A stretch of DNA of 64,000 bases from Climacium dendroides (Eukaryota > Streptophyta > Bryopsida > Hypnales > Climaciaceae). Below are positions 1-64,000 of the stretch, piece by piece; within the stretch, counting starts at the first letter, position 1, and each line of letters begins with the position of its first letter. Below the pieces are notes generated by a model. That model had not been told where the DNA came from. It did no database searches and saw only the letters and a list, made by a program, of their open reading frames with translations. Made by a program: the position numbers and the translations under genes. Location of the stretch: assembly GCA_950106755.1 (NCBI GenBank), contig OX467088.1:12570001-12634000 (forward strand). The letters are read 5' to 3'.

Positions 1-1364
1 ATCAATGACAAGTGTCATATAATGTGGAATATTGGTATGAATTTCTACGGATGAATGCTACCCATCCTAATCTACATGTAAAGCTTTGTTTCAAGTCATT
101 TCAATATTTATAGCAAAATATATAAATTTTTAAAAAATGTCTATGCCAAAGTGGGTAGCTATAAATATATATTGAAATGAGATTAATTGATTTTATTTCA
201 TTGTTTGGATTAAAACCTATACAAAAGTATTTTGAACATTCAATTTTGAATAATGAAATGAAATTTATGAGGAATTTGATTTTGTGCATCTATTGGGGTA
301 AATTTTAGAGTTTCAAAATGAATAAGCTCCCCTTTGGTTGATGATCCCTAATGAATATTTGATAAATGCTTAACTTGTTATTGAACAACGGACGAAAGGA
401 CTAAAACAAATATGAAAAAAATGTATTCTTAACACACACCAAAAAAATACCATTTCCTTTAGATTCTTTTTTGCTTGAAAAAAGTTTTTTTTAATTATAT
501 TTATTCAAAGTACTAAATTTATAATTATATACAAATGCTGAATTTCTTAACAAACAAAAATGTAGATATTATTATTGTAAAGTATCATATTTGTATATAA
601 GAACCTAATACGGATATTTTATATTAGATAACTTCTTTGTGCATTCACTATCTAGTATAATCCATATGAACATATTGCCTAAAAATACTGCTATGAATTC
701 TATTTATGGGAGCCTATGATCAATCCGATTGTAAATTTGGTTAAATTTAGATATTTTTGTCCTTAGCATTTAAAAATTCATAGTTTAGTTGTATGGTGTT
801 TGTTGAGTTAATATTTTAACAATTTAGAGGATTGAGTATTTAAAGAAAACTTGCAAGTATGAGACCATGCTGTTTCTTGCAATCTTGTACAAAGCAACAA
901 AATATTGGTAAAGTAAATACAAATCTATACTTGGTTTGACCTCAACATCATTGGAACGATTATATACTTGTTTTGCTTTGGGATAGTATGTTGGAGAAGG
1001 TTTATTGCAACACTCCAAGATATATACATTAAGAAAATTTGGACTCCCATTTAAAATCCCAATGAGACCAAACAACCACCTAATAAAATGATTTATAATA
1101 TGTACTATATTTATAAATCAATATTCATTTGCAAGATTTAAACCCGGATTTTAAAGAACCAAACCCGAATGCTTATTTGGAAGACTCTTGGTGAAGTTAT
1201 TTTATTGTATGTGGCAAAGTAGGGACATCCCAAGGTGCCACGTATCTAGAAGTGCCAATTAATTAGATGCTCATACCATTGACGATGCTACCATGTGAGC
1301 CTAAAAATGTGAGCATACAAGTCATACATGTAAGTAGGTATTTTACAACTATTGAAGGTGCCTA
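1..1364. other. AT-rich intergenic DNA, no gene seen
   Basis: Both strands contain only short open frames of biased composition, rich in Ile, Phe, Asn and Tyr. None has a recognisable domain or flanking splice signals. I see no RNA gene, long repeat or transposon end. Confidence 0.6.
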
Positions 1365-1755
1365 TAACATAAGTATCCTGTAATCATGAAAGGTGCTTAT
1401 AACATAGGTACCTATAACATAGACATCTATAGTGTAAATATCCTATCACCATGACTTTTTTGGGGGGCTTTTTGATGTTGAATTGCACCCAAAATTTAAA
1501 AAATGCCAAAAAGAATGCCAAAAAACTTGAATGAAATCGCCAAAGCACTTCGAATTAAAAATATGTAGATGAATGTTCAAATTTGGAGTACCACTATAAA
1601 ATTTTATATCGCCACTTTGGCACTTCTTAAAAAATGAAAAAAAAACCTTGTCTATAACCGCAGAAGGTGCTTGTAATATAGACATCTATAATATAAATAT
1701 CCTATAACCATAAAAGGTGCCTATAATATAAATACCTATAATATAGGAGTCTAGG
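1365..1755. repeat. degenerate short tandem repeat split by an inserted element
   Basis: Variants of a short phrase (aggtgc, then tataacata and tacctataa) recur from about 1365 to 1445 and again from about 1660 to 1755. Between them lies an unrelated stretch, about 1453-1655, rich in G/A runs. That stretch matches, in opposite orientation, DNA at about 29415-29690: both contain a phrase like 'atatcgccact' followed by 'tggcacttctt'. The simplest reading is a non-coding mobile element inserted into an older tandem repeat. Copies are diverged and ends were set by eye. Confidence 0.45.
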
Positions 1756-2300
1756 CTCCCAGGTTCATGGACTTAACATCCTAAACGCTTTTTTCAATAA
1801 ATGAGATTCGAGCTATTAGCTAGAAGTTAGTGACTACAATCAATGCCTTGGATGATGGTGACGAATTGATCAATGCTTGCAACAAGAACTTCCACCTTTT
1901 TGTGTAAATTCATCACAAGAAGTGACGTTTTAAGGCCTTCATATTGTGTCCGTACATGGAAAATATTGTGACTGCTCCAAGTGAGTAAGCATGGCCATCA
2001 GGGATACACATTGGGAGTAAGCTGACCATCATGGATACTCCATACCATGTTGATTTTGTGGTGGTCCAAAGACTCCCAAAAAAAAAATTCATAACAAATT
2101 CATACTTTGTCAAAAATAAATAAAATTTCAATCGCTCTCCCCATTTCTCACCTTTCTCTTTCTTTATATTGAAAAAAAATAAAAAGTTTTAAATTTTTTT
2201 TCAAACAATGCAGGCAAACCAGTCATTCTGCCTGTCATAGGCTTGACTCATAACAGTAATTAGCGAGCTCATGAGTTATAACTCCACCGACCAAACGCTG
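1756..2300. other. intergenic, no gene seen
   Basis: AT-rich non-coding DNA with poly-A/T tracts. No supported coding exon, RNA gene or repeat was found. Confidence 0.5.
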
Positions 2301-3682
2301 TCCATGAACATGTTCCCATCACGTACATGCCAGGGAAAGGAACCCCAAACTACGAGTCACGTATGAACCGCTGCGTACGTCGTCAGTACCGTTCCCCGTT
2401 CCCCGTTCCCCCGTTCCCCGTAGAGCCCACAGAGCGAGTCGTACCGCGAAGGCAAGCTTTCCTGTAGCTCCACATTGGGGTGGGGGGGAGGGAGCAGCGC
2501 TGCAGCGCACAGGGGGGGGAGACGACAGTGTCCTTGGCTGCGTCAGGGGAGGGGAGACGAGTGAGGCCCTTGTATCTTAATGGCCTTGGGAAAGCCGACG
2601 ACGCGCGACGACCCCAGGGGAAGAATTTTGCAGCTGGCTCCAGCTTCTTCCCTCCTCGCCTCCCCTGCCTCCCCACTGTCTCCCCCAGCCTCGCCCAGCC
2701 TCGCCCCTTCTCAGTTCCTGCCAATGCAAGCCAGCCAGCCATCACGGCACATTCCAGTAGGTAAATTCAATTCAATTAATTTATTAAGGCAGCTTAATAA
2801 CATACAGCTAGCTTACAGCTGATCAGTTGCGCGCATTGCAGCTTCAAGTCCCTTCCTTCCATTTCATTTCATTTTCGTTTCGTTTCGTTTCCTAGTCAAC
2901 AATCGCCAACAACCTGTCGATGGAACCTTACTTCCAAATGTTCCCGCCTCACACGCTTATTCTTCTTCCCCACTGTCTCTAGCCTAACTTCGTCTGTCTC
3001 CTCCTCAGTACGTCGCTCCTTGTCTCCGCACGCAGCTGGCTGTCGTGCTTGCCCGCTCGCTCGCTCGCTCGCTCGCTCGCAGAGATAAGATTTGAGAGCT
3101 AGCAATGCATGCAGCACCGACGTTGTTGTTGGAGGTACTGGTCGTTGGTGACATGTCCATGGGCTTGCGGAGCCAAGGGCGTTCATTGACGCCTTGGTAG
3201 TGTGTGCGCACCACATATGTGTATGCTTGCCAAGGTTCTTTGGGGCTGCCAAGGTCGCTGTTTTGGAGTGTTGGGGCGGTCGTAGCTAGGGCACCGGTGG
3301 TATATATATATATTGAGTTTTGGGGGAGTTTGATCGGTGTGTAGATAGGGTGGGCGCGGCATTGGAGGGGAGGCGTGTGGGAGGGAGAGGAGAGGAGAGG
3401 AGGGCGAAGTTGACGAGGGTGCTTGTTCTGGTGTGTGTGTGATATCGTGGGTTCCACGGTGCGTGTCGAGAGCACATGGTTGCATGTAAAGGAGGAGAGG
3501 AGCGGGTTCGCATTGATAGAGGCGTGAGCGATTGTGCATGGCGACGGACAGGCCGCAGCGCCATTGCTGCCGACAGTCGAGGTAGAAGTGGAGGAGGCGG
3601 CGTTGAAGAGCAAGCTCGAGGGTTGGCGTTGGCCTTGGCGTTGGGGTTGGGGTTGCAGCGTCGTTGGCTTCGTTGAGGAGCG
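2301..3682 (+). promoter_or_regulatory. GC-rich upstream and probable 5' leader region of CESA
   Basis: Base composition changes sharply to GC-rich about 1.3 kb before the CESA start codon. The stretch holds pyrimidine-rich tracts (about 2640-2710 and 2855-2890), a GCTC microsatellite (3055-3080) and a TA run near 3300-3312. Open frames on the minus strand here are low-complexity and overlap the CESA first exon, so I treat them as chance. The transcription start cannot be placed; a 5'UTR intron is possible but unproven. Confidence 0.45.
3055..3080. repeat. GCTC tetranucleotide microsatellite
   Basis: The 4-bp unit GCTC is repeated about six times without interruption, upstream of the CESA start codon. 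Confidence 0.85.
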
Positions 3683-6600
3683 ATGGAGGCCAATGGCGGC
3701 CTCGTTGCCGGCTCTCACAATCGCAACGAGCTCGTGGTCATCCGCGACCCCGGAGGCGAAGGGGTACGCACGCATACTTAGAATGCACGTCCCCTTCATC
3801 GCCAAAAATGTAGACTTGTGCATTGCTTGCAACTGTTGTCGATTGGAGGCTGTGAGGGTTTGTGACTGCTGCTGTGAGGCGATGGGGTACGCAGACTTAG
3901 AATGCCCTCTTCATCGCTAAAATGCAGACACGCCCACAGTCATCCGTTGCGAGTGTTTCCGGAGAGAGTTTGTGATTGCTGCTGTGAGGGTAACCAACAT
4001 ATTTTGAATGCTCTTGGGCGTTGCTGATCAATGTGCAGCCGAAGCCGCTGAGTCACGTGAACGGGCTCATCTGCAATATCTGTGGGGACGACGTCGGGGC
4101 AACAGTCGACGGGGAGCTTTTCGTCGCCTGTTTCGAGTGCGGCTTCCCCGTGTGTCGCCCCTGCTTCGAGTACGAGCGCAAGGAAGGCAACCAGTCGTGC
4201 CCACAATGCAAGTCTCGCTACAATCGCCAGAAAGGTAATCAAAAGTCGCCATGGGTGCAGCAATCAATCATGGCCTTCGAAGCTCTTAGAGCATGAAAGA
4301 ATGCTCCGTCTGCCAGGGCACGAGTTTTATTTGCTAATTTTTTTCCGCTTAGGGTTTAACAACTTTCAGCCGACCCTGACAGACGCTCTGAATGTTCACG
4401 TACGTCAACAGGGTCTCCTCGCGTGCCTGGTGACGACGACGAAGACGACACCGACGACCTGGAGAATGAATTCAGCTTCGAGATGGAGACTCATCACCAC
4501 CTGGGGATGGAGAGCCAGCACGTGACGGATGCGATGCTGCACGGGCACATGAGCTATGGAGGCATGTACGCGGATCACAACCTGCCGCACCACATGATGC
4601 ACCACCACCACCACCAGCCCATGCAGTTCCCGTTGCTGACGGACGGCACTGAGGGCAACGAAGAAGAGGAGGACATGGCGGATGATACGCACGCTATTGC
4701 AGTGCCGCCGCCGATGAATGGCGGAAAGCGCGTGCACCCCTTGCCTTACATCGAATCCAACCTTCCTGGTACGCAATTGCCTGGTTCCAAAGAGTCCAAT
4801 TTGCTAGCTTTCAGCATTGGTTCCATCGATCTTGCCATAACAATACATTCTTGGTCGGAGCTTCCAGCATTAGTACGGAAGGCTGATATTACTTTAGTCT
4901 TCGTAGTGGTTTTGCAAGGACCGTCAGAAATCTCTTAATATTCTAGCAATGGTTTAGTATAACACTGTGCAATATATCTGCAACTATTTGGGATTGCAAT
5001 AGTTTTTGCAACAGTTTTGCTAGGCATAAATGTGGGTTGGTTCCGGAAGACTTTTGCGACAAGTTTACAGCGCTTCTGCAAAGGTTCGCAAAGGCCGTAC
5101 GTTTTTCGCGTACGGTTTTGCTGTATAACCATTGCAGAATAATCGATGATGTGCTACAGCTGCTACTTCTCCTCATTCAAGGAAGAATCATGGTATCAAA
5201 GACGCTGTGATAGAGAATCTATAGGACGAATTTTAGTTATTCTATGAGTGCACAACATTTTTCTGTGACAGTTGCTCAATTGAAGAACATTTCTAGCCCC
5301 AAACACCAATCACCGCACTCGTAGAAAACCTTAAGAATTTATGAAGGTAGCGTTTTGGCAGTACTGAATTGAAATTAACAGTAGAATATGTATTTGAAGA
5401 GATGTAGAATTGATATTGGTATTCAGACGTAGTGTTTTGAGTCAATTAAAATTTGCAATTCATGCAATAACGAATAAGGTAATGGGCATATCTGCTTGAA
5501 TCTACATTGACTAGTGACGGGGTTCGGTTCTGAATTTAGATTGTACCCACTGTTCAGACTGTTTCAATACTGAATCCAATACTTGGGATTTTCTTGAGGC
5601 GATAACCGAAATAAGACTTCATCTCATTTCGATCTTGTGTGTAATTGCAGTTCAAGCGCGGCCGATGGATCCTACGAAGGACTTGGCAGCTTACGGCTAT
5701 GGCAGCGTGGCGTGGAAGGAGCGAGTGGACAACTGGAAAATGCGGCAAGAGAAGATGATGACTGAAGGCCATCACCACAAAGGCGGGGGTGACATGGATG
5801 GCGAAAACGGCCCTGATCTTCCCATGTAGGCCCTCACAATCCAAAATCCAGTCGAATCGTTTGAAGCATTCGTATTTTCAACCAATTTCTCATCTTTGAG
5901 GTCGTGTTTTGGAGCATACTATGGATGCAATCCGTGAAACATACGATTCCTGCAACTAATTCGAGTTGGTTTCGCATCTGTTTGTGCTCGTGATTTTGAG
6001 TAGAGCTTTGAAGTGAAATTGTTTGAAGGATTTGTAAGCAAGAGGGGTTGCATTGCGCATCTTTGTGATTTTGATTGCAGTTCTGAAGTCATTGTTGGGA
6101 GGGTTTTTATGCATGATGGATAGCATCGCGTATCTTTGCGTTTATTTTAGTGCAGCTTTGAATTCAAATTGTTTGAAGAATTTCTATTCAAGACGAATAT
6201 CGATTGAATTTCGCATCTTTGTATATTTAAGTGATTTTGAGCGCATCTTTGAAGTCAAAAATGTGTGAAGGATTTGCACGCTTGACGGATTGCATTGCAA
6301 ATCTTTGTGTTGTGAAAGTTCTAGTTCTGTTTTGAATTCAAATTGTTCGAAGGATTTGTATTCATGCGAAGTCTGAATTGCTTACCGTTGTGATTTTGTG
6401 ATCTTTGTGTGCAGTATGGATGAATCGCGACAGCCGTTGTCACGGAAAGTGCCGATTTCTTCCGCGAGTATCAACCCGTACCGCATGCTGATCGTCATCC
6501 GCCTAGTGGTGCTGGCGTTTTTCTTCCGCTACCGCATCCTCAACCCCGTGGAAGGCGCCTACGGACTGTGGCTCACGTCGGTCGTCTGCGAGATCTGGTT

Positions 6601-9600
6601 CGCCATCTCGTGGATTCTTGACCAGTTCCCCAAATGGTTGCCCATCAATCGCGAGACCTACTTGGACAGACTCTCCTTAAGGTCAGTGATACGTACCTAC
6701 AAAATCAACGCTTCTCACCCACACCAAAATTTCGCAAGCTTCAATTTTAGCAGCACAGTCCTGCCTGGAAAACCTGTCCCTTTCTAATATGCTACAAATT
6801 TTTTACTACCCTAGACAAATACACTGTGAAGCCATTTCTAATTTCACTATTAAGCAATAAGTGCATAAGCAGTGGCCAAGCATTGGTGTGAAGTGTTGAG
6901 ATGTTGTGAGTGGAAGTTTGTGAGATATTTTTGTGAAATTATTGTGATGTTTTTGTGAACTTGTCCGTGGAAGTTCGTGAGAGATTTGGTGAAATTGGAG
7001 TGATAAGTTGAGATGTTGCCAGTGAGTAGAAGTTCGTGAGATTTAAATTGATGTGATGCCTTGGTGTTGTCGATGTCAACTCGCGAGATAGATTTTTTGG
7101 GGGAACTTGATCTGATCCTCCTGCGATCGATGTGGGTGAAGGTACGAGAAAGAAGGGGAGCCTTCGCAACTCGAGCCGGTGGACATCTACGTGAGTACCG
7201 TCGACCCCATGAAGGAGCCCCCTCTGGTGACCGCCAACACCCTCCTGTCGATTCTGGCGGTGGATTACCCCGTGGACAAAGTGTCGTGCTACCTCTCCGA
7301 CGATGGTGCCGCCATGCTCACGTTCGAGGTCCTGTCGGAGACGTCGGAGTTCGCTCGCAAGTGGGTGCCCTTCTGCAAGAAATTCAGCATCGAGCCCCGG
7401 GCGCCGGAGATGTACTTCGCGCAGAAGATCGACTACTTGAAGGATAAGGTGCAGCCGACCTTTGTCAAGGAGAGACGAGCCATGAAGGTCCGGAATCACG
7501 AGGCTTTCTGGCAGTTTTGTTTCACTTGTAGTAAACTTAAGAAAAATATGTCAAATTTGTTAACATTCTTCATTTGGGAGTCGGCAAAATTGGGGAACAC
7601 AAAAATGTTCACAGTTATCATGATCTGTTATCGGTAGAGTTAATAGTTTATTGAGAGCTGGCTGCAATTGATGCGGAGATTGACGAAGTTTCTGAAATCT
7701 TGCAGAGAGAGTACGAAGAATTCAAAGTGCGGGTGAATGCATTGGTTGCGAAAGCGAAGAAAGTGCCGGAAGAGGGCTGGACGATGCAGGACGGCACTCC
7801 GTGGCCCGGCAACAACACACGCGATCACCCCGGAATGATCCAGGTACAGTAGTTAATCAGTTTCCCCATTGCGTGACTAATCCCTCGATCTCTCCATTGC
7901 AAGCGTTTCCTTGTTAGCAGCAAGATTTACAGTTTCCCACTGATCTTTCCGTTGCAAGCATTTCCTTGTTATATAAAAATCGAGTTAGCAACAGGATTTG
8001 CAGTTTCCCACTGATCTTTCCGTTGCAAGCATTTCCTTGTTATATAAAAATCGAGTTAGGAACAGGATTTGCAGTTCCCCATTGATCTTTCCGTTGCAAG
8101 CATTTCCTTGGGGATAGAAATCAAGTTCGCAACACGATTTGCAGTTTCTCATTTGTGATTGTTCTTGTGAATATGCGCAGGTGTTTTTGGGGCACAGCGG
8201 CGGTCACGATACGGATGGCAACGAGCTGCCTCGCCTGGTGTATGTCTCCAGGGAGAAGCGTCCGGGGTTCAACCACCACAAGAAAGCCGGCGCCATGAAC
8301 GCGCTGGTGCGTGTGAGCGCGGTGCTCACGAACGCGCCCTACTTCCTCAATTTGGATTGCGATCACTACATTAACAACAGCAAGGCGATCCGGGAATCCA
8401 TGTGCTTTTTCATGGACCCCAACGTCGGGAAGAAGGTCTGCTACGTGCAGTTCCCGCAGCGGTTCGATGGGATTGATCGCAACGATCGTTACGCGAATCA
8501 CAACACCGTCTTCTTTGATGTAAGCACCGCGTATGCCATACATTGGGGGTTCATGTTTTTTTAACAGTTTAGGGACTTATGGGAACCAATTTGAGTTCGA
8601 CGTTTTCAAGCCATAAAATCTTGGTTCGTCAAGGGATAAGCCACATGGATTCTAATGCTGAGTCGCGGCAGTCATTCGCGTAACACGATTTAGCGAATTC
8701 TTGAGTGCAGTTCGTATAGTAGCCAATTTTATTTGAGTTTGTCCTTTTCTAGCCATGAATCCTTGAGTGGATTCCACTGCTAAGTTGCTTTAGTCATTCT
8801 CGTAACCCAATTTGTTGACTTCTTTTGTGCAGATCAATCTGAAGGGTTTGGATGGGATCCAAGGCCCTGTGTACGTGGGCACGGGATGCGTTTTCAAGCG
8901 TCACGCGTTGTACGGTTACGAGCCCAAGCAGAAGGAGAAGCCTAACAAAAGCGCCGGCTGCGGCGCCGGCGCGTGCTTTTCCTGGTGCTGCTGCTGCGGC
9001 AAACGCAAGAAGAAAAGAAACAAGAAGTCCAAATTCTCGAAGAAGAAGACCGCTCCCACTCGATCAGACTCCAGCGTGCCGATCTTCAGCTTGGAAGACA
9101 TCGAAGAAGGCATGATGGACGAAGACTCATCAAATTCTTCATCTCTAGTCCAATCCACCAAGAACTACGAGAAGCGGTTCGGCCAGTCGCCTGTCTTCGT
9201 CGCGTCGACGCTTCTCGAGCACGGCGGAGTGCATCACTCCGCCAGCGCGGGTTCGCTCCTGAAAGAAGCGATTCACGTCATCAGCTGCGGCTACGAGGAC
9301 AAAACCGAATGGGGGAAAGAAATAGGGTGGATATATGGATCTGTCACGGAGGATATTCTCACGGGGTTCAAGATGCATTGCAGAGGGTGGCGGTCGATCT
9401 ATTGCATGCCGCACCGACCGGCTTTCAAAGGCTCAGCGCCCATCAATCTATCGGATCGGTTGAACCAAGTACTGCGATGGGCGCTCGGGTCCGTGGAGAT
9501 ATCGCTCAGCAGGCATTGTCCGCTGTGGTATGGATATGGAGGAAGGCTCAAGTGCTTGGAGAGACTGGCGTATATCAACACGACGATCTATCCCTTGACG

Positions 9601-10651
9601 TCGTTGCCGCTCGTCGCGTATTGCGTGCTGCCGGCCGTGTGCTTGCTCACGGGCAAGTTCATCATCCCTACTGTAAGTCGGGCGCCGTCACTTCTCTCAC
9701 AAATTCTTCTTTCAAACTCCAATTGGGTTCATAGATTATACAAATGGACACAGTTTCAGTACGGATTTTCATATTGTGACAGGAATCCGCAAATCCAGTG
9801 CGCTTGTAGTCTTATCTCATGCAACCAATAATAGCTATTAATAATCATAAGTTGTAGTTTAGTAACTAAAATTCAATGCAAGCCGAAGCTCTGCTTTGGA
9901 ATCCACTTCTTTCAACTGAATTGCAACTCATGCTATGACCTTTGAGATGTTGCTCTCGGTAAGTAATTCCATGTAAGATTTTTGTGCAAGAAGGAAAAGG
10001 GCCAGAAAAGTGTGGATGAAACACGAAAACTCCAATTTGTTCACGGTTTGCCGATGTTGTGTGCAGATAAGCAACTTGGACAGTTTGTTTTTCATCTCCC
10101 TCTTCATTTCCATCTTTGCCACCGGCATTCTAGAGATGCGTTGGTCCGGCGTGGGCGTGGACGAGTGGTGGCGCAACGAGCAGTTCTGGGTGATCGGCGG
10201 GGTGAGCGCGCATCTGTTCGCTCTCTTCCAGGGCCTGCTCAAGGTGTTCGCGGGAATCGACACGAATTTCACGGTGACTTCGAAAGCCGGCGACGACGAG
10301 AGTTTCGGGGAGCTTTACACTCTGAAGTGGACGTCGCTGTTGATACCTCCGACTACCATTCTCATCTTCAACTTGGTGGGGGTGGTGGCTGGAATCTCGG
10401 ATGCGATCAACAATGGCTACCAATCCTGGGGCCCGCTCTTCGGCAAGCTCTTCTTCGCCTTCTGGGTGATTGTGCACTTGTACCCGTTTCTCAAAGGCCT
10501 TATGGGGCGGCAGAACCGCACGCCCACGATTGTCATTGTGTGGTCGATTTTGCTGGCGTCCATCTTCTCACTCCTCTGGGTGCGCATCAATCCGTTCGTG
10601 TCAAGGTCGCACGGGCCGAACTTGGTGGAGTGCGGGCTCACTTGCGGTTAA
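3683..10651 (+). CDS. CESA: cellulose synthase catalytic subunit (CESA), 10 exons
   Basis: Plasma-membrane GT2 glycosyltransferase that polymerises UDP-glucose into cellulose within rosette complexes. Exons joined in frame: 3683-3763, 4039-4234, 4412-4768, 5651-5825, 6415-6681, 7142-7487, 7706-7843, 8181-8519, 8833-9672 and 10067-10651. They give about 1107 residues, the usual CESA length. The start gives [20 protein letters not shown], the canonical CESA N-terminus. Exon 2 carries the eight-cysteine RING-type zinc finger (CNIC, CFEC, CRPC, CPQC). Exon 3 is acidic with a His-rich run. Exon 5 holds the first two membrane helices. Catalytic motifs are present: SDDG (exon 6), DCD (exon 8), and TED with QVLRW (exon 9). 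The Cys/Lys-rich class-specific region is in exon 9. The remaining membrane helices lie in exons 9 and 10. All junctions are GT/AG with matching phase and no frame is broken. Isoform class cannot be assigned. Confidence 0.96.
5990..6400 (+). repeat. diverged repeats inside CESA intron 4
   Basis: A phrase like 'caaattgtttgaaggatttg' followed by 'cgcatctttg' recurs about four times with drift at roughly 100-bp spacing. It lies wholly within the intron between exons 4 and 5. Confidence 0.5.
7880..8150 (+). repeat. 71-bp tandem repeat in CESA intron 7
   Basis: 'gatctttccgttgcaagc' occurs at 7942, 8013 and 8084, exactly 71 bp apart, with a diverged copy just upstream. The repeat fills most of the intron between exons 7 and 8, and its last copy ends shortly before the acceptor AG at 8179-8180. 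Confidence 0.85.
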
Positions 10652-10715
10652 GGTTTACGGTTTCGTGTGCACTACAGAGGGTATCACAGTTTTAGGGGTT
10701 CGTAATTGTCACAAT

Positions 10716-11095
10716 TTTACACGCTCGTGGACGTCACTGCTGGTGCCCCCGACCACTATTCTCATCTTCAACCTGGTGGGCGTGGTGGCTGGAATCTTGG
10801 ATGTGATCAACAACGGCTACCACTCCTGGGACACGCCCTTCGGCAAGCTCTTCTTCGCCTTCTGGGTGATCGTGCACTTGTACCCGTTTCTCAAAGGCCT
10901 CATGGGGCGCCAGAGCCGCACGCCCACAATTGTGATTGTGTGGTCGATTTTCCTGGCGTCCATCTTCTCGCTCGCTCCTCTGGGTGCGCATCAATCCGTT
11001 CATGTAGAGGTCGAACGGGCCCAGATCGTGCGGGCTCACTTGCTACGGGTTAGGGTGTTCAGTTTCGTGTGCAGCGTATCAACGATTTTAGGATT
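10716..11095 (+). pseudogene. tandem partial copy of CESA last exon and 3' flank
   Basis: Sequence from about 10314 (inside exon 10) through the CESA stop and 3' flank is repeated about 402 bp downstream. The copy encodes the same membrane-segment peptides (for example [20 protein letters not shown]) with a few substitutions, and a matching 3' flank ('tttcgtgtgca'). A 4-bp insertion near 10976 (CTCG duplicated) shifts the frame before the C-terminus. The copy lacks the first part of exon 10. It lies after the CESA stop codon, so it is most likely 3'UTR or dead DNA, although use as an alternative last exon cannot be excluded. Confidence 0.85.
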
Positions 11096-11657
11096 AGGGT
11101 TTCTCAATTGTCCCAAGGGTTTCTCAATTGTCCCAAGGGTTTCTACAATTCTTTTCAGTTGCTGTGAAACCTTTTGTAAAGATTGCAGGCCAAGTCTACA
11201 GCAGCAGGGTTGTGCGAAGCGCAGAATGCGGTGACAGGGGGCTGGCCGGGCGAGGACACACGGGTGGCGGAGGCAGAGAGAATAAGTGAAAATCGGCCTT
11301 GTAAAATTAAGCTGCAGCAGGTTCAGCGCAGGTCTTCGGAAGATCACCGAATTTGCTTCATATGTGCGAAATTCGAATTGCCGGTCAGTGGTAGCCGATG
11401 AGGAGACTGGAGGGGGTTTCTGTTGTGGGACTGAGGTGCTCCTCCTAATGTGACCTGAGCTGGAGTTGAAGCTCACCCTTTATTTAATTTATACTCCCTG
11501 GATTTCTGAATCAATTCTTCACTCTTGTGTTGGACACATCTTGTTTGTTACGGGCTGCCGATGTGCTCTTGTTGGTCTTGTAATAATTCTGACACAGTGT
11601 AAGTCCAGATTGTGCATTCGTTATGTGATTGCTGCACAATCGACTTGGTCGACTTGT

Positions 11658-11890
11658 TAGAACCACAGTCCGGGGAAGATTTTTAGCTTAACCGGCTAAA
11701 ATCCTACATTTTCTGAGACCAAACGGTTGCTTGAAGCATTCTCTCGGCTTGACCTTTATAAAATAGAGAATATTCTCTGATTTTCCTCTTTTTTGATCGT
11801 TTTTTTTCCGAAGATTTTGAAATCCATTCGAAAATTCTCAAAATCAACCGGCTAGCTCGTAACTAAATGCCGGTACTCCCCGTATATTGG
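11658..11890. repeat. interspersed element, copy 1 (related to 12142-12275)
   Basis: It begins 'ccacagtccggggaagat', continues with an 'aaccggctaaaatc' phrase and 'tacattttct', and ends with 'ccggctagctcgtaactaaa' and 'cggtactcccc'. The same order of phrases occurs at 12142-12275 in shorter form. The two ends are partly inverted (AACCGGCT against AGCCGGTT), as in a non-autonomous DNA transposon, but I could not identify a target-site duplication. Confidence 0.45.
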
Positions 11891-12141
11891 TTAGAACAGT
11901 ATTGGCGCATTCGGTGCATTCAAATGCGCATCGAACGCTATGTTCCACTTTGCGAAATACATTGTGGAACGCCGGAATATTGACTGAATACAGAAAATCG
12001 CATACTACAGGCGGTGTAGCGTACATTACGAGACCCGATGCTTGTGCGGGTCTTGTATGCATACGTGTTTGTGTCCGTTGGCAGGACGAGGCGGGAGAGT
12101 AGGGATTCTGGTGGGAGATGGCGCTATCTAGTGTGTTCATG

Positions 12142-12275
12142 GCTCCACAGTCCGGGGGGAGAAAATTTAGCTCAACCGGCTGAAATCTTACATTTTCTTG
12201 GGCAGTAATCTTACATTTTCTTGAGATTTCAACTGGCTAACTTGTAACTAAAGGTCAGTACTCTTCGGACATTGC
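12142..12275. repeat. interspersed element, copy 2 (shorter)
   Basis: It shares the start ('ccacagtccgggg'), the inner phrase ('caaccggctgaaatcttaca') and the end ('ggctaacttgtaactaaagg') with the element at 11658-11890, but lacks about 100 bp of its centre. 'atcttacattttcttg' is locally duplicated inside. Confidence 0.45.
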
Positions 12276-13263
12276 ACGGCTCTCTAGTGATACCTGAAGT
12301 CTTCAGTTGGGGGTAGGAGGAGGGTTTTGTTATTTGCTGTGCTGGCCAATTTTGGTGTTCCCGAAGCCTGTGCAGTGCAATTTTGAAACCGGAGGTCTCA
12401 GGGTTTTGTTAGTCTTCTTTGTGTGCTGGATTAGTGCTAGGATTGGTGTAGGCTCGCAATCGGCTGCGGAAAACGATGCACGAACCGGTGAAGAATGTCA
12501 CGTAGCTGCATGCAGAAATTTTATAAGTTTCACTGAGAGTTTGTGCGTAATATTATGAATCAAAACTGTTTTGAATCACATTGTTCTTTTGAATCAAAGT
12601 CTTGTTGCCCTTCGAACTCATTTTTGAAACAAACGGCTACGGTGTTCTCAGTCGGGGTGGAAACGTTGCCAGCAGCAGGATTTCCTGCCAAAAGCTGTTA
12701 CCCTCCCGCGTTGTATTCCACCTTGGCTGTCGCTAGCAGGCTTCGTACAGCGTCTGTAATGCGACGGGGATGCCACATCGGCACGGATTCCTTGAATTCC
12801 GGGTGACCCAACTGCATACAGTGCCTCCGAAGCCATAATCGACGCGGTGGTACACATTTTGCTCCAGAAATTTTTGTGAGCACTCTCCGCGTCGCTGCAA
12901 GGCCACCCACTGTTGCGATCTCGTGGAGCTCCACGGCGGAGTTTTCCGGAAAAAAAATTTGCTGCAGAAGACACTGCATCGTTAGCCTAAATTGCATTTC
13001 CCTAAAATTCTATGAATTCTGGCAGTCTTAGGGGCTGGCAAAAATTTGTGTGTGCCATCAAGCATATGAGAACGCAATCGGAATGGCTGGAATTCCCTTA
13101 TTACATCATGTTTGCACTTCTTGAAATTCGGCCCTGATCGTATCCTGCGGATACGGTGCAGTAGAGGAAGAGCCCGAGGGTCGTTCAGGGGTTAACGTAG
13201 GACAAAGCTTCACGGTCACACTCCAAACAAGGAGGCATTTTATGTAAGTACTTGGATAACTTA

Positions 13264-13386
13264 AGGTATGTTTGCACTTGGTGTTAGAGGTGTTGTTTGG
13301 AATGTGAATCTGGTTGAAAAGTAGGTCTAAATTTGTTCCTAAGACCCTCAATAACAACACTTTTAACACCAAGTGCAAACATACCT
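13264..13386. mobile_element. 123-bp MITE with inverted repeats and TTA target duplication
   Basis: The ends are inverted copies: AGGTATGTTTGCACTTGGTG on the left and its reverse complement on the right, continuing to about 30 bp with few mismatches. The element is flanked by TTA at 13261-13263 and TTA at 13387-13389. A 3-bp TTA duplication is typical of PIF/Harbinger (Tourist-like) elements. It has no coding capacity. Confidence 0.88.
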
Positions 13387-13389
13387 TTA

Positions 13390-14869
13390 GTATTGTGGTA
13401 ATAAGGATAATTTAATGTGGTCACAAATGAGGATTGTTCTCATGAGGGCTTTTTTTTTGAACCAATATCCTGTTCGCCTCACTACAAAGGCTAGTTTTGG
13501 GAGGGACGAAGCCAGAGAAGTCACATTTTTGATAGTTTGGTGAAATTTTGCCAAAAAAACCCCTTTGGTTCTCATCCAATATTAAGAAAGTTGGTAAATG
13601 AGGATAAGGCCTCAAAATTTAAATGAGGGTGAAAACCAATTCAACGTCACCTATCCATAATTGTCAATCTTACATGGCTATATGAAAAATAAGGTGATTG
13701 GATTGGAGCATTCATGGCATATCTTCTCCATATTGGGATATTTGTACCTCTAATATAATGTGAGTTCAAAATTTCCTACCAAACTTACTAAATCTTTATA
13801 AATTTTGTAGTTCCCTAAAACCTTAGACTATCTTATATCTAAGCACCTTTCCTTTGCAAATAAGTAGTCAATATCCATTAACTAAGCTAGTATACTTCCC
13901 TATAGAGACACCAAAATAATTTACTTACTACAATAGAGTAAATTGTGAAGTTTGTCTTGTGTTTGTAGATGGATGTTGGAGGAAGGTTTAACTAGGATAA
14001 AGGTAAAACAACCCATTGTGGTTAAACTTTGGAATTTGACCTCATGGTATTGTTGAAATTAAATTTTTTTTCCCACCTAAAAGACAACTGTGAGAAATAG
14101 CAAGTGCAATTGAAATTATATTTTTTTCGACAAAGTATCATCATCATCATCATGGCCCCCAAAAGTCTATAGATTACCCTATAACCAACAAAATCTGAAT
14201 CCATAATACTCATCTTATTTTCTAACATGAAAGGTCTAAAAAGTCAATTCTTACAATGCATTTCACATTGAAAAGTTGGAAGTTCCTAATGAAGTCAATT
14301 TTTACTCCATTACTATCATGTAAGACATTAATTGTGGCTCAAATCTTACATATTGAAAAAACCTACAATACGGTCATTTGACCACAATAGGTCATTTTAC
14401 CTTGGTACAAAAGAAATGGTACCAAACTCCATTGGACCTCAATTTTGGTGTTTCAAGGAGTTTTGTTTCATGTTTTTCCCAAACTCTAACTAGTGATCCT
14501 ACATTGTATACACTTTACAATTAACTCTAATATCACAGTATCACACATTCAAAATAAATATGGAATAGTAAAATAGTTGAGATCTCAAGAGATCAAATTT
14601 AAAAACTCAAATGACCTTTTAATTGTAGAGATGGATATACCATATGTTCAACTTAATTTGCTTTTCTTGGCTTTTGACACTTTGCTCTTTCTACTTTTTC
14701 AACACTCCCAATTTTGGATTGATTTTTTTCTATCCAATATACAATAAATTTCATGAAAAAAATAAACTTCTCTACTTCAATGATCTATACCTCCCACTTA
14801 AAAATTGCATTAACCACCCCCCACCCCCCCTTTACAAGCAATGGTAAAAAGTGTGAAGTGTCATTCCTT
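13390..14869. other. AT-rich intergenic, no gene seen
   Basis: There are only short, low-complexity open frames, a TCA trinucleotide run near 14140-14152 and long A/T tracts. No exon, RNA gene or transposon end could be supported. Confidence 0.5.
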
Positions 14870-15690
14870 GATCTTGCAAACAAACACAGCAAGACTCAAG
14901 TCTCCCAAGTGCAAATTGAGAACTGTCGGTATGCATTTCTCCTAATCCATTAAGGCAGAACTCGGCACTGCATTTCAAGCAGCAAGCAAGACAGTAATGG
15001 TACTACAAATCACATTCCCTAATTAAACCACGACATCTGCAACATCTCAAAGAAATGGCCGCCATAGAAGAGTGCTATATCATCGGCAGACAAAAAACAG
15101 ACTTAAAACACGTGAATTGAACCGATTCAATTATGTCCGGCAACATTACAAAATTGCAACCACTGCAGACTTGCTTTGCAATCTAACCTCAAGATAGAAG
15201 TTACTTTCTGAACACCCGCAGCCTACGCAGGCACCTACACAGGTCATCGTATAGGATATTGCATTGGAGACATGAACAGAAACAGGGCAAGTCAAGCCAA
15301 GCAAGGATGGTTTGTACCACTCTGGAAGCTCAACTTCTTCTATCTCATCTAGTTTGCTGCGAGAGCAGGAATTTCCGAATTGCAGCGTCTTCGCCACTCA
15401 ACACCAATTTCAGTGCCTTCAACCCAGAAGGATCTGCTCCGTTATCCAAACCCTAGGAAAGGCGATCCTCTTCAATCCCTGCAATTCCACACTGGTTTCG
15501 AAGCCAAATTGACGAATAGAGAAAGACGAGAACTATTGAAAGTCAATTCATGACGATAAAACCCACCGTTATCGAGAATCACCTCCAACATCCGCTGTGT
15601 GCTCGATAGCACACAATGAATTTGACTCCTGGATTTGCCAGAGTGAATTACCAATCCCGATAAAACTCAATGCATACGCCCAGTGAAACC

Positions 15691-16032
15691 TTAAATCAGA
15701 AGGATACCATTCTCCCGAAGACTATCTACGAACGCCTTGATCTTCCCATGGTACTTCTCCCCTTTCCGCAGCTCATAAGTCACCGCTGGGATGTCCTTCA
15801 CCTTCAACCTGGCAGCCAAGATCCCTGCAATGTGTGCGGAAGCCGCCACGTCGCCCGTCGCAGGAAGCTGCTCCCGCAGATCCTTCTCCTCCGACGTCGC
15901 CGCAACCACCGTGTGGCTGGTGGGCTTGTGAACCACCATGGATCGCACATACTTGTTGGAGAAATGCAACTTCAACTCGTAAGGTTTCAAGTATTTGGTC
16001 ATCCTCGACACGGATCCCATTTTCGCCGCCAT
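15691..16032 (-). CDS. mitochondrial-type ribosomal protein uL18 (L18p/L5e family), copy 1
   Basis: Single-exon gene of 113 residues from the ATG at 16032 (MAAKMGSVSRM). An in-frame GTG three codons earlier is not a plausible plant start. The sequence matches the plant L18p/L5e family of organellar ribosomal proteins: a KPYELKLHFSNKYV segment, then an alanine-rich DVAASAHIAGILAARL helix, then KDIPAVTYELRKGEKYHGKI and a VDSLRENGI end. It should bind 5S rRNA in the large subunit of the mitochondrial ribosome. I see no long targeting peptide, which is usual for this short form. A telo-box lies 84 bp upstream. Copy 2 at 32582-32923 differs by three substitutions (E to Q, P to S, K to R) within this frame. 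Confidence 0.9.
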   Translation of the reverse strand: MAAKMGSVSRMTKYLKPYELKLHFSNKYVRSMVVHKPTSHTVVAATSEEKDLREQLPATGDVAASAHIAGILAARLKVKDIPAVTYELRKGEKYHGKIKAFVDSLRENGILLI

Positions 16033-16115
16033 GAGGTTCACCTCCCTCCCTCCCTCGCTCGCTGATGCTCAAAAAGCAATTCAGCCTGCAAACTCCGCTT
16101 CGCTCTTCCACGCCG

Positions 16116-16124
16116 AAACCCTAA
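16116..16124 (-). promoter_or_regulatory. telo-box upstream of uL18 copy 1
   Basis: AAACCCTAA (written on the plus strand) sits 84 bp before the uL18 ATG. Telo-boxes are common in plant promoters of ribosomal protein and translation genes. The same element is conserved upstream of copy 2. Confidence 0.65.
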
Positions 16125-16656
16125 TTGCCTCAACACCCCAAATTGCCTGAGTGAACACGAACGCAATGTAGACGTGGCAGGGAATAGTCTGAGATGGCAG
16201 GGAATAGTCCGACGTGTCAGTCTTAACCCCTTTGGAATATGACGTGGCCTAATGACATAGATAACACACAAACATTGTAGGTGTGAATAGGTTCCACTCA
16301 CCGGTGTCATCGTTCTCCCGCTTGCAAACTCCAACATCATGGTGATCTTCCAGCACTTTTCGTTTTCATCGCTGTTCAATTTCGAGCTCTTGTGCGAAGT
16401 TTTCAGATCCCTACTCTGCAGCAATGTCGCCGTCTCTTTGTTAAGTTGCATCCCGAGTTGAATACTAAATCTGCCAATTAAGTTGAACAGTAATTGAATC
16501 TGGTTGAACATGTTTGATTTCGTGCGCAGTTTACTCGCGAACACTTCTTTTCCACTGTCGTGAACTTCTCCTTCTCCAGCGAGATAGGGTCAGCCTCCTT
16601 TCACATTAGAAGTAGAGCCATGAGCAAAGCCACTGTATCAATTTCAGAATATCAAC

Positions 16657-16881
16657 ATGCCTCCCACTCAGAAAATCAATGTTGTGATCTTTCTTTTGCT
16701 CCTTTGGATTTTCCAATTTCACTTTTATCTTGCGTGGAAGGTTTTCGTCCAACTCTACAATCACAAGTATGCTTGCGTGTTACTTTTCGTTGTGTTTTAC
16801 TGGTTTTCATTCAAGATGGCTTCGAAGGCATTTCAAAAGCCTGCCAGTGAGGACAGTGACAGTGAGGACAGTGAGAACTGA
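16657..16881 (+). CDS. possible small two-helix membrane protein (74 aa)
   Basis: The ATG at 16657 opens 74 codons. Residues about 8-30 (VVIFLLLLWIFQFHFYLAWK) and 38-52 (KYACVLLFVVFYWFSF) are hydrophobic and could span a membrane. The tail is acidic (EDSDSEDSEN). A 'atttcag' just upstream could be a 5' leader splice acceptor. It lies divergently from uL18 copy 1, about 0.6 kb away, so a shared promoter is possible. I do not recognise the family and the second locus does not preserve it. It could be a chance open frame. Confidence 0.3.
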   Translation: MPPTQKINVVIFLLLLWIFQFHFYLAWKVFVQLYNHKYACVLLFVVFYWFSFKMASKAFQKPASEDSDSEDSEN

Positions 16882-17064
16882 TACTTGCCAAGTGTTCTAA
16901 TTAATCGTTTCTCTTGGACATCTCCGGAACTGTGTGTTGGTAATTATGACATTATTTAGTTGTATGCTCATTAGGAAGCCCTCTCAAAATTTACGCGTAA
17001 GACTTAGAAGCGATCTCGCAGATGTAGTCGGGACCGTTATTGACAATGTAAGTAGTTATTAGCT

Positions 17065-19513
17065 ATGGTCAGACTTACGGCATGCCTAGAATTGTGCACC
17101 CCGAGTACCTCCATCGTCCTGCCATTACTATGTTTCTTCGCGTTATGCACAGTCTTCGTTGGTTCTCCGGCACTTGAAATTCGGCCTCAGAGTACTGTTA
17201 GCCAATCGCTCGACTACCAGAATCTCAAGGTGAACGATGCACACTACTACCCGAGGAGAGAAACCTGGGCCACAAGTAGGCACAACCGACGTACACCTAC
17301 TTTCGGTGAGGCTTTGAGGTCCATTTTCAAGAACGCACCCTATGGCGATAATACAATCCTCGTGGTCAGCCCAGACCACTACGCCGTATCGCACCATTCA
17401 AGAAGCTATTGATGAGGTGCCAGAAAATAACACGAGGCGAACCACCATCTACGTCACAACTGGAGTTTATACGTACGTGTATTTTGAAGCGATTTCATCC
17501 TCCTCTAGTTGTTTTCTCAACTTCTTGATTCAATTTGATGTTGGCATTTGTAGGTGAGAGAGACCTTGAGAAACTCCGTTCTGAAAATAACAACGAAATT
17601 GGATCATTTTGCGTAGGGAGAAGGTCGTCTTTCCGACAAACAAGCCGTACATAACTTTACAAGGAGAAGGCAGCAACCGAACAGTCATCACCTGGAATGA
17701 CACTGCAGCCTCTGCGGGGACTCTCATGAGTGCTTCGGTCGTGGTGGAATCCGACCATTTCATAGCCAGGGACATATCGTTCCGGGTAAGTACGGAATTG
17801 GATTGCATCTAATTCTCCTTCGTAGACGTTCACGACCAAGCCTCACAAATTTTAATGAGGTGCGAGTCGAATTTGCAAAAATTATCCGCATCCAAGAAAC
17901 TGGTAGGATGTGATTTTCGACACTCTTAAAGCTGGTTACTGAATGTTACGGGTGTCCACCAACCTTGAGAAACAATGCAGTGAAATATGCAAGCTCTCAA
18001 ATGCCAGAATATTCTTGAGTAATCCATTTGTCATCTCTGGCAAATGGATCCGACAATGTAGTGTGAGCTTTAGGAAGAATACGGTTTCCAGATGGTCGTC
18101 CACTATACATCATTTGACGTAATGAAGGCTACCTAAGTGATTCCAAGCAGCAGGCACTAGATCCTCACTTTTATGTTCATGGCCACACGCTGCTTTCGAA
18201 GCCACGACATGCAGGGGAACGCTGTGATGGAGGGGAGAAGTTCTCTGTCCTCCACTCATGTTGAGGAAGCGTGCTAAGTCCGACGCTCGATGTGTGTGGT
18301 GCACACAAAACGAAGTGACTACGGAAGAGAGCGTCAAACTCGCTGCTCGCCATCTCTCACAGTCTATCCTGTGTGTTCTTTCATTTGCAGAACTCTGCGG
18401 GACCCCCAGTCGCAAATCAAAAGCACAAGCAAGCAGCGGCATTCCGCATCTCGGGTGACATGGCCTTTCTGTACAGGTGCAATTTCTATGGTCACCAAGA
18501 CACGTTGTACGACCACTCCGGTCGACACTACTATTTCAGATGCTTCATTGAAGGCTCTGAGGACTTTGTATTCGGTGTCGGTCGATCGCTCTTTGAGGTG
18601 AGTCTCTTTCCTGAGTCAGGGTCAAATTACCTTGGACTTGTTATTTATAGTTCGATTCCTGGAAGATTAATTGGAATGCCATTTCGAGTAGGGGCCTCAT
18701 CTGGTTGCATGGGTCTGAAAAAGCAACCCAGTACTATGGGTGAAAAGTGGGGCTAAGATGAGCTGCAGCCACCTGGCATGCAACTCGTTCTACTACTGTG
18801 CCGTTGCGCTTGGCGTCCAATTCTTCGTCATGGACCACTAGATTGTGCGTGTGCACCGATCTATCGTCGACGCAATTCTGTTTTTCCACGAGACAGAGTG
18901 ATATGAATTTGTATCGTTGTTACCAGATATGCTGGTTGCATTCAATTGCTCACGGCGACGGGGGCGTGCTGGTAGCTCAAGGCAAGTACTACCCTGGCAA
19001 CATCTTGGGAGAATCGGGATTCTCATTCCTACGCTGCATTATCACCGGCTCTGGAAGGCCATATCTAGGCCGTGCATGGGGTCAATACTCTACTGTGGTC
19101 TACTCCTACTGTACAATGGATGCCAATATTAACACGAAGGGTTGGTATGACTGGGGCTTGCAAGGGCGAGACAGGTGCGTGTTCACTTCCTGGGACCGAT
19201 GTAACTGATGTCGGTATTCTAAGATGAGGTTTCTCCTCTTCCTGCGGACCAGAATAGATCGTCTAAGCAATTTTTATTACACATCTATCATTCACAAATT
19301 GTATCTCCATTGCGGAAGTGACTGCATTACCATTACGGCTGACCTCTGACGAAATTTCTACTTGTTTATATATGCAGAACTGTCTACTTTGGGCAATACA
19401 GGTGCACTGGAAGAGGAGCCAATACAACCGGTCGAGTTTATTGGGCCAGAGAGCTGACGGATGCAGAAGCTCAACCTTTCTTAGGTATCGGGTTTGTAGA
19501 TGGCCCGTGGTAG
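17065..19513 (+). CDS. pectinesterase (PME), 5 exons, frame break in exon 1
   Basis: Wall enzyme that removes methyl esters from pectin, in the secreted class without a PMEI domain. The ATG at 17065 gives a hydrophobic N-terminus (about residues 16-35), a likely signal peptide. Exons by GT/AG and phase: 17065-17472, 17617-17785, 18391-18597, 18927-19174 and 19378-19513, about 388 codons in all. Motifs: [13 protein letters not shown] and [10 protein letters not shown] in exon 1; GHQDTLY (catalytic Gln and Asp) and EDFVFG (second Asp) in exon 3; [10 protein letters not shown] (Arg, Trp) and GWYDWG in exon 4; GFVDGPW then TAG in exon 5. Within exon 1, at about 17371-17381, the signal-peptide frame (ending VVSPD) and the catalytic frame (TTPYRTIQ) do not agree: the equivalent of one extra or two missing bases. 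Either this is a recent pseudogene or a sequence error. All other exons look intact. The gene faces the GDSL-FAS1 gene. Confidence 0.85.
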
Positions 19514-20228
19514 ACTCCATCTCTAGCTGTTGCACGACCAATGCCTGCTGAATGATGCACGATTTCCTAGCCGAGCTAGCTTTTCACTAAGCATGGACGA
19601 TTCAAAGCTGAAGCTCGTGAAGCAAACTAGCTGGAAGACATGAAAGAGATTTTAGACGTAATCCAAGGACCTAATTCAAGGCTTATCGCATCATGATGAT
19701 AGTGGCTAGATCATTTTTTTTAGTATATGCATACATCACTCAACTATCTCGGGGGAGGCCGAAGTCAGAACTTTTGGAAAATCTTTGCACTTGACAATTC
19801 ATAAATTTGCATTCAATGATTCGAATACTCTCTTCACGATCTGAACTGTAAGGTTGTAGCTAGGAACAGACAAACTCTCGAACTCTTCAACTCACGAATC
19901 GAAGAATCTCGGGGAGAAACTTAGGGAAGTCCATGAGGTGATAGTATGTGGAGACATTGAAATAGGAAAACAGAGGGCATGAAAGCTCGATTTCTTTCAC
20001 ATGAAAAAGGCAGTGTACACGATGACAAATTACAAATGTCACAGTATTCCATACGCGTCCAGCACGTCGAAGTCTAACTCGCCCTCAACAGGTCAGAGCA
20101 TCCATCGCAAGGACGGGCTTGTTTTCCGAATCGGCAAACTCTAACGTACGTACTCTCACCTATGCACTTGCGTCAGAAAAATAATGCCGATGCAGCTTAT
20201 TCTTCAATCCTCTCGGCTGTCCAGTTTC
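19514..20228. other. intergenic between convergent pectinesterase and GDSL-FAS1 genes
   Basis: This should contain the 3'UTRs and poly(A) sites of both convergent genes. No further coding region or repeat was recognised. Confidence 0.5.
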
Positions 20229-23161
20229 TCAAAAGCCAGGAGGAAAGAGCACATGATCAATGCCGTGAATCACGACCTGCCCAGTGACGTTGTACAGATT
20301 GGGATCAACGACCCGCATATGCATGTCGTCTCCAACGAACACCCCGTCAGCTGAGTACGACAATGCCAGAGGCAATCCGGAGAGGGTCGTGACCGAGGCG
20401 GGCTTGGTTGCGAGTATGGCGTCCAAGCTGAAGTAGCCGGCGACGACGTGGTAGAGCGCGACGTCGTTCACTTTGTTTTCAGCGAATGCTTTGTCAAGGT
20501 AAGGTCGGTTATCTGGCGTGGTAAGGGCTTCGTTGTTAGGGAGGAAGACGGTCACCGGCTGGGCGGGGTCCCCGAGTAAAACAGCGTCCAAGTCGAAGGA
20601 TCCCACGAGCCCTAGGACTTCGGAGTAATCCGGCTTGTCCAGGAGAAAGTGCATCGCCACTTGCAACTGCGCAATTGCCGTCGTCATGTCTGTCACACCA
20701 CCACACATGGGATTCATCATCAGAAATGGGAATCGTTTACACAGTGAATTGAGTTCGGGATTTCAGACGCGCCATTCTGTCATTTCATTTGGATCCTGAA
20801 TCCAGCCCCGCCTAATTCCCAACGCCAAAATCTCGTCCCAAACTACCACTCCCGCAGTGAAGATCGATTTCAAATTGTGTTTTCCCGTATTGCCACAAAT
20901 TCCAAACCCCAAACTTCGGACATGCTTACAAGGTTCGAAATGCTTATGAGGCTTGAAAATCTTCCCGCCCGTTCATGTACTTCTAAAACTAGAAACAAAT
21001 TATCAAATTCGTATTTCTTTCAGTACGTTTCCACATATCCGTGGAAGCACATTATCACTCCCAATAGTAGTGGCATTCGACACAAATTGAGCTAGTGTTG
21101 CATCACGTGAGATGATCTGCAATTCATGAGCAACATGAAGTGGGAATGATGTGCAGTGCGTACTTGGAGGGGAGTAGGGAGCGCCAGCAGATTCCTCCAT
21201 GCCGTCATTAATCTGGAGCCACTGCTTCAGCGTGGGCGCGTCAGCCAAAAGAATATACCCAGGCTCATTAGCATACAAATTGATGATGTAGTTCCAGGCA
21301 TACATAGTCGGGTGGAGCTCATCCCAAAAGATGGCGCGTGCCCTCCTCTTGCACACAGTGTACAGCCAGGCCCCTGTCGCAGAATCCACATCCCCACATG
21401 CCGACGTGTTCGTTGTCGGCGTGCAGCACGGCTTGAGCGCATCAGTGAACCCGTTCGTGCTCGCTTCCTGTATCAGCTTGTCCATGGCGGCGTGCTCGTC
21501 CAAGACGATGAACCTTGCGCCGGGGTTGAGGGCGTTGATGCTCTGCACGGCGCCCAGCAAGAAAGCGTTGTGGATCTTGATGAAAGGCTCCGCATCTGGT
21601 TCTGCGCAGTGCTCGTACAAGTGGGAGGCCGTGGCGAGAGGACTGCAGTCGACGTTGAACACGTTCGGCACGATGACGTTGCGAAGCCCAATGTCGTAGA
21701 GGCGCTGCAGATTCGCTTGGATGCCGTTGACGACGCGCTGCATGTAGACGTAAAACTCCGGGAGAGTCTCCCCCATGAAGGTCAAGTAGTCGTCCACCAT
21801 CACGGAGACGATCGTGAGGGAATTCAAAAGCTCCTCGTATTCGTACGCGCCAGTGTGGAGCAAACGCTCGAAGTTGTCCACTTGGGCGCCCAAGCTGGTG
21901 GGGTTGTTCGCGAGGGAGATGCCCGAGCCGCCCACGGCGAAGTTCACGCCGGAGGAGATGTCCGCGCCTTCGGAGTAGAGGTATGGCGGCGGGTACACGG
22001 GCAGCTTCAGCATATCCTCTGCAACAGCGACATTATGTACAGAGTCAGAAAATAGAGTCGCGAACTGATTTGCATTGAATCAATTGGCAAATTTTCTGGG
22101 AAAAATGGGGTAAGGTTACGAAAACTGTGGTCAACGCGGGGAAGTTGATAGAAGAATATTGAGAGTCAGAGAGGACTTGTGAAGCGGAATTTTGAAACTT
22201 ACTGATCCAATCGGTTTGAGTCTTGCCGTCGGAGTATCGCCCGGCAGGAGCTCCGTTCCTGTTGGGCCATGAGATGCCGTAAGGAGCTTTCCAAGCCCTG
22301 CCCGTGAAGTTTCCGACTTTCGGGGTGTTTCCGACGTCGACATATGAGTCACCGAATGCGAACAGAAGCGTTGTCTTTTGCGCCTCCACTGCCACATTCC
22401 AACCAGGAAAAAATTCTCATCAATCCACTGCTTGAAGCCTGGATTGAAGTCGAATCGTCACATGCGGCAAACTCAGCTAAAAAAACCCCACGACAGCAAG
22501 AATTCTCGCGCATGCAATAATTCCTAACAGCAAATTTTGTAATCATCGGAGACTGTAATTCATATATTCATTATCCCCTGTTTCAAGACTGAACCTCCCC
22601 TCTCAGCTTGTACATACCCCAAAGGGTAATACACAAACTGAAAAGAGGTCCAAACTGAACGCACACCACAATTTCAAACACATACATTTCAATATTACTC
22701 GCAAGCACTTCCAACGGGGAAGCACAAGACTTCAGAGTTGGAAGTGCTGGATGGTAGCTAGATATATCCTCTCTGGGAAGATCACACTGATGCGCAATGC
22801 GCTACCAACAGTTGCAGACACAGCCCTCATTTCCTCATAAACCCAGCCTCGATGTCCTTGAACCAGATTCCCATGTCCACAGCTACAGACCAATTGCAAC
22901 ATACAAGCCTGACAAACTTCCTACAAAAATTCTCATACCAATCTCACAATCAGTCCAATAATTCCACAGAGACAACTGGAGCGTAACGACAATCAGCAGA
23001 GAAGAACTGACGACGTCGATTGAGTAACATTCGCAAGCATTCACGAAGACCAGCCACCAAATGTCGTCAAAACGCAAAGGCAGGTGCGTACCCGAATGCA
23101 AGATGGTAGCCGAACAGATGAGACCCAGCAGCACTAGGCTGCAAACTCGCAGACTCGCCAT
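20229..23161 (-). CDS. secreted GDSL esterase/lipase with C-terminal fasciclin (FAS1) domain, 4 exons
   Basis: Exons on the minus strand: 23161-23092, 22388-22203, 22018-21164 and 20689-20229. All have GT/AG junctions and consistent phase, giving about 523 residues. Exon 1 encodes a signal peptide (MASLRVCSLVLLGLICSATI). Exon 2 has GDSL block I (FAFGDSYVDVGN, nucleophile Ser). Exon 3 has the block II glycines (VNFAVGGSG) and block V (WDELHPTM, catalytic Asp and His). The block III position, usually GxND, reads VDD, so the oxyanion-hole Asn appears replaced by Asp. Exon 4 encodes a FAS1 domain of about 150 residues with H1-like TVFLPNNEAL, the YH motif (LYHVVAGYF) and H2-like VIHGIDHVLFPP. The enzyme half should hydrolyse ester bonds of wall lipids or acyl sugars; FAS1 domains mediate wall or surface adhesion. 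The alternative is two genes, but exon 4 has no signal peptide of its own and its phase fits the exon 3 donor. Confidence 0.85.
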
Positions 23162-24030
23162 TGCAATGAACTAGCTCGACACACGCCTCCAGCAGCAGAA
23201 CCGACTGTCCTATCCTGTCCTGGACCCAGATGCTTTCGACTCGTTGAGGGAGCTAAGCTATGAGTGGGGGCTACACTGGGGTGGGTTAAATACTACCGGC
23301 AGGGGTCCACTTGATCCCAGGGGCGGAGCGAGCCGACGCTGCGCCAGTGGGACTGCGCAGGTTCCGTAGTTGCTAAATTTGGGGTCGCGAGCCAGAGGCG
23401 GACGGGCGTCGCTGCACCTGCGTGCTCCTGCGAGAGGACACAAGCAAGAGTGTGCTTTCCGGCCTCCTGTTGCAAGTCAACAGCTGGGAGGGGCGCCTGG
23501 CTAACTCACTGGCTGCGGGGAGCACATTGCACGGGTTAGTATTGGACTGTACTGGCTCATCATGGCCGGCAGTTGGTGTCCTCTGGACCGTGTCAAAGGG
23601 TTGCATTGCCTGGGAATTTTCTCATGTTTTATCTGCCGCTAGTTAGTTTGCAACTAGGTTACAACTGCGGTTGCCGTGAACCCGCATCCTGGAATCGCAC
23701 ATGGCGTAAACCCAAATTGCGGCGCGTTTAACTGAGACCCCACTCCCATTCGACGTGTTCCGGAGCTAGCTTGTGTGTACAAGAAATTAAAGAGTCTGTT
23801 CAATTCGTCGAAGCCCCACCACATGCATGAATGCTGGTGGAGAGAGTGTCGATATGCTCCACGCTTAAGAAATCGGATATATACACAAAATATACGGAGA
23901 TCCGTTAATCGTACTACTTGACAGGATAATTAGTACGGACGGACTTTGGGTAGCGAGTTCATGATTTCTCTCGGCGTCCCTACTGGCAGGGTAAATTAGC
24001 AAGTTTTGACGATTCTAGTCATGGTGTTCA
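23162..24030. other. upstream region of GDSL-FAS1 gene
   Basis: It contains the probable promoter and 5'UTR of the minus-strand GDSL-FAS1 gene and moderately GC-rich DNA. No gene could be supported on either strand. Confidence 0.45.
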
Positions 24031-24034
24031 ATGA

Positions 24035-24640
24035 CTAACCGGCCAGTGAGATTGATCTCTCCATCATTCCAGGGAGGATTCCTAGGAACATAGTTTGGAG
24101 ACCCCGCGGCCCCGGTCGCTGTGTTGTTGCTGGAATTGCACCAATATGACGAATTTGACAACATATTAGAGTGGGGAAAATTAAAAGAAACTGAGCTCGA
24201 TTCCATTGCACAACTAACCAGTGCTCAAGATTAATCTCTCCACCATTCCAGGATCGGAACACGTACAGATTGGAGACCCCAGCTCGTTCTGCCCGTGCCG
24301 GAATTGCACCAATATTCATGAGGGATTTGACAAGAATTTGACTCTACAATTCCATTACCTTGAGTTCGATCAACGACCAACCAGTGAGATTATTCTCTCC
24401 ACCATTATTCCTGCTCGGAACCTCCGTCATCTGAAGACCCCAGTCGTTGTGTCGTTGCAGGAATTAAACGAAATCGACAATTAGTATGCGCTATGGAGAT
24501 GAAAAAAAAACTCTTACTACGATTCCACGCGTCACTGGATCCATGCATGATCCCACTAATTTGACGACGCTTCGAATGGGGATCTATCATCAGAAACTCT
24601 TCAGGAGATCGATTCCGTAACTAATGGATTCAACGAAACA
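24035..24640. repeat. diverged tandem repeat, unit about 165-175 bp, three to four copies
   Basis: The phrase 'accagtgagatt...ctctccaccatt' recurs near 24042, 24218 and 24381. Each copy is followed by '(t)ggagacccc' or 'gaagacccc', then 'cgttgt/ctgcc' and 'ggaattgcacc/ggaattaaac'. A fourth, weaker copy follows near 24530. Non-coding. Confidence 0.6.
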
Positions 24641-25190
24641 TGACAGCGGATTGAATTACTCTCGAGAGAGCGATCCACTAACCATCAATGAATTGTAGCT
24701 AGCTACGCCCCTCGTTTGCGCGCAGTTTACCTCCCTCCGCCGTACGTTCCTTCCGAGGATCGGAATTTACTTACCATGTCGGCAGTGACGACAGAATGCG
24801 GGGTGCATGCATGGCAGCACGAGAACAGCGACTACTCCACCCCAGCCGCTTCCCCGCGAGCGCGTGCCGGCACGGCGGATGGTTTCATGCATGCATTGTG
24901 GCGTCATGCCAATCGACTTCCATTTCCAGGAATTGAATGATGCCATTCGGTCTGACTCTCCCGGCCCATCGTCTCCGGGAAAAGCAGACAATCCGCTTCG
25001 ATCGATCAGCGTGGCCTTTCAATTCCGGGGGGCGGTCCACCACTCCACCTGCCGGAGCGCCTTTGGGTACGATCGATGCCTCCACCCCTGGTACGGTTTC
25101 GGTACTTGGAGAGGAGGAGCATCTTGGATGCTTGGATTCTTTGGGGAAATGGAAAGAAGAATCTTTGTGTGCGGTTGTTGTTGTTGTTAT
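24641..25190. other. GC-moderate intergenic stretch
   Basis: Short open frames exist on both strands (about 24720-25250) but none shows a domain, splice context or codon pattern I trust. No element ends were seen. Confidence 0.4.
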
Positions 25191-25194
25191 GGCG

Positions 25195-25485
25195 AAACTC
25201 CTCTACTTTGGCAGTTTTTACAGTTCAGAGCGCGCTGTGTAAAAACGTCATAGATGTCTTAAATCTATACCATTTTTAGATGTTTGAAATCTATACCCAT
25301 GTTAGATTTCACTTTTACAATTCAGATCGTGTGGTCTAAAATCTATAGTAGTCATAGATTTCTTAAATCTAAAAAAGACCGAGATTCTTGAAAACTATAC
25401 CTATCCTAAATGTCACTTTTACAATTAAGAGCAGGTAGTCTGAAAATGGCACACGGAATGCCGCCATTTTAACGAAATTCACCAT
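25195..25485. mobile_element. MITE-like element, AATTTCGTTAAAATGGC family (right end clear)
   Basis: The right end, read inward on the minus strand, is 'ggtgaatttcgttaaaatgg', followed by a 'gtgccattttcaga' phrase. Both match ends of the elements at 25607-25981 and 37758-37923. The interior repeats 'aaatctata' motifs. The left end near 25195 is only weakly similar, so that boundary is uncertain. Confidence 0.45.
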
Positions 25486-25606
25486 TGTTGTTATTTTGTT
25501 GGGTGGGAGGGAGGGAAGAAGGGGCATGCATGGAAGATGAGGATAAAGGATAGAATTATTGGTGAACAAGTGTCAACAATAGTTATCCAAAAAATGGATC
25601 TAATTA

Positions 25607-25981
25607 TGAGGAGTTTCGTTAAAATTAGTGGTACTTTTCATGTGCCATTTTCAAAGTGCTTGCTTTTGAACTTTGAAAGTGCCATCTAGGACAAGTATAG
25701 ATTGCTCTGAATTGTGAAAGTGCCATTTAGGACAAGTGTAGATTGCTCTGAATTGTGAAAGTGTCATCTGAGATTTTTATAGATTTACAAAATCTAGGAT
25801 TTATATAGATTTCAAGCCACGCAATTTGAACTATAAAAGTAACATTGATCTAATACAAATTTTGATTTCAAACGTTTAAGAAAAGTATAGATTTCAGATA
25901 TCTAGGGCGTTTGTACATGTTAAACCACCTAGTTTGAACCATAAATATTACAGAATGGTGCCATCTTAATGAAATTGTCCA
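25607..25981. mobile_element. MITE-like element of the same family, about 375 bp
   Basis: The left end 'gagtttcgttaaaattagtg' with 'catgtgccattttcaaagtg' just inside, and the right end 'gaatggtgccatcttaatga', are inverted relatives. The interior carries two direct copies of 'aggacaagt(a/g)tagattgctc' and several 'tatagattt' phrases. Non-coding; no clean target duplication was found. Confidence 0.55.
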
Positions 25982-25989
25982 TAATCTAC

Positions 25990-28800
25990 TAATAAGGGTA
26001 GTCACACCTTCACCAAGAAGCAAGAATTGTATGAAGTGACAGAAATTGGCGAGAGTAAAGAAAAACCAATAGCAAGCCATTTTGTGTAAAGAAAGTGTGA
26101 CATCCCTTTTTGATGTTTGGACTTTGGAGCAATTCTCAGAGAATGTATTTCCTTCAAAGCTAGATCATATTTGTTATATTGAGACGTTTCATAGTCTCAT
26201 TTTTTATCTTCGACTTGAAGATAAAACGCTTTATTACGTTATTAGTATTTTTTTATAAATAAGTAACAACACCAATTTTTAAAAATTCATTTTAGAATCA
26301 CTATTTGAGCATTATTTGTTTTTGGTTTTAATTATGATTTTTGTAAATGAATTTATAATATTTAGCATTGTATCTCAAAATTTGTGAAAAGTCTCAATAT
26401 AATGTATATGACATTTAGGAGCTTCACAAACCACGTGCAACCCAACAAAATTGAAAAATTCCTCAAGTCATTTTTCTCTAAAGTCATATTCTTTTCCTTT
26501 GGACAAGAACAAAGGCCCTTCAAAATCCTCGGAGAATGAGTGCTACGCAAAACACGGACAACCACATAGAGAGCGCCACGCATTTTATCTCCATGAATTG
26601 TCCAGGGATCAAATTGGAGGTGAAACTACCTATGATATGAAGAACTTGCATCTAAATGTTGGTTGATGAATCTCATTGATGGAAAATTTTGTTAAAATAG
26701 CAAGTACCCTACACTAGGGTAAAATTTGCTAAAAAATAATTCAAAATATAATTAACTCCCAAAGTTAATCATATTTAGAGGTCCAAAATTGCTTCATGTC
26801 CAAAAATACACATGTTCTATAACTTGACGTACATTTTAGTCACTAAGTTGGAAAACAAGATGAAAATACATATTTTTGAAATTTAACCAAAAATAATTTT
26901 ATATTATTATTATTTTAAATTGCAAAGGGTTTCAAAAGGTATTATTGAATGAAAGATATATCTAATATGCTAATAAATTTTGGAAGATTTTAGAATTGTT
27001 AATCTCAATGGTGAGAATGTTTTAATAAACAATCAATAACATTTATTTTTATTGTTATTTGAGAATTTTCAAAATTGAAAGCATAAGATGACTTTGTATG
27101 TTTTTTCTAAGTCTTTTACTGACAACAAAATAAAACTTACCATAACTTATATTTCATCATTTGAAACTCAATGGTTAAATATTTTTTGAGTAAGTATCAA
27201 TCTATACAAGCTTGAATAAATAATTAATATTTTTTTAGAACATATTTTTATTGCTTAGTTTGATTCTTAAATTGAAAAAATCCTTTGAACTTTTACAGTA
27301 TTTATTGGAATGACATGAAACAAAGCTTCACACGTAGATTATGATGAGAAGCATCCATCCTAAAAAATTCATGCAAAAGTACCAAATTATGAAGTCAATA
27401 GAGCTTGTCTGAATTTTCGAAAAGCCCAAAGCAGGCTCCTTGGTCCTTAAGTTTGGGGATAAATAAAAATAATCTAAATCCTCAAAAAACTTAGAAGCCA
27501 AAATTGTGAGTGTTGGTGAAGCTACAAGTATCAATAGAGCCATGAGTATCCATAAAGCTATGATTATTGCAACAAGTCAAAGAATATTCTAAAGTGTACT
27601 ATTGAACATTTTTGTTTGAATTTTAATTCAATAATTCAATTTAGAATCTTTGGAAGTTCATTTTACAAGGTTTAAAATCAAATGTCAAAAAGATATGATT
27701 TTGTATGGGTCCTAATGAATTTGATTCCAATGTACAGTATTTCCAAGGTTGTTCTATTGGACATAATTTCAAGTTTTGGCATCTAATAGATGTTCAACTT
27801 CATATGTTGCATAGGACAAATGTCAAGTATAGGACATTGCCATCAAATAAGGATTTAGGATTTCAAATTTTTTTATCCCTCCGTAAAACAATTTGTCCTA
27901 TATGGTTGGCTCTTAAGAGTGATATGGAAAGTGAAGACCACGTCAATATGGGTGACTATAGGTGGGGATGCATGCAAGTGAAAAAGGACAAGCGTGCATT
28001 AAAGAAGGGTGACCGTAAATGAAAGAGCGAGTGTGGGTGAAGGAACAATTGCAAGTGGATAAAGGACAAATGCAAGTGGAGTGAAGGGATGACCGCAATA
28101 AAGAGGCGACTGTGGATAGATGAAGGGCATGGTTGTTCATCCTTGACAAATCGACAATATGACAAACACGACAAATACAACATGAATTTTATCCCTCGTT
28201 TGTCTAATAAGGTCAAACTTCCTTTTATCTTTTCAATGAAAATTTTGGCTATGTGGCCCCTACGTGGCACGGGGACGCATGCGGGTCTAGGCAACCTCAA
28301 GTACAAGGTCAGTGCGGGTAGGACTACCTTGGATGCATTCGGAGGGCGAGTGCAGGTGGATGTGGTACGCAAAGACCCTCACCCGCAGTCGCCCTACCTA
28401 CACCTACAATAGCCCTACCGCACCTACGGTCGCCCATAGTGACGTAATTTGGGCTTTCCACGTAGGATTGCCCGTCGGATAGAAAATTTCAAAAATGTGG
28501 GTGACCTCGGATAGGGCGACCACAAGTTCGTTGTATATGACCAACACTTGTCATATACAACATGCGACATCAAACAAACAACTTGACACCAAAACCCAAA
28601 AATGAGTTCGATAGAACAACCTTGATTGAAAGAACAACCCTAATTGATTGAAGGGATGACCATGGGTAGGTGAAAAGACATTTGTGGGAAGAAAAAAATC
28701 CAATCTTTCTTCAAATCCAATCTTCTTCAAATCTAGTTTCCTTTAAAATGTAGAAATTGTAAAAATTAGGTAATAATATAATTTATTTAGAATGGATCTT
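25990..28800. other. AT-rich intergenic, no gene seen
   Basis: Long AT-rich stretch. From about 27950 to 28500 it turns purine-rich with recurring 'gggtgacc' and 'gcaagtgga' phrases but shows no coherent repeat unit. Short open frames on both strands are not convincing. Confidence 0.45.
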
Positions 28801-28809
28801 TTCAAATTG

Positions 28810-29200
28810 TAAATAATATAAAAAAAATTAACTACTTAAATCTTTATCTTTTATCTTTTATTTTAGATATCATGATTACATAGAGTCTCTGAGAATTACA
28901 AAGTATATAAGGTGAAGTCTTTATTTAAATCTTCATTTTTTGTTTTTTATTTATAAAATCAATATGAAAAATAAATCATAATTAGGAAAAGTCTTGAAAA
29001 ATTGCAAAAATTAAGAATTAAAATTTTTACTTAATTCTCCATCTTTTATTTTGAATTTTAAAATCAATGTAATAAATAATACTTGTGTAGAATGAATCAT
29101 TGAGTATTGTGTAAAATAAATGAAGAAGTTCTAACTTAAATCTCCAATTGTTATTTTTTATTTATAAAATCAATTGGACAAATAATTCACGAATAGAATA
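28810..29200. repeat. diverged AT-rich tandem repeat, unit about 110-120 bp
   Basis: A phrase like 'aatcttcattttttgttttt' followed by 'tttataaaatcaat' and 'aataa' recurs about four times (near 28835, 28935, 29035 and 29140), with much drift between copies. Confidence 0.5.
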
Positions 29201-29414
29201 CCTATTGCATTTTGTTTTTTTTAAGTCTTGATGCCTTTTTGGAATTACTACCTTGTTTCTTTTGTGTGATTTTTTCACCACCACTATCCTCCAAATAGAG
29301 GATGTGCACCATCAACTAGACCTCTAACTTAAGCATCAGCACCTTGCATACCAAATTCAAAGCCAACATTTTATCTTCTACCCTCAACAATTCCCTTGTA
29401 AACATGAGGGAATC

Positions 29415-29690
29415 AGGGTTTTTTTTTCATTTTTGAAGAAGTGCCATAGTGGCGATATAAAATGTTATAGTGGTGCTCCAAATTGCAACATTCATCCACT
29501 TATTGGATGTATAGTACGGTTTTCATCCATAATTAGGCAATTTCATCTAGTATATTTTTTAATTTTAAAGTTGTTTGGCAATTTCATCCAATTTTGGGGG
29601 CATTTTTTATAACCTTTTTTAGCCAGATTTTTTTTTCTGGTGCAATCTAGCACCAGAAAGCCAAAAAAAAAGCCCTGGAGGGAATTGCAA
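29415..29690. mobile_element. non-coding interspersed element, second copy of the 1453-1655 family
   Basis: In reverse orientation this matches 1453-1655. Shared phrases are 'agtgcca(t/a)agtggcgatataaaat', 'gtggt(g/a)ctccaaatt', a 'gcaattcaacatc/gcaatctagcacc' segment and A-runs at the end. Matching at two sites 28 kb apart in opposite orientations supports a mobile origin. Class unknown. Confidence 0.45.
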
Positions 29691-29699
29691 AAATGGAGC

Positions 29700-31480
29700 C
29701 AAAGATTGAGTAAATTCACCTTGTGGAATGTCTTGAGATTCATAGAAGAATCCATTTTTACCACTCATACCTCTCACACACCACCCACAAGTCAACACTA
29801 AGGACATAAAAAGACTTCAAATGCAAAAAGAAAGCAAACGCAATAAGAAAGTTCACCACAAACATGCAAATGCTTAGATTTTGTAAAAGAACCTAATAAG
29901 AAGAACATTGCAACAAAGTAGGCACATTTCTCCACTAGAAAAGTTTGGAGCCACCCCACAAGCACACTCCAAAACTTCTCCATCCTATCTACTGAGATGG
30001 CTAAATTCATTGGTGACTTGGCAACTTAAAGTATCAAACAAATCCTATGTCTGAAATCTCCATTAGACAAGGTTGCAATTTTATCCAATGAGCTTTCAAC
30101 TCAATTTGTCCATCCACTCATCTAAACTAGGCCTCAAGCTAAATAATTCAAATCCTTTGAAATCTAGTTGGTGAAATAAAATCTTGAATCCAAACTACAC
30201 ATGGACTAAAATATTCAAATGGATGATGATATCCATATATATTATTTGTGAACACATTTGTTAATGTAGACCCTTTAGACTAATTGACAAAACCAATACA
30301 ATTTAATTAAACTTGTTAAGACACTCATATTTCTTTAATATAGTAAATGAAAATAGACCCTTGCAAGTCAACAAGCACATTTAAGGACTGAAGAGTACAA
30401 TTTAAGTCTTTCAAGACACTCATATTTTTTTAATATAGTAATTAATATAATAATTGAAAATAGACCCTTGTAAATCAACCAACACATTCAAGGAAAGAAC
30501 TTCAATTAATCACAATTGTTGAAAAAAACATGTGATATCTATCTCCCAATGTTGAAGGCTTTTCTTGGTTAAAATTATTTAAACAATACTTTGTAAACCC
30601 CAAACATCTTCATTATTCAACAAATGTTCAACATGGATTAATAAAGCTCCCAAGATTTTTACACCCCCATTTTTGCAAGAAATACTCGTCTCCAATAATG
30701 CCATTAGCACATCTTAATAAGGCTTGTTGCTTCATTTATTCAAACAAACTCCATTTAGGCTTCTTATATGACCATAGTAAGACCATCTACAATTAAGAAA
30801 GTAGTCAAGTATCTACTTAGAATAACATATGTATGTAAAATACAAAAACCAATACAATAGAAATTCTATATTGAATCCAACCAAGACCATCGTACATATT
30901 ACATTAGAGAAGTTTATTACATTAAAGATTTAAAGAGGGTCATTTGCAATCATGACATTTATATGCAAGCTAAGACAAACCAACAATCAATATTATATTA
31001 GAGATTTATTACTTTAAAGAATGTTGTTTATTAGAAGTTATACTACACTAAGATTAGATCACTCAAATTCAAACATATTTTTGAACAATCCAAAAAATAA
31101 GTAAATGCTTATAGTACAATAATCAAATGTGGACATTAAATTCTACACAAGGTTTAGAAAACCCATCAATCCAATACTATGATCCTCTTGTAACTTTTTA
31201 CATATTATATTCAATTAAAGTTAAAGAATTCACACAATTCTAGTCACAATTTGTCATCATGTCAATAAAAAATGAAAGTTCCCTTGAACACAATATATAA
31301 CCAATAATGATTATCAAACCAAACTTGGTCAGTTATAGGCAATACTACCTTTAAGACTCACAATTACAAATTGCTCCACTTCACTACATCCAAGTTCAAA
31401 CTATTCAAAGAAAAATTAACCAACTTGCAATAAGAATCATATAGAATTTGACGATCCACTATTGTCCAACTCTGAGGGTG
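29700..31480. other. AT-rich intergenic, no gene seen
   Basis: Only short open frames. A pair of similar phrases ('agacactcatatttctttaa' and relatives) occurs near 30320 and 30410, followed in each case by 'aaaatagacccttg'; this is a small diverged duplication. No gene evidence. Confidence 0.45.
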
Positions 31481-32581
31481 CCATATTACATACAAATATT
31501 GCCAAATTCAAATCTCCAAGTTCAAATTGAGAACCACTTAAACACATTTCTCCTAATACATTAACCCCTAAAGGATGGAGACATTACTCATACAATGTAG
31601 ATACTAAAGCAACTCCTAAGTACCAAAGCCATTTGCATGTAGAAAAAATTGATTATTTGACATAGAGAATTTTTTCTGTGAGACTACCTAAGAGTGCACC
31701 TTTAATTAAAGATTTTCATAAAAATTTTAGCACCAAGATAGGACAAATAGTAAAGTCTTGTATACTAGGACTATTGAGGAGTACAAAAGCCATTGTAGGT
31801 CATTTCTTGATCTTAACATCCTAAAACGGGTTAAGGCAGAGCTCTGCAGTGCATATCAAGAAGCAATTTGGTTAAGCTCGGTACTATAGATCAGCTAGTT
31901 AAGACATCTGTAACATGACTAACATCTCAAAGAACTGGGATGTCATCAGCAGACAAAAGAGAGAGACCTAACTCCGTGAATTGAACCCATTCAACCATGT
32001 TCAGCAACATTACAAATTTCAACCACTACTGACTTGCTTTGCAACCTTGCCAAAGTATAGAATTTACTTCTAAACACTCGCGTCCTCGTCCAGGCAGGCC
32101 CTTGCCACTTTCCAATCATCGTATACGTTATAGGATTGGTGACATCGACAGAAACAGAGCAATTCAATCCCGGAAAGGATGGCTTGTAGCACTCTGAGAT
32201 CTCATCTTCTCCTATTTCATATACCCTGCTCTAAATTAGAGCGCCGGCCTACGCAATCAACAATAATTTCAGTGGCTTCAACACAGAGGAACCTGCTGCG
32301 TTACCAAAACCCTAGAAAAAGGCGATTCAATTCAATTCAATTCCTACAATTCCACCTCGGTTTCGAAGTCGAATCGTTAAATGGAGAAAGGCGAGAAAAG
32401 TTGCAAACCAGTTCATGACGATCAAACCCTCCGTTATCATATATCACCATCACCACCCGCTGCTTCCCGATAACGTCCATAACGGACCCGTGCATTTGAG
32501 CACAAGTCGAATTCGATTCATGGATTTGCCAGAGTGAATTACCAATCCCGATAAAACTCAATGCATATGCCCAGTGAAACC

Positions 32582-32923
32582 TTAAATCAGAAGGATGCCA
32601 TTCTCCCGAAGACTATCTACGAACGCCTTGATCTTCCCATGGTACCTCTCCCCCTTCCGCAGCTCATAAGTTACCGCAGGAATGTCCTTCACCTTCAACC
32701 TGGCAGCCAAGATCCCTGCAATGTGTGCGGAAGCCGCCACGTCGCCCGTCGCAGAAAGCTGCTCCCGCAAATCCTTCTCCTGCGACGTCGCCGCAACCAC
32801 CGTGTGGCTGGTAGGCTTGTGAACCACCATGGATCGCACATACTTGTTGGAGAAATGCAACTTCAACTCGTAAGGCTTCAAGTACTTGGTCATCCTCGAC
32901 ACGGATCCCATTTTCGCCGCCAT
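32582..32923 (-). CDS. mitochondrial-type ribosomal protein uL18 (L18p/L5e family), copy 2
   Basis: An intact 113-residue frame from the ATG at 32923, differing from copy 1 at three residues (ATSQEKDL for ATSEEKDL, QLSATGD for QLPATGD, KGERYHG for KGEKYHG). Synonymous changes outnumber these in the DNA I compared by eye, and there is no stop or shift, so both copies look functional. The telo-box is conserved at 33007-33015. Expected role as for copy 1: a 5S rRNA-binding protein of the mitochondrial large subunit. Confidence 0.88.
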   Translation of the reverse strand: MAAKMGSVSRMTKYLKPYELKLHFSNKYVRSMVVHKPTSHTVVAATSQEKDLREQLSATGDVAASAHIAGILAARLKVKDIPAVTYELRKGERYHGKIKAFVDSLRENGILLI

Positions 32924-33006
32924 GAGGTCCACCTCCCTCCCTCCCTCGCTCGCTGATGCTCAAAAAGTAATCAAACCTGCAAACACTGCCTCGCTCGTCC
33001 ACGACT

Positions 33007-33015
33007 AAACCCTAA
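33007..33015 (-). promoter_or_regulatory. telo-box upstream of uL18 copy 2
   Basis: AAACCCTAA on the plus strand, 84 bp before the copy-2 ATG, the same distance as in copy 1 despite changes in the sequence around it. Confidence 0.65.
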
Positions 33016-33190
33016 TTGCCTGAACAGGTAACCAACGCTTCTGCAAATTGACCACTGTACCAGTGCATTTGCCGGACAGGCAGGTTCTCCAAATTGCGTG
33101 AGTGAACACGACCACAATGTAGACGTGGCAGGGAATAGTCCGACGTGGCAGTCTTAACCCCTTTTTAATATGACCTGTCCTAATGATGTG

Positions 33191-34460
33191 GATATCACAT
33201 ATCTCCGAGGGTGCATTATTAAGGAAGTTCATGGGGGCTTACAGCATCACTTGGTCACAAACTGCCACATGCCAAGCATACATAGCATTAGTCCACATTT
33301 TCAACTCATTCTGCCAAATCCCAATCACTAGGACTATTAGTACACATTCCCATCATGACACCAAGCATGTTTTTTAGTAACATGGGGCGGAACTTCCACC
33401 TTAATGTGCAAGGACCCATGGTGGCACTACTCACCATGGTCCTAATTGTTTTTGAGTGTCATCCTACTCCATACTAGCCTTTTGCATTTGCTACTCATCC
33501 ATTAAAAGTAACTGGCACTCACAACTCGGGACACATCCAAGGAGACCTAGCAAAGAGTGGGACTCCACCCAACCGATGCCCCGGGACACACACAAATGTC
33601 CCATGATGCCTTGAAGTGGTGGTGAAGTCACTACCAACCACTATGAGTTACCAAGACTCACCAAGACTTCAAAAAAAAAAAGGAGGGAGACCAACCCCTT
33701 CTATAGTACTCTCTGTGGTATTCGGCAGACCCCCCGGTCCTAAGTTGAAGGAGAACCTTAAACACACTTGAGTTGTGGAAGACCACCCAATTACAACTCA
33801 AATCGCCAAGTTACGTCACCGTTTGGACTCCCGAACTTCCAATCGGCGTAACTTTGTGCTCAGAGCTCCAAATTCAACATGTGAGCCCATTTTAGACATC
33901 TACGCAACAAATAGATGCCTATGAACTTCTCATTCGTCTCATTTAAACAAGTCCTCGCAAAGTTATGACCCTCCAAAGATTCGGGTTCACCGAAGGAGGC
34001 ATCATACCTTCACTAGGGCTCTTCTTTTGGCCATAACTTTTGACTCCTATTTTAGAACCTTATAATGCTTATCATTTTAAGTTTTTTGTGTTCATAACTT
34101 TCCTATGATATGCTATATGCCATACTTTCTTATGGGATTCATTGAGAACCCCTCACACCTAGCCCTCAAGTGTCTTGGCACCATCGGGACCTAGTCAACT
34201 TTGAACGGTTATAACTTTTAGTTCACAACTCCAAATTGCGCATTTTTTGCACTATTAGAAGTGTATTGTCAAGAGCTTTTCAAGAATGTATGACACTCTA
34301 CCATCCACTTCAAAATCAGAGCGTCATTGTGCCATGTTTGATCGGAAGTCTCTCAAATCTCTTTCTTAGTCTATTGTAAGGCTTGGGAAGTCACCCCGAA
34401 GGTCCCCCCTTGCGCACTAAGGTTCATTGGACATCCCAAGAAGATAAGGGCGTGACAACA
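33191..34460. other. intergenic, possible old repeat, no gene seen
   Basis: The phrase 'ataacttttgactcc'/'ataacttttagttcac' and similar recur in a region with few open frames, which suggests decayed repetitive DNA. I found no terminal repeats or protein match. Confidence 0.4.
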
Positions 34461-34464
34461 TTAA

Positions 34465-35186
34465 AGAAGGCGATGAAGAATATTAGATTTTTTAACCGGA
34501 TTGCTACAAAAAAGCCATTTCTTAGTTAAGAGTACAAGGCAAGGGGGGTGGCATTTGCCAAAGAACATCATCATTGGACGACATCTGATTGGAAGAATGT
34601 GATATAGATGGACGAATCCTCATTTGAAATCGGAAAAAGGTCAAGGCAAGTGAAGGTATGGCGAAAGTCACATGAACGCTTTTTTTCGGATTGTTTAGTA
34701 CCATCTTTCAAATCCGATCGTTCATCAATGATGGTACGGGGTGCATTTACCGGTTTTGACAAGTGCGCACTTGTTATAATGCCACTTGATAGACGGAAAG
34801 GTAGGGACTTTGTTGATGTAGTTTATGAAAGCCACTTGAATGGCTTCTATTTTCTCCACAATCACCTCGAGACACTTATACTCATGGAAGATGGTGCCAC
34901 GGTGCATTGTAACAAGGAATCAAGTGATTGGAGGCAAGCACATGGTATAAGAAAGCATTCATGGCCTGCAAACTCTTCTAACTTAAACCCCCTTGAAAAC
35001 CTATGGAAGATTGTAAAAAACACCGTCCAGAAGGAGGAGCTACCACAAAACAAAGAAGAATTAGTCAACACCATTCAAAAGGCATGAGAAGAGGTGTCTT
35101 AAGAGATCATTGAAGTTCTCCTTACTAGCATGCCTCACCGTATGAAGGCTGTAATCAAAGCTAATGGTGGCAACACTAGATGGTAG
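34465..35186 (+). pseudogene. decayed Tc1/mariner-type DDE transposase (DD34E)
   Basis: One frame reads through a Tc1-like catalytic domain. It starts with a KKPFLS...FAKEHHHWTTSDWK segment. The first Asp is in MDESSF, the second in LMEDGATVH, and the Glu in SNLNPLENLW, exactly 34 residues after the second Asp (DD34E). It ends with MPHRMKAVIKANGG. In-frame stops interrupt it at 34527, 34605, 35085 and 35100. The N-terminal DNA-binding part is missing or unrecognisable and no terminal inverted repeats were found. Because the catalytic triad persists while stops have accumulated, inactivation is probably not very old. Confidence 0.85.
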
Positions 35187-35189
35187 ATA

Positions 35190-37130
35190 GTTTGTAAAAA
35201 ATGCTATATTTGTGTATAATTCTACAAGTTTTTTTTATAAATGCCTAAGATATCAGTAAAGTAGACTTCATTATCTTTCCAACGCACTTTGTGGTTTGTG
35301 ATTTGAATCATTTTTGAGCAAATGGTGGCAGTTTGAAATTGGAGATATGTACTCTGTTTCTACATAACGACTGCTGTGAACGTAAACTTGTTGGTGGGTA
35401 CTGTACAGTACAGGATTCACTACCAAGTGACTCAAATTTGGAGCCTGCTTATGGGAAATACAACATGTTGTGTTGCACAAGCACAGAAGGGGTTCACTTT
35501 GTTTTTTCACAAACAGGCTCCATCGACAAGTTAACTTGCATACTCTCAATGAGGATGTTATGAATTAGAATGATCAAATTCTGAGAAAAGCAAATCTTGA
35601 CTGAATGCTCAGCTTTCAAATGAAAAGTGGAAAGAGTACAGTATGATTGTGGATTACAACAGAGCCGTTGTTTCAAAAATTCATTACACATAGAAGTGTT
35701 GGAGCTGGCTACTCCTAAAGACAATAAGATACGAGGTGCATAAATTGCCCACCTAAGAGCTGAAACTGAATTTTAGGGAAGTGAAGCTTTTTGAAATATT
35801 TATCAGTAAATTTTCCTTGGAAGACAAGAGGAATTGGCATCTAACCGTAATCGTTTCATATTTTTTGGAGCTTTGTGGAATTAGTTATCAAATTTTGAAG
35901 TTGAAATGGCATAGGGCTCTAAAATTGTCCAAATCCTAAAATGTACACTTTTTGTATATTGCTGAAGCCCATGAATAAGCAACATGTACAAATAATGTAC
36001 ACTTGAAGATGTGAGTGATTTTAGACCCTGTCCACTTTTAGAACCTCCTACCTTAGCTTAGTATGTATGTATTGCCATTGCTTTTCAGTTGAGTAGTGGT
36101 GCTAAAACTTTTTGGGCGTGGATGATCCTATGAATTGCATCTCCTCTTCTCTGGTTAGTGAATATAACCTGACTTTGAATCACTGATTGTAGAGAAGATC
36201 AATCAGAGCCTTGTTTCTATTTCATGTTCACAATATGATTCAAATGGATGTACTGGAATGCCAGTACTTATGCCAGCCAACCATCTGATGATCTCCATTT
36301 CAACAAAGCCATTGAACAATGACAAATTGGTATACACTCTAAGGTAGAAGCATTAGTAGTGGATCACTTGAGTGAATTTCGAGCAGATGGTGAGGAGTAT
36401 GGGGTGGTGGAAATCTTTTCCATGTAGGAAGATAGGAAATATAGGGAGTGCAAATTTTTTTTAAATTTTATTCATGAATTTGAAGTTATAGTGAATTTTG
36501 GGAGCCAACAAGTATTGTTGACCCATATTCAATGTTTAGAGTATTTTAATTTCAATCGTTGAAGAACTGCTTTCCTGTTTACTTCTTCCTATTTTCTCGC
36601 TCACTGCTTTTAGACATGTGTCACAACCATATTAGCCCCAACCTTGAAAAGGACAAAAAAGCACATATTTCAAGCTTGAGTTAAAGTCTCACATTGAAAA
36701 TAGTGCACACTACAGGTTGGGTATTGGGTGTGATTGAGAACTGATGCTTCTACTCATTACTAACCAGTAGAGTGGGAGAAATGTGGCAGAGGTTGACACT
36801 CATTTCAGATTTTTTGGGGAGGGAATGGTTGAATAAAGCTTTTCAGTTGGATGACATACACATGGCATTCTCATTACCAAATTGTTTGACACATGTGTCT
36901 CATTTTTATGCCCAACTTAACATGAAAAAGTCTCTCTGATTGAGTAATTTTGCGTGACTCTATAGTTTGGACATGGGTCCACGCCCTCTGGCACCTTCTA
37001 TACTTCCTAGTAATTTCATATCAAAGTGAAAAATTATCAAAATTTTGGCAATCTTCCTCATTTCTATGTCTGCAATTATGAAAATTTTCTTCTTGCCTCA
37101 CAGCACTCCAGATCATGTCTGCAATACCTT
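35190..37130. other. AT-rich intergenic containing a diverged repeat
   Basis: About 36340-36620 is similar to about 43160-43480: both contain 'catgtaggaagataggaaat' and 'tgaattttgggagccaa', then 'caatgtttagagt'. This may be an old retroelement fragment, but no domain could be read. The rest shows nothing supportable. Confidence 0.4.
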
Positions 37131-37139
37131 AACTGGTTG

Positions 37140-37545
37140 ACTGTGGGTGGTTCTACCTTACTTCATTGTGAAGCTAACGAGGCAATGAAGTTTATAATTG
37201 TGGGGAATTTTATTAAAATGGCGATATTCTATGTGCCATTTTCACAGTGCCATTCCCACAGTTCAGACCAGGCGGTCTGAAATTTATTAGTGTACTAGAT
37301 TTCAGACCACTTGGTTTGAACTGTGGGATGTCAAAGTCACATAATATTTGCCTGTAACTATCAAATTGACAAGAAGATGAAAAAACTTGGCATCTCAAAA
37401 GTGTACATAAGTCCAAAGTGATGGCTAGCAAGAAGGAAAGGCTGCGACTACAAAACTTTTAGAAATTTTCATAAATTTTCATCTACATATTGGAACCACG
37501 TCAACAAAAATAGAATGGAGGCTAGTGGACACTGAAAACTTGTTT
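37140..37545. repeat. local duplication copy 1 with truncated MITE
   Basis: This stretch recurs at about 37690-38175. It holds 'ggcaatgaagtttataa', a MITE-like element (37202-37346) lacking its right inverted repeat, and a downstream part with 'gtgtacataagtccaaagtg' and 'ggaaccacgtcaacaaaaat'. About 20 bp present in copy 2 (the right end of the element) is missing here. Confidence 0.7.
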
Positions 37546-37689
37546 CCTCACACACTGATGTGCATAAGAACACAATTAAGTCCATCCACAGGATTAGTGT
37601 CCAGATTACCCTGAAAAAAATCAGATAACATGTGTCAACAGGGATCGAAGGAAATCATGGGGTAAAGTACTTGAAATTATTCACAAACC

Positions 37690-38175
37690 CTGGGCCAAAG
37701 ATTGCAAACACCACCACTTCCTTGTGAAGTTAACAAGGCAATGAAGTTTATAACTATGGGGAATTTTATTAAAATGGCGATATTCCATGTACCATTTTCA
37801 CACTGTGCCATTTCCACAGACCAAGCGGGCTGAAATTTATTAGTGTACTAGATTTCAGACCACCCGGTCTGAATTGTGGGATGTCAAAGTCACAGAATAT
37901 TTGCCATTTTAATGAAATTTCCCATAACTATCGAATTGACAAGAGGATGGAAAACTTGCGATATAAAAAGTGTACATAAGTCCAAAGTGATGGCCAACGA
38001 GGAGGAAAGTTTGCAATTACAAAACTTTTAGAAATTTTCATCTACATGTTGGAACCACGTCAACAAAAATAGAGTGGAGGACAATGGATGTTGAAAACTT
38101 GAAATGAATGTTGCATCTGACTCAACAAATAAGAGGACCGCTTCCTCGCATGCTGATGTGCGAAGAATTCCAAAA
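37690..38175. repeat. local duplication copy 2
   Basis: It has the same landmarks as copy 1, including DNA outside the MITE on both sides. The duplication therefore involved the locus rather than two independent insertions. Confidence 0.7.
37758..37923. mobile_element. 166-bp MITE with 8-bp target duplication (hAT-like)
   Basis: The inverted ends are GGGGAATTTTATTAAAATGG on the left and, read inward on the other strand, GGGAAATTTCATTAAAATGG. They are flanked by identical 8-bp ATAACTAT at 37750-37757 and 37924-37931. An 8-bp duplication is the hallmark of hAT-superfamily elements. The interior holds a second inverted pair around 'ttcagaccacccggtctgaa'. Non-coding. Confidence 0.85.
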
Positions 38176-38435
38176 GTGCTATATGCAATCTCCAAATGCT
38201 TAAAATCTTCAAATTCTAGCAACTTCAAACCTAACATATTGCCAATGAAAAATGAATCAAAGTAGATTCTTAAACTTCTAATAGCAACTAAAACAAAGTT
38301 CTAAAAAAAATAATCTATCCACAATAAATCCTCAAAAACAAAAACCTTCATACTTGTGAGATTTTCAACACTTGCAAGTATCCCCTTCAAATTCAACCTT
38401 CAAGCCTAGAAATTATTAACATAAAAAACTTTAGA

Positions 38436-38738
38436 TCACAACTTTTCAAGTTGTACTTCAATCAATTGTTCACATCCCTTGAAGTTCAATGTAGTAAGTG
38501 ATGTCAATGATTCAAGGTCCAAATCCTGAATCTTCAATTGCTCGCAATCATTCAAATAGAGCTCTTCTAGAGATGTCAACTTGCTCAATCCGTGAGGCAA
38601 GTTCTCCAATGCACCACATCCACCAAAACCTAGATTCTTTAAGGCCTTGAGATTTTCAAAGGATGCATGTCCCACCTTCAAACTACCATTTTTAGTACAA
38701 GTACCAAATTTTAGGAAAAAAAACATTTTTGAACACAT
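38436..38738 (-). pseudogene. orphan LRR fragment related to the kinase-NLR repeat array
   Basis: About 75 residues (VGHASFENLKALKNLGFGGC through SLTTLNFKGCEQL) match one 96-residue unit of the receptor gene 5 kb away, in the same orientation, with more divergence than units inside the array. Both sides run into unrelated sequence and stops. I read it as a remnant of a related receptor gene or of an earlier, longer array. Confidence 0.8.
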
Positions 38739-38739
38739 A

Positions 38740-40380
38740 AAACCGTAGGATCTTGTAGTAAGTTGATTTCAAAAGATGTGGAAGAAATTTCATAAATTTC
38801 CACCTCGTAGAATGTAAGATATTATCATTTGAATTGACAAAAAATTCTTTTTTTGACCTACCAAAAACTCAAGTAGCTGCACTTTACAAGGCCAAATCAT
38901 TATAAGAAAATGTCTAAAATGTTTGTAATTCTTTGGATTCATTCTTCAAAGCAAGTTGTCTATGTTCTTGAAAAAATTTAGATCATTTGGAATTGTACAA
39001 CATATGGGGAAAAAATAGTCAATAGAAAGAAATAAAGAATGATTTAAAATACTAAATTGTTAACAATTCATTCATGGAATTGAAAAATGCCAATCCCAAT
39101 GGTTGTAATGTTGTAATAAACAATCTACACCTAACATGTTTATTTTTTTCCAAAAATATTGAAATTGAGTTAAATAAAGAACTTCAAAGTTTATCTTAGA
39201 GTAGAGATTCCATAACTACCAACAAACTACCCACAACTAAAACTTCTCATAACTTTCATCTTATCAATTAAAATGAAATGACTCAAAGCTTTCTACCTAT
39301 ATATAAATCTAGAAAATCAATTTCAAATTTTTATTTTTTGTAAAAGTACTTCTTAAAGAAATTTTTTTGCTGTCCAAGTTGCCTGCCAAGCAATGAAAAC
39401 TACATATCATACAATAACTTTTTAACCATGTAAAATAAAATCCATTCATAGTGAGCTACCCAAAAATCACTTTGTTTCCAAAAAAACACAATTTGATCCT
39501 TTTAAGGGTTAATTTTATTATTATTGTGCCGATTGTAAGTCCAAGTGGCAATGCTCTCCGATGTTCATTTTATTTTGTTGGTGCTGCTTGGATGGTCCAG
39601 TAAAGTACAAGTAAGCTAAGGCTTAGAGAGCACTCATCTGAAGAAAAAAAGACCTCTATACAAAAATGGGTGGATCTAAAGTTTTTTTACATTTTTGTGG
39701 AAGAAAGAGAAATGAGGAATACAACAATGGAAATTTTATGTTTAATTTTCTGACTTGAAATGAATAAGATATGATTTTTCAAAGTCAAAAGTACATAGGT
39801 CCCTATTAATGCTCATAGGTGCAATTGTAATCAATCAAAACATGCCATTGAATGGAGTCAATGAGTTTAAGAGCGATCCTAACCATGCCCTTAAATGGAA
39901 CCAATGAGTCTAAGAATGATCCACTATATGTTACCCTTCAATTCACTCCCAATTGTAAATCAAAATTTATTGCAACCGCTAAACACCCTAGGGTTTCCTC
40001 ACATAAGGTAGAAACATCCAATTCTGTCCCTATACCTAATCTTTGTTCCATAGTGTGCCCTTAAAGTGTCCTTAGAGTTTCATTAATGTGTCTTACACAT
40101 GTTTAACTTTGATTTGTTAACGCACTTGAAGGACACATATTGAACTTTGATTTGCTGATAGCTGAATTTTGCACAATTCAGTTTTGAGTGCACCTATGGG
40201 ACAATTCCAGTGGTCTACAGACCCGCCACTTTGAAAAATCATAAAAATTACATATTAAAGCAAAAATATCTAATTTTTTTAATATTCATGATTTTCTCTT
40301 GCTAATACTACAAAATATTAGTTTTAAGAAAATAGGCCTCCGACTATGCTAAATTCCTTATTTTGATGGTTTCGGGTGCC
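38740..40380. other. AT-rich intergenic, no gene seen
   Basis: Only short open frames. Near 39840-39905 two phrases ('ccattgaatggagtcaatga' and 'ccttaaatggaaccaatgag') form a small diverged duplication. Confidence 0.45.
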
Positions 40381-40384
40381 TTCA

Positions 40385-40900
40385 CCTTAGTTTCAAATCC
40401 AATTCAAAGTGTCGTAACTTTTGCATATGATGTCTAAATTCAATAAAACTTGTTGGAAAATTTGCATTCTCTCTTCTAGTTTGTGTGGTAAAATTTCCAA
40501 ATCAATACAAGATGTAATGATTATTAGGAAGTCAATCAAAGCTTACAGGTTCAATTTGAGTCCACAAAACTACATTTGATGGTTGCAACTTTGGGGGCTT
40601 GTATCTCCTTCATCCAATGTTAGTTTTCAATAAAATTTGTTGGGTTATGTTTTCCTTGAAGCCTAGTTATTGTGGTAAGATTTTCATGTCAATCCAAGTT
40701 GTTTTGAATGTTTGGGAGGAATTCAAAGTTTAAAATCCCAACATTTTTGGATTACAATGAACTTTGGTGACCTGTTTGTTCTTCATACAATGTCCATTTC
40801 TAATTTGAAAAAATTTGAAAAAGTTGCACATACTAGTCTAGTTTGCGTAGTTAAAATTTCATTTCAATCCAAAAAGTTATGAGTGACTACGAAGCATTTT
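40385..40900. repeat. diverged tandem repeat, unit about 180-195 bp, three copies
   Basis: Copies near 40400, 40590 and 40760 share the order 'caactttg', 'catccaatgt/catacaatgt', 'aattt', 'agtctagttt', 'gtggtaa/gtagttaa', 'tttcaatccaa'. Strongly diverged and non-coding. Confidence 0.5.
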
Positions 40901-43160
40901 AGTAGGAGGAGGTTTAGCCTTAGATGTGTTTTTTGCAATTTTTTTTGCAATTTTTTGACATTTTAAAGTCACTCTGTAGACCTCACCAAATTCAAGTCTT
41001 TATTATGAGTAAAATCACACATGATGATGAATCATATCACCTTCTCAATAGTCTAAAATCACACACATGGGTTGGCAATTTCTCACCACATGAAGTCATT
41101 TCCATTTTTACATCTCATGTGCATTGTTTTGGGCACTTCTATAGGGGCGGTTCTTAACCCCTAAATGCCCGAGGCACTAAAATCTAGTGTTTGCAAAACT
41201 TTGAAGTTAAATAAAACCTAACGAAGTTGCTATTTTTAATAGATTATATTTTTGGAAAGTTCTTATTGAAGTCTAATTTTAGCACCAAAAACCTGATCTT
41301 GAAAATAAATGACAATGATTCTTCTATTCACGATTTTTTGCAAGGGTACCCATTGCAATCTTGACTTCATGTAGTGTTGAGAGCTCTTGGAAACGAGCTT
41401 CAAATACACTAGATCTTGGAGAAAAAATCACATTCAAAATTTATTTAAAAAAATTATAGAGTAGATTTTAAAAAGACATAAATTGATTGGGGTTATACAT
41501 GTTAGGCCCTTGAACCTCATATGTTTTTGGTCAACAACTTTTTGAATTTGACATGCAAAAAGAGAATTGAAAGATTATCATAGTTTTAACACCCTCACGA
41601 TCAAACATTATAATCTTTCACTCCGTAAGTGATATTGTTGTGTTTTTTTTTCCTATGAGATCTCTAACATGTCTAGTTTGAATTTGTATGGTTACAAATT
41701 CAAAAAAATTGATACAACTTATCGAAATGTTGGCATTTTGTTCAATTCAAAGCAAATTTCAAGAGGCTTGAAACAGGCCTTGGTCATTTATGGGTTAATG
41801 CCCGAACTGTTTTCCTATAGTGGTAGATCTGAGTGCAAGTTGCAAAGCTTTTTTTTCTTAGGGCATGCCCACAACAACTCAAGAATTGGGCTTGGATGGA
41901 CTCGGCCCCATAGCAGGCATGATGAAGGCCAAAAATGTATATTGGAACAAAAAAACTTGGAACATATGAAATGTTGAAAAACATTTGCATTTGTAGTATA
42001 GGTTCTTTTATTAGACTTCAAATGCAATTAAAAACTAAATTATCAACTTGCTTCGAGTTTTAAAGTATAAAGAGGAGCTTTTTCTATTCACAGAGGGTGG
42101 TAGGAGGTAGAACAATCCATGTGGGACATGTTACTTAAAACATACTTTTTTGGTTTTCTTAGGTGAACACAACAGAAAGTGATAGTTCTAAGTGGTTTTT
42201 GACAGAAAACACCAGCTTTCTGCCAGAAAATGAGCATGAGAAATGCATGCAGGCAAAGTGGTCAATGCTTGAAAATTGATAAAAACTCCACCAGGGACTG
42301 GTTCCATTGGTTCCTTGCACTGTTTCCTCTATCAAACGAATTTGTCCATGTGTTTAAAAATTTTAAAGATTTTAAAGAAAGAAGTGGGCTTATGGAATTG
42401 GTATTTCAGAGATTGCTTGTGTTAAGCTTAGCAACAATCCCACCCTCAGTCTTGTTTTCTTGGGACAATGCAACCTCATAAAACAGATCGGCTTCATTGC
42501 CATTGTTCCTTTGTTTTGATGAGGCACACTATTAACCCTTAAACAATGGACTGGTGACTCTGGAATTCGTTGGTCAAAAAATCCAATAGCACTCGTTGGA
42601 AGTCAAAGTAATGTAGAAGATTTCCCCTTTTCACACAAAATTTCAAGGATGAATAGTTGCACTTATGTCCTACACTAAAAGATTCTTTGTCATCCATCGG
42701 AACACCAAACATTTGCCTCGACGTTTAAGGGTTAAGTTAGGAGGAGAGCACACATTCTTAGTGAAGTCTGATCTAGAATGATTTTCTCAACATGGACAAT
42801 TTGTGTACATGAGTTCCCCTCATTTCCACTACACGGAACTTGTAGAAAGTCCCCCAATGTAAAGGAGACGAGGGGGCCACAATGGGCAAACTAGGGAGGA
42901 TTGACCCGTGTCTTGCCCCATGCTTTATCCTTGCATTAAACATTGAAATTTTTTATTTGCCACATATGATAGAATTCGCAAATTTTGAATTCACATTTGC
43001 AATCAATGGATCACTTGGGAGGTGTGATGAAATACCAAATTATAAGTAGGACAAAATAGGAGACAATTTTCACATTTCTCCTTCAATGTGGCAATATATG
43101 TCAATCTTCCTTGGTCTAGTGGGCATCATTATTCTTCTCCAGTGCCAAGGATACATCTAA
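40901..43160. other. AT-rich intergenic, no gene seen
   Basis: Short open frames at about 41669-42027 and 42230-42481 have no recognisable domain or splice context. Confidence 0.4.
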
Positions 43161-43599
43161 GGCTAAGGCACTAGTAGCCAATCATTTAAGCAATTTTAGA
43201 ATAGATCATATGTAGTTTGAGGTGTTGGACATTTCTCCCATGTAGGAAGATAGGAAATATGCGGATAGCAAAAGTTTTAGAATTTTATTTTCAAAATTGA
43301 AAGTATTGTGAATTTTGGGAGCCAAAAAGTGCACTTTACTAGTAACCAATGTTTAGAGTCTTCTAATTTTGATCATTCAAAAATGATTTTCTTGTGCACT
43401 ACTTCCTACTTTTTTCCTTCCTAACACAAGAAATGTGTAATAATCTTAGTAGGCCCAACCTTGTAAAAGACCGCAAAAAAAAAAACATTCCAAACTTTGA
43501 TTGGAAGTATGTTCAAGCCTTGCTTAGAAATAGTGCATTGCTAACAGTTTGAAGCCACTCTAAACATGTCATGTTTGCTATGGCTAGTGGAATTCTTTC

Positions 43600-46500
43600 C
43601 TAATGTTCACATCTTTCAAAATCCAATGTAGTAAGTGATGTCAATGATTCAAGGTCCGAATCTTCAATCTTCAATTGCTTGCAATCATTCAAATAGAGCT
43701 TTTCTAGAGATGCCAACTTTCCCAATCCATAGGGCAAGTACTCCAAGGCCTCACATCCACTAAAAGATAGAATCTTTAAGGCCTTGAGATTATCAAAGGA
43801 TGCATGTCCCACCTTCAACTTCTTGCAACCTTCAAAGCCAAGCCACTCTAAACATGTCATGTTTGCTACGGCTGGTGGAATTCTATCCAATTGTTCACAT
43901 CCCTTGAAATTCAATGTAGTAAGTGATGTCAATGATTCAAGGTCCGAATTTTCAATCTTCAATTGCTTGCAATAATTCAAATAGAGCTTTTCGAGAGATG
44001 CCAACTTCCCCAATCCGTAGGGCAAGTTCTCCAATGCCTCACATCCACTAAAAGTTAGAATCTTTAAGGCCTTGAGATTATCAAAGGATGCATGTCCCAC
44101 CTTCAACTTCTTGCAACCTTTAAAGCCAAGCCACACTAAACATGTCATGTTTGCTATGGATGGTGGAATTCTATCCAATTGTTCACATCCCTTGAAATTC
44201 AATGTAGTAAGTGATGTCAATGATTCAAGGTCCGAATCTTCAATCTTCAATTGCTTGCAATCATTCAAATAGAGCATTTCTAGAGATGCCAACTTCCCCA
44301 ATCCGTAGGACAGGCTCTCCAATGCCTCACATCCACTAAAAGTTAGAATCTTTAAGGCCTTCAGATTATCAAAGGATGCATGTCCCACCTTCAACTTCTT
44401 GCAACCTTCAAAGCCAAGCCACTCTAAACATGTCATGTTTGCTACGGCTGGTGGAATTCTATCCAATTGTTCACATCCCTTGAAATTCAATGTAGTAAGT
44501 GATGTTAATGATTCAAGGTCCGAATTTTCAATCTTCAATTGCTTGCAATCATTCAAATAGAGCTTTTCGAGAGATGCCAACTTCTCCAATCCGTAGGGCA
44601 AGTTCTTCAATGCCTCACATCTACTAAAAGTTAGAATCTTTAAGGCCTTGAGATTATCAAAGGATGCATGTCCCACCTTCAATTTCTTGCAACCTTTAAA
44701 GCCAAGCCACACTAAACATGTTATGTTTGCTGTGGATGGTGGAATTCTTTCCAATTGTTCACATCCCTTGAAATTCAATGTAGTAAGTGATGTCAATGAT
44801 TCAAGGTCCGAATCTTCAATCTTCAATTGCTTGCAATCATTCAAATAGAGCTTTTCGAGAGATGCCAACTTCCCCAATCCATAGGGCAAGTTCTCCAATG
44901 CCTCACATCTACTAAAAGTTAGAATCTTTAAGGCCTTGAGATTTTCAAAGGATGCATGTCCCACCTTCAACTTCTTGCAACCTTTAAAGCCAAGCCACAC
45001 TAAACATGTCATGTTTGCTACGGATGGTGGAATTCTTTCCAATTGTTCACATCTTTCAAAATCCAATGTAGTAAGTGATGTCAATGATTCAAGGTCCGAA
45101 TTTTCAATCTTCAATTGCTTGCAATCATTCAAATTGAGCATTTCTAGAAATGCCAACTTCCCCAATCCGTAGGGCAAGTTCTCCAATGCCTCACATCCAC
45201 TAAAAGTTAGAATCTTTAAGGCCTTGAGATTATCAAAGGATGCATGTCCCACCTTCAACTTCTTGCAACCTTTAAAGCCAAGCCACACTAAACATGTCAT
45301 GTTTGCTATGGATGGTGGAATTCTATCCAATTGTTCACATCCCTTGAAATTCAATGTAGTAAGTGATGTCAATGATTCAAGGTCCGAATCTTCAATCTTC
45401 AATTGCTTGCAATTATTCAAATTGAACTTCTCTAGAGATGCCAACTTCCCCAATCCGTAGGGCAAGTTCTCCAATGCCTCACATCTACTAAAAGTTAGAA
45501 TCTTTAAGGCCTTGAGATTATCAAAGGATGCATGTCCCACCTTCAATTTCTTGCAACCGTCAAAGTTAAGCCACACTAAACATGTCATGTTTGCTATGGC
45601 TGGTGGAATTCTATCCAATTGTTCACATCCTTCAAAATTCAATGTAGTAAGTGATGTCAATGATTCAAGGTCCGAATCTTCAATCTTCAATTGCTTGCAA
45701 TCATTCAAATAGAGCTTTTCGAGAGATGCCAACTTCCCCAATCCATAGGGCAAGTTCTCCAATGCCTCACATCTACTAAAAGTTAGAATCTTTAAGGCCT
45801 TGAGATTATCAAAGGATGCATGTCCCACCTTCAATTTCTTGCAACCTTTAAAGCCAAGCCACACTAAACATGTTATGTTTGCTGTGGATGGTGGAATTCT
45901 TTCCAATTGTTCACATCCCTTGAAATTCAATGTAGTAAGTGATGTCAATGATTCAAGGTCCGAATCTTCAATCTTCAATTGCTTGCAATCATTCAAATAG
46001 AGCTTTTCGAGAGATGCCAACTTCCCCAATCCATAGGGCAAGTTCTCCAATGCCTCACATCTACTAAAAGTTAGAATCTTTAAGGCCTTGAGATTTTCAA
46101 AGGATGCATGTCCCACCTTCAACTTCTTGCAACCTTTAAAGCCAAGCCACACTAAACATGTCATGTTTGCTACGGATGGTGGAATTCTTTCCAATTGTTC
46201 ACATCTTTCAAAATCCAATGTAGTAAGTGATGTCAATGATTCAAGGTCCGAATTTTCAATCTTCAATTGCTTGCAATCATTCAAATTGAGCATTTCTAGA
46301 AATGCCAACTTCCCCAATCCGTAGGGCAAGTTCTCCAATGCCTCACATCCACTAAAAGTTAGAATCTTTAAGGCCTTGAGATTATCAAAGGATGCATGTC
46401 CCACCTTCAACTTCTTGCAACCTTTAAAGCCAAGCCACACTAAACATGTCATGTTTGCTATGGATGGTGGAATTCTATCCAATTGTTCACATCCCTTGAA

Positions 46501-49500
46501 ATTCAATGTAGTAAGTGATGTCAATGATTCAAGGTCCGAATCTTCAATCTTCAATTGCTTGCAATTATTCAAATTGAACTTCTCTAGAGATGCCAACTTC
46601 CCCAATCCGTAGGGCAAGTTCTCCAATGCCTCACATCTACTAAAAGTTAGAATCTTTAAGGCCTTGAGATTATCAAAGGATGCATGTCCCACCTTCAATT
46701 TCTTGCAACCGTCAAAGTTAAGCCACACTAAACATGTCATGTTTGCTATGGCTGGTGGAATTCTATCCAATTGTTCACATCCTTCAAAATTCAATGTAGT
46801 AAGTGATGTCAATGATTCAAGGTCCGAATCTTCAATCTTCAATTGCTTGCAATCATTCAAATAGAGCTTTTCGAGAGATGCCAACTTCCCCAATCCATAG
46901 GGCAAGTTCTCCAATGCCTCACATCTACTAAAAGTTAGAATCTTTAAGGCCTTGAGATTATCAAAGGATGCATGTCCCACCTTCAATTTCTTGCAACCTT
47001 TAAAGCCAAGCCACACTAAACATGTTATGTTTGCTGTGGATGGTGGAATTCTTTCCAATTGTTCACATCCCTTGAAATTCAATGTAGTAAGTGATGTCAA
47101 TGATTCAAGGTCCGAATTTTCAATCTTCAATTGCTTGCAATCATTCAAATAGAGCTTTTCGAGAGATGCCAACTTCCCCAATCCATAGGGCAAGTTCTCC
47201 AATGCCTCACATCTACTAAAAGTTAGAATCCTTAAGGTCTTCAGATTATCAAAGGATGCATGTCCCACCTTCAACTTCTTGCAACCGTCAAAGTTAAGCC
47301 ACACTAAACATGTCATGTTTGCTATGGCTGGTGGAATTCTATCCAATTGTTCACATCCTTCAAAATTCAATGTAGTAAGTGATGTCAATGATTCAAGGTC
47401 CGAATCTTCAATCTTCAATTGCTTGCAATCATTCAAATAGAGCATTTCTAGAGATGCCAACTTCCCCAATCCGTAGGGCAAGTTCTCCAATGCCTCACAT
47501 CCACTAAAAGTTAGAATCTTTAAGGCCTTGAGATTATCAAAGGATGCATGTCCCACCTTCAATTTCTTGCAACCGTCAAAGTTAAGCCACACTAAACATG
47601 TCATGTTTGCTATGGCTAGTGGAATTCTTTCCAATTGTTCACATCCTTCAAAATTCAATGTAGTAAGTGATGTCAATGATTCAAGGTCCGAATCTTCAAT
47701 CTTCAATTGCTTGCAATTATTCAAATTGAACTTCTCTAAAGATGCCAACTTCCCCAATCCGTAGGGCAAGTTCTCCAATGCCTCACATCTACTAAAAGTT
47801 AGAATCTTTAAGGCCTTGAGATTATCAAAGGATGCATGTCCCACCTTCAATTTCTTGCAACCGTCAAAGTTAAGCCACACTAAACATGTCATGTTTGCTA
47901 TGGCTGGTGGAATTCTATCCAATTGTTCACATCCTTCAAAATTCAATGTAGTAAGTGATGTCAATGATTCAAGGTCCGAATCTTCAATCTTCAATTGCTT
48001 GCAATCATTCAAATAGAGCATTTCTAGAGATGCCAACTTCCCCAATCCGTAGGGCAAGTTCTCCAATGCCTCACATCCACTAAAAGTTAGAATCTTTAAG
48101 GCCTTGAGATTATCAAAGGATGCATGTCCCACCTTCAATTTCTTGCAACCGTCAAAGTTAAGCCACACTAAACATGTCATGTTTGCTATGGCTAGTGGAA
48201 TTCTTTCCAATTGTTCACATCCTTCAAAATTCAATGTAGTAAGTGATATCAATGATTCAAGGTCCGAATCTTCAATCTTCAATTGCTTGCAATTATTCAA
48301 ATTGAACTTCTCTAGAGATGCCAACTTCCCCAATCCGTAGGGCAAGTTCTCCAATGCCTCACATCTACTAAAAGTTAGAATCCTTAAGGCCTTGAGATTA
48401 TCAAAGGATGCATGTCCCACCTTCAACTTCTTGCAACCTTTAAAGACAAGCCACACTAAACATGTCATGTTTGCTATGGATGGTGGAATTCTATCCAATT
48501 GTTCACATCCTTCAAAATTCAATGTAGTAAGTGATGTCAATGATTCAAGGTCCGAATCTTCAATCTTCAATTGCTTGCAATTATTCAAATTGAACTTCTC
48601 TAGAGATGCCAACTTCCCCAATCCGTAGGGCAAGTTCTCCAATGCCTCACATCCACTAAAAGATAGAATCTTTAAGGCCTTGAGATTATCAAAGGATGCA
48701 TGTCCCACCTTCAACTTCTTGCAACCTTTAAAGCCAAGCCACACTAAACATGTCATGTTTGCTATGGATGGTGGAATTCTTTCCAATTGTTTACATCCTT
48801 CAAAATCCAATGTAGTAAGTGATGTCAATGATTCAAGGTCCGAATCTTCAATCTTCAATTGCTTGCAATTATTCAAATTGAACTTCTCTAGAGATGCCAA
48901 CTTCCCCAATCCGTAGGGCAAGTTCTCCAATGCCTCACATCCACTAAAAGATAGAATCTTTAAGGCCTTCAGATTATCAAAGGATGCATGTCCCACCTTC
49001 AACTTCTTGCAACCTTTAAAGCCAAGCCACACTAAACATGTCATGTTTGCTATGGATGGTGGAATTCTTTCCAATTGTTCACATCCTTCAAAATCCAATG
49101 TAGTAAGTGATGTCAATGATTCAAGGTCCGAATCTTCAATCTTCAATTGCTTGCAATAATTCAAATAGAGCTTCTCTAGAGATGCCAACTTCCCCAATCC
49201 ATAGGACAAGTTCTCCAATGCCTCACATCCACTAAAAGTTAGAATGTTTAAGGCCTTGAGATTATCAAAGGATGCATGTCCCACCTTCAACTTCTTGCAA
49301 CCTTTAAAGCCAAGCCACTCTAAATATGTCATGTTTGCTATGGCTGGTGGAATTCTTTCCAATTGTTCACATCCTTCAAAATTCAATGTAGTAAGTGATG
49401 TCAATGATTTAAGGTCCGAATCTTCAATCTTCAATTGCTTGCAATTATTCAAATTGAACTTCTCTAGAGATGCCAACTTCCCCAATCCATAGGACAAGTT

Positions 49501-49860
49501 CTCCAATGCCTCACATCCACTAAAAGTTAGAATCTTTAAGGCCTTCAGATTATCAAAGGATGCATGTCCCACCTTCAACTTCTTGCAACCTTCAAAGCCA
49601 AGCCACTCTAAACATGTCATGTTTGCTACGGCTAGTGGAATTCTATCCAATTGTTCACATCCCTTGAAATTCAATGTGGTAAGTGATGTCAATGATTCAA
49701 GGTCCGAATTTTCAATCTTCAATTGCTTGCAATCATTCAAATAGAGCTTCTCTAGAGATGCCAACTTGCCCAATCCATGGGGCAAGTTTTCCAATGTCTT
49801 ACATCGGTTGAAGTTTAGAGTCTTTAAGGCCTTGAGATTTTCAAATGTCACATGGATTGA
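43600..49860 (-). repeat. tandem array of 21 units of 288 bp coding four LRRs each
   Basis: The same position in each unit recurs exactly every 288 bp from 43784 to 49544, which makes 21 units without a frame shift, plus a diverged unit at the 5' (high-coordinate) end. Each unit encodes four 24-residue LRRs: HASFDNLKALKILTFSGC, then PYGLGKLASLEKLYLNDC, DSDLESLTSLTTLNFEGC and PPAIANMTCLVWLGFKGC, each ending in a short L-rich turn. Units differ at only a few positions, in mixed combinations. Larger blocks also repeat: about 44605-45964 and 45757-47116 look identical at 1152-bp (four-unit) offset, and about 47240-47816 and 47816-48392 match at 576-bp offset with a few changes. Confidence 0.95.
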
Positions 49861-52800
49861 TGTCAATTTTATGCATCTTTGGATGTATATTGATGTCAAG
49901 GATGTAATGTTTTGAAATCCGGGTGATATATTTGTAAGATTATCACATTTGTTTAAGTGTAATGTCTTCAAGGGCATGTGTTCAATTGTAGTATTTGGAA
50001 AGGTCTTCATAAAAAGGAAGTTTTGTAATTCTAATACTGTAAGTTGGCGAAATTCTTGTCGCTGCAATAGGGTTGTGAATTGGCTAATGTTGTTCAAAGA
50101 GATATACCCATCATCAATATAATTTTTTTTGTATATAATCCGAAGGAATTTAAGTTGATGAGTTCCTTGAATCAATTTGGCAACATTACGCAAGTCATTT
50201 GGTGCTTCAATATTTAGAAGCAACAAGTTGGGGAGGTCAACCTTCTCCATTGGGGTCAAATCTTTCTCTTTATTCACTCTTGTAATACACATGCCTCGAG
50301 CATTTTGAAACTCCTGAATCACATAGTTTCATTATTAAATGCTTACAAGTTGATGAGCATTAACAAAGTTGATCATCCTACAAACCAAATTTATCTCAAT
50401 AAACATGCACTTTGAGATTTTGAATTGAACCAATATTTATATTGCACCATAAGCAAAACACTTAATATATTAATTGAATTACATACCTCTTTTTTTGATG
50501 ATTCTAATGACCTGAATGTTTGGTTCCACTTTCTTCTACCTCCAAATCTTGTTCTTGAGATTCTACGCCCCATATCACGTATTGAATCATGCATACTTAT
50601 AAATCCATTAGCATCTATTTTGATAAGTGATTTGTCTTTCAAAGCCGCAATTATGGTTTTGGTGTTGGCATCCAAATAGTCAACTAGGGTATCTTCTCGA
50701 ATATCGTCAAACCATACATCTTTACAAAAGAAGCATGATATGTCCAAAAACACTTCTTGCTCCTCATCTCTTAGCATATCAAAACTAATCTCCAACCTTC
50801 TCCCCACATCCTCAAGGGCATCATATTCTCCTCTCTTCAATCTTTGTAAAGCTCGTTCCCACACACAGAGGCGCTTTTGTCCATTTAAACAAGAGCCCAT
50901 AACTTCTAAGCTTAATGGATGGCCACCACAAGCTTCAACAATTTTCTTCATGAGTTGATTCATATGTGGTATCAATGGACGCTCATTCTTGAAGGCATGT
51001 TTGGAGAATATTTCTATAGATTGGTCATAATTGAGCATTTGAACTTCAAATTTGCTATCTTCTTTGATCATGCCTTTCAAGATCTTCCAATCACGGCTAG
51101 TAACAATCACTTTGCTACCTTCTATACTAAACATTTTTGCTTCCAAAAACATATTCAATTGATGTTCTTCAATGACATCATCTAGGATGAAGAGCACTTT
51201 CTTTTGTTGGAGCATCAATGTCAATATAAGTTTACCTTGAACAAGATCTTTTGCTTCTTGTTTTTGTCCCAATTCCTTCAAGATCCGATTCATTTCTATC
51301 AAATAATCACTTTTAAGATCACACATAATTGTAGTCCACTTAGATGAATCATTGAATGGCATTGCTTTATTTAGGCGATCCTTCAAAGCCTTCACTAGTG
51401 TTGTTTTTCCAATTCCACTCACTCCAACAACACCAACCATAGATTTATTTCGGAGAAAATTTTCTAAAGTCTTAACTTTCAAATCAAGACCACAACATTT
51501 GAAAAGTATTGAAGAATCAATAATACCCTGTGCACATTAAACTCATCACAATTAGCAAATTGAAAAATTACCTCTATCAACAAAGTTTAATTATCTCATT
51601 CAAAGAAATTGAAAATTGAATATACAATCATCCCTCTATTATTTGTTGAACCATCAAATATATGAAAAGACTTTCAACTCAATTCAATTTGAATGCAAGA
51701 GATAAAATTAATATTAGAGCTTGATTTTTCTTAGTTGAGTGTGGACTACCCTTCACTTTGAAAATATTGAAGTGGTATGCATGGCTTTTAATATGGTGTT
51801 AAGTTCAAAACACTTTTCAAATTTATACATACCTTGATACATTCATCATTCTTTTTTGGAATATACAATCTCCATACATAATCAATGATAAATGCCCATA
51901 AACAATACATAGTCAATCTCCATATGTACAACCACCATTGTCCAATGGTTATGATAGAAAATGAAAATAGATTGATATGTGAAATTGGTCCATCTTCTCT
52001 CTTCAATGTCTTGCTAGTACACCGAGTCTTGAAGTCTTTCTTCTTTATCTCCATCAAACTTGTGTATATCTTTGCAAATGAAGGTCTTTGATTTGGATTC
52101 ATAGACAAACAATCTTCAATTAATGACCATAATTCTTGAGAAAATGAAGTGCCCATTAAGGCCAATTTTTGCCTTTTAGCAATTTTAGAAGGACTAGATA
52201 AAAAATCCTTACATTCTTTTTGGAGTAATATATCACAACAAATTAATCCAAAACTAAACACATCGGTTTTTAAAGGATCAAACTCTGTATCTGCCTTTAA
52301 TGCTTCGGGAGCAATATATACACGAGTCCCACAAATACCACTTGGCATAACAAAAGTATTGTCCTTCACTTCATTCTTGGAAATACCAAAATCAATCAAT
52401 TTGGCAAACACATAACCATCTTCTTTTAACTCTGGACATTGCATGGTATTCACCACAACATTGGCTGGCTTCAAGTCACGATGTGCAACTTTCATATCAT
52501 GAAGGTATAACACTCCACTAGCAATTTGTAGCATTATATCCAACTTGGCATGGAATGTAATCCTCTTGTTTGAATCCTCAAATAGCATTTGACGAAGACT
52601 CTTTTCACCTTTCTCCATTCCAAATTGAAGGTGATTATTTCCAAAAGAATCCTTAAAATAGCCACAATAGAATAACTTGATGATGTTTGGATGATTCAAT
52701 TGTGCCATAATCCGCACTTCCTTCTCCAATTTAGTGATATCGGGTTTATCATAACCATCCAAGTCTATTTCCTTTGTGATATTCTCAATGCCCAACCACT

Positions 52801-53509
52801 TTGTCAAAAATACACTTCCAGTATTTGGAATAATTTTAGGAATTTTTCCAAAATCTGGTAATGGAACATTGGAAAGGAATTGAATTAGATCACTTTCTCC
52901 ACGTTCTACTTTCAAGATGCATTCCCTCCATTGTAGCACATACTTTGCTAACTCAAAATCATGTGATCCAGGTTGCATATTATGCAATTTGTTTTCCAAT
53001 ATTTTGCGTAACTTGTCTTGATCTTCTTCAACTTCTACTAGATCACATGGAAGAAAACTACTAATAAATGATTGAAAATCCACAATATTCTTCGTCCCTT
53101 TCAAACATGAATCAATGTTTGATGCAATGTCAAATAATCCCTCCAAGGAGGAAACCATTTCCAAAAGCAATTCTCTAAATGCTTCTTTGTTTTGCATTTG
53201 AAGTAGAGGCGCTAGAGACGAAGTTTGAGAACAACTTTCCACCAACATTAGAGCTTTTGAAGTGACTTTACAAGCATCTTTCAATAAAGGTTGAAAGGCT
53301 CTTGTATCCAACTTAAATATTTCTTGAAACTTTTGTACAAAATTCCTCAAATGATGTACCAAATTCTTGCATTGATTAGCATTGAACACTTGATTTGAAT
53401 GAACATTTTCTTCACAATTTTCCAAAGCCTTCATAGTCTCCTTTTTTTTGGATATATCCATATTGATGTTGTACATCACAAGTTTATCCAAAGAGTAGGT
53501 CAAATATCT
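43600..53509 (-). CDS. protein kinase-NB-ARC-LRR immune receptor with expanded LRR array (5' exon not found)
   Basis: Predicted intracellular immune receptor of the kinase-NLR type described from mosses. Exons, all phase 0 with GT/AG: 53509-51833, 51527-50487 and 50313-43600, together about 3143 residues. Exon 1 has a helical N-terminal part of about 225 residues, then a kinase with a weak glycine loop, a possible ATP Lys (ITKEI), HRDLKPANV, DFGIS and APEAL. After the kinase comes a Trp/Phe/Ile-rich hydrophobic segment (about 51840-51980). Exon 2 is an NB-ARC: GVSGIGKTT (P-loop), VLFILDDV (kinase 2), GSKVIVTSRD (RNBS-B), CGGHPLSLEV (GLPL), FLDISCFF and SMHDSIRDMG (MHD). Exon 3 is an LRR domain of about 2237 residues, mostly 21 near-identical 96-residue units. 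Exon 1 begins at an acceptor (ttgcag), so a further 5' exon is expected; a within-exon Met at residue 12 (MYNINMDI) is the alternative start. The frame ends at a TAG inside the last unit. Domains needed for signalling look intact. Confidence 0.88.
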
Positions 53510-53519
53510 CTGCAAATGA

Positions 53520-56125
53520 CAAATTAATCATTGTTAGAATATCCACACCTCAATAGCTACTTTAAGACTACAATTATAATTAAACAAATTAACAAATATT
53601 TGTGATTGATCCACGTAGTTCAAGTAAGTTGGTGAAAGAAGTTGAACACCAAATAATAAGATTATTAATCAATCAATAACTCACATATTTATAATGAAAG
53701 CAATGAAGATACAAAAGATGTTCATCAAGTCAAAAAATAAGTCAATAAGAATATAGCAAGTATCTATGATACATTGTCAATTATTTGCATGTTAAGTTAT
53801 TGACCATGTTTACAACTACTAGTCATGGAAACCAATAGGGGTTGCCTTTCAAAAACACTTTTCATCAAATGACAAAAGATTCAATAGTCATTCTAAGCTA
53901 TGAAATTCAACATTTTGTACCAAATAATTAATTAAAATCCTTTTGGCAACCACCTCAAAAAATCCTTTGGCAACCACTTCGAGAATTAATAAAAACTTCA
54001 AAATTTAATATTATTTTATTAATTTGTATTGGACACCTTGATTGCAACAAATTGTTTTTAGAAATGAGCAACTTTATTAGCCTCCAATGGATCTTGCAAG
54101 CTTGTTTTTCCTAATGCACAACATCTCTTCTATATTATGTTGTATAACCTATAACCTACACTACAAATCTAAAACATGATTAATAGTATCTCTTCTATAT
54201 TATGTTGTATAACCTATAACCTACACTACAAATCTAAAACATGATTAATAGTATCTCTTCTATATTATGTTGTATAACCTATAACCTACACTACAAATCT
54301 AAAATATGATTAATAGTATTCTAGGTAGCATATTTAACCTAATCAAAGCCAATTTTTTTTTATTCATGCCCATTTCTAAATGAACCTTAGATTTCAATGC
54401 AAATGCCAATGAATTTACAAAATGTTGTGGAACATTAAACTAATTGAGAATCTAAAATATATATATCACAAACTAAAGTAAACTGCGGCAAATAGCTTCC
54501 AAACTGTACTTACAAAATCTTCTATTTACTCTAGCATGATCTTCTTAATAATATTTCCCAAAAAAACTAGATAATTTTATAACTAATTGCGATTTGATCT
54601 CCATGACCTTACACCAAGCTTCCAAAATTTAATCAAGATAACCAACAATCACTTGCAAACCCCATAATGCCCATTCCATTAAAGTGGCAGGATTCCAATG
54701 TACAAAATTGTCACAAATATGAGCATGAAAATATGAATAGGTATGGATTCATGTTTCTAAAGGTTCATATGAAAAGTACCAAAGTATTGGAATAACAACA
54801 ATTTAACAAAGTTGATATTCAAAGCATCTAACTTTGTAATACATTCAAAAGCAAAGAGTATAAATTCTTGTTGAATCTCCAAAAGCAAGTACAAAGCTTG
54901 AAATACAATGAAACCAAACATCACCCAAAATAGAAAAGTGAAATAAAACATAAGATCAAATGCATTCCAATACTTGGTATTTTTTACACTAAACATTTTG
55001 GTCAAAGTAGTGGTTGCCACCAATTAAACAAAATGGAGATTTAACCCTTTATAATCCACACATCCAATGAATGGGTGTGCCTTGGTCAACCTTGATTGTA
55101 ACTTTCAAAATTATTATTTCCAAACTTTAAAATAAATCAAGAAAATGAAGCTTAACAAGTCTTGTTTCTACTCCATTTGAAAAATATCAAGAATGTAAAA
55201 ATGTAAAAAAGTTATTGAAGTTGAAAGCTCCATGTGTTAAAAAACCAAATACCACATTATGGTGTGTTTTTCATTCTTATTTATATATTTTTAAATAAAT
55301 TTGAAATTTATATTATAAAGTTATGTTTTTCATTCTATCCTTCATTTATAATAAGAATTACAGATTATTCTAATAAATTTTCAAATTGATATAATTTTAT
55401 TTCCTCTTTTAGCTTTAAAAAAATCACAATAATTTGATTTCTCCATCAAAATTACTTGGGAAAACAACATAAATAGAAAATGTAGTTTTTCACTAGTAAA
55501 AAATATTAAACTTTTATACATCATATATATAAATAAATAAATTCAGTTTGATAGTTGAATTTAATATTTAAAAGATAAAATAATCAATTAAATTTTTTTC
55601 TCACTAATATCCATTACTACTTGTACCTCTTGAATGAGTTTCAAGTAATTTGGATTGATTTTCTATTTTTACTTATTTATATTCAATTTCTGCAACAAAA
55701 ATGACAATAATTACAATTTTGTACAAAACAAATTGGGATTTCTCACAAAAATATACAGTTCATAATTTCAAGTAAAAAAATACTGGGTTGTTGTTTAAAC
55801 ACAATTTGAAAGGCTAAATTTAGCTTAGATATGATGTTTGACCATTTCACAATAGATCAAGTCCTTTAGGGATTAATGCCAATCACAAGCCAATACAATA
55901 TATCATTATTTTTTGACTCATATAAGGGTTTCAACAAAGTAAAGACTTAGGGTTTAGAAAGAAGAAGAATTGTCATTTTTCAATTTCACAATCACCCTAA
56001 TGTACCTAATGAAGCAATGACTTAAATTCCTCGAATATTAGTGACTTGATATTATGGAAGAACAATACTAGGTGAACATGACCAAGTAGACTTCACCACA
56101 GCTTGAGATCAATACCAAGGGCTGA
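53520..56125. other. AT-rich region upstream of the kinase-NLR gene
   Basis: This should contain the missing first exon and promoter of the minus-strand receptor gene, but I could not identify them. An open frame on the minus strand at 54757-55023 encodes a hydrophobic, Phe-rich peptide with no recognised family; its relation to the receptor is unknown. Confidence 0.4.
54124..54318. repeat. 65-bp tandem repeat, three nearly identical copies
   Basis: The unit begins 'tctcttctatattatgttgt' at 54124, 54189 and 54254. Copies differ by a single base (aaaacatg against aaaatatg in the third). It lies in the upstream region of the kinase-NLR gene. Confidence 0.95.
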
Positions 56126-56129
56126 AGAT

Positions 56130-57985
56130 CAAGATACACAGACATAAGCTTGAAATCAGTATGGAATGGGACTATACAAACCACTCACCATAGCCAAAGC
56201 TTACAACACATAGACTTCGGCTTGAGATGGATACGGCAAAACAGTGTCTACAATGAGAGAAGGAACAGCCATGCCTTGATTTCAGATTGGGTGCCTTGGA
56301 ATCGATTCGACATTCACTGGAGATGCATAATTATCCTCTCGTGGTTCAACATCTGAAAATTGCACAACAAAGTCAAGTTACCATTTGTTAATGCTTTCCT
56401 CAAGGCTTGTCTGCACGGTCCACAAAGAATTCAAGGGACTGCACAATACTGGTGCTGCATGCAAGCCTTCTCCGGAAGGTAGCTTGAGGTCCATGGAGTC
56501 AGGGACATAAGCGTGAGACGGATACGGCAAAACAGGAATAGCCCCTCAGCATGGCTAGCTTCAAAAACACAGACAGAAGCTACAGAAAAGGTCGGGCGAC
56601 ACAGAACTAGCAAAACCACGAACTCACCACAATTTGAGATCGATAAGGTAGCAGGTCGGGGCAAACGACGGAGACGAGAGCAAAGTCCGAGAATGTCAGA
56701 ACAAGCGCAGCTCCACCCAAACACGTAGCAAGAACCAAACCCTGGTGTTTGCTTGGGATTCCGTGGTTTCACTGTTCACCTACTGTTCATCTGCGACACG
56801 GCTGCTATCCCATCTCGGACTTCGTCTACGGTCCCACATGCACAGGTCACATAGACTTGTGTGCAACGAGACGATGCACCGTGGCCACGCGTTGATTTTA
56901 GATTGGGTGCCTTCCAATGGATTCCAAATGCGTGGTTATCTAGCGTCACGTTGTTTGCCGCCTGCAAAAAGTTGCATGCAAAGTCCCAATACTAGTTATT
57001 TTAAAGCAGGGTCCCACAAATAATTCATGACGATGCCTAGCTACCTCAACAGAACAAGAGGTTTGTCTGACATGAGAAGATGTAGCCCCAGCATTCCAAC
57101 TAACTGATGACAATCACGCTCGAAAGTTAGCATAATGCTCTTCGTAACCTCAAGTGAGGCCTTGGATACATTCCTCAAGACTTGTTCAGCATTTCCCACA
57201 AAGAATTCAAGGCTTCGGAGTCACACGCCAGTCAAAAGGGACTCCACAATACTGCTACTGTACTGCTACGAGCCTTCTTCGGAAGGGGACTAGCTTGAGG
57301 TACCTGGACATAAGCTTGAGATCGATACGGCAAAACAAGACTAGCCACTCACCATGGCTAGCTTCAAAAGCACGGACAGAAGCTTGAGATAGGTATGGCA
57401 AACGAAGACTAACAAACCAATCACCATAAACAGCTTCAGAAACATGGACAAAAGCTTGAAATCCGTAGAACAAAACAGGAGTAGCAAAACTACGTACTCA
57501 CCACAACTTGAGATCGGTAAGGCAGCAGGGCGGGGCAGACGACGGAGACAAGAGGAACGTCCGAGCAGGTCAGAACAAGCGCAGCTCCACCCAAACACGA
57601 AGCAAAGCACCAAACCCTGGTGTTTGCTTGGGCTTCTGGGGTTTCACTGTTCACCACTGTTCACAGACTGTTCACCTGCAACTTGGCTGCCAGCCCATCT
57701 TCGACTTCGTCTAAGGTCCTACATGCACAGTTCACCTAGACCTGTGTGCAATGAGAAGATGCACCGTGGCTACGCGTTGGTTTCGACTGGGTGCCTTCGA
57801 ATGGATTCCAGATGCGTGCTTATCCACGTTGTTCGCCGCCTACAAAATACAGCACGCAAAGTCACTTTATCAGTAATTTAAGGCATGGTCCCACAAATAA
57901 TTCATGGATTGGCGGCCACTGTGCCAGTCGGAGGCCTAGCTACATGAACAGGACGAGAGGATTGTCTGCAAATGAGAAGACGTAT
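56130..57985. repeat. tandem duplication of about 0.8-0.9 kb with internal 70-bp repeats
   Basis: Segment A (about 56395-57080) matches segment B (about 57165-57985) from 'cacaaagaattcaaggg' through 'cgcagctccacccaaacac' to 'gcctagctac' and 'tgagaag', with offsets between about 775 and 900 bp. A partial third copy lies at about 56130-56310. Within B, a unit of about 70 bp ('agcttgagat...tacggcaaaac...cactcaccat...cttca') is repeated three times (near 57310, 57379 and 57449); related units occur in A and the partial copy. GC is higher than in surrounding DNA. No protein was recognised on either strand. Confidence 0.75.
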
Positions 57986-57989
57986 GTTC

Positions 57990-59579
57990 CTCAGGTTGAC
58001 AGGAAATGGTAATCCATAGTCGACGCCTCAAGTAACAAATTTCACGCAAAAGCACTGTAATACAGCATTCTTATACCAATTACTGTAGAAGACCATCTTT
58101 CTGGATGTGTGGGCTTTTTCTAAGCCATCAGAAACATGGAGAGATTAACCTAGCACATGGATGAACAATTAAACATAATTTCCTTGAACCAAATGAGAGT
58201 CCATTAGGGGTAGTCACACCTTATCAGAAGAGCAAAAATGGGCAATTTCGTTAAAATGGCGAAATTCCATTGAAATGGCGGTTTTCCGGTAGCCGAGAAG
58301 ACCAGAAACTTGTTGAGATGCGGCTTGCAGGGTTCTTGAAGTGCATACTCTATTGTTTTTTTAGTGCTCATGGGATGGAATGGGGCCCCTCCCCAATTGG
58401 GAAGCTCAGATTGAGGTCATGATGGAGGATCATACAATAGAAGACTCAAGCATTTTCGCCTATTGGAAAATAGGAAAGCCAAAGAGACAGTGCAATGCGG
58501 GATTCTTTTTGGGCAATTCATTAGTCTGAGGTCTTAACTAGACTCCAGTCACTCCACGGTCTCAGAGGAAGATGGCATTGAGGGTCGGTTTAAGGTAGGG
58601 GGCTCATGAAGCGACCCTTTATGGGATGGTCGGCCTTTTTAATGGTCTTTAGATGCCTGAAATTAGTTTACTTTATTTTTCACTTGAAGCAAATTTGATT
58701 TGGAATTTAACCCAAGTGGTTTCATATTTTTCAGAGCATTTATGAATTACTTATGAATTTTCAAAGAATTTTGCTGTAGGTACCTATTTATGATCCCTAG
58801 GCCTTGCAAAACCCACACACGTGCGGTCTGAAAACAAGCACTGTAGCATGCAAAAATATAGTAGACAAGGTTCCTAAATGTGATGTGTACTAAACCAAAC
58901 TCCTAAAGTGCCAAGGCCTATTTCTGGTCCAAAAACACTCAAAACTGCCATTTTTGCTCAATTCATCCAAGGCACCAGAAAAAATAGTTTAAAGAAAATC
59001 GAACCATAGGATCTTGTACTTTACTTATATGAGATCACGTGGTAACAATTTCATGAAGTTTGACCATATGGATTAAAAGATATTAACATTCAAAGTTTGA
59101 GTGCATTTTTTTTCGGAATGCACACACATGTTTTCAGAAATGGACCCACATTGGCTCTAATTATGTCCCCTATCAAAGTATGAACAAATAATTGATAAAT
59201 GATAAACCTCTTTTTCATCATCAAAGGAACATTCATTACCTATTTACAAACCTCTTAAGGTCCATTTTAAAGCTAGCTAGGGGACGGTCTGAAGAAGAGG
59301 GTTGGAATTCCATCCACCTACCTTAGTGGACAGCATTGTTCATGGAACTTGCTGCAATTTCCTCCATCGCCACTAAGAAGTTTGTGTAGCCAAATGTACA
59401 TGGGAGCAAAGTCCTTGGAAGAATTAGATTTTCGAAAAGATTGCAACAAACCATAGAATTTGATTGCCAGCTTGCTACTTCCTTCACATAGAAACTAGCA
59501 TGTACGCGGTCACTTGCCTATCACAATTTCCCCAATGGAGGGATCCCCTACAACTTGTCTAATCCTTTTGTTTCAATTT
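57990..59579. other. intergenic with a solitary MITE-like end
   Basis: At about 58236-58262, 'gggcaatttcgttaaaatgg' matches the terminal repeat of the hAT-like MITE family at 25.6 and 37.8 kb. The DNA just outside ('gggtagtcacacctt') also matches DNA just outside the 25.6-kb element. No gene is supported in this stretch. Confidence 0.45.
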
Positions 59580-59582
59580 CAT

Positions 59583-59754
59583 CACTACAAGAGAAAGTGT
59601 CCAAATTGACAGAAACTGGCCTGAATCAACTAGTCCTAATTGACAGAAAGTGGCCTGAATCAACTAGTCCTAATTGACAGAAACTGGAATCAACTAGTCC
59701 TAATTGACAGAAAATTGACAAGTTTAGACAATTTGGACACTTTCTCCTGTAGTG
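59583..59754. mobile_element. 172-bp CACTA-type MITE with internal tandem repeats
   Basis: The left end CACTACAAGAGAAAGTGTCC is inverted at the right end (CACTACAGGAGAAAGTGTCC on the minus strand), and similarity continues to about 27 bp. The 3-bp sequence CAT occurs on both sides (59580-59582 and 59755-59757). Both CACTA termini and a 3-bp duplication fit the CACTA (En/Spm) superfamily. The interior holds three copies of a unit of about 33 bp ('ctagtcctaattgacagaaa...'). Confidence 0.9.
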
Positions 59755-59757
59755 CAT

Positions 59758-60130
59758 CGAATACCACTCCAACGGATGGCCTTCTTGATTTGATATGCAC
59801 TGAATAACGTGATATGTTTTATTCAATACTTGAACATTTGAGTCAGTCGTGGGGGTGCATTGTGGGAACAAACAATCAATGAATAAAACAGCAGGGAACA
59901 AAAAAGCTCATTAAAATCAACGTGCGTGCATGCCAACAAAAACACGGTTTTGGTTTGAAGAACAAATACTTTATTCAATTTGAATATGGAATTCTCGGAG
60001 GGATCCACCATTGTTTACATCATTCCTAGCTTCCCCTCAAAATACATGGTGCACCGACTTTCTTTCCCAGAAAGGAAGGAAGGGAGGGACGAGGAAGGAG
60101 AGGTGCCCTCCTGAAAAGGAGGTCTGACCA
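59758..60130. other. intergenic, no gene seen
   Basis: There is a purine-rich stretch at about 60065-60115. No coding or RNA feature could be supported. Confidence 0.4.
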
Positions 60131-60319
60131 TCCCTACCTTATTTGGCCAAAGCTTGCACGGTGACCCATAGCTTTCCAATGCCCAATAGCTTGCCATATA
60201 ATAACCAGCAAGGTCGGCAAATTTGCACTCGGCATTTTTTCGATCGCGCCTCTTGAATCGATCGTATCCTCGCACGTGTAGGGAGTCTTCCGCTTGATCA
60301 ACACCAGCAAGTATCTATT

Positions 60320-61090
60320 TGCCAAGCATGTTGTTGAGAAGACTCTACATGGCACTGTGAAGTCCACGATCAAATACTGGTCAACAGCAACACGAACCAA
60401 TGTTGGCATTGCCTTTGTGCCCAATGAATCATTGTTAAATTTGTGGCTTGTGTGGTGAAGAAGCGGAAACAATGACAGGCCATCCACATTCCTATTAGGA
60501 ATATTCGTAGGGGAAGTTCGCTTTATCTTTTAAGATTCCGTGGTTGCGCATAACTGTGGGCCCTCTAGATACGGATGGGTGCCGCATTGACAGAGTGGAT
60601 GCAGAGTTGACAGAGCTCCTTTGCATGACGAAGGGTAGTCAAGGGCACGCCCAAACCGTATATTATTCAAGATGTCATGGCAGGAGTGACCGTCATCCAT
60701 TTTCTATGCCACATCCCTTCGCGTCCATCAGCTCGATTGGACCTGATGTACTATTGGCGATAATGGTAGGAGGATCGATCTATCTCAGAACTTGCTCACT
60801 GTGCACAAATGAGCTCCGTGAACACTACATCCACTCTGTCAATGCCGCACTCATCCATATGTAGAGGGCTTGCAGTTATGCGCGACCACAGAATCTTGAA
60901 AGAGAAAGCTAACTACCCCTATGAATATTCCCGATAGGAATGTGGATGGCTTGTCATTGTTCTCGCTTCTTCAACACACAAGCCACAAATTTAATAATGA
61001 TTCATCCCGCACATAGACAGCGTCAGAATTGGTCGGCACCGCAATTGACGAGCGTGTGTCCGAGGTTCTCATAGTGCCCTGCATGGATCT
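60320..61090. repeat. large imperfect inverted repeat of related gene-like fragments
   Basis: The left arm (about 60320-60625) and right arm (about 60805-61090) are reverse complements at roughly 80-90% by eye over their best 200 bp, with a spacer of about 180 bp. Shared phrases include 'gcgcataactg', 'ttgacagagtggatg' and 'aaatttgtggcttgtgtg'. Read outward, both arms can encode a similar peptide (VDGLSLF then LLxHTSHKFNNDS), which suggests two copies of a gene fragment in head-to-head orientation. The right copy has an in-frame stop. The family was not recognised. Confidence 0.75.
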
Positions 61091-61299
61091 CGCAACGACA
61101 TGATTGACAATAGATGCCTGCTGGCATTGGAGAAATTAATGGTGATCCGTAGATGCTTCTTGTTATTTGCAAGAGCCCCGATGATGCAACTTGAGAGGGG
61201 GCCGATTTGCTACAATGATACCAATGACACTATGCTTTGGGAAAGAGTGCTATGCTATGTAGTGATGGGGAAGCCAAACTATTCATAACAACGTGGATA

Positions 61300-62057
61300 T
61301 TCTTATTTCAATATTCAATGTGGGGGGTGCACTAGAGTGTATTGTAGAGAAGAATGATCAAATGAAAATGATTTTAGAATCAAATATTCATCTACAGTTC
61401 TATAGTTCAACTACATTCTATATCTAAGGCGGAAGCTCCATGCAACCTTCCATCTTGACCTCCGCAAACGAGTTGAGGATGTCAGCCCCAGTTTAGAGCG
61501 GGCGGTCTGAACCGCTTGTAGTGGCTGCTTTGGGAGGAGGTCGGCTCCGCAAATGTGAATGGTGCACCCAGGATCCTGCACAACAAGCCAATCGTGAGGG
61601 GCCGTTGGACAAGAGTGGCCGTTCAATGACGGCATAAATAAGCCTAGGACATGTTCAGAGTGGAAATGGAGCGCAACAGAGTGTTCGATGGAGAAATAAT
61701 TTCTCCCCATCCTAGACTACGTCATAGGGTAGGGCGGGAAAAAATTATTTCTCCATCAAAGTCACCCGTCAGCCCTTGCGTACCTGAATTCAGCCATCCC
61801 CATTAGCTATTGATGAGCCCACCTTACAATATGTGTAGCCCGTCGCATCTCCATGCGGCCGCCGGCCGCGTCCTCCATTTAAATTCGAGCGGACGTGATG
61901 TCCTGGCCCGCCTCGTCGGGGGTCATGCAACCGTCGGAGGAGCCCACCCCTTCCGTCATCTGCATCCGTCGCCGCTTGCCGCGTCCGGTGCCCATTCGGG
62001 AATCGGCGGCAGCATGCCCGCCCAGAGCGTGAACGCGTCGGCGCCCCTGCACACGCA
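61300..62057. other. intergenic with a small palindrome
   Basis: 'gatggagaaataatttc' near 61688 and its near complement 'aaattatttctccatc' near 61744 form a short stem with a loop of about 40 bp. The 61800-62057 part is the GC-rich 3' flank of the minus-strand HAD-like gene. Confidence 0.4.
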
Positions 62058-63622
62058 TCAAGTTTTTGTGTGGGCATCAGATTTTGTTTTGGGTTTCCTC
62101 TTCCCTCTTTGTCGGATGAAATAATCGTCCCCTTCTCTAGTGTATTTGCCGACAAAGTCCGGATATTCCAGCACGAGGTGCCTGTCCTGCCACGGCGCTA
62201 ACACGCGAACGCGCAGTCCCAAATATGTCTGTCTCAAGGGTATCGTGAGGTGTCCAAAAAGTGCGTTCTGAGACACGTATTGCGACACGCTAAGGCCGGA
62301 TGCAAGCAGGCCTTCGAGATACGGGCACATAGTCCCCAAGAGAGTGGAATCGTGTTCACTGCCCATATACGACAAGGGAAACACGGCGTTGTGCACGGGG
62401 TTCAGGATGCTGCTCTCCGGAGAGGAATCGATGAGGAGGGTATTAGACGAATTGGCCCGGAAGTTCTTGGTGATGAACGTCTCGGTGTCCCACACAACCT
62501 TGTACAACACCTTCAGCCGCAGTTGCCCTTCCGGATGGTCGGAGAACTGCACGTAGGTATTCACGTCGATAGTAGGATCACATGAAATATGGGCGGGGTG
62601 CCTCGGGTAGGGTGGGTCGGGAAGGGATGGCAAGGGCGGGCACCTGCACTCCGACCACGACCGCCTCTCGATAATGGAGGTGCAGTTCTCCAACGCGAGG
62701 ACCCACATGTAAGTGCGGTCGAAGTCGCGAAAGAGGAAATCGACCATGGGTTTGGCAACGACGGCGGGCAGCCGAGTCCAGACGGAGACGTAAAATCGAT
62801 TCGTCAAGCCCGTGAGGAAGCGGTGCAAGTCGGGACGGCAATGCATCATGTATTTGCCGAAGACGTGGCACCGTCGAGGGTGGTAATCCTCCTTCGAGGG
62901 CTTTGCCTTCGTGGTCGAGGGAGTTGGCTAGACGCGTCCAACGTCCTCAATTTGGGCGAGGACCCCTTCCAACTCCAGAAGGACGAAATAACTATACACA
63001 GGCAAAGCAATAGGGGGCGCCGTCGCGGACACCGGCAGTGGAGCCTGCGTATGCGAAATCCTGTGCTCAAAGTCCTCTTCTTTATGAAGAAATGGAGTCC
63101 ACAAAAATGAACATGCGACTCCTCAAGCTTTGCCTTGCTAAGAGAGAGACGACAACCCCCTCTCTATGAAGATCCTAGTTCTATCCTAAATGAGATGTGC
63201 ACTTCCTACAAACTATTTAGGAAAGTGCTGGACAGAGACAACGAGCATAGGGTTGCAAGGACATGGAGTCTCACCTTTCTCTCATCCGTGGGAGTGGTGG
63301 CCGCGAGAGGAGGTGGTGCCGGTGGCGCTAGGACAGCAAGAGTGTCGACATCTGTGAGGGAGGAAGGCACCATCTTCATAGGTACCAGAGTGTCGACCTC
63401 ATCGACAGCGGGAGCATGGATGTCTACGAGGGAAGGAGGCACTAAGTTTTGAGGCACCGGAGTGGCGACTTCCAAGTCGACGGGAGGGACGACCTCGACA
63501 ACAGCAACAACAGGAGAGTCGACTTCCATGGAGATGGCAGGTAGGACTTCATCATTCCTCGAGGCCGAAACGGGAAGTGGGGACAATGGAGACTCGTTGT
63601 CACGTGCGAGAGCATCGACAAC
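62058..63622 (-). pseudogene. HAD/FCP1-type phosphatase-like gene, apparently decayed
   Basis: Minus strand. An exon-like block at 63622-63275 (acceptor tttag, donor AAG/gtgaga, 116 codons) encodes a Pro/Val/Asp-rich low-complexity segment (start VVDALARDNESPL). Downstream, one frame reads YFVLLELEGVLAQIEDVGRV (about 62990-62931), then a TAG stop at 62930-62928. It continues in the same frame through CHVFGKYMMHCRPDLHRFL, a VSVWTRLP segment, NTLLIDSSPESSILNP, NAVFPLSY and a basic end at 62058. The order and spacing fit FCP1/NIF-type HAD phosphatases of plants, in which motif I is DLDG and motif IV is DDSP. Here motif I is ELEG and motif IV is DSSP, so the catalytic Asp is lost, in addition to the stop. 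It may be a pseudogene, or a pseudophosphatase if the TAG is removed by splicing. The splice acceptor of the middle part was not resolved. Confidence 0.6.
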
Positions 63623-64000
63623 CTAAACCGAAAATGCAAAGGGCGTAACTACAACGTCCAGAAGTAGTCGGAGACAAATCCCATAGAGCATTTCAATGAA
63701 ACAAGAGTCATGTATAAAGAAAAGCACCCAATATATTACAAGTGGAATACAAAGTTTATACAAACTGAACGGTGAATGCAGAGGTTCAATGGTCACGTCC
63801 AAGTCTAGTAGTCTACACCTAACAGGACCACTACAATCCTAACCAAGACAAGAGTCCCCAGACTCCCGGTCTCGCGGCTGAACAAACTCAAGACAGACTC
63901 GTCGAGATGATCTTCGATGGTCCCGACGTAACACCCTAACATAGCGTCCACACTACTACAACTAACTACAAAGATGGGAGCTATGTGTAGGGGTTACCCA
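63623..64000. other. window edge, possible upstream part of the HAD-like gene
   Basis: The intron acceptor at 63624-63623 implies further 5' exons on the minus strand beyond this point, possibly outside the window. No exon could be identified here. Confidence 0.35.

Follow-up and report, generated by a model that had tools for sequence, protein, structure and literature searches.

The kinase-NLRs of mosses are the closest described relatives of the gene analysed here, and in-frame changes of LRR copy number by unequal exchange are known from flax L/M, Arabidopsis RPP5 and tomato Cf-2, in each case with far fewer units. As described by Xue et al. (2012; PMC3352924), genes of the moss PNL class encode a kinase, an NBS and LRRs and carry phase-0 introns at both borders, whereas TNL genes have a phase 2 intron at the first; the phase-0 NBS/LRR intron is common to HNL, PNL and TNL genes and hence not diagnostic alone. 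Chia et al. (2024; PMC11218826) report that a P. patens kinase N-terminus elicits a modest, variable response in N. benthamiana, and that all kinases tested except a single Tsn1 mutant cause mild ion leakage; a role of the kinase as output module is thereby plausible. Domain order and intron phases of these moss Pkn-NLRs/PNLs are those of the present gene, in contrast to its giant LRR array, which is not mentioned in the parts of the two papers (PMC11218826, PMC3352924) that were covered.

The gene lies in the window, by which we mean the whole 64,000-nucleotide stretch of Climacium dendroides DNA that was analysed. We propose, with a probability of about 0.72, that it encodes a PNL kinase-NLR immune receptor whose LRR domain was enlarged through recurrent, in-frame unequal crossing over that multiplied an ancestral unit of four LRRs (96 residues). 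This reading draws on the domain order, the phase-0 splice sites, homology to PNL proteins, the unit of a P. patens homologue (P0002), graded and partly very recent duplication, constraint on the LRR core with variation concentrated at exposed positions, and a predicted solenoid of ten units, all taken from the sequence; the resting NB-ARC, sensing by the array, oligomerization and kinase signalling that complete it come from knowledge of NLRs. The kind of receptor (kinase, switch and sensor) is a known one, and what appears new in the predicted protein is a sensor several times longer than usual as a result of internal copying.

Gene model and class membership

Splicing was read from the DNA and gave three exons (Table 1) with a predicted product of 3132 aa and a predicted mass of 353 kDa. 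The introns have a GC content of 28% (intron 1) and 27% (intron 2), and both have the form GTATGT...CAG. Pfam searches of the encoded protein returned Pkinase (7.8e-37), NB-ARC (2e-33), WHD_ROQ1 (8.9e-13) and LRR families (down to 5e-130); matches to BCDHK_Adom3 and Chromo_shadow in the LRR exon were taken for chance matches driven by the repeats. The exon 2 translation contains the motifs P-loop GVSGIGKTT, LDD, TSR, GHPL and MHD. An earlier sequence-only reading, which had placed kinase, NB-ARC and LRR modules on three exons with phase-0 joins, is confirmed by Pfam and by splice sites read from genomic DNA rather than cDNA. Its 5′ limit, 53509, has to be revised to a candidate 3′ splice site, with the first in-frame ATG, at 53476, in the same exon. 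Two P. patens homologues begin at about the same point as this ATG, so an extra upstream coding exon is unnecessary. Neighbouring frames in the window include a cellulose synthase, a GDSL-lipase-like and a NIF-phosphatase-like frame (four of the eight frames given had no match).

Table 1 Coordinates of the predicted gene, its repeat array and related sequences in the window
Feature	Coordinates	Strand	Details
CDS	complement(join(43600..50313, 50487..51527, 51833..53476))	-	
Exon 1	51833..53476	-	N-terminal region of ~220 residues, protein kinase domain, hydrophobic linker; Pkinase match, collinearity with P. patens P0001/P0002
Intron 1, kinase/NB-ARC border	51528..51832	-	Phase 0; 305 bp; AAG/GTATGT...GCACAG/GGT; 6 in-frame stops
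Exon 2	50487..51527	-	NB-ARC and winged-helix domain; Pfam, translation motifs
Intron 2, NB-ARC/LRR border	50314..50486	-	Phase 0; 173 bp; GAG/GTATGT...GATTCAG/GAG; 4 in-frame stops
Exon 3 (LRR exon)	43600..50313	-	2237 codons and stop; open frame 43600-50328
Pre-array part of exon 3	49837..50313	-	159 residues, diverged LRRs
21 full units	43789..49836	-	288 bp (96 residues, four LRRs) each; identity matrix, TRF
Perfect direct repeat	44608..47117	-	1358 bp, offset 1152 bp (44608-45965 = 45760-47117); units 11-14 identical to 15-18
Partial unit 22	43552..43788	-	Stop codon 43602-43600 inside
3′ flank of gene	43151..43497	-	71% identity (349 columns) with 36332-36677, past the stray unit
Stray unit copy	38463..38681	-	219 nt, three quarters of a unit, 87-91% identical (86.8-90.9%), then stop(s)

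To place the gene, residues 1-970 were searched against the 7993 candidates sharing most words; 140 proteins passed, and the best 120 were listed. The top matches were P. patens P0001 (40% identity, 89% coverage, E 9.2e-177) and P0002 (36%, 98%, 6.8e-167), with a Medicago protein named TIR-NBS-LRR third (1.4e-30) and angiosperm NLRs far behind. Residues 1-230 alone gave no match at E<=0.01 among 789 candidates, a result that is no evidence of absence, as P0001 and P0002 were also missed though alignable there. The predicted gene fits the moss PK-NBS-LRR (PNL) class: the Pkinase domain is N-terminal, NB-ARC lies in the middle and the LRRs are C-terminal (Pfam, and AF2 of ten units), and phase-0 introns, as read from the splice sites, stand at both the PK/NBS and the NBS/LRR border. 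The assignment to a moss kinase-NBS-LRR class made from the letters alone is thereby supported, by homology to the P. patens proteins and by both intron phases. Membership of the TNL class was rejected, with no TIR among the Pfam families listed (25 of 27 for exon 2) and a first intron of phase 0, not 2.

The two P. patens proteins share the conserved N-terminal region, kinase, NB-ARC and winged helix with this gene. P0001 (900 aa) differs in having no LRR match in Pfam, whereas P0002 (1360 aa) also has LRRs with a 96-residue unit, present as two complete copies plus a partial third, against 21 complete copies plus a partial 22nd here. The 96-residue period of P0002 is seen in 150 identical positions out of 224, and its two full units and partial unit (25 residues) agree most closely with the consensus of the window when the register is the same (43%, 45% and 48%; other registers 24-36%), with the qualifications that the 96-residue block ahead of its first full unit favours no register (25-28% throughout), that a shift by two LRRs is second best and that only three of four single LRRs match their own counterpart best. 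The four-LRR, 96-residue unit probably predates the divergence of the two species; we suggest that this unit of moss kinase-NLRs is common to different species and prone to expansion. Compared in this way, the exceptional feature of the predicted gene is the copy number of the unit, not the unit itself.

In the kinase domain, the catalytic residues VAIK-K, alphaC-E, HRD and DFG, and also APE, are kept in this gene, P0001 and P0002; the GxGxxG loop is degenerate in all three, and activity is not readable from the sequence. An MLKL-like N-terminal four-helix bundle is neither supported nor contradicted by the searches made. The N-terminal region gave a sub-threshold DUF7792 match in one of the three sequences and no match to a four-helix-bundle family of the HeLo/DUF1221 type in Pfam, and a profile search of the PDB gave two weak matches, neither of them MLKL. 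The AF2 model of exon 1 failed, with a pLDDT of 38.6 from a three-sequence alignment. In a PDB search with exon 1, the best 60 of 779 matches were kinases, matched over the kinase part only, and included 6lba and 6ka4, presumably plant MLKL structures. The hydrophobic linker was rejected as a membrane anchor: its best 19-residue Kyte-Doolittle mean is 1.25, and those of the P. patens proteins are 0.99 and 0.57, all below the usual membrane cut-off of 1.6, and it was not retained as a conserved feature.

The LRR array and its 3′ end

Tandem repeat analysis (TRF) delimited an array at 43552-49845 with a period of 288, 21.9 copies, 95% match, 0% indels and a score of 10971. It consists of 21 full units and 62 residues of a 22nd, preceded by the diverged LRRs of the same exon; single LRRs are 24 residues long, have the form LxxLxxLxLxxC and come four to a unit. 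Among the full units, mean pairwise identity is 94.8% at the nucleotide level (range 89.2-100) and 89.7% at the amino acid level, with 17 distinct DNA and 16 distinct protein sequences. A regular-expression chain (steps of 19-60 residues) counted about 89 LRRs, whereas no chain in 20 shuffles exceeded 4, and a 26-base unit probe occurred 22 times in the window (21 within the array) against 0 expected; together these exclude chance as the source of the array. The 6.7-kb LRR exon with 21 consecutive 96-residue units and no frame break, as first described from the letters, is thus confirmed, the frame ending in unit 22. In the accompanying description of about 84 near-identical LRRs, the near-identity stands, but the 16 protein sequences differ in a non-random manner. 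After this gene, the longest LRR chain was 48 among 240 listed proteins (the best 120 of 140 and the best 120 of 307 matches, length-bounded), and no NLR with a comparable LRR number was reported in the titles or abstract beginnings found by a literature search, the reach of which mostly excluded subscription papers. The predicted protein would offer an extreme case in nature for asking up to what length an NLR sensor still permits auto-inhibition and oligomerization.

Structure prediction of consecutive units, which the sequence-only reading had named as a check, gave a regular solenoid: an AF2 model of ten units, based on an alignment to five shifted array stretches, had a mean pLDDT of 87.4, a pTM of 0.66 and 40 strands at a spacing of 24 residues. 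Its structural matches were LRR proteins (best 50 of 1029 in Foldseek; 50 entries listed by VIA-align). Because superposition along the whole length was poor (6s6q, for example, gave 22 A over 746 residues), no pitch or ligand was derived from them.

The reading frame ends inside unit 22, where the unit consensus CAATTG is replaced by CATTAG (two bases), and recognizable array DNA continues for 48 nt past the stop at 43600 to 43552. A degenerate unit lies 4.9 kb downstream and may be the 3′ relic of a second gene copy or a split-off end of the array; with the stop inside a unit, it suggests that the C-terminal end of the protein may be damaged. One possibility compatible with our main reading, which we hold tentatively, is that the array was formerly longer and that this stray copy was its last unit, parted from the rest by a 4.9-kb insertion or kept beyond a long intron. 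Unit position 237 is the last one in the array and 259 the first in the stray copy, with 21 nt missing between them. Unit 1, with a mean identity of 90.9%, is together with the stray copy the most diverged, as expected of array ends; for unit 1 this fits the edge of an array homogenized by unequal crossing over. Against an originally continuous array stand the in-frame stop ahead of the break, a 3′ flank of the gene whose resemblance to DNA beyond the stray unit (Table 1) agrees rather with an ancient tandem duplication of the 3′ end, and a repeat search that found no long terminal repeats in the 4.9 kb. No transposon was recognized in 38682-43552 by repeat search and by inspection by eye of frames of at least 55 residues.

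Variation and constraint among the units

Solvent-exposed positions of an LRR follow the xxLxLxx rule, and we counted positions 5, 6, 8, 10 and 11 of each LRR as exposed. The duplicate units 15-18 were dropped from the selection counts, leaving 17 of the 21. Informative amino acid columns were concentrated at exposed positions (11/20, against 8/76 elsewhere; Fisher P=6e-5; 17 units), and when the mask was slid through 24 placements the true register scored highest, with 11 columns against 7 for the next, a result unchanged without unit 1. Among the 21 units there are 16 distinct exposed patterns, with substitutions that include K/D/E and G/N.

The LRR core, by contrast, changed little at the protein level, with 4 nonsynonymous changes per 75 sites versus 7 synonymous per 21 (P=0.001). 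Exposed positions (20 nonsynonymous per 48.6 sites, 6 synonymous per 11.5) were neither constrained nor above neutral; the remaining positions, neither core nor exposed (18 per 104, 4 per 28), were likewise without constraint and not above neutral. Positive selection was not detected, the nonsynonymous to synonymous ratio being alike at exposed and all other sites (Fisher P=0.56; 17 units), and the dN/dS of 0.67 over all unit pairs has descriptive value only, since the pairs are non-independent. These counts suggest that the hydrophobic core was kept during expansion while the presumed binding face varied freely. A review (PMC6032283) likewise places variation of wheat Pm3 in the LxxLxLxxN/C core motif.

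A different account of the same data would have the array expand in a receptor already freed from selection, with the stop in unit 22 and the stray unit as marks of decay. The stop codon within a unit, the degenerate 3′ relic at 38.2-38.7 kb, the lack of constraint at positions that are neither core nor exposed and the failure of third codon positions to dominate the variable sites (23, 14 and 19 at positions 1, 2 and 3) all favour such a history. We nevertheless judge it unlikely. The core is constrained, the array has no indels, the kinase and NB-ARC motifs are intact except for the glycine loop, and past the stop the frame would extend by only 28 residues more. Moreover, we inferred 59 changes among the 17 units and saw no stop ahead of the last unit, even though nonsense would result from 54 of 864 possible single changes; by our own arithmetic this has a chance of about 2%, a figure to be read with the caveat that the frame was picked for being open. 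The suggestion that the expansion is still under little constraint receives no support from the indels (0), from stops before the last unit or from the core; the non-core, non-exposed sites do lack constraint by this count.

Growth of the array and proposed function

Similarity among the units is graded in the identity matrix. Between units 6-7 and units 8-9 there are 3 and 1 base differences, and an exact match of 396 bp lies at an offset of 576; units 11-14 recur without a difference as units 15-18 (Table 1). Duplication appears to have been stepwise, its latest step leaving the perfect 1358-bp repeat, which bears out the earlier suggestion of a recent expansion. This identity across 1358 bp is also the part of the array most easily explained by assembly error, in which case the true gene would have fewer units. 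That some of the array, and units 15-18 in particular, was duplicated by the assembly seems distinctly improbable: short-read assembly usually collapses such arrays and rarely expands them, and the units outside the block differ distinctly and in graded fashion (17 distinct DNA units of 21), a pattern that assemblers do not invent. Even without the repeat block, 17 full units (about 70 LRRs) remain.

The view that a uniform superhelix presents a regular and multivalent face to a ligand that is repetitive or polymeric, to which the predicted regular solenoid, the high identity of the units and the repetition of another unit's pattern by 5 of the 21 exposed patterns lend some weight, is very unlikely, because the enrichment of differences at exposed strand positions (with 16 exposed patterns) is the opposite of a surface kept uniform, and recent duplication alone explains the similarity, four of the five repeated patterns being the just-duplicated block 15-18.

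For the preferred reading, a PNL receptor enlarged by unequal crossing over, a working cycle can be proposed by analogy with other NLRs. At rest, the protein would be held inactive by NB-ARC, with the long curved LRR array acting as sensor and making contact with an effector or host target. Its release would lead to nucleotide exchange and oligomerization, which would bring the N-terminal kinase modules together and set off defence or cell death. The array would be the place where the gene tries new specificities, through point changes at exposed residues as well as the copying and reshuffling of units. It is conceivable, if speculative, that the LRR exon serves the gene as an internal source of diversity, namely a hypermutable minisatellite whose in-frame 288-bp LRR cassettes differ in number and order between individuals. 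One kinase-NLR gene would then make new recognition surfaces by recombination within itself and not between members of a cluster. Whether unit number varies between individuals can be tested directly, given units that are near-identical, in frame and partly duplicated very recently.

Tandem near-identical LRR units also occur in a TIR-NBS-LRR protein of Lithocarpus litseifolius (P0121; 1922 aa, an unverified gene model). This independent case differs in its TIR class, in its period of 71 residues (87% in the best 300-residue stretch) and in its 48 LRRs, about half the number in the Climacium gene.

The linker and the region upstream

Kinase and NB-ARC are joined by a hydrophobic, tryptophan-rich linker, a character that is weaker in the Physcomitrium patens PK-NBS-LRR homologue P0001 and weaker again in a second one, P0002. 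About 0.65 kb 5′ of the start codon lie three copies of a 65-bp tandem repeat (54123-54319; 99% identity).

A stray LRR unit and neighbouring features

The lone three-quarter copy of the LRR-array unit may be what is left of a second copy of the gene, or else an array end that was split off. The 1.4-kb repeat is perhaps a transposable element.

Features of the window
Feature	Position	Strand	Detail
Kinase to NB-ARC linker	51840-51990	-	WWLYIWRLTMYCLWAFIIDYVW
Stray three-quarter unit	38463-38681	-	87-91% identity, stops after
Flank pair, after array / beyond stray unit	43151-43497 / 36332-36677	same orientation	71% identity
Cellulose synthase gene pieces	8806-11234	+	PF03552, 1.1e-128 and 1.9e-37
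NIF (CTD-phosphatase-like) frame	62058-62927	-	
GDSL lipase-like frame	21003-22079	-	
1.4-kb repeat pair	31831-33199 / 14950-16268		77% identity

Periodic LRRs in other NLRs

An independent NLR, the Lithocarpus litseifolius TIR-NBS-LRR gene model P0121, likewise has nearly identical LRR units in tandem, each 71 residues long; the protein carries 48 LRRs. The period is 48 residues in P0123 (Gb_01595), an NB-ARC and LRR protein.
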